In this document: positions 1 through 64,000 of the stretch, piece after piece
Position numbering within the stretch: position 1 is the stretch's first letter
Layout: each line of letters opens with the position of its first letter
Origin: Pyrinomonadaceae bacterium
Lineage (GTDB): Bacteria > Acidobacteriota > Blastocatellia > Pyrinomonadales > Pyrinomonadaceae
Direction: 5' to 3'
Length of the DNA stretch: 64,000 nt
Assembly: GCA_013003215.1 (NCBI GenBank)
Contig: JABDKD010000143.1
Span: 1-64,000 of the forward strand
Notes under the pieces: model-generated
The model's input: only the letters and a program-made list of their open reading frames with translations
The model's database searches: none
What the model was told of the DNA's origin: nothing
Translations under genes and position numbers: made by a program

Positions 1-750
1 ATCGTAAGCATCGTCAATAAGATGGTAAAAGCGGGCTATCTTGAAACCGAAAAATCCGGAAGCGACAACCGCAAAAGAATAATGAAGCTTTCAAAAAAAG
101 CAATTGACCGCCTTCCCGAGTTCGAAAAAGTTTGGGCGGCGGGGACCTCTACCATGAAACGAATGCTACCGGAAGCGGACGCTCTGGAGTTTCTCTCGTT
201 ATTGGAAAATAAGGTTGGAGAATCGGGGTTTAAGGAAAGAACCCTCGAAACAATTGCACCAAAGGATCCCGTTTCGGTCCAGACGTTTTCAAATGAGCTC
301 GCCCCTGAATTCGCGACCCTAAACTACGAATGGATTCGGGAGATGTACGAAGTTGAGGAGCATGACCGCGAACAGTTGGATCACCCCGCCGAACACATAA
401 TCAAGCCAGGGGGGCAGATATTTTTTGCACTTGTCGGTGGCGAAGCTGTTGGAACAGTTGCGTTGATACCGGAAAGCGAAGGAGTCGTTGAACTTGCCAA
501 AATGGCGGTAACGAACGGTTACAGGGGATACGGAATTGGCGATAAACTAATGGAGGCCTTCATCGACTACGCAAGACAAAAAGGCTTCGTCCGGATCGTA
601 CTCGAATCAAACAGGAAACAGGTCCCGGCGATCCGGCTTTACAAAAAATTTGGGTTCAAGGAAATTCCCTTGAACCCCGATACTCCATACACGCGTGCAG
701 ACATACGCATGGATCTATACCTTGACGCCGTGAGCGCCAGGCACGCCTGA
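1..750 (+). CDS. MarR-family regulator fused to GNAT N-acetyltransferase (5' end outside window)
   Basis: The reading frame is open to the first base, so the protein starts upstream of the window. The visible N-terminus reads like the winged-helix end of a MarR regulator (NKMVKAGYLETEKSGSDNRK, then a dimerisation helix). From about residue 95 a GNAT acetyltransferase domain follows, with the acetyl-CoA loop near GYRGYGIGDKLM and the C-terminal RLYKKFGFKE strand-helix. MarR-GNAT fusions are a known family in which a DNA-binding domain is joined to an acetyltransferase of unclear substrate. It converges on gdhA with one base between the stops. Fusion identity is well supported; target genes and substrate are unknown. 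Confidence 0.85.
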   Translation: MVSIVNKMVKAGYLETEKSGSDNRKRIMKLSKKAIDRLPEFEKVWAAGTSTMKRMLPEADALEFLSLLENKVGESGFKERTLETIAPKDPVSVQTFSNELAPEFATLNYEWIREMYEVEEHDREQLDHPAEHIIKPGGQIFFALVGGEAVGTVALIPESEGVVELAKMAVTNGYRGYGIGDKLMEAFIDYARQKGFVRIVLESNRKQVPAIRLYKKFGFKEIPLNPDTPYTRADIRMDLYLDAVSARHA

Positions 751-751
751 G

Positions 752-2492
<1,741 letters not shown>

Positions 2493-3995
2493 CTAGAACT
2501 TGTATCTCGCGGCAAAATTCAGGTGATTAAAATCGTCTCTCGTGCCAAATATGTAGCGTGTTTCGAGACGCCTGAACTCCGTGCCGACCGAAAATCGTTT
2601 TGAGATATCGTAAATCGCGTCAAAGGCATATCCAAAGTTTTGTGATCTGAAATTCCTTCCCGACACGTTTCTGAGATCTCCGTCGAACGGGTCGTCGATT
2701 CCTGTTGAAGCATAAAGATTTAAGCGATCTTTGAACGCGGGAACCGTGAAGCCGAATTGTATCCAACCCCCCTTTGTCCGGATGCCCTTTATATCTCCGA
2801 CCGATCCTTCAGGCATTACGAATGCGCCAAAACTAGTGTTATAGCCCTGGAAAACTCCGGCCTGGAACCCTCCGAGATTCTCGCCAAAGAACGCTTCACC
2901 TTTAACACTAAGACGTTTAGCAGCCCAAAAGTTCCAATCCACTGCGAGTCCGTAGGAATCAACGTTTCGGGTAACTGCGGGATTCGAGATCCGTGACCTT
3001 CCTATATGGGTGCCCAAACCTATCGTCCCTTTCTTGCCCGAGCCCATCCAATCGCCGTTCGCGTACGAAAGTCTTCCCTGGAAGAAAGGCATTCTGGAAA
3101 CAGCGCCCGAGCCCGGCTGCAGTAATGCTGGGGTCGCGCCGCCCGCAGGAAAGTCACCCGTCCCCGGCGCAAGGATAGCGCCTTGCAGCATAAAGCCATT
3201 TCCCAGCTTATGGTCTACGCGGACCTGCGGAAGCCTGGACCAAGGGTTTCCAGCCGCAGCAAACTGCGGGATCGCAGCGGCTGCCAGAGAAGTCGGGCTG
3301 TTTGGTGCAAACGGAATCCAATCCTGCCCAATAACCAGCGAGGTCTTTTCCCAGTCGAGTCGTACGTGTGCGAGCCGTAGCCTGACGACTCCCATGTGCT
3401 CGCCAACTCCCACTCCCGGAAATCCGCCATAGAAGTCAGCCTCCACGACTCCTTTTACATTCGCACCGCCGAGTTTGCCACCTTCAACCCGTACCCCGAG
3501 CCTCGTCTGCCGTGCGCTTGCCCCGGCGTTGCCGAGTGTGGCAGGAATCGCCCAAAGCGGGTCATCTGCGTTGTTTGTACCTCCGCTGTTGATATATGAG
3601 TTGAAAAAGATTATCCCGTAAGGTGTGATGCGAAAATCCCCTGCATCGAAGCTCAAATCGCTCTTGTCTTTCGTCGCTTTGGCAGCCGGTAGGGTTACTT
3701 TTTTCACGGCCGCTTTAGCAGTGCGGGGTGCGAGCGTTTCCGCTGCGGGTCGGGTCGAAGCCGCCGGGGTTTTTTCGTCAAGCAAATTCTTGAGCATGAC
3801 GATCTGCCTTTGCAGCTCTTCCATCTTCTCTTCCAATTCGCGAAGCCTTTCAGAATTGTCGGAAGTAGGTGGAACGTCAGCCACCGGGGTGCTCTCAGTC
3901 ACTGCTTCGGGGGTAGAGTCTGTCTTAACATTCGTCTGGGCCGAAACAAACGCCGTCAGAATTACGATCATGACGACGATATGAAATCTTTTCAT
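2493..3995 (-). CDS. Outer-membrane porin-like beta-barrel protein with N-terminal coiled coil
   Basis: The protein has 500 residues. A signal peptide covers about residues 1-19 (MKRFHIVVMIVILTAFVSA). A Pro/Thr-rich linker, a short coiled coil (about 49-73, heptads of Leu/Glu) and an Ala/Lys-rich linker follow. From about 115 to the end there are alternating amphipathic strands. The last residue is Phe (NFAARYKF), the usual outer-membrane barrel insertion signal. The layout resembles DcaP- or OprO/P-type porins, whose coiled coil sits in the periplasm. It is the last gene of the narK unit, which suggests, without proof, that it passes nitrate or nitrite. The ribosome site GGAGGA precedes the ATG directly after a small hairpin. 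Confidence 0.75.
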   Translation of the reverse strand: MKRFHIVVMIVILTAFVSAQTNVKTDSTPEAVTESTPVADVPPTSDNSERLRELEEKMEELQRQIVMLKNLLDEKTPAASTRPAAETLAPRTAKAAVKKVTLPAAKATKDKSDLSFDAGDFRITPYGIIFFNSYINSGGTNNADDPLWAIPATLGNAGASARQTRLGVRVEGGKLGGANVKGVVEADFYGGFPGVGVGEHMGVVRLRLAHVRLDWEKTSLVIGQDWIPFAPNSPTSLAAAAIPQFAAAGNPWSRLPQVRVDHKLGNGFMLQGAILAPGTGDFPAGGATPALLQPGSGAVSRMPFFQGRLSYANGDWMGSGKKGTIGLGTHIGRSRISNPAVTRNVDSYGLAVDWNFWAAKRLSVKGEAFFGENLGGFQAGVFQGYNTSFGAFVMPEGSVGDIKGIRTKGGWIQFGFTVPAFKDRLNLYASTGIDDPFDGDLRNVSGRNFRSQNFGYAFDAIYDISKRFSVGTEFRRLETRYIFGTRDDFNHLNFAARYKF

Positions 3996-4007
3996 TTGTA
4001 TTCCTCC

Positions 4008-4024
4008 GGTGCCGTCATGGCACC
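4008..4024 (-). promoter_or_regulatory. Intercistronic hairpin adjoining the porin ribosome site
   Basis: GGTGCC (4008-4013) pairs with GGCACC (4019-4024) around a five-base loop. On the minus-strand message the stem abuts the GGAGGA ribosome site of the porin gene at about 4002-4008. It may set the 5' end or stability of the porin part of the mRNA or tune its translation. Confidence 0.45.
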
Positions 4025-4028
4025 AATC

Positions 4029-4415
4029 TCAGCAAACTCCTTGTGCATTCGGGTGCGGGTACAAATCCGTTTCATCTACGTGGGGACGTTTGTTCAGGCA
4101 GACGAAGTCCTTTTCGATCAGAATGCGCAAAATCCCGCTTCCGTTCAGGCCTTGTGTAGCCGTTATTCCGATCGTGTCGGTTCTTGCCCACTCATCGGCC
4201 TCGGCGGCGGGAATGCTTATCAATATCTGGTTGTCATAGAATTCGGCGTTTACATTGCCGATTGCTTCAGAGCGTCTCAAACTGTAAGTCAGTGTGGGCG
4301 TCGTACCGAGCCCGAATTGCACTGAGTCATTGACCCTTCCGTTTCGCTCGAATTCTTCAACTTCGCTCACGGATAGCCTGAGCCGCAGGGAGTTTCCGCT
4401 AATTCTTATCTTCAT
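4029..4415 (-). CDS. Small conserved protein, DUF7009-like
   Basis: This 128-residue protein has no signal peptide or membrane segment. It opens with MKIRISGNSLRLRLSVSEVE and ends with a Cys/His/Asp-rich tail (EKDFVCLNKRPHVDETDLYP to a C-terminal Cys). This pattern matches my recollection of the small family DUF7009, whose function is unknown; the family assignment is tentative. It starts six bases after the narK1 stop and is followed 33 bases later by the porin gene, so it is almost certainly co-transcribed with the transporters. The two cysteines and several acidic and His residues at the C-terminus could bind a metal, but this is only inference. Confidence 0.65.
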   Translation of the reverse strand: MKIRISGNSLRLRLSVSEVEEFERNGRVNDSVQFGLGTTPTLTYSLRRSEAIGNVNAEFYDNQILISIPAAEADEWARTDTIGITATQGLNGSGILRILIEKDFVCLNKRPHVDETDLYPHPNAQGVC

Positions 4416-4421
4416 AAGCCT

Positions 4422-6032
4422 TTATGGGTTCTTGTAGTCAGCCTTTGGTCCAAGGTAGAACCACCAATTCAGTACCGCACACACGGCATAAAAAACTGCA
4501 AATCCGTACATCGCATATTCCGGTGTCTTCGCCGCCATTTGTTCACCAATGACCTGTGGAATAATGAACGCACCGTATGCTGCAACGGCTGAGGTCCATC
4601 CTAATACCGGACCGCGTTTTTCTTCTTCAAAGATCACACCGATTGTTCTGAAGGTCGACCCGTTTCCGATACCCGTAGCGGTGAAAAGAATCACCAGCAG
4701 AATGAAAAACGGCAGGAAATAATCCTGCGGCGTCGGCGACGCATAAGCGAGTTTCGCGAAGTACCCGACCCCGACTGAACAAACGATCATTACGATCGAC
4801 ACAATTTGAGTGACGATAGCGCCGCCTGTTTTGTCAGAGATCCAGCCGCCTACGGGTCGAATGAGCGCACCAATGAACGCACCAACCCACACATACATAA
4901 AGGTTGCGGGGCCGGCCGGATTGGGCGTGTCGTGGGTCAATACACCGTCTACCATCAGGTGCTGGACGCCGAAAATAAACTTGATCGAAAGCCCCACCGC
5001 CGCCGCAAAGCCGATAAATGAGCCAAAGGTCATCGTATAGATGATCGTCATTACCCACGTGTGTTTGTCGCCGAATATTCGGTACTGGCGTTGCAGGTTA
5101 TCCCGGATCTCACCGGGAGAAAGCGCCTTGAGTGCAACGACCGTTACCGCTACTACTAACGGAAGTGTCAGCCATTTGACCCAGGTAACACCCGGAAACG
5201 AAAGGATGACAACAAGACCGAGGGTAGCAGCCGCAAGAGCGATGACAAGAAGCCAGCCGATTCTCGCAAACGAGACGAGGGTGCCCTTAAGGGCGGGTGT
5301 AACGGCTTCAGTCGTTATGTTGTTCATCCGGAACCAACCAAGAAATGCCAGCGGGATCAAAAAGAACATCCATACCCAGCCTGCGTTTGATAAAAACGTT
5401 TCCGAGCCTGCGGCGATGCGTTTGAAGATCGTTCCGCTGTTGCTGGTCAGAATCATCGGCTCGCCGCTGAGGGCACCAACGATCGGTATCGTCATTGCCA
5501 GGGGAATCAATATCTGCATGGTGGTGACGCCAAAGTTACCCAAACCAGCGTTCATACCGAGAGCAAATCCCTGTTTCTTCTTAGGATAAAAGAAACTGAT
5601 GTTGCTCATAGAAGAGGCAAAATTTCCTCCGCCTAGACCTGACAACAAAGCGAGGATCTGAAATATCCAGAGCGGCGTGTCTTTATTTTGCAGGGCAATC
5701 GCGGCACCCAATGCGGGAATCATTAGTAACGCAGTTGTGAAGAAAATCGTGTTTCTTCCGCCGGCGAGCCTTATGAAAAACGAGCTGGGGATTCTCAGAG
5801 TCGCGCCGGTGAGTCCGGCGATCGCGGTGAGTGTAAAGAGCTCATTTTGCTCGAAAGGAAAACCGAGGTTCTTCATCTGAACCGTGATGATCCCCCACAT
5901 CAGCCAGACGGCGAACCCGACAAGAAGGCTCGGAATTGAGATCCAGAGATTCCTGTTCGCTATCGATTTTCCTTTCGAATTCCAAAACTCGACATCCTCG
6001 ACGTTCCACTCTGACAGGTTTGATTTAGACAT
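4422..6032 (-). CDS. narK: NarK-type nitrate/nitrite transporter (MFS)
   Basis: A 536-residue major facilitator with 12 predicted membrane helices and a hydrophilic N-terminus. Conserved NarK-like stretches are the first helix with AVWLMWGIITVQMKNLGF, the GLGGGNFASSMSNISFFYPK segment with the nitrate-signature glycines, and GWISDKTGG after helix 8. NarK proteins move nitrate in and nitrite out across the inner membrane, by proton symport or nitrate/nitrite antiport. It is the second gene of the unit, 15 bases after a diverged paralogue; such pairs often combine the symport and antiport types. Which type this one is cannot be told from sequence alone. Confidence 0.9.
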   Translation of the reverse strand: MSKSNLSEWNVEDVEFWNSKGKSIANRNLWISIPSLLVGFAVWLMWGIITVQMKNLGFPFEQNELFTLTAIAGLTGATLRIPSSFFIRLAGGRNTIFFTTALLMIPALGAAIALQNKDTPLWIFQILALLSGLGGGNFASSMSNISFFYPKKKQGFALGMNAGLGNFGVTTMQILIPLAMTIPIVGALSGEPMILTSNSGTIFKRIAAGSETFLSNAGWVWMFFLIPLAFLGWFRMNNITTEAVTPALKGTLVSFARIGWLLVIALAAATLGLVVILSFPGVTWVKWLTLPLVVAVTVVALKALSPGEIRDNLQRQYRIFGDKHTWVMTIIYTMTFGSFIGFAAAVGLSIKFIFGVQHLMVDGVLTHDTPNPAGPATFMYVWVGAFIGALIRPVGGWISDKTGGAIVTQIVSIVMIVCSVGVGYFAKLAYASPTPQDYFLPFFILLVILFTATGIGNGSTFRTIGVIFEEEKRGPVLGWTSAVAAYGAFIIPQVIGEQMAAKTPEYAMYGFAVFYAVCAVLNWWFYLGPKADYKNP

Positions 6033-6047
6033 ATCTTTCCTTTGAGC

Positions 6048-7535
6048 CTATTTGTCCATCTTCTTCATAAGCTCGGGTTCTTCTGCGTGCATCATTTTCT
6101 GGACCACCCTGTGCATCCAGATCAGACAGATAGCGGAGAGGAGGAACATAAACATCCAGGCACTCGTCCATAGCCCGGTTCCGTCGAGAAGGTATCCAAA
6201 TATGATCGGGCTAAAGAAGCCTCCCAGGCCTCCCAGTACTCCAACCATTCCGCCAACAACACCAACCTCCTCGGGAAAGTACTCAGGTATGTGCTTATAA
6301 ACGGCGGCTTTTCCGATGCCCCAGATTGCACCGATCAGAATCACAAGTACCGCGAAGACCCAGACATTTGCCTGGAAAAAGATCTTGGTGACTCCCTTTG
6401 CGAGCAGCTCTTTCCTCTTAACTTTCTGTCCGACCTCAACCGCAGGCTCCTGCCACATCTCTTTGGTCGGAAAAACGAGTAAGCCCTCGCCTAGATCATC
6501 AAGTTTTCCTTCTTTCTTCTTCACCGGGTATTTGACATCGTCAACAGAGATGGAGTCCGGTGCGACGGCCGTTACGACACCGTCTCGCGCCGCCAGGACA
6601 CCTTTTCCGGGTGATGTGATCTCCATTCGAGGAACAATAAGAAGGAACGAGATAAGAACAGAGGAACCCAGAACCCAGTACATGACTTTCCGGCCACCAA
6701 ACCTGTCGCTCAACCACCCGCCGAATGCCCTGATCACTCCTGAAGGGAAGCTGAAGAGAGCTGCGAGAATACCGGCGGTCACGAGGGGGAGATAGTAAAC
6801 GTTTACAAAATAGGGAACTAGCCATTGTGAAAAAGCGACAAAGCAACCGAAAACAAGGAAGTAATAGAGGCCGAATCGCCAGACCCTAATGTCTTTCAAT
6901 GGTTCAAGTTGTCCGGCAAGCGTCTTGTTCGAGGACTTCGGTTTCTTGTTGGTGGTGAAAAGGAAAAAGAGTATTCCTGTAGCAGCAAGAACGGCTGCAT
7001 ATACGACGGGCAGTTTTCGCCACCCGTCCAGATTGGCCCCGTTGCTCGTGAAGTAGTTTAAGAGCGTAGGCCCGAGCAACGTCGTTAGTGCCGCCCCCGC
7101 ATTACCTGCGCCGAATATTCCAAGCGCTACGCCCTGGCGTTCTTTCGGAAACCAGACCGACGTATACGCAATACCGATCGAAAAACTGACGCCTGCGAGC
7201 CCAAACCCGAAACTAAACAATGCGAATGCCCAGTAAGAATCGGCATAAGAAACGAGAAACATAGGGATCGCACAAATCATCAGGAGGGCAGTGTAGATCG
7301 GTTTTCCACCGAACTTATCGGTAAGTAAGCCAGCGGGAAGTCGGAATATGGCCCCGGTTAGCACCGGGATACCCAAAAGCCAGCCGATTTCGGTTGGTCC
7401 CCAATCGTATATTTGGTTTGAAGTAAGAAAGGTTACGAGTACTCCGTTTAGCATCCAGGCCGCAAAACAAATCGTGAATGCAAATGTGTTCATGAATAGA
7501 ATACGATTGGCACCTTTTGGAGTCGTTTTTTCCAT
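6048..7535 (-). CDS. narK: NarK-type nitrate/nitrite transporter with lipoyl-like periplasmic insert
   Basis: This 495-residue MFS protein is the first gene of the narK unit. The ATG at 7535 is preferred over an upstream frame extension because AAGGA lies seven bases before it and the sequence from MEKTT matches the family start. Helix 1 (AFTICFAAWMLNGVL), the GGNAGAALTTLLGP-like signature region and the GGWLSDRFGGRK loop are present. Residues about 303-385 are an unusual soluble insert after helix 9, placed outside the membrane by the inside position of the SDRFGGRK loop. The insert has repeated beta turns (GVVTAVAPDSISV, PAVEVGQKVKRKELLAKG) like a biotinyl/lipoyl barrel, without the modified lysine motif. 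Transport role is well supported; the insert's function is unknown. Confidence 0.88.
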   Translation of the reverse strand: MEKTTPKGANRILFMNTFAFTICFAAWMLNGVLVTFLTSNQIYDWGPTEIGWLLGIPVLTGAIFRLPAGLLTDKFGGKPIYTALLMICAIPMFLVSYADSYWAFALFSFGFGLAGVSFSIGIAYTSVWFPKERQGVALGIFGAGNAGAALTTLLGPTLLNYFTSNGANLDGWRKLPVVYAAVLAATGILFFLFTTNKKPKSSNKTLAGQLEPLKDIRVWRFGLYYFLVFGCFVAFSQWLVPYFVNVYYLPLVTAGILAALFSFPSGVIRAFGGWLSDRFGGRKVMYWVLGSSVLISFLLIVPRMEITSPGKGVLAARDGVVTAVAPDSISVDDVKYPVKKKEGKLDDLGEGLLVFPTKEMWQEPAVEVGQKVKRKELLAKGVTKIFFQANVWVFAVLVILIGAIWGIGKAAVYKHIPEYFPEEVGVVGGMVGVLGGLGGFFSPIIFGYLLDGTGLWTSAWMFMFLLSAICLIWMHRVVQKMMHAEEPELMKKMDK

Positions 7536-7626
7536 AGTTGAGTCCTTACAAATTGTAGCAGGGTGGAAATCCGGGAGTTCCAAAAGCCCGGGGCTGTCTC
7601 TTGATTTGAGCACAGCAAAACCCCTA

Positions 7627-7652
7627 ATAAGGTATATTCTGATAACCTTATC
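7627..7652. promoter_or_regulatory. Overlapping palindromes in the narK promoter region
   Basis: ATAAGGT (7627-7633) is repeated inverted as ACCTTAT (7645-7651) with 11 bases between, and GATAACCTTATC (7641-7652) is itself a palindrome. The region lies about 92-117 bases upstream of the narK start, where a transcription factor or promoter element would be expected. Confidence 0.4.
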
Positions 7653-7678
7653 TTCTTATCCCTTAGGCAATCATTGCG
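7652..7678 (-). promoter_or_regulatory. Element shared with the nar operon promoter
   Basis: CTTCTTATCCCTT (7652-7664), then 8 bases, then ATTGCG (7673-7678). The same two blocks with the same spacing and orientation occur upstream of the nar operon at 25711-25737. The two copies match except for one C/T in the first block. It is probably a binding site for a regulator common to both units. Confidence 0.5.
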
Positions 7679-7691
7679 CTTTACGTAAATG

Positions 7692-7705
7692 GTGACAATG
7701 GTCAA
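7692..7705 (-). promoter_or_regulatory. CRP/FNR-family site upstream of narK
   Basis: Read on the minus strand the site is TTGACCATTGTCAC, which fits the CRP/FNR superfamily pattern TTGA(C/T)-N4-(G/A)TCAA with one end base different. It is centred about 163 bases upstream of the narK ATG and about 110 bases upstream of the divergent radical SAM gene. FNR, Dnr and NNR proteins of this family switch on nitrate respiration under low oxygen or NO. No regulator of this family lies in the window. Confidence 0.45.
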
Positions 7706-7809
7706 TTCACATCATTTTTATGATTGAAAATGCCAGTTCAAAAAGCGCACTAAAACGTCTAGAATCAAGATTGCTGTGAATCGCCCGGGTGGGCTTCTAA
7801 CGTATTGAT

Positions 7810-8604
7810 ATGAATGAACTTAAAGAAATACCAAAAACAGTCTATGGCCCTGTGAATTCGTGGAGGCTCGGCAGGTCCCTCGGCATCGATGTGCTTGCAG
7901 TTGATTCGATCTGTTCATTTGAATGTGTTTATTGCCAATTAGGTAAAATCAATCGTGTTCAAACATCGAGGGAGGTCTTTGTTCCGACCAGCAGAATCCT
8001 TTCGGACTTCAAGGAATCGGAATGGCAGACAGCTGAAGCGATCACGTTTTCGGGCAGCGGTGAGCCAACGCTTGCGCTAAACCTGGGCGAGGTGATCAGG
8101 GGGATAAAGGCTATTGCCGATCAACCGATAGTGGTACTCACGAATTCCTCTCTGCTTCTGAACGCTGAAGTGCGTAAGGAACTTCTTGCCGCAGACAGAA
8201 TATTTTGCAAGCTCGATGCGTGGACCGAAGAGGCATTTCAAAAAATCGACCGACCTGCCGTTGGAATCGAACTCGAGTCAATCGTAAAGGGAATCGAAAT
8301 GCTGAACAATGAGTTTGAGGGTCGTCTTGCCGTGCAAACGATGATTCTTAAACGGCCGACCGATTCCGACCTGGACAGTTATGTTGAGATTCTGAATCGA
8401 ATAACGCCGGCGGAAGTGCAGTTATACCTTCCGTCGCGGCCAATTCCTGACCAATATGTAGTTTCTTCAAGAGGAAACGTGGCAGCATTTAGCGGAGACC
8501 ACAGGCGTCTAAATACGATTTCCGAAAGCCAATTTTTGTCTGTCGCAAAAAAGATTCAGCGACTTTCAGGAATCGATGTAGTTACGTCACAACAAAACAT
8601 ATGA
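7810..8604 (+). CDS. Radical SAM protein (COG0731-like)
   Basis: The protein has 264 residues. The iron-sulfur motif CxxxCxxC is at Cys35, Cys39 and Cys42 (CSFECVYCQLG), and a GSGEPTL glycine motif for S-adenosylmethionine follows at about 84-90. The opening KTVYGPVNSWRLGRSLGID is typical of the COG0731 group, relatives of the wybutosine enzyme Tyw1. Substrate is unknown. Its stop overlaps the start of the next gene by four bases (ATGA), so the two are translationally coupled. It is divergent from narK and may share the regulatory gap with it. No strong ribosome site precedes the ATG. Confidence 0.85.
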   Translation: MNELKEIPKTVYGPVNSWRLGRSLGIDVLAVDSICSFECVYCQLGKINRVQTSREVFVPTSRILSDFKESEWQTAEAITFSGSGEPTLALNLGEVIRGIKAIADQPIVVLTNSSLLLNAEVRKELLAADRIFCKLDAWTEEAFQKIDRPAVGIELESIVKGIEMLNNEFEGRLAVQTMILKRPTDSDLDSYVEILNRITPAEVQLYLPSRPIPDQYVVSSRGNVAAFSGDHRRLNTISESQFLSVAKKIQRLSGIDVVTSQQNI

Positions 8605-9974
8605 AAACACACAGTGTCGATATCGATCTCGTCGAAATGTCTCTGGACGTAATCAAGTACGCAATCAGCCGAATAACAGAGACCGATCCCAGATTGGGAT
8701 TCCCTGTGAGTGAAAAAGACCTCAAACGAAAAGTAGGTGAGACGATCACACCCTCCGGGATTGGGGGTGAAAAGGCTTTTCAGATTTTCCAGGACATTCT
8801 CGTAAAGGCGAGCGTTTCGATCGACCACCCGAGACATCTTGCATTTGTTCCTGCGGCACCGACAAGGGCCGCTGTGATGTTCGACCTTGTGACCGCGGCA
8901 TCAAATGTACACGGTGCGTTTTGGCTTGAAGGAGCGGGGTGTATTTTTGCCGAAAACCAGGCGATGGAATGGCTCGTTTCACTCACGGGACTTCCGGAAA
9001 CGGCGACAGGCGTCTTTACCTCGGGCGGAACGGCTGCGAACCTGTCGGCAATAACAGTAGCAAGAGAATATTGGCGTCGCGACAAACCCGAGAAAGAAAG
9101 GGGAATTCTGATTGCCGCCCGGACAGCCCATTCTTCAATACAAACGATGGCCAAGGTTATCGATGCAGATGTGATTTCCGTTGAGACCGAGCGCGAGTTC
9201 ACCGGTAAAGACCTGGCAAGAACTCTCACGGGACTTCCCGGGTCTGAGCGCCGTCGCGTATTCGCGGTCATCGCGACAGCTGGAACAACAAATGCCGGAA
9301 TTGTAGATGAGTTGGATACGATAGCCGAGATCTGTGAAAGGGAATCGCTTTGGATGCACGTTGATGCCGCGTATGGCGGTGGAGCCCTGTCCAGCGAGAT
9401 CTTAAGGGAACAGTTCCAAGGCATAGAAAGATCAGACAGCATTACAATCGACCCGCATAAATGGCTCTTCGCACCATACGACTGCGGGGCGGTAATTTAC
9501 CGGAACCCTGAACTAGCCCGGCAAACCCATATGCAGGAGGGATCATATCTGGATATCATTTCGGATGAGGGAGCCGACGGTTTCAATCCTGCGGACTATC
9601 AGATTCAGCTCACTCGGCGTACTCGTGGCTTGCCTCTTTGGTTTTCGCTTGCGATGTATGGAACTGAACGGTATCGAATCTCCGTGGAAAGAGGTGTCGA
9701 GCTAGCGGGTATTGCAGCTTCGAAGATCGAGAAGTCTGATTATCTGGAACTCGTTCATGGCCCGAGTCTCTCGATAGTCATATTTCGAAGAAAGGGATGG
9801 ACCTCAACGGATTATAATGAGTGGACCTACCGAAATCACCGCGAGGGAATTGCCCTTGTAGCTCCAACAAAATGGCGAAACGGATCTGAAAAAGAAACGG
9901 TTGCCAGATTCTGCTTTATCAATCCGGACACAACCGAAGAAGATATCGAGCTAATCCTGGAGTCAATGGCGTAG
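8601..9974 (+). CDS. PLP-dependent group II amino acid decarboxylase
   Basis: This 457-residue protein belongs to the aromatic-L-amino-acid/glutamate decarboxylase superfamily. The cofactor lysine is Lys287 in DPHKWLF, preceded by HVDAAYGGG, which holds the aspartate that contacts the pyridine nitrogen. The TSGGTAANL segment should bind the phosphate. The family decarboxylates Trp, Tyr, Phe, DOPA or related amino acids in the cytoplasm; the substrate here cannot be assigned. Its ATG lies within the stop of the radical SAM gene, an unusual partner that hints at a joint pathway. It converges on the hemerythrin gene. Confidence 0.88.
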   Translation: MKTHSVDIDLVEMSLDVIKYAISRITETDPRLGFPVSEKDLKRKVGETITPSGIGGEKAFQIFQDILVKASVSIDHPRHLAFVPAAPTRAAVMFDLVTAASNVHGAFWLEGAGCIFAENQAMEWLVSLTGLPETATGVFTSGGTAANLSAITVAREYWRRDKPEKERGILIAARTAHSSIQTMAKVIDADVISVETEREFTGKDLARTLTGLPGSERRRVFAVIATAGTTNAGIVDELDTIAEICERESLWMHVDAAYGGGALSSEILREQFQGIERSDSITIDPHKWLFAPYDCGAVIYRNPELARQTHMQEGSYLDIISDEGADGFNPADYQIQLTRRTRGLPLWFSLAMYGTERYRISVERGVELAGIAASKIEKSDYLELVHGPSLSIVIFRRKGWTSTDYNEWTYRNHREGIALVAPTKWRNGSEKETVARFCFINPDTTEEDIELILESMA

Positions 9975-10056
9975 CGGGTCTGGTGTTGTTCAAAACACTT
10001 GAGTATTTGCTTTAGTCGCGCTGAGCGAGCGGAAATTTGATTCATGATTGATGCGA

Positions 10057-10623
10057 TTATTGTAGATTCGACGAGTCGAAACGCGGCGGAATGTTCTTTA
10101 GCTCCCTGGCAATTTCCGTTTTCAGTTTGGCTTTTTTAGCATTTGAAACCATTTCTTCCACCCATATATAGACTTCCGATTCCTCGACCGCGTTGTGACT
10201 TGCCAAGGTCTCAACTACTCTTCCTATCTGAGTTCGAATGAGTGGGAGGCCAACCGCCGGCACGGGATCCCGCAACCGGACGATCCTCCGAAGCCTTTTC
10301 ATCACATCAGCGAGTTCGTCCATAAAGAAGTTGTGTTCAGAACGGAGGATTATTAACACCTCTTCAGCATGGGCAAGTGTCGGACGGGAAATTGAAACTG
10401 CGTTCCCTGCTTTTGAGCCGACCGCATCCAGAACCGCAGGGAACAGGTGCAAGTGCTCTGCTCGGATATGCATCGCGAGACGGGCCCAAAAGTAATCGGT
10501 CAAAAAGTGGATATCAGCGACAATACCGCGCTCAAAGGCTTCATCCAACCGTTCGAGGATCACATCAATTTCCCTATGATCGCTTTCGAGGATTTTATCT
10601 ATCGCAAGATCCATTGAGGACAC
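10057..10623 (-). CDS. Hemerythrin-like (HHE) di-iron protein
   Basis: A 188-residue all-helical soluble protein carrying the ligand pattern of a hemerythrin four-helix bundle: DHREID near residue 15, HIRAEHLHLFP near 55, LRSEHNFFMDEL near 95 and HNAVEESEVY near 145. Such proteins bind O2 or NO at a di-iron site or act in iron-sulfur repair. It lies 18 bases after actF and is probably the last gene of the nar-act unit. The start is uncertain: a GTG at 10623 is used, but an ATG at 10614 is also possible and neither has a clear ribosome site. Confidence 0.8.
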   Translation of the reverse strand: MSSMDLAIDKILESDHREIDVILERLDEAFERGIVADIHFLTDYFWARLAMHIRAEHLHLFPAVLDAVGSKAGNAVSISRPTLAHAEEVLIILRSEHNFFMDELADVMKRLRRIVRLRDPVPAVGLPLIRTQIGRVVETLASHNAVEESEVYIWVEEMVSNAKKAKLKTEIARELKNIPPRFDSSNLQ

Positions 10624-10641
10624 ACAGCAAAACCGTGGGCG

Positions 10642-11796
10642 CTAATGGCCCTGCCATTCCGCTTCTGAAAGATACGGATCGTTTCTCGGTACAAGCGCGT
10701 CCGCGCTCAGGCCCTTCGTAAATACGAAAATGAAGAGAGCACTGAAACCCAAAAGCAACGCGATGTCGACGAATCCGATCATGGGCGTCGGGTAGAACGT
10801 CGGAAAGATCTGAATGTAGATATCTACCCAGTGACCTATCAGGACAATGCCGCAAGCTGCAAGCATCCAGTTTTCATACATTTTCACTTTCTTTCGGAGA
10901 AGCATCAGGAACGGAACAATCCAGTTCAAGAACAAGGCAAGGATAAACACTTGCCACCACCCGTTGGGCGAGGTCCGTTTTACATAATGAATCGTCTCTT
11001 CAGGAATATTTGCGTAATAAATCAAGAGATATTGGCAGACCCATATGTAGGCCCAGAAGGTTGCAAAACCGAGTACCAGTTTGCCAAGGGCGTGCATCTG
11101 CTTATCCCCAACACCTTCAAGATAACCCCTTCGCTTTAACAATATCGTCAAAAGCGTGATTGCTGCTGTGCCGCTAAGTAGCACGCCTGCAATATGATAG
11201 AAACCATAGATAGTGCTAAAGAACATCGGCTCAATTGACATGATCCAATCGAAACTGGCGAAGGTAAACGTTATTCCAAAAACCACCAGGAAAAGCGCTG
11301 ACCAGGTTTTCGAGCGCGATGTGTGCACAATATCTCCGGTTGCATCCTGCTTGAAGGACTCACGACGAAGGAGAAAGGTCAGGCCGCACCAACACGCGAG
11401 AATTACAAGCATTCTTATAAGGAAGAAGGCGGAATCAAGATACGTGTTCTTAAAAGTGAGCTCGTGTCCGTGATGCGAATAAGACGTATACGTCCATTCG
11501 TAAAGCGTTTCTTTGCCGAGATAAATCGCCAGGATCGTGATCGCCCCAACCCAGATATATGTCGTCATCGCTTCGGGCACGCGTCTGAAGGTGGTGTGCC
11601 ACCCCGCATTTGCGACGTGGTTGACTGCTACAAATACGGCGCCGCCGAGCGCGATCGTCATAAAGAAGTATGAGTTGTGAAGAAAAGACTGCCAGAACCT
11701 CGGACTCAACAGAAATCCGCCGACTATTCCGGCAACTCCGATCGCGGCCATTGCGTAGAGAATGTTCTTTTCGTTTTGTTTTAAGAAGCCGTTCAT
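10642..11796 (-). CDS. actF: Alternative complex III subunit ActF (quinol-oxidising membrane subunit)
   Basis: This 384-residue membrane protein has about ten predicted helices and is homologous to the NrfD-like C-terminal half of the complex. It begins with a short cytoplasmic stretch then AAIGVAGIVGGFLL. It shows DUF-type signatures such as FASFDWIMSIEPMFFSTIYG and ends with a hydrophilic tail. ActF pairs with ActC in the membrane arm of alternative complex III, which oxidises quinol and reduces cytochrome c in place of a bc1 complex. The ATG overlaps the actE stop by four bases. Confidence 0.9.
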   Translation of the reverse strand: MNGFLKQNEKNILYAMAAIGVAGIVGGFLLSPRFWQSFLHNSYFFMTIALGGAVFVAVNHVANAGWHTTFRRVPEAMTTYIWVGAITILAIYLGKETLYEWTYTSYSHHGHELTFKNTYLDSAFFLIRMLVILACWCGLTFLLRRESFKQDATGDIVHTSRSKTWSALFLVVFGITFTFASFDWIMSIEPMFFSTIYGFYHIAGVLLSGTAAITLLTILLKRRGYLEGVGDKQMHALGKLVLGFATFWAYIWVCQYLLIYYANIPEETIHYVKRTSPNGWWQVFILALFLNWIVPFLMLLRKKVKMYENWMLAACGIVLIGHWVDIYIQIFPTFYPTPMIGFVDIALLLGFSALFIFVFTKGLSADALVPRNDPYLSEAEWQGH

Positions 11797-12368
11797 TTTG
11801 TGTTTTGCTCCTCAGACTGAAGTTCTCGTATGTATAGAAGCACCTTCCAGCGGTCAGCCGCCGACAGCACGGATTCCTGGGGCGGCATATTGTTCCTTCC
11901 TCGGGTAATCACGTGAAAAAGCTCGCCATCCGCAAGCGACCTGGATGCCTCAGTCTTGAATGCCGGGGGGTTTGGGAACTTGGGTATTATCGGGCCGTCG
12001 CCTCCTCCGGTCGTTCCATGACAAACCATGCAATTCTTCTCGTACACGTATTTACCTCTCATTAGGTTTTCATCGTTGGATTCGAATGGGTTTGTCAGTT
12101 CCGCACCGGCACGTTTTGCTTCTTCCGGTTCAGATCCGTAGTGAAACGGCATGAAGCCACGTGCGATCGTCCCTTTCGGAGGTTTCTGCAGTGTCATCCT
12201 GTTCGGCAGTACCGGGTTTTCGGTTTGTGAAAGCTGCGCGGGACTCACACCCATTTGAGTGGGATATTCCCGGTTACGAGTCGTCACATCGCGATTCAGG
12301 ATCCACATCCCTCCGATGACGATCACCGGTAGCAGAAAAAAAGCTATCGCGGAAAATGTTCTTTTCAA
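11793..12368 (-). CDS. actE: Alternative complex III subunit ActE (monoheme cytochrome c)
   Basis: This 191-residue protein has one N-terminal hydrophobic anchor (SAIAFFLLPVIVIGGMWIL) and a single heme-c motif CMVCH followed by GTTGGGDGPI. A distal Met is available as the axial ligand in NNMPPQ. ActE carries electrons from the pentaheme ActA/ActB side of alternative complex III to a terminal acceptor, usually a cytochrome oxidase. It overlaps actD and actF by four bases each, in an ATGA arrangement. The short conserved stretch PFHYGSEPEEAKRAG is typical of the ActE N-terminal half. Confidence 0.92.
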   Translation of the reverse strand: MKRTFSAIAFFLLPVIVIGGMWILNRDVTTRNREYPTQMGVSPAQLSQTENPVLPNRMTLQKPPKGTIARGFMPFHYGSEPEEAKRAGAELTNPFESNDENLMRGKYVYEKNCMVCHGTTGGGDGPIIPKFPNPPAFKTEASRSLADGELFHVITRGRNNMPPQESVLSAADRWKVLLYIRELQSEEQNTK

Positions 12369-12901
12369 AACTCTAGTCCCTCCTCAATTCTAAACGCGCC
12401 ATTTTCGTTAAAGATCGACCGTGCGCGATCCGAATCATAAGAACCGTCAGGTTGTTTCAAAACGAGTACGAAATTCCCGTCGTTTACTCCCTCGAGACTC
12501 TTTCTCTTGCTAAAAGGATGCAGGCCCGAAATTATGAAAAGCGCTCCTATCGCGCTTAGCCCCGCGAAAAGAACCGTCAGTTCAAATGCCACGGGAACCC
12601 ACAAGGGCACCGAGTTGAAGGGTTTACCACCAATATTCAACGCCCATGCATAAGCTGAAGTCCAAACCTGCAGGCCAATCGCGGTTAGCAGTCCTAATAG
12701 TCCGCCGCAAAATGCGACCCAAGTTAACCTCGATGGTTTGATTCCTACAGCATCATCCAGACCGTGCACCGGAAACGGCGTAAACGCATCATAGATCTCG
12801 AGTCCGCGAAGCCGCGCTTCGGCGGCGCTGGCCACAAGGTCGTCTTCGTTGTCAAAATACGCGGCGGTGAACCGTTCATGCGCCGTGTTTGTGCTTCGCA
12901 T
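12365..12901 (-). CDS. actD: Alternative complex III subunit ActD (DUF3341)
   Basis: This 178-residue membrane protein contains the hallmark FTPFPVHGLDDAVGIKPSRL near residues 40-60. Two membrane helices follow (LTWVAFCGGLLGLLTAIGLQ and VPVAFELTVLFAGLSAIGAL). ActD is a structural subunit that holds the quinol-oxidising ActC and ActF together; it carries no cofactor. Its start lies 26 bases inside the end of actC and its stop overlaps the actE start, as expected for a tightly coupled operon. Confidence 0.92.
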   Translation of the reverse strand: MRSTNTAHERFTAAYFDNEDDLVASAAEARLRGLEIYDAFTPFPVHGLDDAVGIKPSRLTWVAFCGGLLGLLTAIGLQVWTSAYAWALNIGGKPFNSVPLWVPVAFELTVLFAGLSAIGALFIISGLHPFSKRKSLEGVNDGNFVLVLKQPDGSYDSDRARSIFNENGAFRIEEGLEF

Positions 12902-14318
12902 AGTTCAAAACTCCTTTTACTTCGCTCGCGGCGATGATCGGGAATAGTCTCAGGAAAACGAGGAACGCTGAAAAAAACAGACCGAACGATCCGACAAGCA
13001 GCCCGACCTCGACATAACTCGGCATGTAGTACGTCCAACTGGATGGTAGATAGTCGCGGTGCAAACTGACCATGATGATCACGAATCTCTCGAACCACAT
13101 TCCAATGTTTATGAAGATGCTCATAACAAAGATCAGCGGGATAGAGCGTCTTATCTTCTTGATCCAGAAAAGCTGAGGCAACAGGGCGTTGCAACCGAAC
13201 ATTATCCAGTAGGCCCAGGCGTATGGACCGAGCAGCCGGTTGATGATCATGAATATCTCGTTCGGATTTCCCCCGTAAAAACCGATAAACAGTTCGGTAA
13301 TGTACGCTAGGCCTACAATTGAGCCCGTAAGAAGGGTTACGAGGCACATCTTTTCGAAATGGTCGATTGTGATGTAGTTCTCCAGACGCATCACCTTCCT
13401 TACCAGAATCATCAACGTCATCACCATCGCGAAACCGCTAAATACTGCTCCTGCAACAAAATATGGCGGGAATATCGTTGAGTGCCAGCCCGGTATCAGC
13501 GATGTGGCAAAGTCGAAACTAACAATACTGTGCACGGATAATACAAGCGGGGTCGCAAGGGCCGCGAGGATTCCGTAAACTGTCTCATATCTTGACCACG
13601 TCCGGTTCGATCCATCCCATCCGAGACATAGCACCGTATAGAATGTCTTGCGCCATCCCGGTTTCGCGCGGTCCCGGGCGGTTGCGAGGTCCGGAAGCAA
13701 TCCCAAATACCAAAACACCAGGGAGATCGTGAAATAAGTTGAGATCGCGAAAAAGTCCCACAACAGAGGTGATCGGAAATTAACCCAAAGGGAACCTCGT
13801 GTATTCGGGTAGGGAAGGAACCAATAGAACAGCCAGGGTCTTCCCATATGTATTATCGGGAAGATGCCCGCGCACATTACGGCGAACAGGGTCATCGCCT
13901 CCGCTGAACGGTTTATCGAGGTTCTCCACTTCTGGTTAAAGAGATAGAGGATCGCTGAAATAAAGGTTCCCGCGTGACCGATTCCGATCCAAAAAACGAA
14001 ATTCGTAATGTCGAAAGCCCAGCCGACCGTCTTATTCAGGCCCCAGGTTCCGATACCGATAGTTACGGTCAAATAGCCCGAAACGATACCGGCCAACAGC
14101 AGTATCAATGAGATCGTGAATGCGATCCACCATCCGAATCCGGCTTTTCCTTCATGGATCGAATGAATGTCATTCGTAATGTCACTGTAGCTCTTGTCTC
14201 CGCCGACCAGAGGCTTCCGAAGAGGGGAATAGACGGGATGCTCGGTCAAACGACCGACTTCTTCGTGCAGTCTCGCCTCCTCCCTCGTCAGGCCTCGTCT
14301 ATCCATAGGCACAGCCAT
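12876..14318 (-). CDS. actC: Alternative complex III subunit ActC (NrfD-like)
   Basis: This 480-residue integral membrane protein has about ten helices and belongs to the NrfD/PsrC family. It opens with a hydrophilic stretch of about 50 residues. The quinone-binding helices include WAFDITNFVFWIGIGHAGTF and IIHMGRPWLFYWFLPYPN. ActC is the main quinol-binding subunit of alternative complex III. Its ATG directly abuts the actB stop, with no bases between. The acidic residues along helices expected to form a proton path cannot be judged without a model. Confidence 0.93.
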   Translation of the reverse strand: MAVPMDRRGLTREEARLHEEVGRLTEHPVYSPLRKPLVGGDKSYSDITNDIHSIHEGKAGFGWWIAFTISLILLLAGIVSGYLTVTIGIGTWGLNKTVGWAFDITNFVFWIGIGHAGTFISAILYLFNQKWRTSINRSAEAMTLFAVMCAGIFPIIHMGRPWLFYWFLPYPNTRGSLWVNFRSPLLWDFFAISTYFTISLVFWYLGLLPDLATARDRAKPGWRKTFYTVLCLGWDGSNRTWSRYETVYGILAALATPLVLSVHSIVSFDFATSLIPGWHSTIFPPYFVAGAVFSGFAMVMTLMILVRKVMRLENYITIDHFEKMCLVTLLTGSIVGLAYITELFIGFYGGNPNEIFMIINRLLGPYAWAYWIMFGCNALLPQLFWIKKIRRSIPLIFVMSIFINIGMWFERFVIIMVSLHRDYLPSSWTYYMPSYVEVGLLVGSFGLFFSAFLVFLRLFPIIAASEVKGVLNYAKHKHGA

Positions 14319-17216
14319 TTAATGCTCCTCTCCGTGGTCTTCAGAATTAGTAATCTTAGCCAGGTAACTTACTGCCGGTTTTGTGTTGAGATCTTCCAGC
14401 AGCACATAGTTCCGGCCCGATTTCTTCAACGCAACAACCCGGCTCTTCAAATTCTTTGTATCTCCAAACTCAATCGCATTCGCCGGACAACTTTGCTGAC
14501 ATGCAGTCTGGATCTCTCCGTCTTTTATTTCGCGGTTTTCATTTCTCGCGACAATCTTCTTCTCTTCGATACGCTGCACGCACATCGTGCATTTTTCCAT
14601 TACACCTCTTGACCGGACGGTCACATCCGGGTTGAGAGCAAGATTCGCAGTCGGGTCGTCGTGAGGGTATTCAAACCAGTTGAAGCGTCTGACCTTGTAA
14701 GCGCAGTTGTTGGCGCAATAGCGTGTGCCGACGCAGCGGTTGTACACCTGCATATTTAGTCCTTCAGTGCTGTGGACTGTCGCCAGGACAGGGCACACCA
14801 TTTCGCAGGAAGCGTTCTCACAGTGCATACAGGGCAGCGGTTGGAAACGTGTCGTTGGCTCATCCGCGGATTCGTCGAAATACCGGTCTATTCTCAGCCA
14901 GTGCATATCTCTTTGAAGTCCGACCTCGTCCTTTCCAACGACCGGGATATTGTTTTCAGCCTGGCAACTTAGAACGCATGCATTACAGCCGGTGCAAGCG
15001 CTCAGGTCTACCGCCATACCCCATTTGTGTTCCGGATACTCGTGCTCGCTGAAGAGCTTTTCGAATTCGGTCTCCTCGATGTCAACCTTTCCGTCCTTGT
15101 AAGCGGCGAGGGAGTACTCCTTGATCAACGGCCGTTCGTGCGCGGACGGCTCGATTTGCATTTTTGCGAACTGGGTAGCAGCAGCCGTCGATTTCGCCAC
15201 TGTGATCCCGTCGATCTCGAAACTCCTGAGGCCATTTCCGTATTCCGCAAAGATCGCCGCATTAACTCCAACGTCGTTTCCGGCGTTACCCGCTTTGGTA
15301 CGGCCGTAGCCTATTGCGACCGAAAGGCAGTCATTGGCTTGTCCGGGTTGGATGAGCACCGGGATCTCTATCGAGTTTTCACCCTTCGTGATCTTTATCG
15401 GGTCACCTTCCACAACTCCAAGTGCGGAAGCAGTTTCATCTGAAACCAACGCGTAGTTGTCCCATGTCACCTTGGAGATCGGATCGGGAAGTTCCTGAAG
15501 CCACGGACTGTTCGCAAATCTTCCGTCCAGAATTCCGGGTTTTTGGTAGAGAACCAATGAGTACCCTTCTTTCGACGTGTCGACGGTTTTTTGAACAGCA
15601 TTGTCGAGACCGTCAGAGGAGTAACTGGCAGGAGTCGCAGGGCTCTGGGACTCTTCAAAGACGCCATCATGGAGCGACTTATCCCAGAAATCGTTGAAAT
15701 CGCTGAATTTGTCTTGTTTTGTGAAAAGCGTTTCTTTCCAGTTCCGCTGAAGCTCTCGATAGAACTCTGTCTCCTCGCCCATCCAGCGCATGAAGCTTTC
15801 TTGGTAATGCCTGGTCTTATAGAGCGGGGAAATTGCCGGTTGGCTTATGCTGAACACGCCGGTACGGACGTTCGAGTCGTCCCAGCTCTCGAGATGATGG
15901 GGAATCGCACAGACGACTTTGCATGCCGCAGAAGTCTCATTGCCGGTTGATGTCATTGAAACTGTCAACGGAATCTTCTTAATGGCTTCGTTAAATCTCG
16001 CAGCGTCAGGAGCCTCGTATAAAGGATTAACATCGACCATGAACAACGCACCGACGTCTCCAGATTCAGCTTCGGAAACAAGGTCATCGAAACTAAGCGC
16101 TTCTTCGGCCTCTTCCGAGGCAGCGGGTATTACAACAGTCGTTCCATAATTCTCGAGGGCATTATTAATTGCATTTACCAAAAGCTGGACGTCAGGATTA
16201 CCGGATCCGCACACTACGAGCGAACTGCCCTTGTTCTTCGACAATTCCGCTGCAGCTTCATCAACTGCTTTTTTCAGCCCTTCAGGAATTGTTAAGGAAT
16301 CAGCAACGTGATCGGCAGAGACCTTTCCAAGAAGGTAGTTCAGACAGAGCCTTTGTTCTTTCGGGGAGGCCGTGTGCCGGTAATCGGCATTGGCACCGGT
16401 GACGGAGATGCGGCTTTCAAATTGAATGTGTTTGAGCATTTCCTTTGACCCGTTCTTGAGCTCCCTGGCGGAAGAATATGCTTTTGTGAAAGCAACCGGC
16501 GAGATCCAGGTTCCAAGGAAATCAGCTTCGAATCCGACCACAATGTGTGCCTTCTCGATGTCGTAAGTAGGCAGGGATTTGTTGGAATGGCTGATACCGT
16601 GAGCATGAACGATCGCCGCCGGACCGAACGGCTCATACTCCACGAGTTTCGCATCCTCATAACTTCCAATGAATCTTCTCAGCACGGCACGCGAGGTGGG
16701 ACTTGTAATTCTTGGCGTGAGAACTCGAACTTTCTTTCCGGCTGACTTTGAATCGGCCAGCTTCGCAATCACCTCTTTATCGATCGCGGCCCAATCCGTG
16801 TCCTTCGCATCAAGAGTCGGGCCCTTCAGCCGTTCCGGATCAAACAGCCCAAACACCAGGGAGTGGGCAACGGAGCAAAGCCCTCCTTTGGACACCGGGT
16901 GGTCCGGATTTCCTTCCAGCTTGATTGGACGCCCGTCTCTAACCTTCATGAGCGTACCGCAGCCGGCATTGCATCCGCCGCAGGTAGACGCGTACCAATT
17001 TGCCATGCCCGGTGTGACTTCAGCCGGCTTCTTCAGATATGGAACAACTGCCTGTTCCGGTACCCGGCAGCTCATCAATGCCGCTCCGGCGGCGGTGTAG
17101 CCCAGCGCGGCCAGGAATGAACGCCTTGAGAATCCGTTGATAGGGCGGCTGATCCCGACGGGTTTGCCGTTCTCATCGGTTTCGAGAAATTGTTTCCAAG
17201 TCTTTTCGCGGTTCAT
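14319..17216 (-). CDS. actB: Alternative complex III subunit ActB (molybdopterin-fold/iron-sulfur fusion)
   Basis: The protein has about 965 residues. It has a twin-arginine signal near residues 28-45 (SRRSFLAALGYTAAG), here a translocation signal of the TAT-variant type. A CxxCxxxC [4Fe-4S]-like motif (CGGCNAGCG), a long molybdopterin-oxidoreductase fold and a C-terminal four-cluster ferredoxin domain follow. Cluster motifs are CTGCNACVLSC, CMHCENASCEMVC, CVGTRYCANNC and CTMC...CQQSC. In this family the molybdenum site is lost and the protein acts as an electron wire to ActA. ATG 17216 is preferred over the ATG at 17225 because of spacing from GAGG. Confidence 0.93.
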   Translation of the reverse strand: MNREKTWKQFLETDENGKPVGISRPINGFSRRSFLAALGYTAAGAALMSCRVPEQAVVPYLKKPAEVTPGMANWYASTCGGCNAGCGTLMKVRDGRPIKLEGNPDHPVSKGGLCSVAHSLVFGLFDPERLKGPTLDAKDTDWAAIDKEVIAKLADSKSAGKKVRVLTPRITSPTSRAVLRRFIGSYEDAKLVEYEPFGPAAIVHAHGISHSNKSLPTYDIEKAHIVVGFEADFLGTWISPVAFTKAYSSARELKNGSKEMLKHIQFESRISVTGANADYRHTASPKEQRLCLNYLLGKVSADHVADSLTIPEGLKKAVDEAAAELSKNKGSSLVVCGSGNPDVQLLVNAINNALENYGTTVVIPAASEEAEEALSFDDLVSEAESGDVGALFMVDVNPLYEAPDAARFNEAIKKIPLTVSMTSTGNETSAACKVVCAIPHHLESWDDSNVRTGVFSISQPAISPLYKTRHYQESFMRWMGEETEFYRELQRNWKETLFTKQDKFSDFNDFWDKSLHDGVFEESQSPATPASYSSDGLDNAVQKTVDTSKEGYSLVLYQKPGILDGRFANSPWLQELPDPISKVTWDNYALVSDETASALGVVEGDPIKITKGENSIEIPVLIQPGQANDCLSVAIGYGRTKAGNAGNDVGVNAAIFAEYGNGLRSFEIDGITVAKSTAAATQFAKMQIEPSAHERPLIKEYSLAAYKDGKVDIEETEFEKLFSEHEYPEHKWGMAVDLSACTGCNACVLSCQAENNIPVVGKDEVGLQRDMHWLRIDRYFDESADEPTTRFQPLPCMHCENASCEMVCPVLATVHSTEGLNMQVYNRCVGTRYCANNCAYKVRRFNWFEYPHDDPTANLALNPDVTVRSRGVMEKCTMCVQRIEEKKIVARNENREIKDGEIQTACQQSCPANAIEFGDTKNLKSRVVALKKSGRNYVLLEDLNTKPAVSYLAKITNSEDHGEEH

Positions 17217-17229
17217 AAAAACCATTTCC

Positions 17230-17817
17230 TCAGTGGTGGCATACTGCGCAGTCTGTCGACGTCTTGAGAGTCTTCTTATTCGAATCCAGGATCTTTATCG
17301 GATTGCCGTCTTGGTCCAAAACGGCATCCTTATGAGTTCTGTGACAGTTGACACATGAACCCATTGAAAAGGTGCTCTCCTGGCTGATCCTTTCCATCGT
17401 TTCAACCGGTCCGTGGCAAGTGTTGCAGTTTACTCCCGCATTTACGTGCCTGCTGTGGTTGAAGATCGCGTGGTCCGGCAGGTCGTTGACCTTCACCCAT
17501 CTGATAGGTTCATTCCTCTTCAGTGCCATCGAGATCTTCTGGATCTCGGGGGAGTCCGGCTTAACCTGATCGTGACAAGCCATACAATTCTCTGCAGTAG
17601 GGATTCCGGCTACCCGGGATGTATCTGCAGAGGTATGGCAATATGTGCAGTTGATGCTGTTGTCGCCCGCGTGCACTTTATGGGAGAAATTGATCGGCTG
17701 AAGCGGTTGATAACCGCTCTGATCACCATACTGCCGGAATGTTCCGTTCGACCAGATCACGGCAGCGCCGATCACGGTGATCAATATCGAAATTATTTTT
17801 AGCGTTCTTAAACTCAT
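17230..17817 (-). CDS. actA: Alternative complex III subunit ActA (pentaheme cytochrome c)
   Basis: This 195-residue protein has an N-terminal hydrophobic anchor (ISILITVIGAAVIW) and five heme-c motifs: CTYCH, CMACH, CNTCH, CVNCH and CAVCH. It has the ActA phrase YQPLQPINFSHKVHAG. ActA takes electrons from ActB and passes them on to ActE or soluble cytochrome c on the periplasmic side. It is the first act gene and lies 19 bases after narI, which places the whole act set downstream of the nitrate reductase genes. Confidence 0.94.
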   Translation of the reverse strand: MSLRTLKIISILITVIGAAVIWSNGTFRQYGDQSGYQPLQPINFSHKVHAGDNSINCTYCHTSADTSRVAGIPTAENCMACHDQVKPDSPEIQKISMALKRNEPIRWVKVNDLPDHAIFNHSRHVNAGVNCNTCHGPVETMERISQESTFSMGSCVNCHRTHKDAVLDQDGNPIKILDSNKKTLKTSTDCAVCHH

Positions 17818-17836
17818 CTAAGCACCATTAATTCAA

Positions 17837-18559
17837 TTACTTATGACCGGCAATCTGGGTCTTGTCCCGTGTGTACTGGCCACGAATCCTCTCCCGGTCC
17901 CAATTCCACTTAACGACCTGATAAGGACGCCAGAGATAGGTGATCGGGATTGAGAACATATGCACCAGTCTTGAAAACGGAAAAACCAACAGGATCGTGA
18001 ACGCCCCGATGATGTGGAGTTTGACCACGAGGGGCATCGTTACGACGAGACTCAGATCAGGTCGGAAAGAAAACAGCGAATAAAGATAGGGAACGAGCGT
18101 TGCGGCATACCATGAAGATCCCCATCGATAGAAAAGAGCTGTGAAAACTCCCAGTGCCACTTGAACAAGCAACAGCACTACCACCACGTAATCCATCGGT
18201 GACGATACTGCACGTATCTTCGGAGTGCTGACTCGCCGCCAGAAAAGGGCAACCACGCCGACCAGGGCCAGCAATCCGAATACAAGGCCGGTGACCTCCA
18301 GGATGTAGAGCCGCAGCGGAACGCTGTTAAACCAAAGCACTTGGTTTGGAATCAGAAATCCGATTACGTGTCCCAAAAGGGATCCGAGGATTCCGATGTG
18401 CCACGGTACGGATCCGTAGAAAAGCTCATCTCCCTCGAGGAATTGTGATGAAAGGCTCGAATACGAAAACCTGTTAGTCACGAACCGGTAGATTGACACG
18501 ACCACGAATATCGCGAACGCCATGTAGGGTAAGACAACAAACAGGAAGTAGTTAAGCAT
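17837..18559 (-). CDS. narI: Respiratory nitrate reductase gamma subunit
   Basis: This 240-residue membrane protein with five helices carries two heme b. Ligand candidates are His54 and His64 (PWHIGILGSLLGH) and a C-terminal pair 18 residues apart (KLHIIGAF...RLVHMF), the same spacing as in E. coli NarI. It oxidises quinol at the periplasmic side and feeds NarH. The start at 18559 is chosen because GAGAGG precedes it by eight bases and the sequence from MLNYFLF matches the family. The start overlaps the narJ end by eight bases. Confidence 0.95.
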   Translation of the reverse strand: MLNYFLFVVLPYMAFAIFVVVSIYRFVTNRFSYSSLSSQFLEGDELFYGSVPWHIGILGSLLGHVIGFLIPNQVLWFNSVPLRLYILEVTGLVFGLLALVGVVALFWRRVSTPKIRAVSSPMDYVVVVLLLVQVALGVFTALFYRWGSSWYAATLVPYLYSLFSFRPDLSLVVTMPLVVKLHIIGAFTILLVFPFSRLVHMFSIPITYLWRPYQVVKWNWDRERIRGQYTRDKTQIAGHK

Positions 18560-19208
18560 ATTGGTACCTCTCGTTTTCGACGCCGGGTTGGTCATGCAAT
18601 GATTGTTCGGCAATACTCAGCAGTGCTGACTCCAGAAATCCAATGGCGTCACCATACACATTCTCTTTTTTCTTCAGCGCTTCCTTCATTGTTTTCAATG
18701 CCGGCAGCAAACAACATCCAATCAGCGAGGCACGAAGTTCGTCATTGTCCAGCTTGGTCATCAGGCGCAGCAGAACCGGTAAATAGTCCGGCAACTGAAA
18801 CTCCTGTTTTAGTTCGTAGGGAAGCTGTGTTTCGCGAAGATTCGCCAGAAAAGCGCCGCGTTTGTAGTCCTCCCCAAAAAGGTGGTGACCGATATCGAGT
18901 CCGCATACCGGATTGAGATCAAACGTTCTCGAGTAGTACTCTCTCGATTCATCCAGGGTCAACTCGTGAAAAGCATCGGCGAATTCGTGCAAAAGAGGGG
19001 AACTGCCGGCGAAGGCTTCCTTAGCCAGCGAGCCGCATTTCGAAATCAAGTCTGAATGCGTGTCGCCCGGATACTCAAGGACATCCGCAAAATGCGCAAA
19101 CAACTCATTCTCGGCCTCGCTAAGCATAATCTTCTCAGCCGTTTTCACAGTCTCGATCCCGGCTCGCGCCTTTTCTCTGGTTATCTGTACTGGGTCGTTC
19201 TTCATCAT
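18552..19208 (-). CDS. narJ: Nitrate reductase assembly chaperone
   Basis: This 218-residue soluble protein belongs to the NarJ/TorD chaperone family. It contains the typical SREYYSRTFDLNPVCGLDIG stretch followed by HLFGEDYKRGAFLANL. NarJ binds the N-terminus of NarG and helps insert the molybdenum cofactor and an iron-sulfur cluster; it is not part of the mature enzyme. The start MMKND at 19208 lies five bases after the narH stop; an upstream extension would run into narH. The last codons overlap narI, which suggests coupled translation. Confidence 0.92.
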   Translation of the reverse strand: MMKNDPVQITREKARAGIETVKTAEKIMLSEAENELFAHFADVLEYPGDTHSDLISKCGSLAKEAFAGSSPLLHEFADAFHELTLDESREYYSRTFDLNPVCGLDIGHHLFGEDYKRGAFLANLRETQLPYELKQEFQLPDYLPVLLRLMTKLDNDELRASLIGCCLLPALKTMKEALKKKENVYGDAIGFLESALLSIAEQSLHDQPGVENERYQYA

Positions 19209-19213
19209 TTCGG

Positions 19214-20707
19214 TTAGCTTCCCCTTACCGGTAGGTTCCTCGAACCAAGTCCGGCCTTGCCTTTCTCGTCCCACATATCGTCATTGAGCATTTGAAGTGC
19301 TTCTTCGCGGTGTGATGGTGGAATGACAACCCGTTCGTCCATCGTCGGCAGCGAGGTCAGCCGATAGATCGCTTCAGCTTCGGCCTCGTCCATACCGCAT
19401 TCTTCAAGTGCCACCCTGACAGTTTCGGCGTCAATATCTCCTACCGTTTCCAACCGCTTGAATAGCCTCACTGCATACTGCTTCTTAAGCGCAAGCGAAA
19501 CATGATCGATATTGCCCGCTGAAAACAGGCTCGCCATGAACTCCAGCGGCAGCCTCGACTTCTCAATCGGACTGAATAGTTCATCGTTCGCAGTGTCGTA
19601 CACTCCGTCCTCAGTGTTTGCCATCACCGGCAACATCGGCGGGACGTAAAACAGCATCGGCAATGTGCGGAATTCAGGGTGAAGCGGCAGGGCAAGTCCC
19701 CATTCCTTCACAAACTTGTAGACCGGTGACCGCTCGACAGCCTCGAGTGTTCTCTCATCGATCCCGTTCTTCATCGCGCCTTTCCTGACTTCGGGGTCGT
19801 GCGGGTCGAGGAGGATATCGCGATGCGCGTCAACAAGGTGGCCATCCGGAACGTTGACCGAATCGACTAGTTTGTCTGCGTCGTATAGCAAGCCTCCCAG
19901 ATACCTAATCCGTCCGACGCAGGAATGGAAGCAAGCCGGTGCCTGACCCGTCTCGAGACGCGGAAAACACAAGATGCATTTTTCGCTTTTGCCGGTCGAC
20001 CAGTTATAGAAGGTCTTCTTGTAGGGGCACGCGGTTACACACATTCTCCATGCACGGCATTTGTCCTGGTTGATCAGGACCACGCCATCCTCGCCTCGCT
20101 TATAGATTGCGCCTGAAGGGCATGAAGCAACACAACTGGGATTTAGGCAGTGGTTGCAAATGCGCGGAAGATAGAAGAACACGAGTCGTTCGATATCGAA
20201 CAATTCCTCTCTTTGTTCCTCAGTCAGTGCATCGAGGTTCGGGTCATTTGCCGCATACACAGGCGAACCGCTGAGATCGTCGTCCCAGTTTGGTCCCGCT
20301 TCGATCTCCATGTACTCACCCGTAATCATCGAAACAGGGCGAGCGGTCGGCTGATCTGCTCCCTCAGGTGCGTCAAAGAGGTTTTCGTATTCGTAGGTCC
20401 AAGGTTCGTAATAATCGTCCAGTTTCGGAAGATCCGGGTTATGAAAGATGTTGAGTAACCGCGAACTCTTAGAACCCATCTTGAGGCCAGGCTTTTCACC
20501 GTTACTCTCCCAGCCGCCCTTATATTTAGTCTGGTCTTCCCAGGCAGTCGGATATCCTGTTCCGGGCTTGGTCTCAACGTTATTCCACCACATGTACTCC
20601 GCGCCCTCGCGATCGGTCCAGACGTTCTTGCAGGCGATCGAACAGGTGTGGCACCCGATACACTTATCCAAATGAAACACCATCGAAGTTTGAAGTCTGA
20701 CGTCCAT
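19214..20707 (-). CDS. narH: Respiratory nitrate reductase beta subunit
   Basis: This 497-residue protein carries four iron-sulfur clusters linking NarI to NarG. Motifs are CIGCHTCSIAC near residue 16, CNHCLNPSCVASC, CRAWRMCVTAC and CILC...CFHSC. The Trp replacing one cysteine in CRAW is a NarH hallmark that yields a [3Fe-4S] cluster. It lies in the cytoplasm on the membrane surface. A strong AAGGAG site precedes the ATG by six bases, 18 bases downstream of narG. Confidence 0.96.
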   Translation of the reverse strand: MDVRLQTSMVFHLDKCIGCHTCSIACKNVWTDREGAEYMWWNNVETKPGTGYPTAWEDQTKYKGGWESNGEKPGLKMGSKSSRLLNIFHNPDLPKLDDYYEPWTYEYENLFDAPEGADQPTARPVSMITGEYMEIEAGPNWDDDLSGSPVYAANDPNLDALTEEQREELFDIERLVFFYLPRICNHCLNPSCVASCPSGAIYKRGEDGVVLINQDKCRAWRMCVTACPYKKTFYNWSTGKSEKCILCFPRLETGQAPACFHSCVGRIRYLGGLLYDADKLVDSVNVPDGHLVDAHRDILLDPHDPEVRKGAMKNGIDERTLEAVERSPVYKFVKEWGLALPLHPEFRTLPMLFYVPPMLPVMANTEDGVYDTANDELFSPIEKSRLPLEFMASLFSAGNIDHVSLALKKQYAVRLFKRLETVGDIDAETVRVALEECGMDEAEAEAIYRLTSLPTMDERVVIPPSHREEALQMLNDDMWDEKGKAGLGSRNLPVRGS

Positions 20708-20725
20708 AGTTCTCCTTTCAGGCCT

Positions 20726-23700
20726 TTAGTAAGTGACCTTCTCCAGTTTCCTGACCATGATGAACGTGTCGCGGTTGACACCGGTCGGGCCCCAATAATT
20801 AAAGTGATACGTGTATTGACCGTAGCCGCCCATCATCAGCGTGGGTTTTAATCGAATTCTCGTAAGGCTGTTGTGGCCTCCGGCTCTTCGGTTTCCCCGA
20901 AGCGGCGATTTCGGAACACCAAGCGTTCTTTCGGGTGAGTGGTATTGAATACAAACACCTCTTGGAATTCGTGCCGAGACGATACAGCGCGTGCAAAAAA
21001 CGCCATTGTCGTTGTAGACCTCGACCCAGTCGTTATCGTTGATGCCGAGGCTCGCGGCGTCTTCATCGTTCAACCAAAGAGGTTCACAACCCCTTGAAAG
21101 GGTCATCATTCGGTGGTTATCCGAGTAGGTTGAGTGAATATGCCACTTCCCGTGCGGCGTTAAGTAGTTTAATGCTAAGGCTTTACCGTCAGTCGGGCTG
21201 ACCTTTAGATCACCGTAATCAGCAGGAAGAGGCGATGGCTTGTACGTCGGCAGGTTTTCGCCGAACGCGATATAACCTTCCTGGTCCTGGTAATAGTGCT
21301 GTCTTCCGGTAAGCGTTCGCCATGGCACAAGTTTTTCGTAGTTGTAAGTGAACGGCGCATAGGCTCTGCCTTCATCGACAAGTCCCGACCAAACCGGACT
21401 GTTGATAATTCTCTTGGGCTGCGCCTGAAGATCCGCGTAGCTTGCCCGTGCATGCCGGCTTTTCTCAGCGAGGTCTGCCAATATACGGCCGACCTTTTTC
21501 TCCATGAACTTGTAGCCGCGGTAGGCCAACTCTCCGTTTGATTCCGGAGCAAAATGGAGGATCATATTCGCCGCGTCTTCCGCTCTCTTGATCGAGGGGT
21601 ATTTTCCGCCGCCCCATTCCTCGACCGGGTATTTCCTTGATTCGATTACTTCTTCGTAGAGGTCCTCGGTTTCGTACTTCACGCCATGAGCCCCGAGACC
21701 GTTCCTGACATTGGGACCGAAAGAGATGAACCTCTTGTAAAGATTCGCGTAGTCTCTTTCGACAACCTTCACGTGCGGCATCGTTTTCCCCGGGATCGGT
21801 TCGCATTCGCCTTTTGACCAGTCTTTGATCTCAGGTTGTGAAATCTCATCCGGAGAATCGTGAAGCAGCGGTACCGTGACCAGGTCACGGACCGGTTCCG
21901 GTAAGTTGGTTTCAGCGAGTTCGCTTACTTTCTTTGCAAGCCCCCTGAAGATCTCCCAGTCGCTTCTCGATTCCCAACACGGCGGAACAGCTTCCGAAAG
22001 CGGGTGGATAAACGAGTGCATATCTGTCGAGTTGAGGTCGGCCTTTTCATACCAGGTTGCTGCCGGGAGAATAATGTCCGAGTAAAGCGCAGATGTGTCC
22101 ATTCGGAAGTTCAGATCGACAACGAGGTCCATCTTTCCTTCCGCGGCCTCTCTTTCGACATTGATGTCGTTAACAGAACCTTCGGCGCATTGCTCGGCGA
22201 CATCATTGTGGTGAGTTCCCAAGTAATACTTCAGGAAAAATTCATGTCCCTTCGCGCTGGACATAAGGGCGTTACCGCGCCAGATGAACCAGACTCTAGG
22301 GAAGTTTGCCGGATTGCTCGGGTCTTCCGCAGAGAATTTGAGTTTCTTGTCCTTGAGCTGTTTTGCAACATAAGCAGCTGTGTCTTCCGGACTATTCACT
22401 CCCACAGCGGCCGCATCAGCAAGAATCTCGTGATTGGGTTTCTCAAACTGGGGGTAAAAAGGAAGCCATCCGTTTCGCACCGCTTTGATCTGAACATCTG
22501 CAGTATGTCCCTTTGCAACCGAGCCAGCGCCGTTCACCGCGGTGTTTTCGGGCAGAGTGTGGTATTGAGAAAACTCTTTCTCATAACGCCACTGTTCACT
22601 GTTTATGTAGTGCCACGACGGCGCATTCTGGAGCCTTGACGGGCCGATCCAGTCCTTCGCGAAGGCTAGGTTTGACCATGACGCCACCGGTGCGAGTTTC
22701 TCTTGTCCGACATAGTGATTCAGTCCGCCGCCATTCTTTCCAACGCAACCGCATAGCATAAGAGCTGTTATTGCGGACCTGTAGATCAAATTGTTGTGAT
22801 ACCAGTGATTGATGCCGGCACCGATGATGACCATGCATTTGCCTTCGGTCTCGCGGGCGGTTACTGACCATTCGCGGGCAAATTTTATTACGGTTTTACG
22901 GTCGATACCTGAAAATTTCTCTTGCCATGCCGGCGTGTAGGCTGAATTCTCATCATCGTAGTCGGAAGGATAGTCACCTTCGAGCCCTCTCGAAACACCA
23001 AATTGCGCCATCAGGAGGTCGTATACTGTCGTAACAATCTTTTCACCGTCTTCAGTCTGTATGGTTCTTGTAGGAACTCCGCGTTTAGCAACGTTGCCGC
23101 TGCCAAATTCGCGCGTTACTACCTGCACGGTTTCTTCGGAACCTTCCAGAAGCGATAGTTTAGGAGCGATCTCGGAGCCGTCGGTCGGGTCTATAAATTC
23201 CAGGTTCCAATTGCCTTCCTGGGTGCCCCAACGATGCCCCATCGTTCCACCCGGTGTCCGCGGCGCGTTCGAATGCTCATCCCAAATAAGGAATTTCCAT
23301 TCTCCATTTTCTTCACCCGCATAGCGGTCTGTCTTAGAAGCCCGCACCAGTCTTCCGGCCTCGTAACCGGTCTCGGTTTTGACGAGCTCGATCAGGAACG
23401 GCGAGTCGGTGTATTTCTTCGAATACTCTATAAAATAAGGCGTTCGTTGTTCGTGGTGGAACTCTTTGAGAATTACATGGTTAACGGCTTGCCAGTAGGC
23501 ACCGTCCTGACCGGCCAAAACCGGTATCCACTGGTCTGCGTATTTCGCAACCTGGCTGAAGTCGGGGGCCATTACGACCATCTTTGTGCCGTTGTGCCTT
23601 GCCTCTGCGGCAAAGTGACAATCAGGGGTCCGCGTCATGTTCAGGTTTGAGCCCATGACCGCGATGAATTTCGAGTTATACCAGTCCGCGCTCTCACAAA

Positions 23701-24361
23701 CATCGGTTTGCTCACCCCAGATCTCCGGGGAGGCGGGCGGAAGATCACAATACCAGTCGTAAAAACTCAGGTTTACTCCGCCCATAAGCTGGAGGAAACG
23801 GGATCCGGCGCCATATGAAAGGAAAGACATAGCCGGGATCGGTGAAAACCCGATGATCCGGTCAGGTCCGTGTTTTTTAATAGTGTGAATACAGGACGCA
23901 GCGATAATCTCCTGAACCTCGTCCCAGCTGGCCCTTCGAAATCCGCCTTTCCCGCGTGCGCGCTGGAATCGTGCCCTTTGAGCGGGGTTGTTCATAATCG
24001 ATTCCCAAGCTTTTACCGGGTCGCTGTGCTTTTCTTTGGCCTTGCGCCAAATATCCTGTAGGGCTCCCCGCAGGTAGGGATACTTAACTCTGATCGGGCT
24101 GTATAAATACCAGGAGTATGAGATACCCCGCTGGCATCCTCTCGGTTCGTAAGGCGGGATTCCGTCTTCGAGCAGGGGATAGTCGAGCGCCTGCATTTCC
24201 CAGGTTACGATTCCTTGTTTGACATAGATATTCCAACTGCAGCCGCCCGTGCAATTGACGCCGTGCGTACTTCTGATGACCTTGTCGTGCTGCCATCGAT
24301 TCCTGTAGAACTCTTCCCAGGAACGAGTCTTTGGACTGATCATGTCCTTTATCCAATTCAT
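20726..24361 (-). CDS. narG: Respiratory nitrate reductase alpha subunit
   Basis: This catalytic molybdenum subunit of about 1211 residues reduces nitrate to nitrite. The FS0 cluster ligands are His33, Cys37, Cys41 and Cys76, the same spacing as E. coli NarG His49/Cys53/Cys57/Cys92. The molybdenum-ligand aspartate is in YCDLPP. No twin-arginine signal is present, so the enzyme faces the cytoplasm and needs nitrate import by NarK. The start at 24361 forms an ATGA overlap with the upstream cytochrome gene. The absence of an export signal separates it from archaeal-type outward-facing Nar. Confidence 0.96.
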
Positions 24362-25233
24362 ATTTTCGACCTCTCCACGATGTCGCCCCGGACGTTGCCG
24401 TGACGTTTGCGCCAAACAAAATTCAAGCCCACGAGCGCGAGCACAGTGAATACGAAACCCGTGATTAGGAATCTCGGTTCAACAGCGCCGCTGTCGGTAG
24501 TAGCCGCTATTGCTGCATTTGGACTAACTTCCTTAGAATGTTTTAGATACGCGAAAACCTGAACGATTTCCTCTTCGGTGAGTTTGTGATCCCTGAACAT
24601 CTCGGTCATTGTCGGGAAATTGGGCTCCTGAAGTATCAGGATCAATTCGGGGTCACGATATTTGATATTTGTAGCAGTCAGGTCCGGCCCCAGCGTTCCG
24701 CCGCCGTAAGAACCGAAACTTCCAATTCCGTGGCATGTGCTGCAGGCGACCCCGCCGTTTTCGAATTCCTTTTGGCCGGTGAACAGACGCCAGCCTTCAC
24801 GAACATCGCTCCTTCGAATAGGACGCGCCAGTTTCGCGCCTTCAGGCGTAAACATTTCGCCGCTGTCCGAAAGCGTTTTTATCGTCTTCAGGAGGGAATC
24901 CATTTCCTCATCGGTCAGCGATTGGTCCGGCATAATCTCAGGGGCGAAGTCCTTGAATAAAGAAGCTGCATCCTGGTCTTTCCTGCTCATCGCTGTCGGA
25001 GTTCGAATGAACTCTTTTAGCCACTCCTCCGACCGACGGTCAGTCACGCCCTTCAGATCGGGACCCTGCTTGTTGCCCCCGCCAATGTTGTGACAGCTGA
25101 AGCATTTGGTTTCAAAAACTTTTCTTCCGGGATCCTGACCAAATCCTGCCGCGGCCAGTATTCCGATCAGCAATGCAACAGCAAAAGCTACGAGACCTGC
25201 TGATTTGAAATAACTATTCTTTGTAATTGGCAT
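24358..25233 (-). CDS. Membrane-anchored diheme cytochrome c preceding narG
   Basis: This 291-residue exported protein has a hydrophobic signal or anchor ([20 protein letters not shown]). It carries a first cytochrome c domain with CFSCH (Cys44, Cys47, His48), a second with CSTCH, and a C-terminal transmembrane helix ([20 protein letters not shown]) with a basic tail. The domains are periplasmic. It lies between the Rrf2 gene and narG and overlaps both. By analogy Thermus nar operons have a diheme NarC there, but this protein is not clearly its homologue. It may link periplasmic electron carriers to the nar or ACIII complex. ATG 25233 is chosen; 25239 is possible. Confidence 0.85.
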
Positions 25234-25687
25234 AAACATCTTCAACTGTCTCCAATTCGAGTGTTTCCAGAGCACCCTCTTTTTCTCTCGGTCCCGCCAA
25301 GTCTCCGATCGTTGTCGACTTCAGCAGACCTATAAAGCTCCTTCTAAGCGGTAACCACGCTTCGTCAAGTTCGCATCTGTGGCCCTCACCGCAGTCTTCA
25401 AAACCGAGAATGCAGGAACGTGATTCCGGAATGGGATCCAACACTTCACAAATCTTCCAAAGGGTAATCTCGCTCGCCGGTTCGGCTAGCTCATAGCCGC
25501 CATGAATGCCTTTCGCCGACACCAGAAGTCCATGTTTTCTAAGATCTCCAAGTATCTTTCCCAGGTACGCCGGCGGAATTTTTTCAAAATCTGCTACCTC
25601 CTGGAGACTGCATGGATGCGAATCAGCGTGGCCTGCCAAGTAAACCATCGCGCGAATTCCATAAGTTGTTGTCTTTGAAAGGACCAC
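25214..25687 (-). CDS. Rrf2-family regulator with three clustered cysteines (NsrR/IscR-like)
   Basis: This 157-residue protein has an N-terminal winged helix (KTTTYGIRAMVYLAGH) and Cys92, Cys99 and Cys105, the position range used by IscR and NsrR to hold an iron-sulfur cluster. The spacing is six and five residues, slightly wider than the usual five and five. NsrR senses NO and IscR senses cluster supply. It is the first gene of the nar-act unit, so it probably controls its own operon. A GTG start at 25687 with GGAG five bases upstream is used. Its last 20 bases overlap the cytochrome gene. Confidence 0.85.
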   Translation of the reverse strand: MVLSKTTTYGIRAMVYLAGHADSHPCSLQEVADFEKIPPAYLGKILGDLRKHGLLVSAKGIHGGYELAEPASEITLWKICEVLDPIPESRSCILGFEDCGEGHRCELDEAWLPLRRSFIGLLKSTTIGDLAGPREKEGALETLELETVEDVYANYKE

Positions 25688-25710
25688 GTTGCTCCAACCG
25701 ATAAACGTAC

Positions 25711-25737
25711 CTTCTTATCTCTTTATGTATGATTGCG
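25711..25737 (-). promoter_or_regulatory. Element shared with the narK promoter
   Basis: CTTCTTATCTCTT (25711-25723), 8 bases, ATTGCG (25732-25737). It lies 24-50 bases upstream of the GTG of the Rrf2 gene and is in the same orientation and spacing as the copy upstream of narK. In the gap with the divergent PAS-LuxR gene, it is a good candidate for that regulator's own target or for a core promoter. Confidence 0.5.
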
Positions 25738-25809
25738 ATTCGTGATACGGTGAACAATAGTTAGAACGAATCATTTTTCTGGTTAAGATGCCTAGTCGAA
25801 TTTGTCCAT

Positions 25810-26448
25810 ATGAAGCGTCGTGAAATCCGAGATCTTGTTGAAAGTACCGCAGATGCAGCGTTTTCGGTTGACGGAATGCACAACATCGAATTTTGGAATG
25901 ATGCTGCAATAGAATTTTTTGGGATTCCGGCCGAGGAGGCAATCGGCACGATGTGTGCGGAAATAATCCAGGGCTATGACGATTGCGGCAAGTTTTGTTC
26001 AGCCGATTGTTGCGTTTTCGACGCTGCGTACCAGGGCAGCAAAATGAGGAATTTTGATCTCAAGGTAAAGGCCGGTGACAGGTCCCTTTGGTGCAACGTC
26101 TCGGTCATGATCGCGAAGGTAGACGGGGCAACGATGCCTTCGACGATTCACATCGTCAGGGAAATCGACCGGAGAAAACGATTAGAGGTTTTAGTGAAAG
26201 ATTTCGTTGCGGATGACACAGCCGCCGAGTCTACAGCCAGGAGCCCTGTGCGGGAGACACCGCTTACTGAACGGGAAAGAGAGGTACTGCAGAGTCTCTC
26301 AAAAGGAAAGACAAGTGCCGCGATTGCAAAGGAATTGAGCATAAGCCGCTCAACAGTAAACAATCATGTTCAGCATATTCTGAAAAAGCTGAACGCGCAT
26401 TCGAGGCTCGAGGCGATTCGGAGAGCCGAACACGCCGGGCTAATCTAG
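25810..26448 (+). CDS. PAS-LuxR type transcriptional regulator
   Basis: This 212-residue protein joins an N-terminal PAS sensor domain (about 1-120) to a C-terminal LuxR helix-turn-helix (LTEREREVLQSLSKGK, then SISRSTVNNHVQHILKKL). Five cysteines are packed in the PAS domain (Cys49, 59, 63, 67, 68), a pattern suited to an iron-sulfur cluster or disulfide switch, though this is inference. It is divergent from the nar operon and lies ahead of ric. It may sense redox or oxygen and control nar or narK. It ends in a clear terminator. No ribosome site is obvious. Confidence 0.85.
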   Translation: MKRREIRDLVESTADAAFSVDGMHNIEFWNDAAIEFFGIPAEEAIGTMCAEIIQGYDDCGKFCSADCCVFDAAYQGSKMRNFDLKVKAGDRSLWCNVSVMIAKVDGATMPSTIHIVREIDRRKRLEVLVKDFVADDTAAESTARSPVRETPLTEREREVLQSLSKGKTSAAIAKELSISRSTVNNHVQHILKKLNAHSRLEAIRRAEHAGLI

Positions 26449-26472
26449 CGAAATGTTAAAAACGTCGCAGCG

Positions 26473-26499
26473 AACATGACTTCGGTCATGTTTTTTTTT
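26473..26499 (+). terminator. Rho-independent terminator of the PAS-LuxR gene
   Basis: AACATGAC pairs with GTCATGTT around a TTCG tetraloop and is followed by nine T residues. It begins 25 bases past the stop. Confidence 0.92.
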
Positions 26500-26552
26500 G
26501 CGCCTAACATAGACAATCTTTGATGAGAATGGCGCATAGGAGGATTTGAGAG

Positions 26553-27260
26553 ATGTTGACAAAGACAGTAAGAGAGATAGCGTTGGAATCTCCGGCAACG
26601 GTTCGCGTATTTGAAGAGTTTAAGATCGATTATTGCTGCGGCGGATCTAAAAGCCTCGAAGAGGCCTGCCGGATCGCAGATGCAGACGAGGCGGGGGTCA
26701 CGTCAAGACTTGAAGCCGTACTCGATTCGGAAAACGGGAGCGAGGCCGAGCCGCCCGCAGATCCGGTCGAACTAATCGCTCATATAGTTCAGAAGCATCA
26801 TACGTACACCCGCAATGAGATCGAGAGACTAAGCCCTCTACTTAAGAAGGTGTGTGAGAAACACGGGCAGGCGCATGAAGAGCTTTTTGTCATTCGCGAC
26901 CATTTTCACGCTCTCGCCCTGGACTTAGGGCCACACTTGATGAGGGAAGAACAGGTACTCTTTCCGTACATAGAAAAACTCGCAAGATCGGTTCAAACCG
27001 GAGAGAACAGACCTTTCGCGCCCTTTGGTGAAGTGCGGAATCCGATTAGGATGATGAGCTTTGAGCACGAGACTGCCGGATCAATTCTTAAAGACATGCG
27101 AAAAGCTTCAAAAGAATACAAGCCGCCCGCAGGGGCATGTCCAAGCTACACCGCACTTTACTTCGGTCTTGAAGAACTCGAGCGCGATCTTCACAGGCAT
27201 ATTCACCTGGAAAACAATTTACTTTTTCCACTTGCGATTGAAATGGAGAGCGGCGCTTAG
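26553..27260 (+). CDS. ric: Iron-sulfur cluster repair di-iron protein
   Basis: This 235-residue protein has the N-terminal ScdA/Ric domain with the DYCCGG motif (Cys28, Cys29), then a hemerythrin-like bundle with VQKHHTY, FHALALDLGPHLMREEQVLF, FEHETAGS and HIHLENNLLFP. Ric repairs di-iron centres and clusters damaged by NO or peroxide. A perfect AGGAGG site sits nine bases before the ATG. It follows the PAS-LuxR terminator and overlaps the convergent hemerythrin gene by four bases. Its location beside the nitrate reductase operon fits protection from NO made from nitrite. Confidence 0.92.
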   Translation: MLTKTVREIALESPATVRVFEEFKIDYCCGGSKSLEEACRIADADEAGVTSRLEAVLDSENGSEAEPPADPVELIAHIVQKHHTYTRNEIERLSPLLKKVCEKHGQAHEELFVIRDHFHALALDLGPHLMREEQVLFPYIEKLARSVQTGENRPFAPFGEVRNPIRMMSFEHETAGSILKDMRKASKEYKPPAGACPSYTALYFGLEELERDLHRHIHLENNLLFPLAIEMESGA

Positions 27261-27832
27261 GAACGCCCTTTTTCCAGCGGCTTTATTTTTGTACGCCTCC
27301 GGGCGTACATTTCTTTGCCCGCTTCAAGCTGTTCGCCAGCGGTAAGTATTTGTGCGGAGGCCGGAAATACGAATTCGTTCTCGATTTGAATATGCGGCTT
27401 GTAGAGGTCGTACAGGCTCTCGGCAAGATCGTTGAACAGGTCAATAGAGTTGGTGTCAGGTCTTTCGATCAAGGCGAGACTCTCGGCCATCGTGGCCAAA
27501 CGGCCTTCTATGCTTGCGGCTCTTTTGTGCTGAGATTCCAATTGATCAAGGACTTCGAATATCTCTTCCGTACCGTCATCGTTGTGGTTGCGTATTCGGG
27601 GAAAGAGCGATACTTCTTCGTCCAGAGTGTGCTTCGCACCTGCCGAGGAAAGGTAGGTCAATACTCCGCTTACTGTCTCAATAACGGTTGGAATATCGGA
27701 AGGTTCAGCAACCTTTAAATCCCCCGCTGCCCGCCGCAAACCCTCCAGATTTGCCGCGATGCGCTGGTGACAATGAAAAAGGAAATCAAGGGGTTTTGAA
27801 AAGTCCGCATTATCGGCGTCAAATGGATTCAT
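27257..27832 (-). CDS. Hemerythrin-like (HHE) di-iron protein
   Basis: This 191-residue soluble protein has the hemerythrin pattern LFHCHQRI, KHTLDEEVSLFP, LESQHKRA and HIQIENEFVFP. These His/Glu sets match the di-iron ligands of the fold. The role is probably O2, NO or redox sensing or protection, by context. The last codons overlap the end of ric. A CRP/FNR-like palindrome is centred 40 bases upstream of the ATG. Confidence 0.85.
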   Translation of the reverse strand: MNPFDADNADFSKPLDFLFHCHQRIAANLEGLRRAAGDLKVAEPSDIPTVIETVSGVLTYLSSAGAKHTLDEEVSLFPRIRNHNDDGTEEIFEVLDQLESQHKRAASIEGRLATMAESLALIERPDTNSIDLFNDLAESLYDLYKPHIQIENEFVFPASAQILTAGEQLEAGKEMYARRRTKIKPLEKGRS

Positions 27833-27865
27833 GCGCCAATTCTATATGTTCCGGGGAGAAAATCT

Positions 27866-27879
27866 ATGATCATGATCAC
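27866..27879. promoter_or_regulatory. FNR-like palindrome upstream of the hemerythrin gene
   Basis: The perfect palindrome TGATCATGATCA (27867-27878) matches the FNR core TGAT-N4-ATCA. It overlaps the last bases of the preceding minus-strand gene and lies about 40 bases before the hemerythrin ATG. Activation would need a short leader; it could equally repress. Confidence 0.45.
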
Positions 27880-28334
27880 AGTTGCCCGTTTTGACGGCTC
27901 ACTTCGCGAAGAGGTTCGAGCACATAAGAGTTGAAGCCTGACGCGATATCGCCTGCAATTTCCTCCAATTCGGTCTCGCGGCCGACAAAGGTGTTTAGTG
28001 TCAAAAATTCGCGGCATCCCTGGCGGCTTTCGACCCTCCCGTTCGAATCGAGCGCGAGTACACATGAAGCAGCTGAAGTTGCTACGACGGAAACATAGAT
28101 GTCTGCAGTGTTTTCGCCGATGGGCCGCTTGATGACCTCAAGAGTCAGGCCGAATTTCGCATCTTTTGAAAACGCAATGTCTTTGACGGATTCGAACTCG
28201 CCAAGTATGAGACTCCTGGTTTGGTCCTCAAGGGCCCGGTCGTTTGCCCTAACGTCGAGTTTTACGGTGAATTGGGCGGCGGCTGCAGTGGCGAAAAGTC
28301 CAATCATAAAAACGGTAAGAATTAGATCTCGCAT
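27876..28334 (-). CDS. Secreted protein of unknown function
   Basis: This 152-residue protein has a signal peptide (MRDLILTVFMIGLFATAAAA) and a mature part with two cysteines (SCVLAL, QGCREF) that could form a disulfide in the periplasm. I do not recognise the family. AGAGGT lies about five bases before the ATG. It is followed closely by the hemerythrin gene on the same strand, but nothing in its sequence links it to di-iron chemistry. Confidence 0.7.
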   Translation of the reverse strand: MRDLILTVFMIGLFATAAAAQFTVKLDVRANDRALEDQTRSLILGEFESVKDIAFSKDAKFGLTLEVIKRPIGENTADIYVSVVATSAASCVLALDSNGRVESRQGCREFLTLNTFVGRETELEEIAGDIASGFNSYVLEPLREVSRQNGQL

Positions 28335-28399
28335 AAAAACCTCTAGAAACTTCTTTTCGAGATTCTAGCACGGCAGCCCCGCGTCATTTGCAGGCACGG

Positions 28400-28987
28400 C
28401 TAGTCCGAGGATTTCTTCACGTGAAGAATAAAAAAGAGCATTTCGTCGTTGCGAGGCAATGGAAGCGTGGCGATCACTTTTGGCGTGTCTTCCTTAAGAA
28501 GCACGTTGTTCATGGAAAGCCGTACGTTCTCGTATTTCACAAACGTTGATTGATTTCCTTTCGATTGTAATCCCGAAAAAGAAACCGGTACCCTCGCTTC
28601 AAACCTGAATGCCTTAAATCCCAATAATCCAGGGGATTCTTTATCAGCAAAAAGTCCTCCGTAATTCCACTCTGCAAAAATCGGATTCTTTTGCGTTTCC
28701 AAAGAGCCGAAATCTCTCAACATACTCTGAAAACTAACATTTCCTCCCATTCCCATGGACTGGAAATGCCTGGATGTTGTGCTGAACGTGCGAAAATCGA
28801 AGTCGCTTCGGATTTCTCTCATTGCTCTTTCGGCGACTTTTCCCAATGGGTTTCCTGTTGCGCGGTCGTTGGAGCCGACAACGACATGCGTCATCACGTT
28901 ATACGAACCCGCAAGCAGGACTTGAGCGGACAGAAAAATGGCAAGAAAGACGGCAGAAACCGAAGCAGCATTAATTCTTATTTTCAT
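28400..28987 (-). CDS. Secreted protein of unknown function
   Basis: This 195-residue protein has a signal peptide (ASVSAVFLAIFLSAQVLLAG) and no cysteines in the mature part that I can see. Short Gly/Met-rich and charged regions alternate; no family is recognised. Its ribosome site GGAGG is buried in a ten-base-pair hairpin immediately upstream, which suggests translational control. It has no clear functional neighbours. Confidence 0.7.
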   Translation of the reverse strand: MKIRINAASVSAVFLAIFLSAQVLLAGSYNVMTHVVVGSNDRATGNPLGKVAERAMREIRSDFDFRTFSTTSRHFQSMGMGGNVSFQSMLRDFGSLETQKNPIFAEWNYGGLFADKESPGLLGFKAFRFEARVPVSFSGLQSKGNQSTFVKYENVRLSMNNVLLKEDTPKVIATLPLPRNDEMLFFILHVKKSSD

Positions 28988-28994
28988 TATTAAC

Positions 28995-29025
28995 CTCCGT
29001 GTGATTACATGCGTTTCACACGGAG
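28995..29025 (-). promoter_or_regulatory. Leader hairpin that buries a ribosome site
   Basis: CTCCGTGTGA (28995-29004) and TCACACGGAG (29016-29025) form a perfect ten-base-pair stem with an 11-base loop. On the minus-strand message the CGGAGG ribosome site of the 28987 start is within the downstream arm. The fold would block ribosome binding unless opened, as in a thermosensor or protein-operated switch. Confidence 0.55.
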
Positions 29026-29091
29026 ACCGAAAAAATGTTGCAAAAATTGGAAACAGAGAAGTAAGAAACCTTCGGAGATGAGAACAGGTCT

Positions 29092-29319
29092 TTAAGAGTC
29101 CAACTGCATCACGGACTCCAAATTATAAGTCGAGCCTAGACCGGGAATCACTGAGTCCTCATTTTGGATTTCGGACTGATAAACTTCAGTTCCGCTTACA
29201 GGATTCCAGATGCGAATGGACGTGTCGTCGAAACTGATTACGACGCCCGCGTCAAAATTGACGATCGTGGAATTTACAGATTCTGTATGTGCCGTTCGAA
29301 AACTAAATTTCTTTCGCAT
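29092..29319 (-). CDS. Small protein of unknown function
   Basis: This 75-residue protein has no clear signal peptide or membrane segment. A purine-rich AGGGAG lies nine bases before the ATG, which supports it as a real gene. The composition is rich in Ser, Asp and Asn with an ISFDDTSIRIWNPVSG stretch that faintly resembles a WD40 blade; too little is present to call the family. It is upstream of, and on the same strand as, the 28400-28987 gene. Confidence 0.5.
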   Translation of the reverse strand: MRKKFSFRTAHTESVNSTIVNFDAGVVISFDDTSIRIWNPVSGTEVYQSEIQNEDSVIPGLGSTYNLESVMQLDS

Positions 29320-29801
29320 TCTTAATTCTCCCTACGGCAGCCGCCGATAATAGATGAACGGAGATTTCGGAAGAATTTGCGGTAATCGAAAAGGTTTAGA
29401 CGGCGGCGGGTCCCACACCGCACGTGTCCGACTCGGACCCGCCACCGCCAACCCGGCCTCTTCAAAAAACAAAGTTCGCCGAGCAATCACAATCTTTAAG
29501 ACTCTGTCTGTAAACCAAACCCTTGCAACGCCGAATGAGTACCTCATTGTTTCAAGAGCCCACTTCCCAAACCGCCGTACCGTTTGAATCCAATTAGCGC
29601 CGTCGCTTCCGAAACTAAGGGCTCGGTCACCCCTTACCTGCAGGAACTCCGTAAAGGTTCACTGATTCCTGCGTCCACATCTCGCCTGACGCCTGCTTGC
29701 CAATCCAAAGTATGTAAATTTACCCACATCAAACACCGAAGTAATGAATCCGCTCAATCCGCCCATTTGGATTCAAATTTTGCAGAAAAAATTAATAGTT
29801 T
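29320..29801. other. Intergenic region with an inverted repeat
   Basis: No convincing gene is visible. Arms GGCGGGTCC (29405-29413) and GGACCCGCC (29435-29443) form a nine-base-pair stem. Open frames here on either strand have no ribosome site and low-complexity composition. Confidence 0.5.
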
Positions 29802-30413
29802 TTAAGAATTGGGAATTCTACGCTTATGAAAGAAGGTTCTAGCTGTTGAAAGTAATACACTTGCGCCGACAGCCATCAGTGAGGCAATAAAGTCAAAAAA
29901 TATGTCGAAAAGATCGAAGACACGGCTTGGCATTAAGAATTGGATTAGTTCGTCAATTGTCCCGATCAATACTGTTCCTATGATCGCAAAAACGGCCGGT
30001 ATTAGTACTTTCTTGTTCTCCGACCTTTCTTTTAACGCCTCGAAGAGAATCAGGGAAACGACGCTATACTCGATAATATGGCTGCGGTGTTCCGCAGAGA
30101 AGGCCCGTGCGGCGATAATGACATAAACCGCAAGGACGCTTATGGTTATCCCGATTTCAACTCCACGGGGCCGGGCTCTCAGACCGGTGAGGAAAATGCC
30201 GGCCGCGATTGCCAACAAACCGAGACTAAATGTGAAACCGATGAATCCTTCGTTGGTAAGGTATTCCGATAAGGCGTTTGCAAACCCGATTGAGGCGAAA
30301 ATCGTCAGAACCGTAATAGTGAAAAAAAACCAGAGACGTTTTTCTTTTTTTGTTTTAAAAAATGATGTGGAGGCTTTTTCTTCCTGGGATTTCATTGGTT
30401 TGGAGTTCGTCAT
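29802..30413 (-). CDS. VanZ-like membrane protein
   Basis: This 203-residue protein has about five predicted membrane helices after a short cytoplasmic, Lys-rich N-terminus. The segment GTIDELIQFLMPSRVFDLFDIFFD is the VanZ hallmark, with acidic residues before the last helix. VanZ-family proteins confer modest teicoplanin resistance in enterococci; most bacterial members have no known role. GGAG/AAAGG lies upstream of the ATG. The gene stands alone between two regions without obvious partners. Confidence 0.7.
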   Translation of the reverse strand: MTNSKPMKSQEEKASTSFFKTKKEKRLWFFFTITVLTIFASIGFANALSEYLTNEGFIGFTFSLGLLAIAAGIFLTGLRARPRGVEIGITISVLAVYVIIAARAFSAEHRSHIIEYSVVSLILFEALKERSENKKVLIPAVFAIIGTVLIGTIDELIQFLMPSRVFDLFDIFFDFIASLMAVGASVLLSTARTFFHKRRIPNS

Positions 30414-30608
30414 GCCTTTCTCCGCTATGGCTAAGACCTGTTTTGTCTCCCAGGCATTCTATACCAAAACACTCGCGGAGAATGTGTGCTTATTAGGGTA
30501 AACGGACCGTCACTCACACAGCCGTTCGCTGCGCGAAGGGGTATGAATCAAATGTGACGTCAACAAATCTGTCCCCGATTTAGCTTGGTGAGCTGGAAGC
30601 GGCACATC

Positions 30609-30636
30609 AAAAAAAGGGCTGCGATTCGCAGCCCTT
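30609..30636 (-). terminator. Terminator of the minor-pilin operon
   Basis: The ten-base-pair stem AAGGGCTGCG/CGCAGCCCTT has a three-base loop and is followed on the minus strand by seven T residues. It lies about 30 bases past the pilX-like stop. Confidence 0.92.
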
Positions 30637-30662
30637 GAAAGAACTTGGTTTGTTTTTGAGAA

Positions 30663-33512
30663 CTAATCCAATCTTTGGAATCCCGTAAGTTGGATTGTCT
30701 GAAAGTAAGGTGTTCCCGGCGGAAGCCTGTCAGGATCAAGAAATGTGGCATCGAATACCCAGTTTCTAGCCGGCGGGCTATAGACCTTGGAACAGCACTT
30801 AAAGGCCGCGTTGTTGTTTCGCGAGTTATAGAGATTAATCAGCGAACCCGAATAGTTCAGACGCCGACCGCTCCACTTCTCAACAAACCTCTTAAAGTTA
30901 TGGACACCACCTGAAAGCTGCACGTCTCCACCACCCTGACTGGGTTCTCCTGGCTCAATTAGGCTGGAGCGTGAATCACCCGACATCATCGCAAACCGCA
31001 CAGTTGTTTCTGATGCAACGCGATTACTCTTGTCAAAGGCACGTTCGAAAGCGTTTCCATCGGTCCATGCATTTGAGAGTATAGAAACAGCATCTGCTGC
31101 AATTGAGGCGGGCACATGTGCCGTTGTATTCTGCGGCAAGTAATCAACAGAGGCGGTTGGGGTACCGACAGCGGCGATTCCCGTGGCGTTGTAGTTGCCG
31201 AGGGTGTAAACCCCGTTCTCCGAAGCGACAGTAAACCCTTTGGTATTGCTCGGATTCGACGCATCGTAGATACCCGGCAGCCTTTGACCATTTATCAGGC
31301 GAATCGCCCTTCGGTAGATTCGGTGTTCCATAGTCGCGGCAATACCTTTTGGAATATGATTGCCGAGACCTTCGTACCGAACGGCCTCGTTGAAGTAGTC
31401 GGTTTGAAGGTTTCCGGAATTGTTGACGTCTTCACCAAACTGAAGGATCCCGTCATTGTTACCGTAGATGTCTTCCATGTCATACTCGCCGTCGAAATCA
31501 AAATCACCACGACGGTCAGACAGATACACAACCCATCCGTTCGCTTCCGGAATGCTCGCAGAATTCAGGTTGTTGCCTGTCGCTGTATGGAATGGCGTTC
31601 CATCTGGGAATTGTCCGTTGAAATCGCCATCCAGGAATCTCTTCAGATTCGCGACATCTATATCAATAATGCTAAAAACACCTGCGCGAGGTACGTTGGA
31701 TCCATACTTGGAACCTAAGTTTAAGCCGTCATGATGGATTCCTTCCCTCGGATCGAATAACTTGATCGGAAATGCCACTACTTCCGGATCTGAGAAGCCG
31801 TCGACGATCGCATCTTTTTTGTGGGCAGAATGATCGCCCATAAAGTCCCCGGCTGTACCATTGTTCACAGAACCGTCATCATCGTCGGTGATCACGATAT
31901 TGTATTCGCCGCCAACCGAAAGATCTGTAACTGTAATATAGTTTGTGCTCGAATTCTCGACTTTTCCGCCATCGATCAGGAATCTCTGAAGTTTCACGAC
32001 CGAACGTGAATCGATGTTGTTCGAGACATAATTAGAAGGTTCCGTTACCGCGAACTTTGTCGTCCCGCCTGAATTGATCAGCGGAGCCGCTTCCGTCACG
32101 CCGAGACTGAGAATGTCCTCAGTGATGTCTGTGGTTACGATTGATTGAGTTGCCGGATTGAACGCTACAGTTTCAATTTTTATCCAGGACTGCAGGGTGG
32201 CACCCCTGTAGAACCGATGTCCGTTTATGCGCGTCGCCTGATACCCGTCTTTCATTGCCCTTGGCCGGTATCCGCGGGATCCGTTAATGTCAGTTTCGTT
32301 GCCCTGTCCGTTGCTTGCGCCGTCAAGTCGAATACCGCAGGGGCCCGGGACCGGGTTAACTCCGATGCCACCGGCACAACCGGGAAGTTTTGCCTTACTG
32401 TCAGCAAGCGAGATCCTGATTCCACGTTTGTTATAGTAACGCTCTTTCGCCGTTACGTCTGAGTCAGAATTGGCGAGAACGACAGGTACGATGCTTGGCA
32501 CGGCAACGGTGCCTGTTCCGTTATTCCAAAGATCTCCAACGCTTTTCCCGCGCTTTATCAATTCAATATAGTCCAGTGCGTTACCACTGAGTTGGCTCGC
32601 GATCTTCAGAGGAAGGTCAAGCCGGTTTTGCTCAGCAAGAAGATTTCCTTCAAAAAGAGTTTCGTTTGCATCCCAGTTCGCATTTCGATAGGCGGTCGGC
32701 ATGTCCGGTTCACTGATCTCCGGTGAGCCATTCGTGACGCTTGCCAGCACGCTTCCCATGTCGAAGTTGAGAGAAACGTATTGCCCCTTGGCGTTCTTGA
32801 CCTTGATCTTGTTCGTATAGGTGCCCGCTGAATTCCCGTTTCTCATCACATCGGTAAAGATGTGGCCTGCAGACGTAACTTTCGAAGAAAAGTATAGGCC
32901 CGACCCTGCTTTCATATAAAGATGTTCGTTCGAGTGAACTCGCCCACCAAAGTCGAATCGGGGACCGGGGTGGAATTCGAGAGGATCTTCATAAAAGATT
33001 CCGAACTGGAAGATCGGAATACGGTTGTTGAAAAACTTTCTGCGAAGAGCGACCTGAACGCCGTCATAATTACTCGTTGCAGTCGAATCGATCTGCCACT
33101 CGTCCCTCAGGGCGTGTAGTCCTTGAAACTGCGCCCCGGTCATCACAACCGGATAGGCAGCCTTGGTTTTCGTAATCGACTGGTTGAAGTTGTAGTCGTT
33201 TTGGAATCCATCAGGATACTGACCCTTGATGCGATTGAGATCCGTCGTGGTAGGGGTGAGCTGATAGTCGAAAATCTTGTTAAAGTTGTGTGTCATCACC
33301 TCGAGGCTCGCCTGAGCCGCTTCGAATGTTTTTGTCTCGGACGCATCGTTTGCGGAGGCAACGGTTTCATTCGATGTTCTCGATATAGCAAGCGCCACGA
33401 AGCCCATCAAAAGGATCATAACCAGAAGAGCGATAACGATAGCCGAACCGGCTTCATTCTCTCTGCCTTTTTGGCTTTGCGACCTACTCTTTATGTTTAC
33501 AACCTTTTTCAT
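30663..33512 (-). CDS. Large PilX-like pilus-assembly protein
   Basis: This 949-residue protein has an N-terminal membrane helix (GSAIVIALLVMILLMGFVALAI) with a PilX-type leader, then a long secreted region. PilX proteins in other bacteria are under 200 residues, so the remaining 850 are a lineage-specific surface domain. Near residue 640-680 the FDFDGEYDMEDIYGNNDG stretch resembles a calcium-binding loop. It lacks a typical prepilin peptidase leader of the classical kind but shares the operon with three prepilins. It probably sits at the pilus tip or in the outer membrane. A good GAGAGGGG ribosome site precedes the ATG. Confidence 0.75.
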   Translation of the reverse strand: MKKVVNIKSRSQSQKGRENEAGSAIVIALLVMILLMGFVALAISRTSNETVASANDASETKTFEAAQASLEVMTHNFNKIFDYQLTPTTTDLNRIKGQYPDGFQNDYNFNQSITKTKAAYPVVMTGAQFQGLHALRDEWQIDSTATSNYDGVQVALRRKFFNNRIPIFQFGIFYEDPLEFHPGPRFDFGGRVHSNEHLYMKAGSGLYFSSKVTSAGHIFTDVMRNGNSAGTYTNKIKVKNAKGQYVSLNFDMGSVLASVTNGSPEISEPDMPTAYRNANWDANETLFEGNLLAEQNRLDLPLKIASQLSGNALDYIELIKRGKSVGDLWNNGTGTVAVPSIVPVVLANSDSDVTAKERYYNKRGIRISLADSKAKLPGCAGGIGVNPVPGPCGIRLDGASNGQGNETDINGSRGYRPRAMKDGYQATRINGHRFYRGATLQSWIKIETVAFNPATQSIVTTDITEDILSLGVTEAAPLINSGGTTKFAVTEPSNYVSNNIDSRSVVKLQRFLIDGGKVENSSTNYITVTDLSVGGEYNIVITDDDDGSVNNGTAGDFMGDHSAHKKDAIVDGFSDPEVVAFPIKLFDPREGIHHDGLNLGSKYGSNVPRAGVFSIIDIDVANLKRFLDGDFNGQFPDGTPFHTATGNNLNSASIPEANGWVVYLSDRRGDFDFDGEYDMEDIYGNNDGILQFGEDVNNSGNLQTDYFNEAVRYEGLGNHIPKGIAATMEHRIYRRAIRLINGQRLPGIYDASNPSNTKGFTVASENGVYTLGNYNATGIAAVGTPTASVDYLPQNTTAHVPASIAADAVSILSNAWTDGNAFERAFDKSNRVASETTVRFAMMSGDSRSSLIEPGEPSQGGGDVQLSGGVHNFKRFVEKWSGRRLNYSGSLINLYNSRNNNAAFKCCSKVYSPPARNWVFDATFLDPDRLPPGTPYFQTIQLTGFQRLD

Positions 33513-33526
33513 ATTTTTACCCCTCT

Positions 33527-34630
33527 CTAGCCCAAATCGTATTGGAGGTTCCTTACGCTAAACGTCGCGCTCAGACGGATGAGCTCGGGCTGTCCCGTTT
33601 GTTCATCCAGTTCCGTTGATTGAACTTCCAGTGACACCGTAAATTGACGTATCAAATTGAAGTCATTCGGACGGTCGTCAACTGTTCCGACAATTCCGTC
33701 CGGTCCTGCGGCCGGGTCATCGGTAACAGTCCCATCAGAAAGTAGATAGGTAAACTGTAAATCCTTGACGTTATATGCCAGGGGACGTTCCTGGACTTGT
33801 TCACTTGCAGGAGCCCCTGCATTGTTTCCATATAATGTGCGGACTAATGTTCCATCTTGTTTAACCTTGTAGCTAACAAGGAAGAACCTTTTTGCTGAGG
33901 CGAGATACGTCGTGCAGTGCTCGGTCACGGTGGGGGTACACTTCTTCAGGAGGCTCCCGCCGGATCCTGTACCGTCATGAGGCAAATTCAGCCCCAGTGG
34001 ATCACCCGGTCGGATATCGAACCTGTCGTTTGGGAGAACACTGCTGACCATTACCGCTACCTGAGAGCTGTCGGACTCAATCAGCATGAGATCGTGCTGG
34101 TTCATGTCCGATGTGTGATTGGTTTTTGTCTCGAGGCGAGTCCAGTCAGGGTTCGAGCTGACATTAACCGTATCGTCAATGGAAGATGCGCTGCCATTGA
34201 AATAGTCGAGGTCGCGGTAAGCAAATGCGACAAAGTCCGTTCTCTCAGTAGTGCTGCTCTGGAGATCGTTGGTAAAAAGGTCGTTGCCGGCCACTACCGC
34301 CGTCAAGATATCCCTTTCTGTATCCGCGTCAGCAGGAAGCTGGAAATTTGTCGACAGAAAATCGTCGGGTACGATCGCACCTTGCTGATGATAACCAAGG
34401 CCTGCGTTAAGCGCGTCACGGCCTATCAGATGAACCGCAGCCCGCGCGTTTTTCAAAATATTAGTTCGCCGACTTGAGCGGTTCTTGGAAACACTTCCGA
34501 TACTTAGGAGTCCGTAGATGGCTCCGGTGACGATAAGAAAGATCACCATTGCCACGAGTACCTCGATCAAACTGAATCCGCTTTGATGCTTTTTATTTGA
34601 AGATTCGGTTGTTGCCCCTTCAATTCTCAT
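33527..34630 (-). CDS. PilW-type minor prepilin
   Basis: This 367-residue prepilin-like protein has a leader ending in the prepilin peptidase motif GFSLIEVLVAMVIFLIVTGA (about residues 18-37). A large periplasmic domain with several paired cysteines (CTPTVTEHC) follows. PilW helps start pilus assembly. It is 14 bases upstream of the PilX-like gene and 15 bases downstream of pilV. The C-terminal domain is longer than average. The exact symbol is not certain, so the entry is left without one. Confidence 0.82.
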   Translation of the reverse strand: MRIEGATTESSNKKHQSGFSLIEVLVAMVIFLIVTGAIYGLLSIGSVSKNRSSRRTNILKNARAAVHLIGRDALNAGLGYHQQGAIVPDDFLSTNFQLPADADTERDILTAVVAGNDLFTNDLQSSTTERTDFVAFAYRDLDYFNGSASSIDDTVNVSSNPDWTRLETKTNHTSDMNQHDLMLIESDSSQVAVMVSSVLPNDRFDIRPGDPLGLNLPHDGTGSGGSLLKKCTPTVTEHCTTYLASAKRFFLVSYKVKQDGTLVRTLYGNNAGAPASEQVQERPLAYNVKDLQFTYLLSDGTVTDDPAAGPDGIVGTVDDRPNDFNLIRQFTVSLEVQSTELDEQTGQPELIRLSATFSVRNLQYDLG

Positions 34631-34645
34631 ATTCTTAACCCGTTC

Positions 34646-35233
34646 TTAATAATCGGTCAGCATCGTCGACACTTTCTGTTCGCGACTAATACCCTTTGAG
34701 TAATATTTGATCGTGACCTCGATCCGACGCCTGGTTATAGGGTTGGGAGGGGACGGTCGCTCGGAGTCCTGAACATCTACAACGTCGATCTTTCTATCAA
34801 ATCCGGTCATTACAGCACTGTTGTTTACAGGTCGGCCTGCGACGCTGCAGCCGGAACCAGCAGCACAGGCGTCATCGGCGGTCCCGGCTATTCCATCCCA
34901 ACCGAGGTCTTCGCGGATCGGAGCCCATCCGTTAACGAAAATCCCGTAAGAGACCCCGTTTTCAACATTGTTGCCAACATTTCCGATTGATTTCCAGCCT
35001 TCAACCGTTCCCGGTCTCTTAATGTTTCGGGCGGTAATGATCGACTCGATCGAAGAAAGTGCGAGCTGCTTAGCGACGATCTGTTTGTCGGTTTCGTACG
35101 AACGAATCAGATTTGCCGCCAGAGCGGATGCAAGTGCGAGTACGCCTATCATCATGATCATCAGTGCGATCATCACATCGATATATGAGAATCCGCCTTC
35201 GCTTCTCGTGAGTGTTCTATTTCTTTTCGCCAT
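34646..35233 (-). CDS. PilV-type minor prepilin
   Basis: This 195-residue protein has the cleavage and hydrophobic helix region GGFSYIDVMIALMIMMIGVLALASAL. Asp replaces the usual Glu at position +5 of the mature end (YID), a small departure from the prepilin rule. PilV and FimT/GspH sit ahead of PilW in the same order as in Pseudomonas and Neisseria minor-pilin operons. The soluble domain contains a paired-cysteine region (CAAGSGC). The ribosome site is weak. Confidence 0.82.
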   Translation of the reverse strand: MAKRNRTLTRSEGGFSYIDVMIALMIMMIGVLALASALAANLIRSYETDKQIVAKQLALSSIESIITARNIKRPGTVEGWKSIGNVGNNVENGVSYGIFVNGWAPIREDLGWDGIAGTADDACAAGSGCSVAGRPVNNSAVMTGFDRKIDVVDVQDSERPSPPNPITRRRIEVTIKYYSKGISREQKVSTMLTDY

Positions 35234-35282
35234 AACGTTTTAAGGCACCCGGATCAATACCCGAATGGATGCGCCTCTCCCA

Positions 35283-35993
35283 CTAGTTAGCACCGTAAAT
35301 ACTTGTGCGGCGTGAATCTTTCCAATAAGTCGTACCCTGCAAAGTTGGATCGTATTCCCAAAGCCTGATCGCACCCGTTGTACCGATCACCGTAATCGCC
35401 CTCGCGATTTTCGAATTCGTTGGCTGGGTTTCATCGGGGCTCCAGACATGCAAAGTCATACCCGTGGTCACGGCACCGGACCCGGTTTCGTTCGTACCCT
35501 GGTCGACAACCGTGCCGTCGCTCTGAAATCTGAGCGTGCATACGTCGTGAGCGAGGGAACTCGGATAAATGCTCTGTTCGAAATTGGCGTTCGGAACCGG
35601 AAATTCCTCAGGAGGATTGTCGCCTATCTGTTGCGGCCGTTCGTCAATCGTTACCTCAGTAGGACTTAGCAGCGAGACCGTTCGGATAGGAGCGTCGTCA
35701 CTGACCGTCGCAGGTGAATTCTCATCGAAAAGTCTCACGATGTTATCGGTCATGTCGATTTCGACTCGAATCGTCTCCCGCTGGGTCAGGGAACGCTGAC
35801 GGGCTTCCTGAAGAACATCAGAGATGATGAGGGCCTGTTCATCGGCCTTGTACATCTCTTGATGAGCGGACAGGTAGTAATAAGCAACACCCGTCGCTAC
35901 CATCATTATTGCGACAACGGTAAGCAGTTCCACGAGGGAAAACCCACGCTCATTGCCAGTTCGTGCGGCTTCATTATTCTTTGAAGCGACCAT
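35283..35993 (-). CDS. GspH/FimT-type minor prepilin
   Basis: This 236-residue protein is the first gene of the pilin operon. The N-terminal helix GFSLVELLTVVAIMMVATGVAYYYLS has the classical G|F-S-L-V-E prepilin leader, so it is a substrate of the prepilin peptidase PilD. The GspH/FimT domain follows. It would seed type IV pilus or type II pseudopilus assembly. The PilB, PilC, PilD and PilQ partners are not in the window. AGGA lies upstream of the ATG. Confidence 0.85.
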   Translation of the reverse strand: MVASKNNEAARTGNERGFSLVELLTVVAIMMVATGVAYYYLSAHQEMYKADEQALIISDVLQEARQRSLTQRETIRVEIDMTDNIVRLFDENSPATVSDDAPIRTVSLLSPTEVTIDERPQQIGDNPPEEFPVPNANFEQSIYPSSLAHDVCTLRFQSDGTVVDQGTNETGSGAVTTGMTLHVWSPDETQPTNSKIARAITVIGTTGAIRLWEYDPTLQGTTYWKDSRRTSIYGAN

Positions 35994-36269
35994 AATAGAA
36001 TCCTGTTAAACGAAATGCTTTCAATGAGAAAGCGCCGGAATTCGTTCTGAGTTATCTCACTACGGATAGACGGTTCTATCCATAATCGATAATTCTACAC
36101 AAAAAAACAACAACATACAAGTAACATAAACAATGTTGAACACTTCGATGTTAACATTTTTCGGGGCTTTTATTCAAGTTATTCCCGAAATCTTCGTCAA
36201 AAATTTCTATGCGCCTGTGATTGAATCCATTCGGATGAGATATTCGAAAGTTATTTCATTGGGGCTATT

Positions 36270-37001
36270 ATGAAAAAGAAAGGACTTATTTATGGCGCGG
36301 TTGGAGGAATTGGAGAGGCCACCGCTAGGTTATTGGCCGACGCAGGGTGGGAGCTACACCTGACCGGGAGAGATGAATCTGCGGTGCGTGCGCTTGCCGA
36401 AGAAATCGGGGCATCTCATACTACCGGCGGTTTAGAAGACGAAGGATTCTTTAATCAAGTGGTTGAAGATGCCGGTGATTCGCTTGACGGTTTGGTCTAC
36501 GCAATTGGGACCATCAATCTGAAGCCCCTTAAAAGGCTCACTGTTTCGGATTTCGAGAGTGATTTCAGGGTCAATGCGATGGGTGCTGCACTCGCCGTGC
36601 AATCCGCGGAGAAAGCGCTCAAGAATGGAGCAGCGGATACCTCGTCTGTGGTCCTTTACTCTAGTATCGCGGCGACACAGGGATTCGGGTTTCATGCGTC
36701 AATTGGAATGGCAAAGGCGGCGGTTTCGGGACTGGTCATTTCGTTGGCAGCGGAGCTGAGCCCGGAAATTCGAGTTAATGCCATTGCTCCATCGCTTACG
36801 GATACTCCGCTGGCAGAGCCGATGACAAGGAATTCTCAGATGGCCAAGTCCATCGCCGATCTGCATCCATTGCCGAGACTTGGACGTCCGGAAGAGGTCG
36901 CTGCGTTAACGTCTTTTTTATTATCCGATGAATCCGGCTGGATGACAGGTCAGACGATCGGAATTGATGGCGGTCGTTCGACGCTGAGAGTGAAAGGCTA
37001 G
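36270..37001 (+). CDS. Short-chain dehydrogenase/reductase
   Basis: This 243-residue protein is a classical SDR. It opens with GAVGGIGEATARLLADAGW, the Rossmann coenzyme site (residues 9-15). The catalytic Ser is in SSIAATQGFG, but the usual YxxxK motif reads HASIGMAKAAV: the Tyr position is changed while the Lys is kept. It may therefore act differently or rely on another residue. GGGG precedes the ATG. Substrate cannot be assigned; a lone gene with no clear operon partner. Confidence 0.82.
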   Translation: MKKKGLIYGAVGGIGEATARLLADAGWELHLTGRDESAVRALAEEIGASHTTGGLEDEGFFNQVVEDAGDSLDGLVYAIGTINLKPLKRLTVSDFESDFRVNAMGAALAVQSAEKALKNGAADTSSVVLYSSIAATQGFGFHASIGMAKAAVSGLVISLAAELSPEIRVNAIAPSLTDTPLAEPMTRNSQMAKSIADLHPLPRLGRPEEVAALTSFLLSDESGWMTGQTIGIDGGRSTLRVKG

Positions 37002-37363
37002 GATTCGGTCGTAAGATAAGGCGACAAACCTTGGGAGAGAGGCCTTTTCTCCCAGGTTCGCCTTGGTACACGCCTCAATCGGGCAAATCTGGATTTGAGG
37101 CCCGTGGTTTGTGAGGAGTTCTCCTCCAAATGACAAACAGCACGGGCCGGTCTGAATTCTGATCACATTTTTTTGGATCTACCTCTCATTAAGTGTGTGT
37201 GAGGCAGGAAGTTCTCATCAACCTTTGGCATTCTGCGTTCGACCGGCATCTCAATCTTCAACTTTCCTTCTTTTTGACGCGTGTTCTGAATTAATCAAAA
37301 CAAAGTGCAAAGTTGCATTTAGTGATAGTCTGTAGCTAAACCCAAAGGAGCACAGGAACCACT
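37002..37363. other. Intergenic region with a weak hairpin
   Basis: TTGGGAGA and TTCTCCCA flank about eight bases at roughly 37031-37054, about 30 bases past the SDR stop. This may terminate the SDR message but lacks a T tract. The remaining about 300 bases hold the promoter of the next gene and nothing else that I can support. Confidence 0.45.
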
Positions 37364-38446
37364 ATGGATAAAGCATTTTGGACATTTCTTATCGGGATTT
37401 TCATTTTTACCGGTTGTGAAACGAACGCGTTGACGGATAGCACGCCTGAAATGCAGCAACCAGTTGATAACGTCGAGACCCGCACCGATGACGAAATTGA
37501 AGGTGAAGGTGACGGAGTTTGGGCAAAAGAGAACTTTGATCTTTTGGCCGTTGGTTCGCTGTTGGAAGATGTTAAAGACATTGAAGAACTCGAACAGGTC
37601 GTCAACAGTAAAGAGGGGGTGAATAATCTGGACCTCGACGGCGACGGCTTTACAGATTATGTGTCGATCGAGGAGTTTGAGGACAGGTCGGACGGCGAAC
37701 GAGGTTTTACTCTGTTTTCGAAATTCGGTCCGGACGAGGTTCAGGAGATCGCATCCCTTATTTTTTTGAGAGATCGTCCGGATCGCAGGGGTTCTAATGT
37801 GTACGTGCAGGGAAACCGGCAGATTTATGGCGACAATTTTGGATTTAGGGGTAACTGGATAGACAAATCAATCGCGATTGCGGGCTGGGTGTTTGGTGAC
37901 AGGGCGAGTTATTACCGTTCGCCCTACTACAACCGCAATTTGCCCGATTACTATAGAAGGCACAAGGTTGTAAGAACCGTTAAATATAAGAGTCGGTTGT
38001 TCAAATACCATAAGAATCCGGCGATGACGAAGATCACAACGCCATTTGGCAAAATCATGATCAAATCGCGTTACCCGGGTAGGTCCTACCGGCGCGCCCA
38101 TGCTCGTATGTCGAATCCTACGAGCGACCAGAAGATCTTTATAAATGCGAAATTTGGCAAGCCCGGCAAGCCCGGCAAGCCCGGCAAGCCCGGCAAAGGC
38201 GGCAAACCCGGTAAAGCGGGAGATCCGAAGGGTAAGAATGACACGGGCAAAGCTAAATCTGCGAACCCACCGGGTAGGAAAGCCGGAAAATCCAATGGTA
38301 AAGGCGCCGGAAAGAAGCCCAAAGGAAAACCAGGGTCTAATCCGGGACCTAAAGGCAACAAAGGGAAACCGAAAGGACTGAATAAGGGGCCCGGCGGTCC
38401 GAAAGGCAAAGGCGGAAGCAAGGGTCGCGGAAAAGGAAAGGGTTGA
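37364..38446 (+). CDS. Lipoprotein with EF-hand-like loop and cationic Gly-Lys-Pro tail
   Basis: This 360-residue protein has a short N-terminal signal with a lipobox-like FTGC (Cys18). A calcium-type loop DLDGDGFTDYVS lies near residue 91. A mid region has YRSPYYNRNLPDYYRRHK and other basic tracts. From about residue 263 to the end the protein is nearly all Gly, Lys and Pro with collagen-like GKP repeats, giving a very high positive charge. It probably sits in the outer membrane and may bind acidic polymers, DNA or polysaccharide, but no known family is recognised. Terminates at a strong hairpin. Confidence 0.7.
   Translation: MDKAFWTFLIGIFIFTGCETNALTDSTPEMQQPVDNVETRTDDEIEGEGDGVWAKENFDLLAVGSLLEDVKDIEELEQVVNSKEGVNNLDLDGDGFTDYVSIEEFEDRSDGERGFTLFSKFGPDEVQEIASLIFLRDRPDRRGSNVYVQGNRQIYGDNFGFRGNWIDKSIAIAGWVFGDRASYYRSPYYNRNLPDYYRRHKVVRTVKYKSRLFKYHKNPAMTKITTPFGKIMIKSRYPGRSYRRAHARMSNPTSDQKIFINAKFGKPGKPGKPGKPGKGGKPGKAGDPKGKNDTGKAKSANPPGRKAGKSNGKGAGKKPKGKPGSNPGPKGNKGKPKGLNKGPGGPKGKGGSKGRGKGKG
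38156..38218 (+). repeat. Nine-base coding tandem repeat
   Basis: GGCAAGCCC repeats perfectly four times (38156-38191), followed by three diverged copies. It encodes the GKP units in the lipoprotein tail and is likely to vary in copy number by slippage. Confidence 0.85.
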
Positions 38447-38483
38447 CCCCCCCCGTGGGCGTGTCCAGTATCGATCTAAGGAA

Positions 38484-38511
38484 AAGGCTCCCATGCGTTT
38501 GTGGGAGCCTT
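38484..38511. terminator. Bidirectional hairpin between convergent genes
   Basis: AAGGCTCCCA (38484-38493) pairs with TGGGAGCCTT (38502-38511) around eight bases. It lies between the lipoprotein stop and the end of the small minus-strand gene and can serve either. Confidence 0.8.
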
Positions 38512-38518
38512 CTATGAT

Positions 38519-38725
38519 TTAGAGCGCCGCGTATTTGAAGAACCGGATTATCTTAAGAACGATAATGGTTTTCGTGTCCAGCTTTTTTTGATCGGATTCG
38601 GTTTGTTCAACCGTTGTTGGAACTGCACATCTTTCCATGTGTTGTTGACCACATGGGTATGCCGGCGTGGCTGCGAAGACAACAAAGAGGGCGGACATTG
38701 CGATTGATAGTTTGATTTTATTCAT
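38519..38725 (-). CDS. Small secreted protein of unknown function
   Basis: This 68-residue protein has a signal peptide (MNKIKLSIAMSALFVVFAATPAYP) and a mature part with two cysteines (CGQQHMERC), probably a disulfide. It ends near a hydrophobic segment (TIIVLKIIRFF). The gene is convergent with the lipoprotein gene and divergent from the TPR-HTH gene. No family is recognised. Confidence 0.55.
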   Translation of the reverse strand: MNKIKLSIAMSALFVVFAATPAYPCGQQHMERCAVPTTVEQTESDQKKLDTKTIIVLKIIRFFKYAAL

Positions 38726-38842
38726 TTTATGTTTTTCCTTAACTGATTGATTTGTTAGTCGAATCCGCGTATCGATTCGAGAAAATCAAGATAAATTGAA
38801 TTTCATCTGTTGTGATCTCGCGGCTTTTCAGTTACGATCTAC

Positions 38843-40138
38843 ATGGGTATGAACAAAGGGAAAGAAACGTTACGCGGCACTATCACCGAAAAGGCATTAG
38901 AAAGGTTGATTGCGGAGGCTCAGCATGCTGAAAAGAGTCGCGATTCGGAACGGATGCGCAAATCACTGAACGCGATTTGGCCCGATCTTGAAGTCGAGCC
39001 AAATATCCCTGAAACTGATTCCAAGACCGCAGCGGAGCTACTTCGTCTTTGCGGTTTTTTTATTGGGTATCACGGCCATCTGACGAACAAGCGCGATTAC
39101 CAGGAGCGTGGAAAAGACCTCCTGTCGAGATCGATTGATCTCTTTGAAAGCGAGGGTATGACGGAAGAAGCCACAGGAGCTCGGATTAATCTTGCTTGGA
39201 GATATCAACAGCAAGGGGCATTTGAGGAGGCGGCCGTGATACTTGATTACACGAAGGCCACTTTTAAGGGACGCAAGACGCACCCGTTGTATCTGTCCAT
39301 CGAGATGTGCGAGATCGTAGCCGAGATCGCCAGGGGCAACGTCAAAGAAGCGATAAGAAAGATCCGCAGAATTGAAAAGGCGGTTATCGAAAGTGGCGAT
39401 GAGGTACTCAAGTCTCAGTTTCACAATGAGGCCGGTTTTGCCTTTGCCGAGCAAGGAGATCTCGTAACCGCAGAATCGCATCATCGCAGAGCCGCTGAGT
39501 CCGGAAAGGCTATGGGTAATGAGCGGTTTGAGGCTATTTCGACCGGTAATCTTGCTTTCGTTCTGAAAGAGCAGAGGGATTTCGAAGCGGCTTCTGCTGA
39601 GATAGAGAAAGCGATTGGACTAAACCGGAAGGGGGGTCACGATGGATTCCTCGCCCACAATTTCGATACCAGGGCTCAAATCTATTTTGATCAGGGCGAT
39701 TACGGAAGGGCGCTGCTGGCGATCGAGAATGCTCTTGAGATATTCGTCATGGGCGACGACTTTGCGGGTCTGACTGAGGCTAAACTGAACAAATCAAAAA
39801 TCTTATTCAAATTGGGTGAGGTATCTGAATCGCTTCTCCTGTTTGCTGACACCGTTTCAATTGTTAAAGCTAAAGTCAGCGAGGCCGCCGCACTCAGGTA
39901 TGCTGAAGACTACAGCTCTCTTTTCTATGTCCACGCGGAAAGTGGATATAAAAAAGAGGTCGCCCAGTTTCGCAAACATATTCTCCGCGACGCACTTACC
40001 AAATCAGGCCTCGTCTTCAAAACTGCTGCTGAAACTCTTGATATTTCTCAGGCAATGCTTTCCGATATTGTTCGTCGTCAGTTCCCCGAACTCTTCGATG
40101 AGTTAGGAATCAAGAAACGAAAGAGCCGGAAGGTGTGA
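38843..40138 (+). CDS. TPR protein with C-terminal helix-turn-helix
   Basis: This 431-residue protein has tandem tetratricopeptide-like helices from about residue 60 to 330 and a short C-terminal Fis-like helix-turn-helix (TAAETLDISQAMLSDIVRRQ) with a basic end (KKRKSRKV). The layout is a frequent one in Acidobacteriota regulators. The TPR would bind a partner protein or peptide and the HTH would bind DNA. No enzymatic domain is seen. No strong ribosome site is visible. Confidence 0.75.
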   Translation: MGMNKGKETLRGTITEKALERLIAEAQHAEKSRDSERMRKSLNAIWPDLEVEPNIPETDSKTAAELLRLCGFFIGYHGHLTNKRDYQERGKDLLSRSIDLFESEGMTEEATGARINLAWRYQQQGAFEEAAVILDYTKATFKGRKTHPLYLSIEMCEIVAEIARGNVKEAIRKIRRIEKAVIESGDEVLKSQFHNEAGFAFAEQGDLVTAESHHRRAAESGKAMGNERFEAISTGNLAFVLKEQRDFEAASAEIEKAIGLNRKGGHDGFLAHNFDTRAQIYFDQGDYGRALLAIENALEIFVMGDDFAGLTEAKLNKSKILFKLGEVSESLLLFADTVSIVKAKVSEAAALRYAEDYSSLFYVHAESGYKKEVAQFRKHILRDALTKSGLVFKTAAETLDISQAMLSDIVRRQFPELFDELGIKKRKSRKV

Positions 40139-40513
40139 TTTCTAAACCTGTCCGGGAAAAAACCAATTCTCGCAAACTCACGATTGTGTAGTTATCAAGA
40201 AAACTATACAAACAGACTATAAAAATAAACTCAATCAAATTAACATCTTTCCCAGAATAGAAATACCTTGTAGCTGAATTCGGAGATTGCGAAAGGGGTC
40301 CTGCTTCGAGAATTTACCGGTATTTGTCTGAGGTGGGCTTCGGTAATATTGTTTCCGAATGCTCAGTATATTTTCACAGTGTTCGTTCGTTAAATTCAGA
40401 TTTTAATTGACAAACGTTGTTATACTATCCGAAAATAGCAATAGCCTCTAAAAGGCCAAGCCGCACTCCCATTTCCTTACCAAAAAAATCAGTACTTCTA
40501 TAGAACGGTTGTT
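40139..40513. other. Intergenic region upstream of the GGDEF-EAL gene
   Basis: This 375-base gap is AT-rich with no gene. It holds a TTGACA and a TATACT near 40407-40426, but their spacing of about eight bases does not make a usual promoter. No c-di-GMP riboswitch fold was recognised. Confidence 0.5.
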
Positions 40514-43003
40514 ATGGGTAGCCAGAAGAAAGCCGTACATGACAAGCACGCTACAAGAGTGTTCCACTGGGCATTTTGCCTTGTCGGGATATCGGTGGTC
40601 GTGTATTCGGCTATCCGTATCCCTTATACAGAACTCGGAATAGAGTTCATGCTTATTGCCGGACTCGCGCTGGTTGTCGGTTCGCGTGTCGCGATCGACT
40701 TTAGCAAATCCAAATCGAATCTCTCTGTAGGCGACATCTTTGTCTACCTGATCGTGCTGCTTCATGGAGTTGAAAGCGCATGCATAGTCGCGGCGATTGA
40801 CGCTTATGTAACCTCAACAAGGTTCACGAAAAGCACCGTCCTCAGGACGTTTAATGCCGGAATCCTTGCGTTCTCGATTTTTGCCTCATACAAGATCGCA
40901 TATCTGTTCTTTGGCTCGCTGACGGAATTGGCAGCAAAAGGATTCTCAATGGCGCTGTTTGGTGCGATGCTGACGATGATAATCGCGCATTACTGCATCA
41001 ATACCTCGATAGTCGCTGCTTCTACCTCTCTACGGACAGAGCAGCCATTCTTCGAAACGTGGCGAAATAACTATATCTGGGTATTTATGCCGTTTCTTGC
41101 GACGGGTTCGGTCGCACTAATTACCGCAAACGCTATCCAGACTTCCGGTTACTTTTCTCTGCTCATGATCCTGCCGATCATCGGGATTATCTATTTCAGC
41201 TATGTTGCTCAACAACAGAAGCTGACGGTGGTTCATGAGCAAACCCAGCAAATCGAAAGACATCTGGCCGAAATGAAGGCGAGCGAAGAAAGGTTTCGTT
41301 CAGCGTTCAGCAACGCGCCGATCGGTATCGGGATCATCTCAAAACAGGGCAGCTGGGGCGACGCGAACGAGACGCTGTTCAACATCTTTGGATTTACCGG
41401 TGAAGACACGGTTTCGAAATCAATTTACGAACTCCTTCATCCGGAAGACGTCGCCGAGTTTCACCGAACGATTGCAGAAGTAATTCGCGGATCGCGAAAA
41501 TCATTTCAGGGCGAGCTGCGGTTCTTCGACAAGAATCGAAAGGAAATCTGGACACAAACCAGTATCTCGCGGCTTAACGATGATGATAACTCCAAGTTAA
41601 TCTGTCAGATACAGGACATTACCGCACGGCACGAGGCTGAAAAGAAGCTCCGTTATGACGCGTTTTACGATTCATTGACCGAGCTAGCAAATCGTGGCGC
41701 CTTCATGGAGAGCCTCAACAAAGCGATTGCTCGAAGCTCAGAAGATGAAGACTCCAAGTTCGTGGTGATCTTTGTTGATCTGGATAAGTTCAAACTCGTC
41801 AACGACACCAGCGGACACACAGCCGGCGATCAACTCCTGGTTTCAGTAGCGAGGCGACTCAAAAAATGCGTGCCGGAACACGGGACAGTCGCGAGGTTTG
41901 GCAGCGACGAGTTCTTGATTCTTCTGGATCAGGACATCGAACAGGCAAACGTCGCTCGCCTGGTTGAGGAGATTCAAAGACAGGTAAGCCTCGTCTACAA
42001 GATCGATGGACAGGAGATCAGTATCACTGCAAGTACAGGAGTGGTGATCTTCAACGATTCGCATAACAGTGCCGAGGATGTTCTGCGAGACGCGGATATG
42101 GCACTGCATATCGCAAAGTCAAAAGGCCGCTCGCATTCAGTCTTCTTCGATGACGAAATGCGGACCAGCGCCAACAACCAGATGCGGCTTGAAAAAGACC
42201 TTGAGCTTGCCCTTGAGCGGGAACAGCTCTTTCTTACTTACCAACCGATCATGTCTCTCAGTGACGATTCGATCGCCGGTTTCGAGGCATTGATCCGTTG
42301 GAGCCACCCGGAACTTGGGTTAATTCCGCCGTCAGAATTCATCCCAATCGCAGAAGAGAACGGCACGATCATCAGTATCGGCAAGTTTGTTCTCGATGAG
42401 GCCTGTCGACAACTGAGTCTCTGGCGAGATCAGTTTGATAGAGAGATTTCGATGAGCATCAATGTCTCGGCAAAGCAGCTATTGAAGCGCCAACTCCTAA
42501 TAGAAGTCTTAGAGGCCCTCGATAAACACAAAGTCGAGCCGAATCAGATACGACTCGAGCTGACGGAGAGCGTTGTGGTTGAAAACAGCGAGTTTGTTAT
42601 CTCAATCCTAAAACAGTTCAGAGCGATGGGGGTCGGTCTCAGCATGGATGACTTCGGTACCGGATTCTCGTCACTTAGCTACCTCCACAAGCTTCCGCTC
42701 AACTACCTAAAAATCGACCGGTCGTTTGTATCCAATATGACCAGTGAGTCCGAGAGCCTCGAGATTGTGAAGACAATCGTTCTTCTGACTCAAAACCTAA
42801 ATCTCGAGGTCGTCGCAGAGGGTATCGAAACCGCGGAACAGCTTGAGGCGCTTCGCGGGCTAGGGTGTCAAAACGGCCAGGGGTACTTCTTCTCCAAGCC
42901 ACTCGAGGTTGAAGACGCAACTGATTTCATAAAAGAATTGGCCGAATCCCCCATTATCCCCCTAACTAACCTGGATAATGAAAAGAGCGAAATACTTATC
43001 TGA
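40514..43003 (+). CDS. Membrane PAS-GGDEF-EAL protein (c-di-GMP turnover)
   Basis: This 829-residue protein has several N-terminal membrane helices (about 15-235), a PAS domain (about 260-370), a GGDEF domain and an EAL domain. The GGDEF signature reads GSDEF, a Ser for the second Gly, and no RxxD inhibitory site is seen, so cyclase activity is uncertain. The EAL motif is GFEALIRW with the downstream DDFGTGFSSLSYL and EVVAEGIET intact, so phosphodiesterase activity is likely. It probably senses a membrane or redox signal and lowers c-di-GMP. Confidence 0.88.
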   Translation: MGSQKKAVHDKHATRVFHWAFCLVGISVVVYSAIRIPYTELGIEFMLIAGLALVVGSRVAIDFSKSKSNLSVGDIFVYLIVLLHGVESACIVAAIDAYVTSTRFTKSTVLRTFNAGILAFSIFASYKIAYLFFGSLTELAAKGFSMALFGAMLTMIIAHYCINTSIVAASTSLRTEQPFFETWRNNYIWVFMPFLATGSVALITANAIQTSGYFSLLMILPIIGIIYFSYVAQQQKLTVVHEQTQQIERHLAEMKASEERFRSAFSNAPIGIGIISKQGSWGDANETLFNIFGFTGEDTVSKSIYELLHPEDVAEFHRTIAEVIRGSRKSFQGELRFFDKNRKEIWTQTSISRLNDDDNSKLICQIQDITARHEAEKKLRYDAFYDSLTELANRGAFMESLNKAIARSSEDEDSKFVVIFVDLDKFKLVNDTSGHTAGDQLLVSVARRLKKCVPEHGTVARFGSDEFLILLDQDIEQANVARLVEEIQRQVSLVYKIDGQEISITASTGVVIFNDSHNSAEDVLRDADMALHIAKSKGRSHSVFFDDEMRTSANNQMRLEKDLELALEREQLFLTYQPIMSLSDDSIAGFEALIRWSHPELGLIPPSEFIPIAEENGTIISIGKFVLDEACRQLSLWRDQFDREISMSINVSAKQLLKRQLLIEVLEALDKHKVEPNQIRLELTESVVVENSEFVISILKQFRAMGVGLSMDDFGTGFSSLSYLHKLPLNYLKIDRSFVSNMTSESESLEIVKTIVLLTQNLNLEVVAEGIETAEQLEALRGLGCQNGQGYFFSKPLEVEDATDFIKELAESPIIPLTNLDNEKSEILI

Positions 43004-43103
43004 GCAGACCCGTTCCACAACCTTGTAGCAAGATTCATTCTTCGACCTACGGGAAAGATCTTCAAAAACTTCGAATACAGCGTTTGCGGCTAAGATGCGT
43101 GCC

Positions 43104-43298
43104 TTAAGCCGCTCTTCCTCGTGTCCTGAACACGAGATAAACGACAACCGCGATGACTACCGCTGCCGTCAGATCCCAAACACACGGCTCACCTGGTCTG
43201 TACCCCGGAATGAATTTCTTCCAAGCCGAACGATCGACAATGGTCTCCTCAAAAATCACGAAAGAGTTGAAAAGTGCGGCCCATGAAACGATCTTCAT
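43104..43298 (-). CDS. Small membrane protein divergent from the MerR gene
   Basis: With the start at 43298 (GGAA site nine bases upstream) the protein has 64 residues. It has one strong C-terminal helix (DLTAAVVIAVVVYLVF) and a possible N-terminal one, with one Cys in PGEPCVW between. An earlier ATG at 43337 would need a leaderless message from the promoter described next. The position relative to a MerR promoter suggests a regulated membrane protein, perhaps a small metal or drug factor, but no family is recognised. Confidence 0.55.
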   Translation of the reverse strand: MKIVSWAALFNSFVIFEETIVDRSAWKKFIPGYRPGEPCVWDLTAAVVIAVVVYLVFRTRGRAA

Positions 43299-43344
43299 TA
43301 AGTTCCATTGAAGGCTGCTAAATGTTGATTCTGTCATGATCTAG

Positions 43345-43376
43345 ACCATAAGCCTTGGAGTATGATCCAATGTCAA
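43345..43376 (-). promoter_or_regulatory. MerR-type promoter with dyad in a 20-base spacer
   Basis: On the minus strand, -35 TTGACA (43376-43371) and -10 TATGGT (43350-43345) are 20 bases apart. The spacer holds the dyad TTGGA-N6-TCCAA (43355-43370). MerR-family activators work on such overlong spacers by distorting the DNA. It faces the small membrane protein gene and overlaps the expected leader of the MerR gene. Confidence 0.7.
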
Positions 43377-43393
43377 AACCGGAGGGTCACCGA

Positions 43394-43792
43394 ATGTTGA
43401 TAGCTGAAGCAGCAATAGAAACCGGGTTTTCGAAAGATACGATCAGATACTACGAAAAAATCGGTCTGATAGAGCCGGAGAGAGACAATCAGCGGCATGC
43501 GGGATACAGGAGATTCGGATCGGCCGAAATTGAAAGACTCCGTAAGATACGGGGTCTCAAGGAATTCGGATTCACACTAGGCGAGATAAAGGCTCTTTTT
43601 GAACTTAAGCTAACCAGCAAATACGAGTGTGAGTCTGTAAACCGGTTCGTGGCAAAGAAGATCTCAGATATTGATCGCAAGATTATTGAACTCAGAGAAG
43701 CCAGATCCCGGCTAGAAAGCGCAAGGAAGAGATGTGTTGGAGAATGCGCTGATACTGTAGAAACTAACTCGCATCGACAGTCTCAAGCTTGA
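43394..43792 (+). CDS. MerR-family metal-sensor-like regulator
   Basis: The 132-residue protein starts at ATG 43394 with GGAGGG eight bases upstream; upstream in-frame starts lie in the promoter. The N-terminal winged helix reads MLIAEAAIETGFSKDTIRYY, followed by a dimerisation helix with Cys79, Cys114 and Cys118. Cys79 and Cys114 are at the same positions as metal ligands in ZntR and align with those of Tn501 MerR. A thiol-metal sensor for zinc, lead, mercury or similar is likely, but the ligand set CVGEC is not the standard one. It probably controls the small membrane gene and itself. Confidence 0.85.
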   Translation: MLIAEAAIETGFSKDTIRYYEKIGLIEPERDNQRHAGYRRFGSAEIERLRKIRGLKEFGFTLGEIKALFELKLTSKYECESVNRFVAKKISDIDRKIIELREARSRLESARKRCVGECADTVETNSHRQSQA

Positions 43793-43884
43793 AATCCACT
43801 ATCCCGGATCGTTCTATCGATTCAGTACTTATTCACTTGCACTCTGATCGAAAGTTTTCCGATTAATGCTAGAATCTTGTTCAA

Positions 43885-44937
43885 ATGACAAAAATCATTG
43901 GAACAGGAAGCGTTCTGCCCGAACTGGTTGTACCCAACAGCGAGTTTAACAACAACACATTTTTCGATAAGAAGGGTATCGAGATCGACTCACCCGGTTC
44001 GGCGATCACCGCGAAATTGGAGACGATTACGGGTATTCGTGAACGCCGTTATATACCTTTTGACCAGGATTCCCGTCCCTTGATGATCGAGGCCGCCAAA
44101 ACCGCGATCGCTGATTCGGGACTCGATCCCAACGACCTGGATGGAATAATCGTCGCTCATAATGCAGGGAACATACTCGTCGGTGAACACGCGTTTCATA
44201 CCGTGCCCAATATGGGCGCATACCTAAAGAATGCGCTTGGAATCACCAATCACGAGTTTTTTGCATATGACATTCTATTTGCCTGTCCGGGGTGGCTACA
44301 GGGAGTTATCCAGGCGCACCAGGCAATCGAATGCGGGAGCGCTGGCAACGTACTCGTCGTGGGAATCGAGGTCGCCTCGCGAATGCTGGACCCGCATGAT
44401 ATGGACTCGATGGTCCTTGCCGATGGTTGCGGTGCCGCTGTTTTCTCTAAAGGCGACAATGGCGTGATTTCTCATGCGACCTTTTCACATGCAAATGACG
44501 ACATCGATGCCATCTATCTGGGCAAATCGAACAAGGAAGATGTTGGAGGCAGCTGCTGGTTCAAAATGAACGGCCGCGATGTCTACCGCTACGCGACCAC
44601 GTGGGTTCCGAAAGTCGTGAAAAAAGCATTGGAAAAAGCAAGCCTAAGCCTGACCGACATCGACATGTTCCTGTTTCACCAGGCGAACGAGAAACTAAAC
44701 CTCGCAATTGCGAAGAATCTGTCAGATCTTTACGAGGTCGGGGCAGATTTTTTTGCGGGCAAGCTACCGATGACTATTCAATTCCTGGGAAACACATCCG
44801 TCGCGACAATTCCAACATTGCTGGACATGGTGTTGAAAAAGAATCTCGGGGATTTCGAAATCAAGGAGGGAAATACTGTCGTGATGGCTTCAGTCGGCGC
44901 CGGAATGCACTGCAACGCCTTGGTATACCGGTTCTAG
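43885..44937 (+). CDS. 3-oxoacyl-ACP synthase III-like enzyme
   Basis: This 350-residue thiolase-fold protein has the Cys-His-Asn triad: Cys in FACPGWLQG, His in FHQANEKLN and Asn in LGNTSVATIP. It lies 12 bases before the MlrC-like gene and both share the direction, so they are co-transcribed. FabH proper starts fatty acid synthesis; FabH-like members also make modified ketides. Its divergence and partner make a specialised role plausible, so no fabH symbol is given. Confidence 0.82.
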   Translation: MTKIIGTGSVLPELVVPNSEFNNNTFFDKKGIEIDSPGSAITAKLETITGIRERRYIPFDQDSRPLMIEAAKTAIADSGLDPNDLDGIIVAHNAGNILVGEHAFHTVPNMGAYLKNALGITNHEFFAYDILFACPGWLQGVIQAHQAIECGSAGNVLVVGIEVASRMLDPHDMDSMVLADGCGAAVFSKGDNGVISHATFSHANDDIDAIYLGKSNKEDVGGSCWFKMNGRDVYRYATTWVPKVVKKALEKASLSLTDIDMFLFHQANEKLNLAIAKNLSDLYEVGADFFAGKLPMTIQFLGNTSVATIPTLLDMVLKKNLGDFEIKEGNTVVMASVGAGMHCNALVYRF

Positions 44938-44949
44938 GGAGATCAACTC

Positions 44950-46500
44950 GTGGGTAAATACACAATAATCAGAATTGCCTGTCTATTACTCCTGGTTCAG
45001 GTTCCACTTTTGGCGCAGAAAACGGCAGCTGTAAAGAAATATCGTGTGGCGGTGGTGAAGTACCAACACGAAACCTGCACATTTTGTCCCGGCGGCGACA
45101 CCGAATTAGGGGACTGGACTCGTTTGAGGCCAATTCTTGAAGGTGATCAGGTACTGACCTCGGGTAGTTTCATACGCGGATTTGTGAAGCAGGGAAGGGA
45201 ATACCCTGATATCGAGATGGTGGGAATTTCGTCGCCGAATTCCGTATTTGGCGGTTCCTCCAGGAGTTGGAATTCGAAAGCGAGTTTCGAGTTCTTCATG
45301 AATCGCATTGTCAAAGAACTCAAAACTAAGGCCCCGGTTGATGGCGTCTATCTTGCTCTACACGGCGCTTTGGCGGTTCGGGAAGTACCAAGGCCGGAAG
45401 CTGAAATAGCAAAGAGAGTCAGGGCCGCAGTTGGAAAGGGTGTGCCTATAGTCGGGACGTTTGATCTGCACGGAAACGAGGACGAGGAGTTCCTGAAGTG
45501 GGCAGACGGTGCCTTCGTGACAAAACGATATCCACATTATGACGCATATTTCCAGGGCGAACGGGCGGCACGTTACCTGAGATCGGTCATGCGCGGCAAA
45601 TACAAACCGACGACCGCCACCCGAAAACCAAAGATCATAACCGCGACCGTGTTGCAGTGGACCGGGAAATCGCCATCGATGGATATCATGGAACGCGCCC
45701 GGCGTTGGGAATCGAGAGAGCGGGGAGGCTATGTGAGTGTTTTTTACGGATACCCCTGGTCGGATGTGCCGGATGTTGGCGCGACGGTTCATGTTATGAC
45801 AAACGACGACCAGGAACTCGCCAACAGGATCGCTAACGATATGAACGACTTCATCTGGCGCATGCGCGAGGAATTCGCGTTTGGTAAATACCCGATGCCG
45901 AAAGAGGCGGTTCAGAACACAAAGAAAGCGATTACAAAAGGCGATGTACCGGTCGTGTTGGGTGACTATTCTGATCGTCCCGGTGATGCGACATGGATCC
46001 TTAAAGAGCTTATAGACCAAGGAGTTGGCGGGGTTCTGTACGGAGCGCTTCGCGATGAGAAGGCCCTCGACAGACTTTCTAAGTCCGGCGCGAAACCGGG
46101 TGACTCTTTCGATATGAAGGTCGGCGGTTTTACAGGCGAGTCGGCAGGGAAGCCGGTGCGAATTAAAGGAACACTGAAGTACTTTGGTCCGGGCTTGGGC
46201 TACAAGCAGATTGCAGCGGTCGAGTACGGGAACGCGAATATGCTTATTCTCACACCCGCCTATGAGCAGATACGCTTTCCGAGAGAACTTAGAATTGGTT
46301 CGGTCGATCCGGAACAGTACAAGGTCTTTGTGGTTAAGTCCCGTGTGCACTTCCGCAGGGGGTTCGACGAAACTGGTTACGCGAAAACGATTATCGTTGT
46401 CGATGCTCCGGGACCCTGGGTGGGGACAACCCGTCTAAACGCTCTCGATTACAAATACGCACCTATCAATGAACTCTATCCGTTCATGGATCGAAAGTAA
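44950..46500 (+). CDS. Exported M81-family (MlrC-like) metallopeptidase
   Basis: This 516-residue protein starts at a GTG with GGGAG upstream. It has a signal peptide (IACLLLLVQVPLLA). It shows the MlrC pattern YQHETCTFCPGG (related to ESNTFSP), GTFDLHGN and a DYSDRPGDA replacing the usual DNPGG segment. MlrC degrades linearised microcystin fragments in Sphingomonads; many homologues in other bacteria have unknown substrates. The replaced motif may change metal or substrate binding. It is an exported enzyme. Confidence 0.82.
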   Translation: MGKYTIIRIACLLLLVQVPLLAQKTAAVKKYRVAVVKYQHETCTFCPGGDTELGDWTRLRPILEGDQVLTSGSFIRGFVKQGREYPDIEMVGISSPNSVFGGSSRSWNSKASFEFFMNRIVKELKTKAPVDGVYLALHGALAVREVPRPEAEIAKRVRAAVGKGVPIVGTFDLHGNEDEEFLKWADGAFVTKRYPHYDAYFQGERAARYLRSVMRGKYKPTTATRKPKIITATVLQWTGKSPSMDIMERARRWESRERGGYVSVFYGYPWSDVPDVGATVHVMTNDDQELANRIANDMNDFIWRMREEFAFGKYPMPKEAVQNTKKAITKGDVPVVLGDYSDRPGDATWILKELIDQGVGGVLYGALRDEKALDRLSKSGAKPGDSFDMKVGGFTGESAGKPVRIKGTLKYFGPGLGYKQIAAVEYGNANMLILTPAYEQIRFPRELRIGSVDPEQYKVFVVKSRVHFRRGFDETGYAKTIIVVDAPGPWVGTTRLNALDYKYAPINELYPFMDRK

Positions 46501-46537
46501 CCACAAATTGATTCGTTTCTCAAATAGCCAGATAGAG

Positions 46538-46572
46538 AAATGCCGCGACTTGATTATCAATTCGCGGCATTT
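46538..46572. terminator. Terminator between convergent MlrC-like and SOUL genes
   Basis: AAATGCCGCGA (46538-46548) pairs with TCGCGGCATTT (46562-46572), a perfect 11-base-pair stem with a 13-base loop followed by an ATTTTG run. Confidence 0.85.
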
Positions 46573-46599
46573 ATTTTGAAGCGTCTATTTGCCAAATGT

Positions 46600-47163
46600 C
46601 TATTTAGCCAATCGAATCAGAACCTCATTCCTTCTCAGGTTACTCGGCGTGTAAGGTCCGTCATATCCGGCATAGATAAAGGTCCCTTCTGTGTCCAGAT
46701 TATTCTCCGCGATCCAATTCTCGAGACGTTGTCTCGCTTCTTCCATCCTCTTCGCTGAAGCGTAACCGCCGTAACGGGTTACTGCGAACTTACCGGCGGG
46801 TATTGTCTCGACAATGACATCCCTACGACTCGGAACAGGAGCACCATTCTCTGCAACGTCTTTCGGTAACACAAAACTCATTTTGTAAGAGCCTTCTTCA
46901 CGCCACGAAAAGACCGGAGAGGTCATCGGGATCTTCTGATTCCGGTCATTCGAACCCGAGATGTACCTGAATAGTTTCGAGAAAGCTGATCGCCCTTCCG
47001 ACCTAGCGGAGACAACAGGTATATCGGCGTACTTTCGAATTTCAAAATCGCCGTCTCTTTCGACGGTCTCGTAATCTGCAGATCCCACACTCGCGCTGGT
47101 CCGCACTATTGCGAAAGTGGCAAACATTAAAATTGTGATCGATCCAAGTATTAAGAATTTCAT
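46600..47163 (-). CDS. SOUL-family heme-binding-like protein
   Basis: This 187-residue protein has an N-terminal signal (ILGSITILMFATFAIVRTSA) and the SOUL domain opening YETVERDGDFEIRKYADIPV, then TSPVFSWREEGSYKMSFVLP. SOUL proteins bind heme or other tetrapyrroles in eukaryotes and many bacteria. The exported location suggests periplasmic heme handling. The bacterial role is unknown. It is convergent with the MlrC-like gene. Confidence 0.85.
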   Translation of the reverse strand: MKFLILGSITILMFATFAIVRTSASVGSADYETVERDGDFEIRKYADIPVVSARSEGRSAFSKLFRYISGSNDRNQKIPMTSPVFSWREEGSYKMSFVLPKDVAENGAPVPSRRDVIVETIPAGKFAVTRYGGYASAKRMEEARQRLENWIAENNLDTEGTFIYAGYDGPYTPSNLRRNEVLIRLAK

Positions 47164-47312
47164 ACCAATGTATCCGCTGAAGAACCGGTTTCGGATTCAT
47201 CGCACGGCAGAAATTCAGTTTTCTTAGAAAGCTCGCGGAATGAGCCGGTTTCATAATTCTATGGATTTATGGCTTGTGGGATTGAACATTTTCGGGCCTT
47301 TTCGGCTGGATT

Positions 47313-48164
47313 TTAAAGCAGACCGCACTTACGGAGTTCAGCTTTTACGCTATCCTGGTATTCCGCTGGAGTCATTGCAAAAACAGATCGCGAAAGTTTT
47401 CGGGATTGGTCAACTATCTTCCCGTCCGCCGCTTCGATCAGACCTATCAATTGTGACTTGTCCTTTGTTCGGAGGCCCTCAGATGATTCGAGGAAGGTCC
47501 GCAGTACGTACAAATCCTGTCGTCGCCCCAATGCCCGGCCAAGTTTTCTAAAGCCTTTGAGACCTGCCTTGAGCCTTGGAGATTCGTCTATATCCAGAGC
47601 TTCGAGTTGGTATCGCAGGTATTTGGTCCAGCGCCTGCATTTGTGGAACGTGTTGATGTTTCCGGTTTCCCAAGATTCGATATTGAGGCTGTAAGCCCGA
47701 CCATAAGTCTCCGCGAGTCGTATGTCCAAACGAATGCCCTTAGACGCCTTACCCAAGGATTTCCACTTCTTCAAATCTCGCGCAAACGCCTTTTTAAGGA
47801 GCTTCATCTTTTCGGAATTTTTTACTTTTCCGTTTGGCGATTGGCTTGCAATGAACCTGTCGACGGACTGGACGCTTTTATGTGACTTGCCGGAGTCACC
47901 TTTCTTCTCAAGTAGGGCCAGAGTGTCACGCATCACCTTCAGGTCCCTCTCCTCGCCGAGCATTCTTGCCGAATCGCGCAGACTGCGCAGAGCCTTTTTA
48001 CACTTCTTCGTTCCGATTTCCGGTTCGGCAAGCTTCCAGAGGCTTCGCAGGCGTTTTGTTGAAGTACGAAGCTTGTGAAGTGATTCCGGAGAAAGCTTGT
48101 CTTCCTTCCGCAATAGATCGAGTCCTTTCTTGTCAACGCCAATGGCGTACTGCTTGATAGTCAT
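47313..48164 (-). CDS. CHAD domain protein
   Basis: The start at 48164 (MTIKQYAIGVDKK) is chosen because the upstream extension does not match the family. The 283 residues form a helical CHAD domain, with conserved basic and His residues in LHKLRTSTKRLRSLW. CHAD proteins bind polyphosphate and often associate with polyphosphate granules or follow a CYTH domain. No CYTH or ppk gene is nearby. A purine-rich AAAGAG adjoins the ATG. Confidence 0.82.
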   Translation of the reverse strand: MTIKQYAIGVDKKGLDLLRKEDKLSPESLHKLRTSTKRLRSLWKLAEPEIGTKKCKKALRSLRDSARMLGEERDLKVMRDTLALLEKKGDSGKSHKSVQSVDRFIASQSPNGKVKNSEKMKLLKKAFARDLKKWKSLGKASKGIRLDIRLAETYGRAYSLNIESWETGNINTFHKCRRWTKYLRYQLEALDIDESPRLKAGLKGFRKLGRALGRRQDLYVLRTFLESSEGLRTKDKSQLIGLIEAADGKIVDQSRKLSRSVFAMTPAEYQDSVKAELRKCGLL

Positions 48165-48460
48165 CTCTTTGGGGCACCCTATATGTTTAAAGTGGAAAAG
48201 AATTTTGCCACGACTATTCAAAAAAGCCAACAGTTCTAGTACAAGATCCGATCGTATTTCGATCTGGTTAATCACGAAGGCACCAAAATGTCGCTGGAAA
48301 ACGCGGTGAATAATCAACTTGAGCCACCACGAAAGTTTTCCGGACGCGAAAAAAAGGGCTCAAGATGTCCTATTCTTGCTGGTTGGAATTTCGTACCCCG
48401 AAATAAAATAACAACCCATCTTCGTTGACCTACATCGCACGAAAAAAAGGAGTCTAAACT

Positions 48461-49099
48461 ATGAAAGCGGCACGGATTGCACTTTTTCTCGTCGTAGCTG
48501 TCTTTGCGGTTACAGTGGAGATGTTTCCCCAGGCAACCGCGCGAACGAATGAATGGCGGGGATTGCAACTTGGCGTTTCGTCCCCGACTGACGCGATTGA
48601 CTCGTTAGGAAATCCTTCAGGCGACAAACTGAACCAGAAATTCCGTCCCATGATCGACGATGATGTCTTTGAAGACGGGTACAAAGACTTTCGCGTTTTA
48701 TCCTACAAAAATATTCGCGGCTTCAAATCTGTCAGCCTCTATTTTCGGGATGATTTACTATATGTGATCCGCCTTAAGCCAAGAGATTTGAAGGCTTTCA
48801 GCCTCGAACGTGCATACGATTCTGAGTTTGAGTTCGTGCCCGACCGGTTCTCAAAGATTCTTATTCCGGGTGATTACGGCAGAGGACGAAGCAGGCGGCC
48901 ATCCAGCTATCCAATGTTCTATTTCCTTCTTAATGAGACAGATGAAGCGTTTGCGATTGCTGCAATCGACAATAACTCCGTCAGCGAGGTGTTTGGCGGT
49001 CGCAGAAAGAGCCGCGGCCGGGTGCCCGGAAAAGTTAAGACGCTGGATTTGATATCTACAGAACTAGTTTCCGACGACGGTGCGGATATTCTTAAGTGA
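48461..49099 (+). CDS. Secreted protein of unknown function
   Basis: This 212-residue protein has a signal peptide (IALFLVVAVFAVTVEMFPQA). The mature part includes GWRGLQLGVSSPTDAIDSLG-like motifs that resemble small outer-membrane or lipocalin-like proteins, but no family is recognised. It stands alone between the CHAD gene and a terminator. Confidence 0.65.
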   Translation: MKAARIALFLVVAVFAVTVEMFPQATARTNEWRGLQLGVSSPTDAIDSLGNPSGDKLNQKFRPMIDDDVFEDGYKDFRVLSYKNIRGFKSVSLYFRDDLLYVIRLKPRDLKAFSLERAYDSEFEFVPDRFSKILIPGDYGRGRSRRPSSYPMFYFLLNETDEAFAIAAIDNNSVSEVFGGRRKSRGRVPGKVKTLDLISTELVSDDGADILK

Positions 49100-49260
49100 A
49101 GCAATAAAGAAGAATTGAAGTTTTACCGAGATCGGGATATCTGAGAGCAAATCAGCGGTAAGAGCTTCCGGCGATATGCATAAATACTTCTGGTTCGGGA
49201 GATGCTGCCCGCTCAATTTTCCGAGCTGATTTTGATTACGATTCGAACTTACGTTGGAGA

Positions 49261-49300
49261 AAACGACCGCTTACAAAAGTCTGCAGCGGTCGTTTTTCTT
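49261..49300 (+). terminator. Rho-independent terminator
   Basis: AAACGACCGCT (49261-49271) pairs with AGCGGTCGTTT (49285-49295) and runs into further T residues. It is about 160 bases past the 49099 stop and just before the convergent gene; it may also serve a short unannotated transcript. Confidence 0.85.
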
Positions 49301-49328
49301 TTGGGGGACCCGCCAGCGGCGGGCAGAC

Positions 49329-49748
49329 TCAAGCGCTTTTATCCTTTGCTTTTACAACCACTTTTTGAGCGAGATTCTTGTTACCATTTCTCGCATCTTT
49401 TTCAGCGCGCGTGGTTGGAAGCTCGATTCGAATATTCCCGACAACGAAACTCGTCAGAAAGTAGCTTTCTCCATGGCGGTTGAACGTCATACTCTCCGCG
49501 GTCGACGCCCCACCCTTTGTTTTCGCCAGTAAAAGCGCCTGCTTTTTGGAGTCACTTAGGATCCAAACCATCCGCTGTCCGCCATTGTCAGAAGCTTGTT
49601 GGATCCTGTATTCGCCGGCCGAATAATGCTTGTTACGAACGCTAAAATCAAAAGGCACATCGACCTTGATAACATTTGATTGCGCAAGTACCGGCGCGGC
49701 ATAGGAAAGTACAAAAAGAATTGCGATTGCGATTAAATTGTTTTTCAT
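49329..49748 (-). CDS. Secreted protein of unknown function
   Basis: The start at 49748 has a perfect GGAGG eight bases upstream. The 139-residue protein has a signal peptide (MKNNLIAIAILFVLSYAAPVLA) and the short pattern VPFDFSVRNKHYSAGEYRI, which is common in Acidobacteriota secreted proteins of unknown role. A small hairpin (AAGGG, CCCTT) precedes the ribosome site on the message. No cofactor or enzyme motif is visible. Confidence 0.72.
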   Translation of the reverse strand: MKNNLIAIAILFVLSYAAPVLAQSNVIKVDVPFDFSVRNKHYSAGEYRIQQASDNGGQRMVWILSDSKKQALLLAKTKGGASTAESMTFNRHGESYFLTSFVVGNIRIELPTTRAEKDARNGNKNLAQKVVVKAKDKSA

Positions 49749-50011
49749 TTTTTTACCTCCGTAAGGGTTTTGCCCCTTCACATAACTACGCCACGAAACG
49801 CGAAAAAATGGCTCAGGAGATTTTTCTCAGTCAATATAAAAAGCCCATCGAACAAATGAAGGACCTTATTACGGAAAGGATTATTTACGTTTGGCGGGGA
49901 GTATTTGGGTAAAGGTTTGGTTAAAGGAACAGCACGCAAAACGATGTAATGATAGTAGCTAATAACACGGCTTTACGGCCGCATCGCACTATTATTCAGA
50001 ACATATACGGA

Positions 50012-51268
50012 TTACTCGTACCTCAAGCACTCGATTGGATCAAGACGTGCAGCTTTCCACGCCGGATAGAGCCCGAAGAAAACCCCGATCGAGATACTTA
50101 CAAAGAACCCTGCGATCGGTGCCCATAAAGGTACATAGGAAGGAAATACAAGTGCAATCAGGAGAGTCAGCAGCCAGCCGATAAGAAGGCCAACCAAACC
50201 GCCGAAACCCGTAAGTGTAGCCGCCTCAATAAGAAACTGCAGTAGAATATCTGAACGTTTTGCCCCAATGCTCTTCCGGATCCCGATTTCTTTGGTTCGC
50301 TCGGTGACCGAAACAAGCATGATGTTCATGACGCCGATCCCGCCGATCATCAGACCCACCGAAGAGATGACGACCATTGCCAGGAATACTCCGAATGTGA
50401 TCGATTTGAACTGGTCGATGATGCTGGCGGCCGTTTCCATCGAGAAGTTGTTGTCTTCACCAAATGAAACCTGACGCCGGACACGCAGGAGGTCCTGGAC
50501 CTGGTCCCTGGCTCCATCAAGCATTCCGTTCTTAGCGACAGCGAGGATGAAGAGGTCATCGGAATTTGGTTTTATACGGAGCGCCGATCCCATAGGCATA
50601 TAGATAACGTTTGACTGGCTGTTGCTTCCGTCGCCGCCAAAGAGTTCTTCTCTTTTCTCCAGAACGCCAATAATCCTAAATTCACGACCACCGATTTCGA
50701 TCTTTTCTCCAAGCGGAGAGCCGAACGGGAAATAGCTCTTTCGAACTTCATCTCCTATTAGTGCGACATCCGCCTTCATATCGTCTTCAGCCTGAGTGAA
50801 CCATCGCCCTTCAAGCAGGACCTCGCTGGGTGTCCTTTCGATTTCCGGGGTCGTTCCCGAAAGTCGAACCGACGAAGATGTTTTCCCGTTCTTACCCGTT
50901 ACGAGTATTTTCTGTCCCCAACGGTCGCTTGAGACATCGAGAAATGGAACAGCGGTCTCAACCGTCGGTAGATTTCGCAGGGCCTCGGCATCCTCAAAAG
51001 TGAGAGGCTTCCTCATCCTTTCTTCTCTCGAGCGACGGCCGATCTGGATGCCGACATTGTACTTGTAGAGAAAGATCGAATTGGTGCCGAATGACTCGAT
51101 CTGTTTTGCCACCGCCACGTTGATACCACTGATTATAGATGAGATAAGCATTACCGTGATGACGCCTATGATCACACCGATAATAGTCAAAAACGAACGC
51201 AGCTTATGGTTTCTCAAAGTAGAGAAAGCCATCTTGAAGTTTTCGACAAATGTATTGCTTATCTTCAC
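50012..51268 (-). CDS. MacB/FtsX-type ABC transporter permease
   Basis: This 418-residue permease has an N-terminal helix (FLTIIGVIIGVITVMLISSIIS), a large periplasmic MacB_PCD domain (about 45-270) and three C-terminal helices with SVTERTKEIGIRKSIGAKRSDI. It follows a related permease by six bases. MacB-type complexes move macrolides, toxins or lipoproteins. The cognate ATPase and MacA-like adaptor are absent from the window. Confidence 0.85.
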   Translation of the reverse strand: MKISNTFVENFKMAFSTLRNHKLRSFLTIIGVIIGVITVMLISSIISGINVAVAKQIESFGTNSIFLYKYNVGIQIGRRSREERMRKPLTFEDAEALRNLPTVETAVPFLDVSSDRWGQKILVTGKNGKTSSSVRLSGTTPEIERTPSEVLLEGRWFTQAEDDMKADVALIGDEVRKSYFPFGSPLGEKIEIGGREFRIIGVLEKREELFGGDGSNSQSNVIYMPMGSALRIKPNSDDLFILAVAKNGMLDGARDQVQDLLRVRRQVSFGEDNNFSMETAASIIDQFKSITFGVFLAMVVISSVGLMIGGIGVMNIMLVSVTERTKEIGIRKSIGAKRSDILLQFLIEAATLTGFGGLVGLLIGWLLTLLIALVFPSYVPLWAPIAGFFVSISIGVFFGLYPAWKAARLDPIECLRYE

Positions 51269-51274
51269 AGTATT

Positions 51275-52501
51275 TTAGTCTGACCTAAGTGCTTCAATCG
51301 GATCGATGCGTGCTGCCTTCCACGCAGGGAATAATCCAGCCGCGATGCCTACGGCGGCCGAAACGCCGATGGCCAGGAATATCGACCACAACGGGATAGC
51401 TGTTTCCAATACATATATCGAAACGACTACGCCGATGAGTTCCGCCAGAATCAGTCCAATGATGCCGCCTATCGTTGCCAGAGTGGCCGATTCCGCCAGG
51501 AATTGCTTGATGATATCGGATTGCCTGGCCCCCAGACTCTTTCGTATGCCGATTTCCTTTGTCCTTTCCGTTACGGCTACCAGCATGATGTTCATGATTA
51601 CGATAGCGCCAACCACCAGGGCAATCGTTGGAACGACAATAATCACAATAAATACCGGTCCCAACACCTGATCGCGCATCTTTGTGATCGCGTCCGGTGT
51701 GAAGATCCCAAAATTATCTTTTTCTCCAAATGGCAGGCCGCGTTTGATGCGCATCAAGGTCCGCGCTTGCTCAACCGCGTCCTGGAAGGTTTCGTCCGTG
51801 TAAGAGGTGGCTACGAAATAGAGGCTGCTCCAGCGGTTCTTGCCTTTCAAATATGTCCTGACAGGCATCTGGATAAAGTTGTCCTGTGACCTTCCAAAGA
51901 TGTTTCCCTTCGCAACCGCTACTCCTATTACCCGGTATGTGATGCCGTTCACCTTGATCTCTTTATCCAGGGCGGATGCTCTTGGAAAGAGTGTTTTCTC
52001 GATGTCTGCGCCGATGTAAACAACCCTCTTCGCGTTATCGTTTTCTACTTTAGAAAAATACCGGCCTTTTTGGACTTCAGCCGACTCGATCTCTCCAACT
52101 ACCGGTTCTACTCCCTCGACCTGCACATCTTCGATAAGCTCCGAACCGCGTTTGACCTGCATTCGGTTACCGCGCGTCTTCGCTCCAATCAGTTTGATCA
52201 GGTCGCCATTTTCACGAACAAATTCCAGTTCTTCGAATGTAAGATCCTTGTTTCGCCTTTGAGCTTCAGCAAGCTTGTCCGAATCCTGAAAATCCTCGAA
52301 GCTGAACCGGCTGATCGAAAATGATTTAGAACCGATACCGGCAATCTTCTCGTCTACATAATTGTTGAAACCCTGGAGAATGGATAAAACCACCATAAAT
52401 GCAGCCACACCAATGATCATCCCAAGCAGGGTCAAGAACGACCGCATCTTATGAGCTCGAATCGCGGAAAGTGCCAGCTTTATTGTTTCGGAAAAATTCA
52501 T
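51275..52501 (-). CDS. MacB/FtsX-type ABC transporter permease
   Basis: This 408-residue paralogue of the next gene has the same topology: N-terminal helix LTLLGMIIGVAAFMVVLSIL, periplasmic domain, and AVTERTKEIGIRKSLGARQSDI before the last helices. The two probably form a heterodimer. It is the first gene of the pair, with about 300 bases of empty sequence upstream. The ATPase must be encoded elsewhere. Confidence 0.85.
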   Translation of the reverse strand: MNFSETIKLALSAIRAHKMRSFLTLLGMIIGVAAFMVVLSILQGFNNYVDEKIAGIGSKSFSISRFSFEDFQDSDKLAEAQRRNKDLTFEELEFVRENGDLIKLIGAKTRGNRMQVKRGSELIEDVQVEGVEPVVGEIESAEVQKGRYFSKVENDNAKRVVYIGADIEKTLFPRASALDKEIKVNGITYRVIGVAVAKGNIFGRSQDNFIQMPVRTYLKGKNRWSSLYFVATSYTDETFQDAVEQARTLMRIKRGLPFGEKDNFGIFTPDAITKMRDQVLGPVFIVIIVVPTIALVVGAIVIMNIMLVAVTERTKEIGIRKSLGARQSDIIKQFLAESATLATIGGIIGLILAELIGVVVSIYVLETAIPLWSIFLAIGVSAAVGIAAGLFPAWKAARIDPIEALRSD

Positions 52502-52801
52502 GAGAAAGGTTGTATACGCAACGACTGTTCAAATGGTTTTATTTCTTATTATCCAAGCGCTATTAATAATATCCGTCTCCGGGCGTCAAACGGATGCAGT
52601 GGCGCCGGACTTTGACTCCGTATTATTTTGGTCTTGCCGAAGACCGAACCGTCAAATACCTATTCTCATACGTTAGCTCGTCGAGATATGCCACTTGAGA
52701 TTGTCGAAACGCGGCTGTTCGTCATTTTTGTTGATTGCGAAACGCTTTTCATTTAGCTTTATGGTTCAGATCAGAGTTCAGTTTTAAGAGGAGGGACCAG
52801 C
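52502..52801. other. Intergenic region between permease and lipase genes
   Basis: This 300-base divergent gap presumably carries both promoters. I see no gene, repeat or clear operator. Confidence 0.5.
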
Positions 52802-53416
52802 ATGCCGGAATTGGATCTTGGGGAAACGAAGGGAGTTTGCGAAGTCGCATACGATGGAGAGGAAGGGGATCGGTACAGGTTTCCCGACGGATCGACATGG
52901 GCAATTCAGGAAGCCAGATCTACCTGGTCGACGGGTTTCAAGGGAGTAGTAGTTGCGCCCGAGGAAGACAGGGATATAACGGTACTCGCTTTTGCGGGGA
53001 CTGATTCATTACTGGATGTCGGTGTCGATATCGTCCAGATCGCGGGCGGACTTCCTCCGCAATATTCCCAGGCATTGATATGGGCGAGAATCGTTTCCGC
53101 TTCGACGAGATCAAACCTGGTGCTCGCTGGACATTCACTTGGCGGTGCTTTGGCGGCTTACTGTTCAGTTTCACTTCGATGCCCGGCTTGCACGATTAAT
53201 CCGGCGACTCTCGTCGGGGGTATCTCTATTGCCTCATTGCGGAGCAACCCTCATATAACAAACTATATCGCGGCCAATGAATTCGTCAGCAGCGCGCCGG
53301 GCAGGAATCCAGGGACCGATGTGGTCGTTCCGTCGGCTGGAGGGAATCTCAGTTTCTTCACCGATCACTCGCTGTCGGCGATCGGGCCCTCGATCCCGTT
53401 GCCCGTGAAGCTTTAG
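52802..53416 (+). CDS. Class 3 lipase-like alpha/beta hydrolase
   Basis: This 204-residue protein has no signal peptide. The lipase signature GHSLGG holds the nucleophile Ser, and FAGTDSLLDVGVDI matches the oxyanion-side strand. The His in DHSLSAI near the C-terminus fits the triad. It belongs to the Lipase_3 group that hydrolyses acylglycerols. A clean GGAGG site precedes the ATG. The protein is shorter than usual, a minimal fold. It is followed by an unrelated exported hydrolase. Confidence 0.82.
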   Translation: MPELDLGETKGVCEVAYDGEEGDRYRFPDGSTWAIQEARSTWSTGFKGVVVAPEEDRDITVLAFAGTDSLLDVGVDIVQIAGGLPPQYSQALIWARIVSASTRSNLVLAGHSLGGALAAYCSVSLRCPACTINPATLVGGISIASLRSNPHITNYIAANEFVSSAPGRNPGTDVVVPSAGGNLSFFTDHSLSAIGPSIPLPVKL

Positions 53417-53527
53417 GTTGAGGGGCCTTATTGGTAAGAGCCCCCTATGAGAGAGAAGGATCTATCAAATGATATTCGATCCAACAAGCCGCGCCTCCAA
53501 GGTTGTCCTATAGTAGACTAAATTTCA

Positions 53528-54943
53528 ATGATGCATAAAACCTTACTGGCCCGTCTTCTAAAACGTTATTCGTTCCTTCTTTTTATACTTCTGGTGTCAC
53601 AGACTGCGTTCTCAATAAATCACTTTGAGAACAACTACAGAGAGTATCCGCAACCAAAAACGGGTAGGCTTCCCGTTGTCATCATTCCGGGGCTTACCGG
53701 ATCAGAACTTGTGAATGAGAAGACAGGCGAGCAGGTATGGTTTTCGTTCGGCCGGGCCAAAGGTGATGACCTGAGGTTGCCTGTCTCGCCCGATTTCAAA
53801 GCTAACAGGGACGATCTGGTTTCAAGAGACATACTTCGTTCAGTTAAGGTTTCCAGGCTCTTGCCGAAGATTCGAATCTATCGAAGCATAATTGATTCCC
53901 TCAAAAAGGATGGGTTCAGTGAAGGGAATATCGATGAACCGACCGAGAACGGTTTTGAGGATACGGTTTATGTTTTTCCGTACGACTGGCGAAGGGACAA
54001 TGTGGAAAATGCCCACCTGCTGCTGCAAAAACTCGATAAAATAAGGAGAAAGGCGAAAAGACCCGAGCTTCGGTTTAACGTTGTGGCGCATTCTATGGGT
54101 GGATTGCTGGTTCGCTACGCTGCCATGTACGGAACAGCGGATCTTACGGAAAATATGGAGAGTTCGTCCTGGAGCGGCGCCGAATACTTCAACAATATCT
54201 CGTTGATCGGAACTCCGAACGGCGGAACTCATCTGATCCTTGAGACGATGATCAAAGGAATGTCTCTGACACGGGGCTGGAACGTCAATTTACCGTTTGT
54301 GCGGGACCTCTCAAAATTTGATGCTTTCACCTTTCCCTCGCTCTATCAGCTTTTGCCGCACAAAGGAATCACACGGATTCTGGACGAGAATCTTAAAGAA
54401 CTGGAAGTCGATATTTATAGTCCGGAAACATGGGAGAAATATGGCTGGCTGGCATACGCAGATAAGGAATACGAAAGTGCCTTCAGCCCCGAAGAAGTGA
54501 GTCTGTCGCGAGAATACTTTCAGGCGGTTCTGGGCAGGGCCGAGTTGTTTCAGTCTGCTTTGAACTCAAACCCCATCCCCGCTCCTTCGATCCGGTTCTA
54601 CAATTTTGGGGCGGACTGCAAGGAAACTATGGATGGCGTTGTCGTTTACAAAAGCCGGAAAGACGATAAGTGGAAGACGATTTATGACGCAAGTTCATTT
54701 AAGAAATACAACGGTACTTCAGTGTCTAAAAAGAGCGTGAAGGAAGCAATTTTCAGGCCCGGGGACAGCCAGGTGACCAAAGCCTCCCTCGATCACGGCC
54801 TCGAGAGTACTGAATCGGCGGATTCGAAAGAGAAACCTTTTACAGATGTCTGCGGAAATCACATTTTGCTTATAAGAAATGACGACGTACGCAAGAGCAT
54901 TGTGAGATTGTTCAATCTACCGGCCAACGAACCGGTCGGTTAG
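53528..54943 (+). CDS. Exported LCAT-like lipid acyltransferase/hydrolase
   Basis: This 471-residue protein has a signal peptide (YSFLLFILLVSQTAFS). It has the LCAT start LPVVIIPGLTGSEL and the nucleophile motif HSMGG in NVVAHSMGGLLVRYA. Later segments include GTPNGGTHLIL and a GNHILLI with a likely catalytic His. LCAT-family members act on phospholipid or sterol esters; bacterial roles are unclear. It is near the lipase gene but with its own promoter gap. The ATG at 53528 has no strong ribosome site and ATG 53531 is equally likely. Confidence 0.8.
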   Translation: MMHKTLLARLLKRYSFLLFILLVSQTAFSINHFENNYREYPQPKTGRLPVVIIPGLTGSELVNEKTGEQVWFSFGRAKGDDLRLPVSPDFKANRDDLVSRDILRSVKVSRLLPKIRIYRSIIDSLKKDGFSEGNIDEPTENGFEDTVYVFPYDWRRDNVENAHLLLQKLDKIRRKAKRPELRFNVVAHSMGGLLVRYAAMYGTADLTENMESSSWSGAEYFNNISLIGTPNGGTHLILETMIKGMSLTRGWNVNLPFVRDLSKFDAFTFPSLYQLLPHKGITRILDENLKELEVDIYSPETWEKYGWLAYADKEYESAFSPEEVSLSREYFQAVLGRAELFQSALNSNPIPAPSIRFYNFGADCKETMDGVVVYKSRKDDKWKTIYDASSFKKYNGTSVSKKSVKEAIFRPGDSQVTKASLDHGLESTESADSKEKPFTDVCGNHILLIRNDDVRKSIVRLFNLPANEPVG

Positions 54944-55519
54944 ATTTAAGCTTTTGAGCCACCGTCATTTTTTCGGCGAACGCTATGCGCCTCGAATTTG
55001 AAGAAAATCCACCTCAAACCAGACATTTTTTCACGACAATCCCCGGAGTCCGACGGGCTGCCATTGCTCGGTTCCGAGGTAAATCACGCAGAATCGAGTG
55101 GAAATTTTCGCAATTTCCAATTCATCTCTGCGGGACCTCCAGTCCGTTCTGCAGATCAGTCACGGCGATTCTAATTCATTAAAACGAAGTTATTGAATAA
55201 TCGATACTGAAGCGTTCGCATGCGATCCGGTTGTTCTACTATGCTTCAGAGACGGTGCGGGACAGCAAATACATTCGTGTCTCCGGCTAGTGCACTCCAG
55301 GAGGTGATAGACGCGATTCTCGGATTGCCGTCTCAAAACGGTGCTTGTAAATAATGTTGTGAGCATTGGTATTTAACTGTCTTCGAGGGCGTCGGTCTGC
55401 AGCACAAGAGGATAGGGTTTGGTTTAACGTTGGCACAGTAAGTGCCTCGATATTTGCTGGGGTTACATAGGTAAGAATCTAGGGTTTCAAAGTGAAACTT
55501 CAGAGTATTTTCAAGAGTC
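54944..55519. other. Intergenic region without a supported gene
   Basis: This 576-base stretch shows no gene with both a ribosome site and protein-like composition. I see no repeat or clear hairpin. It presumably includes the promoter of the next gene. Confidence 0.5.
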
Positions 55520-57166
55520 ATGAAAAAAGAGTTTAAGGACTGGATTGAATTGGTTGGTCGGCTTCGCCGGTCTGACGCTGTTTGGCCTGGAGAGAAACTT
55601 CCGGTCGAGTTCAAGCAAACCCACATCTCGGTGTTGCTGCTTGGTGAGACCCGCGTAATGAAGCTAAAGAAGCCGGTGAATTTTGGCTTTCTTGATTACT
55701 CGACTCTTGAACGGCGTCATTTCGCGTGTGAGCGGGAAGTTGAGCTTAACCGCCGTCTTTGCCCCGGGACATACCTTGGCGTACGTTCGATTATCGAAGA
55801 TGAAAAGGGTATTCGATTATCCGAAGGCGGCCCCGCACTTGAGTACGGTGTGTTGATGAACCGTCTTCCCAAAGCTTGCATGCTTGATGAAATGGTAAGG
55901 CGTAACACCATTACGGAAAGCGACATAGCCCGTATCGCGAAACGACTCAGCGAGTTTCATAGATCTGCCCGGAGGGGTCCCGATGTTGACGTATTCGGAG
56001 GCATGGAGACCATTCGCTACAACTGGAATGAGAATTTCGAACAAGCGGAACCATTCATTGGCCGAACTGTAACGGAGTTGGATTTCGAGACGATCCGTGA
56101 TTGGGTATCTTCCTGGCTGGAGGAAAACGAAGAATTCCTGAATGAACGGGTAGAAGGCGGGCACGTCTGTGATGGTCACGGGGATCTTAGATGCGAGAGC
56201 ATTTGCGTAGAAAACGGTATTTCGATCTTTGATTGCATTGAGTTCAACGAACGCTTTCGATGCGCGGATGTTGCCGCAGAGGCGGCCTTCCTGGCAATGG
56301 ATCTGGACGCATTTGGCCGGCCAGACCTTGGCTATTACTTTTATGAATGCTATAGCCGAGAATCCGGAGACAAAGAGCTTTTCAAGCTGTTTTCTTTCTA
56401 CAGGTGCTACCGTGCGTTTGTCCGCGGGAAAGTCCTGAGCTTCCAACTAGATGAACCGGAAATAACCGGCAAACAACACAAAGTGGCCAAACGAAATGCC
56501 AGAAACTACTTCGATATCGCCGCTCGTTCTACTGAACCGAATTTTGATAAGCCGACGATGGTTGTTGTTTCCGGTCTCTCCGGTACAGGAAAAACCTCAA
56601 TTGCCCGTGCGATCGCATGCGATCTGGGATCTCGCGTTGTCTCAAGCGACGTTGTCCGCAGGTCGCTGTTCGGCGATGAGGAGTCCCCGGTCGAATATGG
56701 AGAAGGGAAATATGATAAAAAGGCTAATCGGCTCACATATCAAAAGATGATCGAAAGGGGTATCGAGTTTCTGAGAAATGACGGCTGCGTGATCCTGGAT
56801 GCAACTTTTCAGCGCACGGCCGACAGGCAAGAAGTTCGGAGAAGAGCGGAATCCGTCGGTGCAGCTTTTCGATTGATCGAATGCCGCTTGTCACCTGACA
56901 GAATTCGCGAACGTCTGGATCTGCGCGCCAGTAGAAACGATGGGTTATCGAAGGCGACCTGGGAAACCTATAAGATGCAGAGAAGTGAATTAAACGAGGG
57001 CGGAACCGGGCTTGTGGCAGATCTTGTCCTTGAGACCGATGGATCCTTGTCCGAAGTCAGCCGCAGGGCTCTGAATTGGTTGCGAAAAGACGTTGGACAA
57101 TCGTCAATGATGAATGAAATGGCGCATTCGACTGGATCTGTAATCTTCAGACCCGACGATTCGTAA
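55520..57166 (+). CDS. APH-like domain fused to P-loop kinase
   Basis: This 548-residue cytoplasmic protein joins an aminoglycoside-phosphotransferase-like N-terminal half (with VCDGHGDLRCESICVE as the catalytic loop) to a C-terminal P-loop domain with GLSGTGKTSIARAI. The second half resembles AAA/zeta-toxin-like kinases. This COG2187/COG0645 fusion is widely distributed and its substrate is not known. The ATG lacks a clear ribosome site. It is a single gene, with the bactofilin-like gene convergent after it. Confidence 0.85.
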   Translation: MKKEFKDWIELVGRLRRSDAVWPGEKLPVEFKQTHISVLLLGETRVMKLKKPVNFGFLDYSTLERRHFACEREVELNRRLCPGTYLGVRSIIEDEKGIRLSEGGPALEYGVLMNRLPKACMLDEMVRRNTITESDIARIAKRLSEFHRSARRGPDVDVFGGMETIRYNWNENFEQAEPFIGRTVTELDFETIRDWVSSWLEENEEFLNERVEGGHVCDGHGDLRCESICVENGISIFDCIEFNERFRCADVAAEAAFLAMDLDAFGRPDLGYYFYECYSRESGDKELFKLFSFYRCYRAFVRGKVLSFQLDEPEITGKQHKVAKRNARNYFDIAARSTEPNFDKPTMVVVSGLSGTGKTSIARAIACDLGSRVVSSDVVRRSLFGDEESPVEYGEGKYDKKANRLTYQKMIERGIEFLRNDGCVILDATFQRTADRQEVRRRAESVGAAFRLIECRLSPDRIRERLDLRASRNDGLSKATWETYKMQRSELNEGGTGLVADLVLETDGSLSEVSRRALNWLRKDVGQSSMMNEMAHSTGSVIFRPDDS

Positions 57167-57263
57167 AAATACGTCCCCAGCCGTCTGCCGAGTTAAATTG
57201 ATAGCAATGGGTGAACAAAAAAGAGGGCTTCCGCGTTCCCGTTTGTTCAAAACGACAACAGCG

Positions 57264-58466
57264 CTATGCCAGTTCTTGTTCTCTCAACTGGCGAAGCAGG
57301 TCCTTCCGCTCAATCAAGAACGCCCCGACACCAAGAAAGGCAACAGCGAATTTCACCAACCAGCCTATCCAGGGAAGCGACATCACAAAAGTGACCGCGA
57401 GGGCTCCAAAAACAATTTTCAGAACGTTCGATTTCTCCCAGCGCCCCATCTTTCCGAGTATCCAGTCACCCGACAGGTACGAAACAAAAACACCTGAAAG
57501 TAAGAATGCAACAACTCCAAGCGCCGCGACCAAAAACGCCAGCGGAATTCCGATTAATGTAATCAGCAAGAGAATAAACAGGATGGGTATCGACAACAGC
57601 GTTGCCAGCCCAATAAGAAACGATTTGCCGGGTTTATCCTTAAGTGTGTTTGCGACCCGGTTCGTCCAAACAGATGAAAACCAGACAGCGACAAGACCCA
57701 AAACTGCAAACGACGCAAATCTCAAAAACCAGTCGCTAAACCACTCTCTAAAGGCTGAGAAATAAGTCTTTTCAGCTTCGGTTTTTCTGTGGTCTATCTT
57801 TCCCGAGATATTAGCTTGCGGGGAAATGACCGGGTCATTAGGGCTGTAAACGATATAGGTTCCTTTCAATACCGCATTCGGCTCAATTGTTAACGTGTCA
57901 GTGTATATCTCGGTGCTCCCCTCAATATTGGAAGAAATACGCACTTCTCCGGCCGAAACAGAAAGACCTCGTCCAACCGGACCGGCAATTTCAACGGTAC
58001 CTGCGGCAATTCGGGCATTTCCTCCGATGCTTCCGTTTTTGCCTATGATTACCGAACTCCCGGCCAGCATCGCGTTGTCCGAAACAGTCGAATTAACAAC
58101 GATATTCGCCCCTGCGGCCCACAAATCGTTACCCACCGGCGCATCGATGTTTACCGTCGCACCCGCTGCCATGACATAGCCCTGCACCTCACCGTTTATG
58201 TTTACATTTGACCCGGCAACCGCGACATCTCCTTTGACTCCTTCCGAGCCGACTTCGACATTCTGCCCTGCCCAGTAGAGGTCTCCTTCTTTTGCAGCCC
58301 GTGGCTCTTGTTTGGTCGTCTGAGTTTCAGTATTGGTTTCGGGTTTGGCATCCTGCGGCTTTTCTGTAGCTGGTTGTTGCGCTACGACACCAGCAAAAAG
58401 AACCGCGCCAATCATTCCAATTAGAATCAACAAAAGCTTATAGGTCTTTATCTTCTTCTCTCTCAT
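57264..58466 (-). CDS. Bactofilin-like/polymer-forming membrane protein
   Basis: The start at 58466 follows AAGGAG seven bases upstream. The 400-residue protein has a signal-like helix (YKLLLILIGMIGAVLFAGVV) and an acidic linker. Short hydrophobic repeats of the bactofilin type follow (GDVAVAGSNVNINGEV, VMAAGATVNIDAPV, NIVVNSTVSDNAMLAGSSVII). It ends with three to four C-terminal membrane helices. It probably forms a beta-helix scaffold on the outer side of the inner membrane. No clear operon partner. Confidence 0.78.
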   Translation of the reverse strand: MREKKIKTYKLLLILIGMIGAVLFAGVVAQQPATEKPQDAKPETNTETQTTKQEPRAAKEGDLYWAGQNVEVGSEGVKGDVAVAGSNVNINGEVQGYVMAAGATVNIDAPVGNDLWAAGANIVVNSTVSDNAMLAGSSVIIGKNGSIGGNARIAAGTVEIAGPVGRGLSVSAGEVRISSNIEGSTEIYTDTLTIEPNAVLKGTYIVYSPNDPVISPQANISGKIDHRKTEAEKTYFSAFREWFSDWFLRFASFAVLGLVAVWFSSVWTNRVANTLKDKPGKSFLIGLATLLSIPILFILLLITLIGIPLAFLVAALGVVAFLLSGVFVSYLSGDWILGKMGRWEKSNVLKIVFGALAVTFVMSLPWIGWLVKFAVAFLGVGAFLIERKDLLRQLREQELA

Positions 58467-58669
58467 CTCATTCTCCTTAATCCCGCATTCCACTTTTTTA
58501 AGAACTGCTCACCTGTTCTCGGGCGAACAACACTATGAAGTATCCGAGACGATAAAAATGGCATTTATTAAAGATAATCTATCCGCAATTGCCATACCGT
58601 GGGTTTTTGCTCGATTTAGTGGTGAAAATACCGGACTGAGCGTGATTTTGGGGCTTTGAATGTTGGAAC

Positions 58670-58685
58670 TGCGAAATATTTCGCA
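58670..58685. promoter_or_regulatory. Perfect 16-base palindrome TGCGAAATATTTCGCA
   Basis: Both halves match without mismatch. It lies about 204 bases upstream of the bactofilin-like start and is a candidate operator for an unknown regulator. Confidence 0.4.
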
Positions 58686-58911
58686 CTCAAATGTGGAAGT
58701 TATCCCGGTGAGATATGAGCATTAAACTAAGAATAGGTCCTTGGGAATTACTTTTTTTCAAGATGTCAGACTCTGGATGAATTCCAGGACAAACAGCCGA
58801 TTCAATACACGGGCCCCCGACCGGCGGTGCTCCCCCCAACCCCCCGGAGTAAAATATCGGATTAAGTTAGGTGGGATCTTGATCTCGATAAATGATCAAA
58901 AGTAAATGAAG

Positions 58912-58962
58912 ATGGCGCACCCGAAAGGATTCGTGACTTGCGGACCTCTTGATTCGCAGAAA
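58912..58962 (-). repeat. tRNA-3'-end-like repeat, copy A
   Basis: On the minus strand this reads as a T-arm-deleted tRNA 3' half, ending in ...GGTGCGCCA. It matches copy B (61976-62025) at 43 of 51 aligned positions. It lies 172 bases past the stop of the kinase gene in the same orientation as that message. No complete tRNA can be folded. Confidence 0.6.
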
Positions 58963-59133
58963 TTCCCATTAGAGTCCACAAGGCAACAAAAAAGGCCATA
59001 TTCTTAATTGTACTTTCTTGGGCGCAGGTAGTTACTAAGATCTGCACTACAGAAGCGCAGAGCCTGCCTCAAAGGTGGCGGAGATTGAAGTTGCGTGACG
59101 ACGGCAGGACCGTCCAACCTAACCTCCAACAGC

Positions 59134-61872
59134 TCACGGTTGATTCAATAGATTGCCCCCAAAAAGGGGTTTTCCGGCCTTTGAAATGTATGCAGCGTAA
59201 AATGCAATACCAAGGGTGATGACTATTGACAATACCGAGGAGGGAAAAAAGAAAAGGGAATTATCAAAAGTGACCGGAAATACCCATGCGGGTTGAAAAA
59301 AGCAAGAGAAGGAAATTACTCCGAGTAAACCGTAGCGTCCCAGGGAAATCATCAGGCAGATCGAGACGATGGTTGATGAAATCGCGCCAAGCCAATGGAA
59401 ATTAAGGATAAAAAACAGCATTGAGACGGTGAAAAACAAGATACCGATCGATAGAATCCCTAAAATCTTTTTCCCTGTGATTCGATAAAATAAGAAGGCG
59501 ATAAAAAGATAAATCAACCCGACCGAAACCGAGCCTACGATCGAACCTAAATACTGAGCTATCAAGCCGCTTGAACTGTTTAACGCGTCAATACTGAAGG
59601 CATCACTAACATCGGTGAAATTGCCTAGATAACTGCTAACTGAAAGCACTCCAATATGAATTCCGAGAGCGTGTCCGAGTCCGAGGAGTCCGCCAACCAG
59701 TATGTCGCGTCCGACCATAGGATCGCGAAAATCTCCCGCCATAATTCTGTTCCACGAGATCAGCAATTCCGACCACGATTTGCGGACGAAAGGTTCGAGG
59801 GCGATATACAGAAGTCCGACAATGGTTGCACGTATTAATGCATAACTGACGGCTTCATATACGATTGACAATTCGCCCCAGAGCGTCGGAACGTGGTCTG
59901 CCGCAATAATCTGGGCGAGCAAACCAATTGCAAAAAGAAACAACGTTAATTTCAGACCGCCGCGCAGATCGCCGCGTCCGGCTTTTAAGTTTCGATATGC
60001 CAAAACTAATGAACCGACAATTGCGATACAGACAAAAAGAATTATTATGATCGTCCCGTACTTTCGGTTCGCGTCCTGCGTTACCACCGATTCTCTTTCA
60101 GGCGAATCCCACGGAGTTACAACTTTAAAATAGACTGGTTTTCCTTTGTATTCAGCCGCCTCGATGCGAACGGGAACGCTCGAAAAATCCGCCAGCGTCC
60201 CTTCCCATGCTCTTCTCTCATCCGCAAAAACAGGTGGTGTCCATCGTGATTCGGATTTTTTGAATTCGTTCAGATCCAGACCCGCCTCTGCGAAAAACTC
60301 CTTCCAGTCAATTTCAGTCTTATTCTTGGTAGATGCGGTTTGCGGTGGTACGGCGACGAATTCAAACAACCGGCCGCGTGTGTCGAGTTTGACGTTCGCC
60401 ATATTTGAAGCCAGCAGCGGTGGTTCATCCTCTGCTACATTTATCGAATCTACAGGCTCGAGGTGACGCGGCGATTGGCGATAGAGAAAATAGATATTAA
60501 ACGGCTGACCTTTTGCGAGCATATCCCTGCGTGGCGGCAGGTCCTTATTCTTTTCAGTTTGGAAATAGGTGTGATAATCGATAAAAGAGTTGTCCTGAAC
60601 GAACTCATATTTTGCATCGGCCGGCGTTTGCGTGTAGCCATATTTTTTCAAGATCTCACGCGATTTTTCTGCCAAAACCTCCGGCGTTTTTTCAAACGGC
60701 GTAAATGCGTAGGATTTATAATTTTGGTTTAGTGATAGGACCCCGAAATACAGCGTGATAAATGCTAGAAGGAATCCAAATGCGATGAGAGGTTTCAAAG
60801 CACCTTGCTTTGGTGCCGCGGCGACCATCTCGGGGGTCGGGGTCTCGCCCGCTTCGAGCGCCACTTGAAGCGCATTTCCTCCGGGCAATGACATCGCGAC
60901 CTCCAGCGCCTTCGCGGGACGGTCCGCGGGAACCTTTTCGAGACAACGGTTGATCAACGCTTCAACCGAGGGATCGATCCCATCAACGATCTTTGAGGCA
61001 CTCGTAGGATTGGTGCTTCGCTGTTTTTTGAGTAATTCGTCAACCGTCGCGCCTTCGAACGCCTGTGTGCCGGTAAAGATCTCGTAAAGCAGAAGGCCGA
61101 GAGAATAGACATCGCTTCGCTGCGTAACTTCTTTACCCGCAATCTGCTCGGGTGACATATAGGCCGGAGTTCCAACCCTCGATTCCGCACCTTGTAAGTC
61201 TTCTTCGAGGCCGGCGATCCCAAAGTCCGTGATCCTGGCCTCGCCTTTCGAATCGATGATGATATTTGCGGGCTTGAGATCGCGATGGAGGATCCCGGCT
61301 TTGTGGACGGCGTTGAGACCCAACGCGATCTCACGAGAGATCTCGACCGCCTTATCCGAAGGAAGCCTTCCTATCCGGTTCAAAAGAATCGAGAGATCAT
61401 CGCCCTCAATAAACTCCATTGTCAGGTAATAGAGTCCGTCCGTTTCACCGATATCAAAAACCCGGCAGACATTGTTATGCGAAACCTGCCTCGCGGTACG
61501 GACTTCACCGCGGAAACGTTTGAGGAGGTCTTCGTTTTTCGAAAGTTCTTCCGGGAGGAATTTTAACGCAACGGTTTGCTCGAGTTCGAGATCTTCAGCC
61601 TTGTAAACCTCGCCCATTCCGCCTTTACCTAGCAGATTGATGATCCGGTAGCGGTCAGCGAGGACCATGCCGGCGACAAACCTAGAGCCGTCCGATGTCG
61701 TCACATTGGAAGAGTCCCGTGCCTCTGGCTTCTTGATCTCAGTTGGGGTGTGGTCCTCGTCCTGGATAGCGGTTGGGGCAGACTCATCCACTAAACTCCA
61801 ACCGCAGGCATCACATCTGATCGCATTAAACGAAGTCTCGGCATCACACCGCGGACAATTTGTTCTCCTCAC
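59134..61872 (-). CDS. Zinc-ribbon Ser/Thr protein kinase with membrane domain
   Basis: This 912-residue protein starts at GTG. A zinc ribbon (Cys6, Cys9, Cys20, Cys23) precedes a Hanks-type kinase (about 78-340) with GKGGMGEVYK, catalytic HRDLKPANI and DFGIAG. A membrane helix is followed by a periplasmic region and about seven C-terminal helices of unclear fold. It should signal extracellular cues by phosphorylating cytoplasmic proteins. This layout is common in Acidobacteriota. Both flanks carry copies of the same tRNA-like repeat. No strong ribosome site is seen. Confidence 0.88.
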   Translation of the reverse strand: MRRTNCPRCDAETSFNAIRCDACGWSLVDESAPTAIQDEDHTPTEIKKPEARDSSNVTTSDGSRFVAGMVLADRYRIINLLGKGGMGEVYKAEDLELEQTVALKFLPEELSKNEDLLKRFRGEVRTARQVSHNNVCRVFDIGETDGLYYLTMEFIEGDDLSILLNRIGRLPSDKAVEISREIALGLNAVHKAGILHRDLKPANIIIDSKGEARITDFGIAGLEEDLQGAESRVGTPAYMSPEQIAGKEVTQRSDVYSLGLLLYEIFTGTQAFEGATVDELLKKQRSTNPTSASKIVDGIDPSVEALINRCLEKVPADRPAKALEVAMSLPGGNALQVALEAGETPTPEMVAAAPKQGALKPLIAFGFLLAFITLYFGVLSLNQNYKSYAFTPFEKTPEVLAEKSREILKKYGYTQTPADAKYEFVQDNSFIDYHTYFQTEKNKDLPPRRDMLAKGQPFNIYFLYRQSPRHLEPVDSINVAEDEPPLLASNMANVKLDTRGRLFEFVAVPPQTASTKNKTEIDWKEFFAEAGLDLNEFKKSESRWTPPVFADERRAWEGTLADFSSVPVRIEAAEYKGKPVYFKVVTPWDSPERESVVTQDANRKYGTIIIILFVCIAIVGSLVLAYRNLKAGRGDLRGGLKLTLFLFAIGLLAQIIAADHVPTLWGELSIVYEAVSYALIRATIVGLLYIALEPFVRKSWSELLISWNRIMAGDFRDPMVGRDILVGGLLGLGHALGIHIGVLSVSSYLGNFTDVSDAFSIDALNSSSGLIAQYLGSIVGSVSVGLIYLFIAFLFYRITGKKILGILSIGILFFTVSMLFFILNFHWLGAISSTIVSICLMISLGRYGLLGVISFSCFFQPAWVFPVTFDNSLFFFPSSVLSIVITLGIAFYAAYISKAGKPLFGGNLLNQP

Positions 61873-61975
61873 GGGCGGGATTTTATCACGGCAAGCCCCA
61901 AAAAAAGGAGGCTATTTGTTGTCAAAAGAATATTCAGACTGAAACGGGTAGGTTCTTGAACAATGGAGGTTAAGA

Positions 61976-62050
61976 ATGGCGCAGCCGACAGGATTCGTGC
62001 CCTTCGGACCTCTTGGTCGTAGAAACCTCTCCTACCTGTCGGCCACGCCA
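61976..62050 (-). repeat. tRNA-3'-end-like repeat, copy B, as a long hairpin
   Basis: The 61976-62025 segment matches copy A. Outer arms TGGCGCAGCCGACAGG (61977-61992) and CCTGTCGGCCACGCCA (62035-62050) pair at 14 of 16 positions. It lies six bases past the aminopeptidase stop on the same strand, so it probably forms the 3' end of that message. Confidence 0.6.
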
Positions 62051-62055
62051 ATAAA

Positions 62056-63621
62056 TTACTGCTCGTAATTACTTTTTACGTATTCATTGAGCAGCAGCAC
62101 ACCAAAACTCCTTGACCCGGAGGTAGATTGAAAGGTTCTTGCTCTATTGGTGTTATCAACACCTGCAATATCAAAGTGCACCCACTTGGTTGTGTCCTTA
62201 ATGAAAGTTCCGATGAATGCTGCGCCGGCGCTGGCACCGGGAGCAGATGGACCGGAATTCATCACATCAGCGACATCATGCTCGATTGCCTTAAAATGAT
62301 TTTTGTTCAAAGGCAATTGCCATACTTCTTCACCCGTCGCCTTACCCGCATCAATGAAACCCCGGAACAATTCCGGATGGCGGCTGAACATCGCAGCATA
62401 GTCTTCACCCAGTGCCCGCCCCGCTGACCCGGTCAGTGTTGCAAGGTCTATCAATATAGCCGGATCATACTTACTGTCCGTGTAATAAACCGCGTCGGCC
62501 AGCACCAGGCGTCCTTCCGCATCAGTGGAGCGGATCGAAACAGTCTTCCCGGACATAGTCTTAACCACGTCAGCCGGACGCTGAGCATTACCACCCGGCA
62601 TATTCTCAGCCATCGCTCCCACCGCGACTACATTGACCTTGGCGCCACGTCCGGCGATTCCATACAGGGCACCCATCACACTAGCGGCACCGGACATGTC
62701 GTATTTCATATCCCACATGCCGGACGGGTTCTTCAAACTAATACCGCCGGTATCAAAGGTTATCCCCTTACCTACGAGTGCTACGGGTTTATCAACGCTT
62801 TTGCCGCCCATGTATTCAACAATCAGAATCCTGGGGGGTCTTTTTGAGCCCCGTCCAACGCCATATATAGCGCCCATATTCATTTTCAGCATGTCTTGTT
62901 CATCAAGCACTGTGATCTTGATGTTAGCCATGCCCTTAAAACGGTCTTTCCAAAATTCAACAAAACTCTCCGGATAGATCACGTTCGCGGGCTCATTGGA
63001 AACATCTCTGGTATACCAGATCCCTTCCGCAACCGATCTATGTTCAGTGTTGAAGATAGCTGCTGCTGCACGCGCCTCGTAACTGGCAACAATCAATTCG
63101 GACTGGCGTTTATGGCGCTTCTTATCTGTGAAATACTTATCGAAACTATAGGCTCCTAACGAGGCACCGAAGGCAATGTTTGCTGTGTTCCCAGGATTAG
63201 TGTCGATCGTGATCTGAGCGGCTTTTTTGAAATGTTTGACCGAACTTCTAACAGCCAGATCACCGATCTTCTGCCAATCAAGCGGTGTTAGTTCTTTAGT
63301 GTTACCAAGACCAACCAGAAGAATCTGTGAGAATTTCGATCCGGCAGGCGCGGGAATGACCTTGTAGGTCAGTTTCTTGCCTTTGAAGTCTACTTTCTTT
63401 AGCGCTTCAGTAAGGCCGGAGTTTGCAGACTTATTTAATTCCTGACCAAATCTATCCAATGATAAATCTTCTCCAATGCCTAACACGATTAATCCGTCTT
63501 CAGGCATGCCGGGATTGAAAGATACTTTAAACGGAGAATCTGCCAAACCTATACCGGCGGTAAATAGGACGATTGCAGTTAATACAAAAAACTTTTGCAG
63601 TGAAAGAGCTAAATTCTTCAT
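62056..63621 (-). CDS. pepA: Exported leucyl aminopeptidase (M17)
   Basis: This 521-residue protein starts at ATG 63621, with AGAGG six bases upstream; a GTG two codons earlier is possible. A signal peptide (FFVLTAIVLFTAGIGLA) precedes the catalytic domain. The M17 motifs GKGITFDTGGISLK and STDAEGRLVLADAV are present, with Ser replacing the usual Asn of NTDAEGRL. The enzyme removes N-terminal residues from peptides using two metals. Typical PepA is cytoplasmic, so this exported form is unusual but known in several Gram-negative groups. Confidence 0.9.
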   Translation of the reverse strand: MKNLALSLQKFFVLTAIVLFTAGIGLADSPFKVSFNPGMPEDGLIVLGIGEDLSLDRFGQELNKSANSGLTEALKKVDFKGKKLTYKVIPAPAGSKFSQILLVGLGNTKELTPLDWQKIGDLAVRSSVKHFKKAAQITIDTNPGNTANIAFGASLGAYSFDKYFTDKKRHKRQSELIVASYEARAAAAIFNTEHRSVAEGIWYTRDVSNEPANVIYPESFVEFWKDRFKGMANIKITVLDEQDMLKMNMGAIYGVGRGSKRPPRILIVEYMGGKSVDKPVALVGKGITFDTGGISLKNPSGMWDMKYDMSGAASVMGALYGIAGRGAKVNVVAVGAMAENMPGGNAQRPADVVKTMSGKTVSIRSTDAEGRLVLADAVYYTDSKYDPAILIDLATLTGSAGRALGEDYAAMFSRHPELFRGFIDAGKATGEEVWQLPLNKNHFKAIEHDVADVMNSGPSAPGASAGAAFIGTFIKDTTKWVHFDIAGVDNTNRARTFQSTSGSRSFGVLLLNEYVKSNYEQ

Positions 63622-64000
63622 GTACACCTCTTTGAATTATTGATTTCAAATAAGCATACGGATTCAGTTCATGTTTTGCCAAAACCCCCTTATGGGTATG
63701 CCGAACCGTAAACTTCGAAAAGACTATGGAAACAAGGCGAAATGAAATGGAAAAGGAAAGAGGGCCTATAGAAAGGATTTTAAGCTTGTCTTGGAACTAA
63801 AGGTGGCGCGTTCACGTGTGCGAAGCCACCTCCCGCCCGCAAACTGTTTCAAAGTACGGCGGAGCTGCCCGCAGTTCTTTCCTGATGGACTCAACTAATT
63901 GACGTGTTTAAAGTTATTTGGCTCCGTTTCAGTGAGCTGATGAGCAACTATCATGGCCGGCGCATTCGAACCCTGGCAGATTCCGACGCTCAAATTTGTC
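63622..64000. other. Intergenic region at right edge with a short hairpin
   Basis: A stem AGGTGGC/GCCACCT (63801-63807 and 63825-63831) is visible. Two reading frames with ATGs (63940 and 63953) remain open to the window end. It cannot be told whether either is real. Confidence 0.4.

Follow-up and report, generated by a model that had tools for sequence, protein, structure and literature searches.

MerR regulators are well understood, and most of the genes that they are known to control encode pumps, chaperones or detoxifying enzymes. Some MerR-driven genes encode small inner-membrane proteins with few helices, such as MerE, MerF and MerT. The window, that is, the whole 64-kb stretch of DNA analyzed here, is from a soil bacterium and contains a MerR-family gene facing a gene for a small membrane protein of no recognized kind, which raises the question of what this regulator controls and which stress the two proteins might answer.

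The wider surroundings of the pair comprise, as judged by eye, an apparent nitrate-respiration block with a large molybdoenzyme, iron-sulfur subunits and cytochromes (10057-27260), an iron-sulfur repair-like protein (26553), and two MFS-like transporters (4422-7613). The protein encoded at 37364-38446 ends in a long GKPGKPGKPGKG tail of low complexity with collagen-like repeats.

Promoter and operator between the divergent genes

The promoter of the small gene lies on the minus strand between the two divergent genes and consists of a -35 hexamer TTGACA (43371..43376) and a -10 hexamer TATGGT (43345..43350; four of six bases agree with TATAAT), which are 20 bp apart. Within this spacer lies the dyad TTGGA-N6-TCCAA (43355..43370), so that the site shows the arrangement typical of the MerR family, a dyad inside a promoter spacer of 19-20 bp. 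Searched with a variable spacer, the promoter pattern TTGACA-N{18,21}-TATGGT was found once in the window, at 43345-43376 on the minus strand, as compared with 0.01 copies expected per window from shuffled sequences. The dyad pattern also occurred once, with 0.09 copies expected. When the dyad centre was fixed at the position that applies to MerR promoters with a 20-bp spacer, seven of ten base pairs were symmetric, and only 0.5% of the shuffles were as good. When the centre was allowed to vary, symmetry at least as good was reached by 6% of the composition shuffles; because of this result, the dyad alone is only modestly symmetric, and it is the combination of promoter and dyad that carries weight. 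In the complete 4.2-Mb genome, the window site was the single perfect copy of TTGACN-TTGGAN6TCCAA, and one further copy, with one mismatch, lies inside another gene. These counts and the fixed-centre symmetry confirm the MerR-type layout given in the preliminary description, namely two hexamers separated by 20 bases that flank a TTGGA-N6-TCCAA dyad.

The operator core TGGA-N6-TCCA has the register of a ZntR-type operator that this genome carries at locus L002. In comparison with the published 22-base ZntR operator consensus (PMC1526738), the window site agreed at 13 of 22 bases, a score reached by 0.09% of shuffles, and the L002 operator agreed at 20 of 22. At L002 (G000:C264, 1441-2519), the near-perfect operator is followed by a MerR gene and then by a gene for a MerT-HMA fusion-like protein. 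This MerT-HMA operon is separate and has a MerR of its own; the pair in the window is a different system. Two further loci of this genome, L003 and L004 (G000:C117 and C259), carry similar operons in which genes for a methyltransferase and a four-helix-looking protein with a GLWxYxP-like motif precede a MerR gene, and these MerR proteins have tree relatives in genomes of the same family.

The regulator

The regulator gene (43394..43792, plus strand) encodes 132 amino acids and starts with ATG 43394, eight nucleotides behind a GGAGG ribosome-binding site (43381..43385, plus strand). With this start, the cysteines are Cys79, Cys114 and Cys118, exactly as first described. The Pfam models PF13411, PF09278 and PF00376 all scored above their cut-offs, which establishes the MerR winged-helix domain and with it the earlier assignment to the MerR family. 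The best NCBIfam models were ZntR (81.7 bits), MerR (79.9), CueR (74.3) and CadR-PbrR (72.0), and the protein remained at least 60 bits below each of the respective equivalog cut-offs of 167.95, 151, 147 and 151 bits. The nearest solved structures were the MerR-family regulatory protein 4ua1, CadR and CueR.

Cys79 at the start of the dimerization helix and Cys114 as the first cysteine of the loop occupy the positions used by metal-sensing MerR proteins. The loop itself, CVGEC, is a short C-x3-C with Cys118 as the second cysteine, and not the longer C-x6-10-C; the loops of E. coli ZntR, E. coli CueR, CadR and MerR1 are all longer than that of the window regulator. The cluster motif C-x2-C-x-C-x5-C, present in E. 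coli SoxR, is absent from the window regulator. In our tree, the regulator fell on the metal side beside L057 (96/93), which, because of its long branch, is a hint and not proof. The MerR gene of L057 adjoins genes for two HMA-like metal-binding proteins, with domains judged by eye.

The small membrane protein

The small gene (43104..43337, minus strand) encodes a protein of 77 amino acids with two predicted helices and a single cysteine, Cys52. The length of 64 residues given in the preliminary description results from an internal ATG at 43298; as the relatives start at about the same alignment position as ATG 43337, the 77-residue form is probably the better reading. This ATG is only seven bases beyond the -10 hexamer, and the mRNA may therefore be leaderless. 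Downstream of the regulator gene and of the small gene, folding was no better than in shuffles, and terminator-like matches were short and close to the expected number. AlphaFold predicted two long helices and a joining loop, with low confidence (pLDDT 66).

In Pfam, NCBIfam, PHROG and PDB, the small protein had no match worth the name, and it matched neither transporters nor HMA proteins, in agreement with the earlier statement that the target is a small membrane protein with one cysteine and not a recognized efflux pump. A weak family resemblance came from one of the eight members described below, P0004, which matched the lycopene-cyclase-type model TIGR03462 (E 0.072) over residues 9-50, including the W-x-Y region. 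That the small protein is a fragment of such a membrane domain and a MerR-controlled relic of pigment synthesis is very improbable, as the match reached 13.6 bits against a cut-off of 39.4, the seven other members did not match, and no carotenoid genes were seen nearby by eye. A carotenoid link with this E value as its sole basis was not adopted.

The features described so far could also be those of a strict metal-resistance pair, in which the small protein would be a metal carrier like MerE or MerF, with Zn, Cd, Pb or Hg as its inducer. The metal-type regulator with Cys79 and Cys114 and the operator in ZntR register agree with such a carrier, as do the shortness of the protein and its two predicted helices. 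However, the protein has a single cysteine, whereas a cysteine pair is named for MerE in the abstract of PMC5715351. In addition, the Pfam models of MerE, MerF and MerT remained unmatched at E values up to 1, and the genome already possesses a MerR with a MerT-HMA gene.

A protein family in eight genomes

A search of 396 genomes of the phylum, including the window's own, yielded two true relatives, in G157 (E 6e-10) and G295 (E 7e-8). A three-row profile was then compared with a species-genome collection, which comprises 84,980 genomes according to its own description, and it identified six loci in MAGs of Acidobacteria and Verrucomicrobia, among which the G295 gene appeared again. This gene is listed as L008 in G295 and as L038 in G463; the two proteins are identical and their contigs bear the same number, and we counted G295 and G463 as one genome. 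Keeping the two relatives from the phylum search and the six loci from the profile scan, the family comprises eight genomes, the window's and seven others from Acidobacteriota and Verrucomicrobiota; this small sample consists mostly of soil metagenome bins, in part with short contigs.

The conserved core of the family is EE...DR..W..MP.Y....CxWD, and E30, R36, P44, Y46, C52, W54 and D55 are invariant in the alignment of all eight sequences. In the close pairs, nucleotide changes were mostly in third positions, and dN/dS was 0.16 for L035-L037 and 0.21 for L036-L038. By these sequence measures, the small protein represents a real protein family and not noise.

The family is sparsely distributed. 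It occurred in one of the 97 nearest genomes (the window's own, a weak chance match not counted), in 3 of 396 of the phylum sample (again without weak matches), in 1 of 193 genomes of the class of G157, and, if a single weak match is disregarded, in 1 of 387 of the Verrucomicrobia sample, namely the genome of the query. Weak genome matches with E values of 0.001-0.1 were dropped, as they were mostly located in long unrelated frames or contained stops. Also dropped was a weak second match in the window's genome, L032, which has two internal stops and is located among apparent ribosomal protein genes. A tblastn search of plasmids and phages gave a single weak plasmid match from Sinorhizobium (E 0.5), which we regard as chance because it runs antisense within a longer frame whose translation looks MlrC-like by eye, and three scans of viral contigs gave no relative of the small protein. 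Comparison of the family profile with the GLW-x-Y motif protein of L003 and L004 gave a probability of 2.4%, so that a link between the two fails.

Linkage of the small gene to MerR genes

The preliminary description had named conservation of the small gene next to the regulator as a check, and this was indeed found: a MerR gene is adjacent to the small gene or two genes away in six of the eight genomes. The probability of such a linkage by chance is 2e-16; it is 1e-13 if the near-copy G459 is left out, and 2e-11 if the window is left out as well. MerR genes are few in these genomes, with seven in the window's genome (G000), four in G157, three in G461, two in G463, one each in G458, G459 and G460, and none in G462. 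In G459 and G460, the sole MerR gene found genome-wide is the one beside the small gene.

The arrangement of the genes varies. The divergent orientation of MerR and the small gene seen in the window recurs at L035; L034 is nearly a copy of this locus, with a shortened intergenic space. A direct comparison (L034 near 1424-1501, L035 near 700-830) showed that the region between the two genes, including the promoter, is missing in L034, which suggests either a decayed allele or a misassembly. At L007, MerR, the small gene and a DUF2867 gene follow each other on one strand, and L036 also has its two genes on a single strand, the small gene ahead of MerR. At L038, MerR faces an operon that encodes a protein with a CCPF motif, a DUF2867 protein and the small protein. 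The DUF2867 genes in these clusters of G157 and G463 are the only ones in their genomes. The secreted-looking ERRCCPFFDF protein of L038 (4834-5262), which lies between the SoxR-like MerR and DUF2867, has seven relatives on Bacillus-group and Adhaeribacter plasmids, all of them hypothetical.

In the two remaining genomes, at L033 and L037, no MerR gene was found near the small gene, and in G462 there was no MerR match genome-wide. At L033, repeats of about 110 nucleotides or more that end with CTCGTTAG (164-274, 611-742 and 1944-2123) flank the small gene. They resemble an integron cassette array, which could explain how the small gene travels without MerR, and their single-strand folding was no better than that of shuffles. 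At L037 (2968-3311), the small gene is fused in frame to upstream sequence beside an aldo-keto-reductase-like frame, and a degenerate second copy of the first helix of the small protein follows the small gene.

None of the 96 nearest sampled genomes has the pair if one weak chance match is disregarded, and the sampled genus holds no close relative of it. Four loci of the same genus that contain the neighboring ketoacyl-synthase-like gene had neither MerR nor the small gene in the roughly 240-1,500 bases that they extend beyond that gene.

Partner regulators from three MerR lineages

Linked small genes are usually accompanied by a MerR-type operator. The sites at L007, L035 and L036 were symmetric with eight of ten base pairs each, and the L038 operator was weak with five of ten. 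The L007 site consists of TTGACT and CTATA-N6-TATAG, whose register equals that of the window site, and it resembles a CadR/PbrR operator. The L035 and L036 sites share TTGACTTAAAG-N3-ACTTCAAGT; their dyad centre lies one base closer to the -35 hexamer, in a SoxR-box-like layout.

For the phylogeny of the regulators, 28 of 29 phylum relatives were included, as L066 was dropped by the match or length filter. L071 duplicates L007 in this tree, and the L034 MerR, nearly a copy of that at L035, was not included. The five partner MerRs required three label changes on the tree, and a single change sufficed in 0% of the bootstrap trees. Those of L035, L036 and L038 grouped with E. coli SoxR (99/94) and retain three of the four C-terminal cluster cysteines of SoxR, with the first one missing; they have no counterpart of Cys79. 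The L007 and window regulators are both on the metal side and are not sisters. As judged from the tree, the partner MerRs thus belong to three lineages: that of the window, another metal-type one, and a SoxR-like one. The pairing has therefore arisen repeatedly, and the pair is not a unit that was inherited once. Either different MerR systems would have captured the small gene, or MerRs would have replaced each other beside it, and in both cases the small protein would be tied to cysteine-based MerR sensors in general and not to one metal.

These lineages also bear on the metal carrier considered above. The L007 partner is metal-type as well and would suit such a carrier, but SoxR-like regulators make up three of the five partners in the tree, and altogether we regard a dedicated carrier for Zn, Cd, Pb or Hg as unlikely. 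Somewhat less unlikely, although still doubtful, is a redox or electrophile response in which the small protein is part of a SoxR-type stress regulon and, in the window, another cysteine-based MerR has come in as the regulator. The grouping of three partners with SoxR points in this direction, and so does the pattern TTGACTTAAAGYNNACTTNAAGT, which is fitted by the L035 and L036 sites and in part by the L038 site. However, the window and L007 regulators are located on the metal side of the tree, and a SoxR with three cysteines may not hold an Fe-S cluster. The tight linkage to MerR genes of three lineages might further suggest that the small protein is a membrane-bound antagonist that controls the regulator and is no stress effector. 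This is quite improbable, as a direct MerR binder should track one MerR lineage, and as the small gene also occurs at L033 and L037, away from any MerR gene found, and in G462, which gave no MerR match.

Discussion

The reading that we favor, with rather more confidence than doubt, is a divergent MerR divergon whose effector, a membrane protein of two helices, answers thiol-reactive or redox-active stress; the regulator and the small protein probably act jointly in the response to metal or thiol stress. By analogy to known MerR proteins, a dimer of the regulator on the TTGGA-N6-TCCAA dyad in the over-long 20-bp spacer would keep the promoter off, and binding of an inducer would untwist the DNA such that the sigma-70 RNA polymerase could transcribe the small gene. 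Judging by Cys79, Cys114 and Cys118, by the operator register of ZntR type and by the closest models, a soft divalent metal ion is the most likely inducer in the window; it would be held by Cys79 of one subunit and Cys114 and Cys118 of the other.

The product would be an inner-membrane hairpin of 77 residues. Based on the positive-inside rule, we infer that both ends are cytoplasmic and that the loop with E30-E31, D35-R36, W, P44, Y46 and Cys52-x-W54-D55 is periplasmic. With its acidic, aromatic and cysteine residues, this conserved loop is where a ligand would sit, and the effector could bind or pass on the offending ion or compound, or protect a membrane enzyme. As the small protein is also found under another metal-type MerR and under SoxR-like MerRs, its most likely role is a general one at the membrane, directed against thiol-reactive or redox-active stress, rather than that of a transporter for a single metal. 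The earlier proposal of an undescribed metal or thiol response pair is plausible, but metal alone is too narrow: the three SoxR-like partners without a Cys79 counterpart suggest a broader thiol or redox signal.

The pair shares features with known systems. As in ZntR/zntA and CadR/cadA, the regulator has a Cys79-type residue and the dyad is placed in a 19-20 bp spacer (PMC1526738). The divergent promoter is reminiscent of cadR-cadA, and the operator register is that of the ZntR consensus. Unlike in ZntR/zntA and CadR/cadA, the target is a 77-residue protein and neither a P-type ATPase nor a CDF pump, and unlike ZntR itself, the regulator has a C-x3-C loop, and it scored 81.7 bits against the ZntR cut-off of 167.95. 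With MerE, MerF and MerT, the target has in common that it is small, membrane-bound and MerR-linked, but it has one cysteine instead of a pair in the first helix, and no family match. Non-enteric SoxR regulons offer a further parallel, as three relatives have SoxR-like partners, and SoxR-box-like sites in front of the small gene or of the operon that contains it; yet the window regulator is not SoxR-like, and the L035, L036 and L038 partners do not have the first of the four cluster cysteines. In the literature that we searched, with work on SoxR and on Acidobacteria judged by title and the beginning of the abstract, we found no report of a MerR gene transcribed divergently from a gene for a small membrane protein, and nothing on DUF2867 with MerR or on SoxR with MexG and DoxX.

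As a more far-reaching proposal, put forward tentatively and with slightly more doubt than confidence, the two-helix family may be a stand-alone effector that was recruited separately by at least three MerR lineages, two metal-type and one three-cysteine SoxR-like, and may mark a shared soft-metal and redox target in the membrane outside the known MerR regulons. An orphan membrane protein beside MerRs of different lineages would point to an unrecognized step of metal or thiol defence, and the three-cysteine SoxR-like partners would offer a natural test of a SoxR-type sensor without the full cluster motif.
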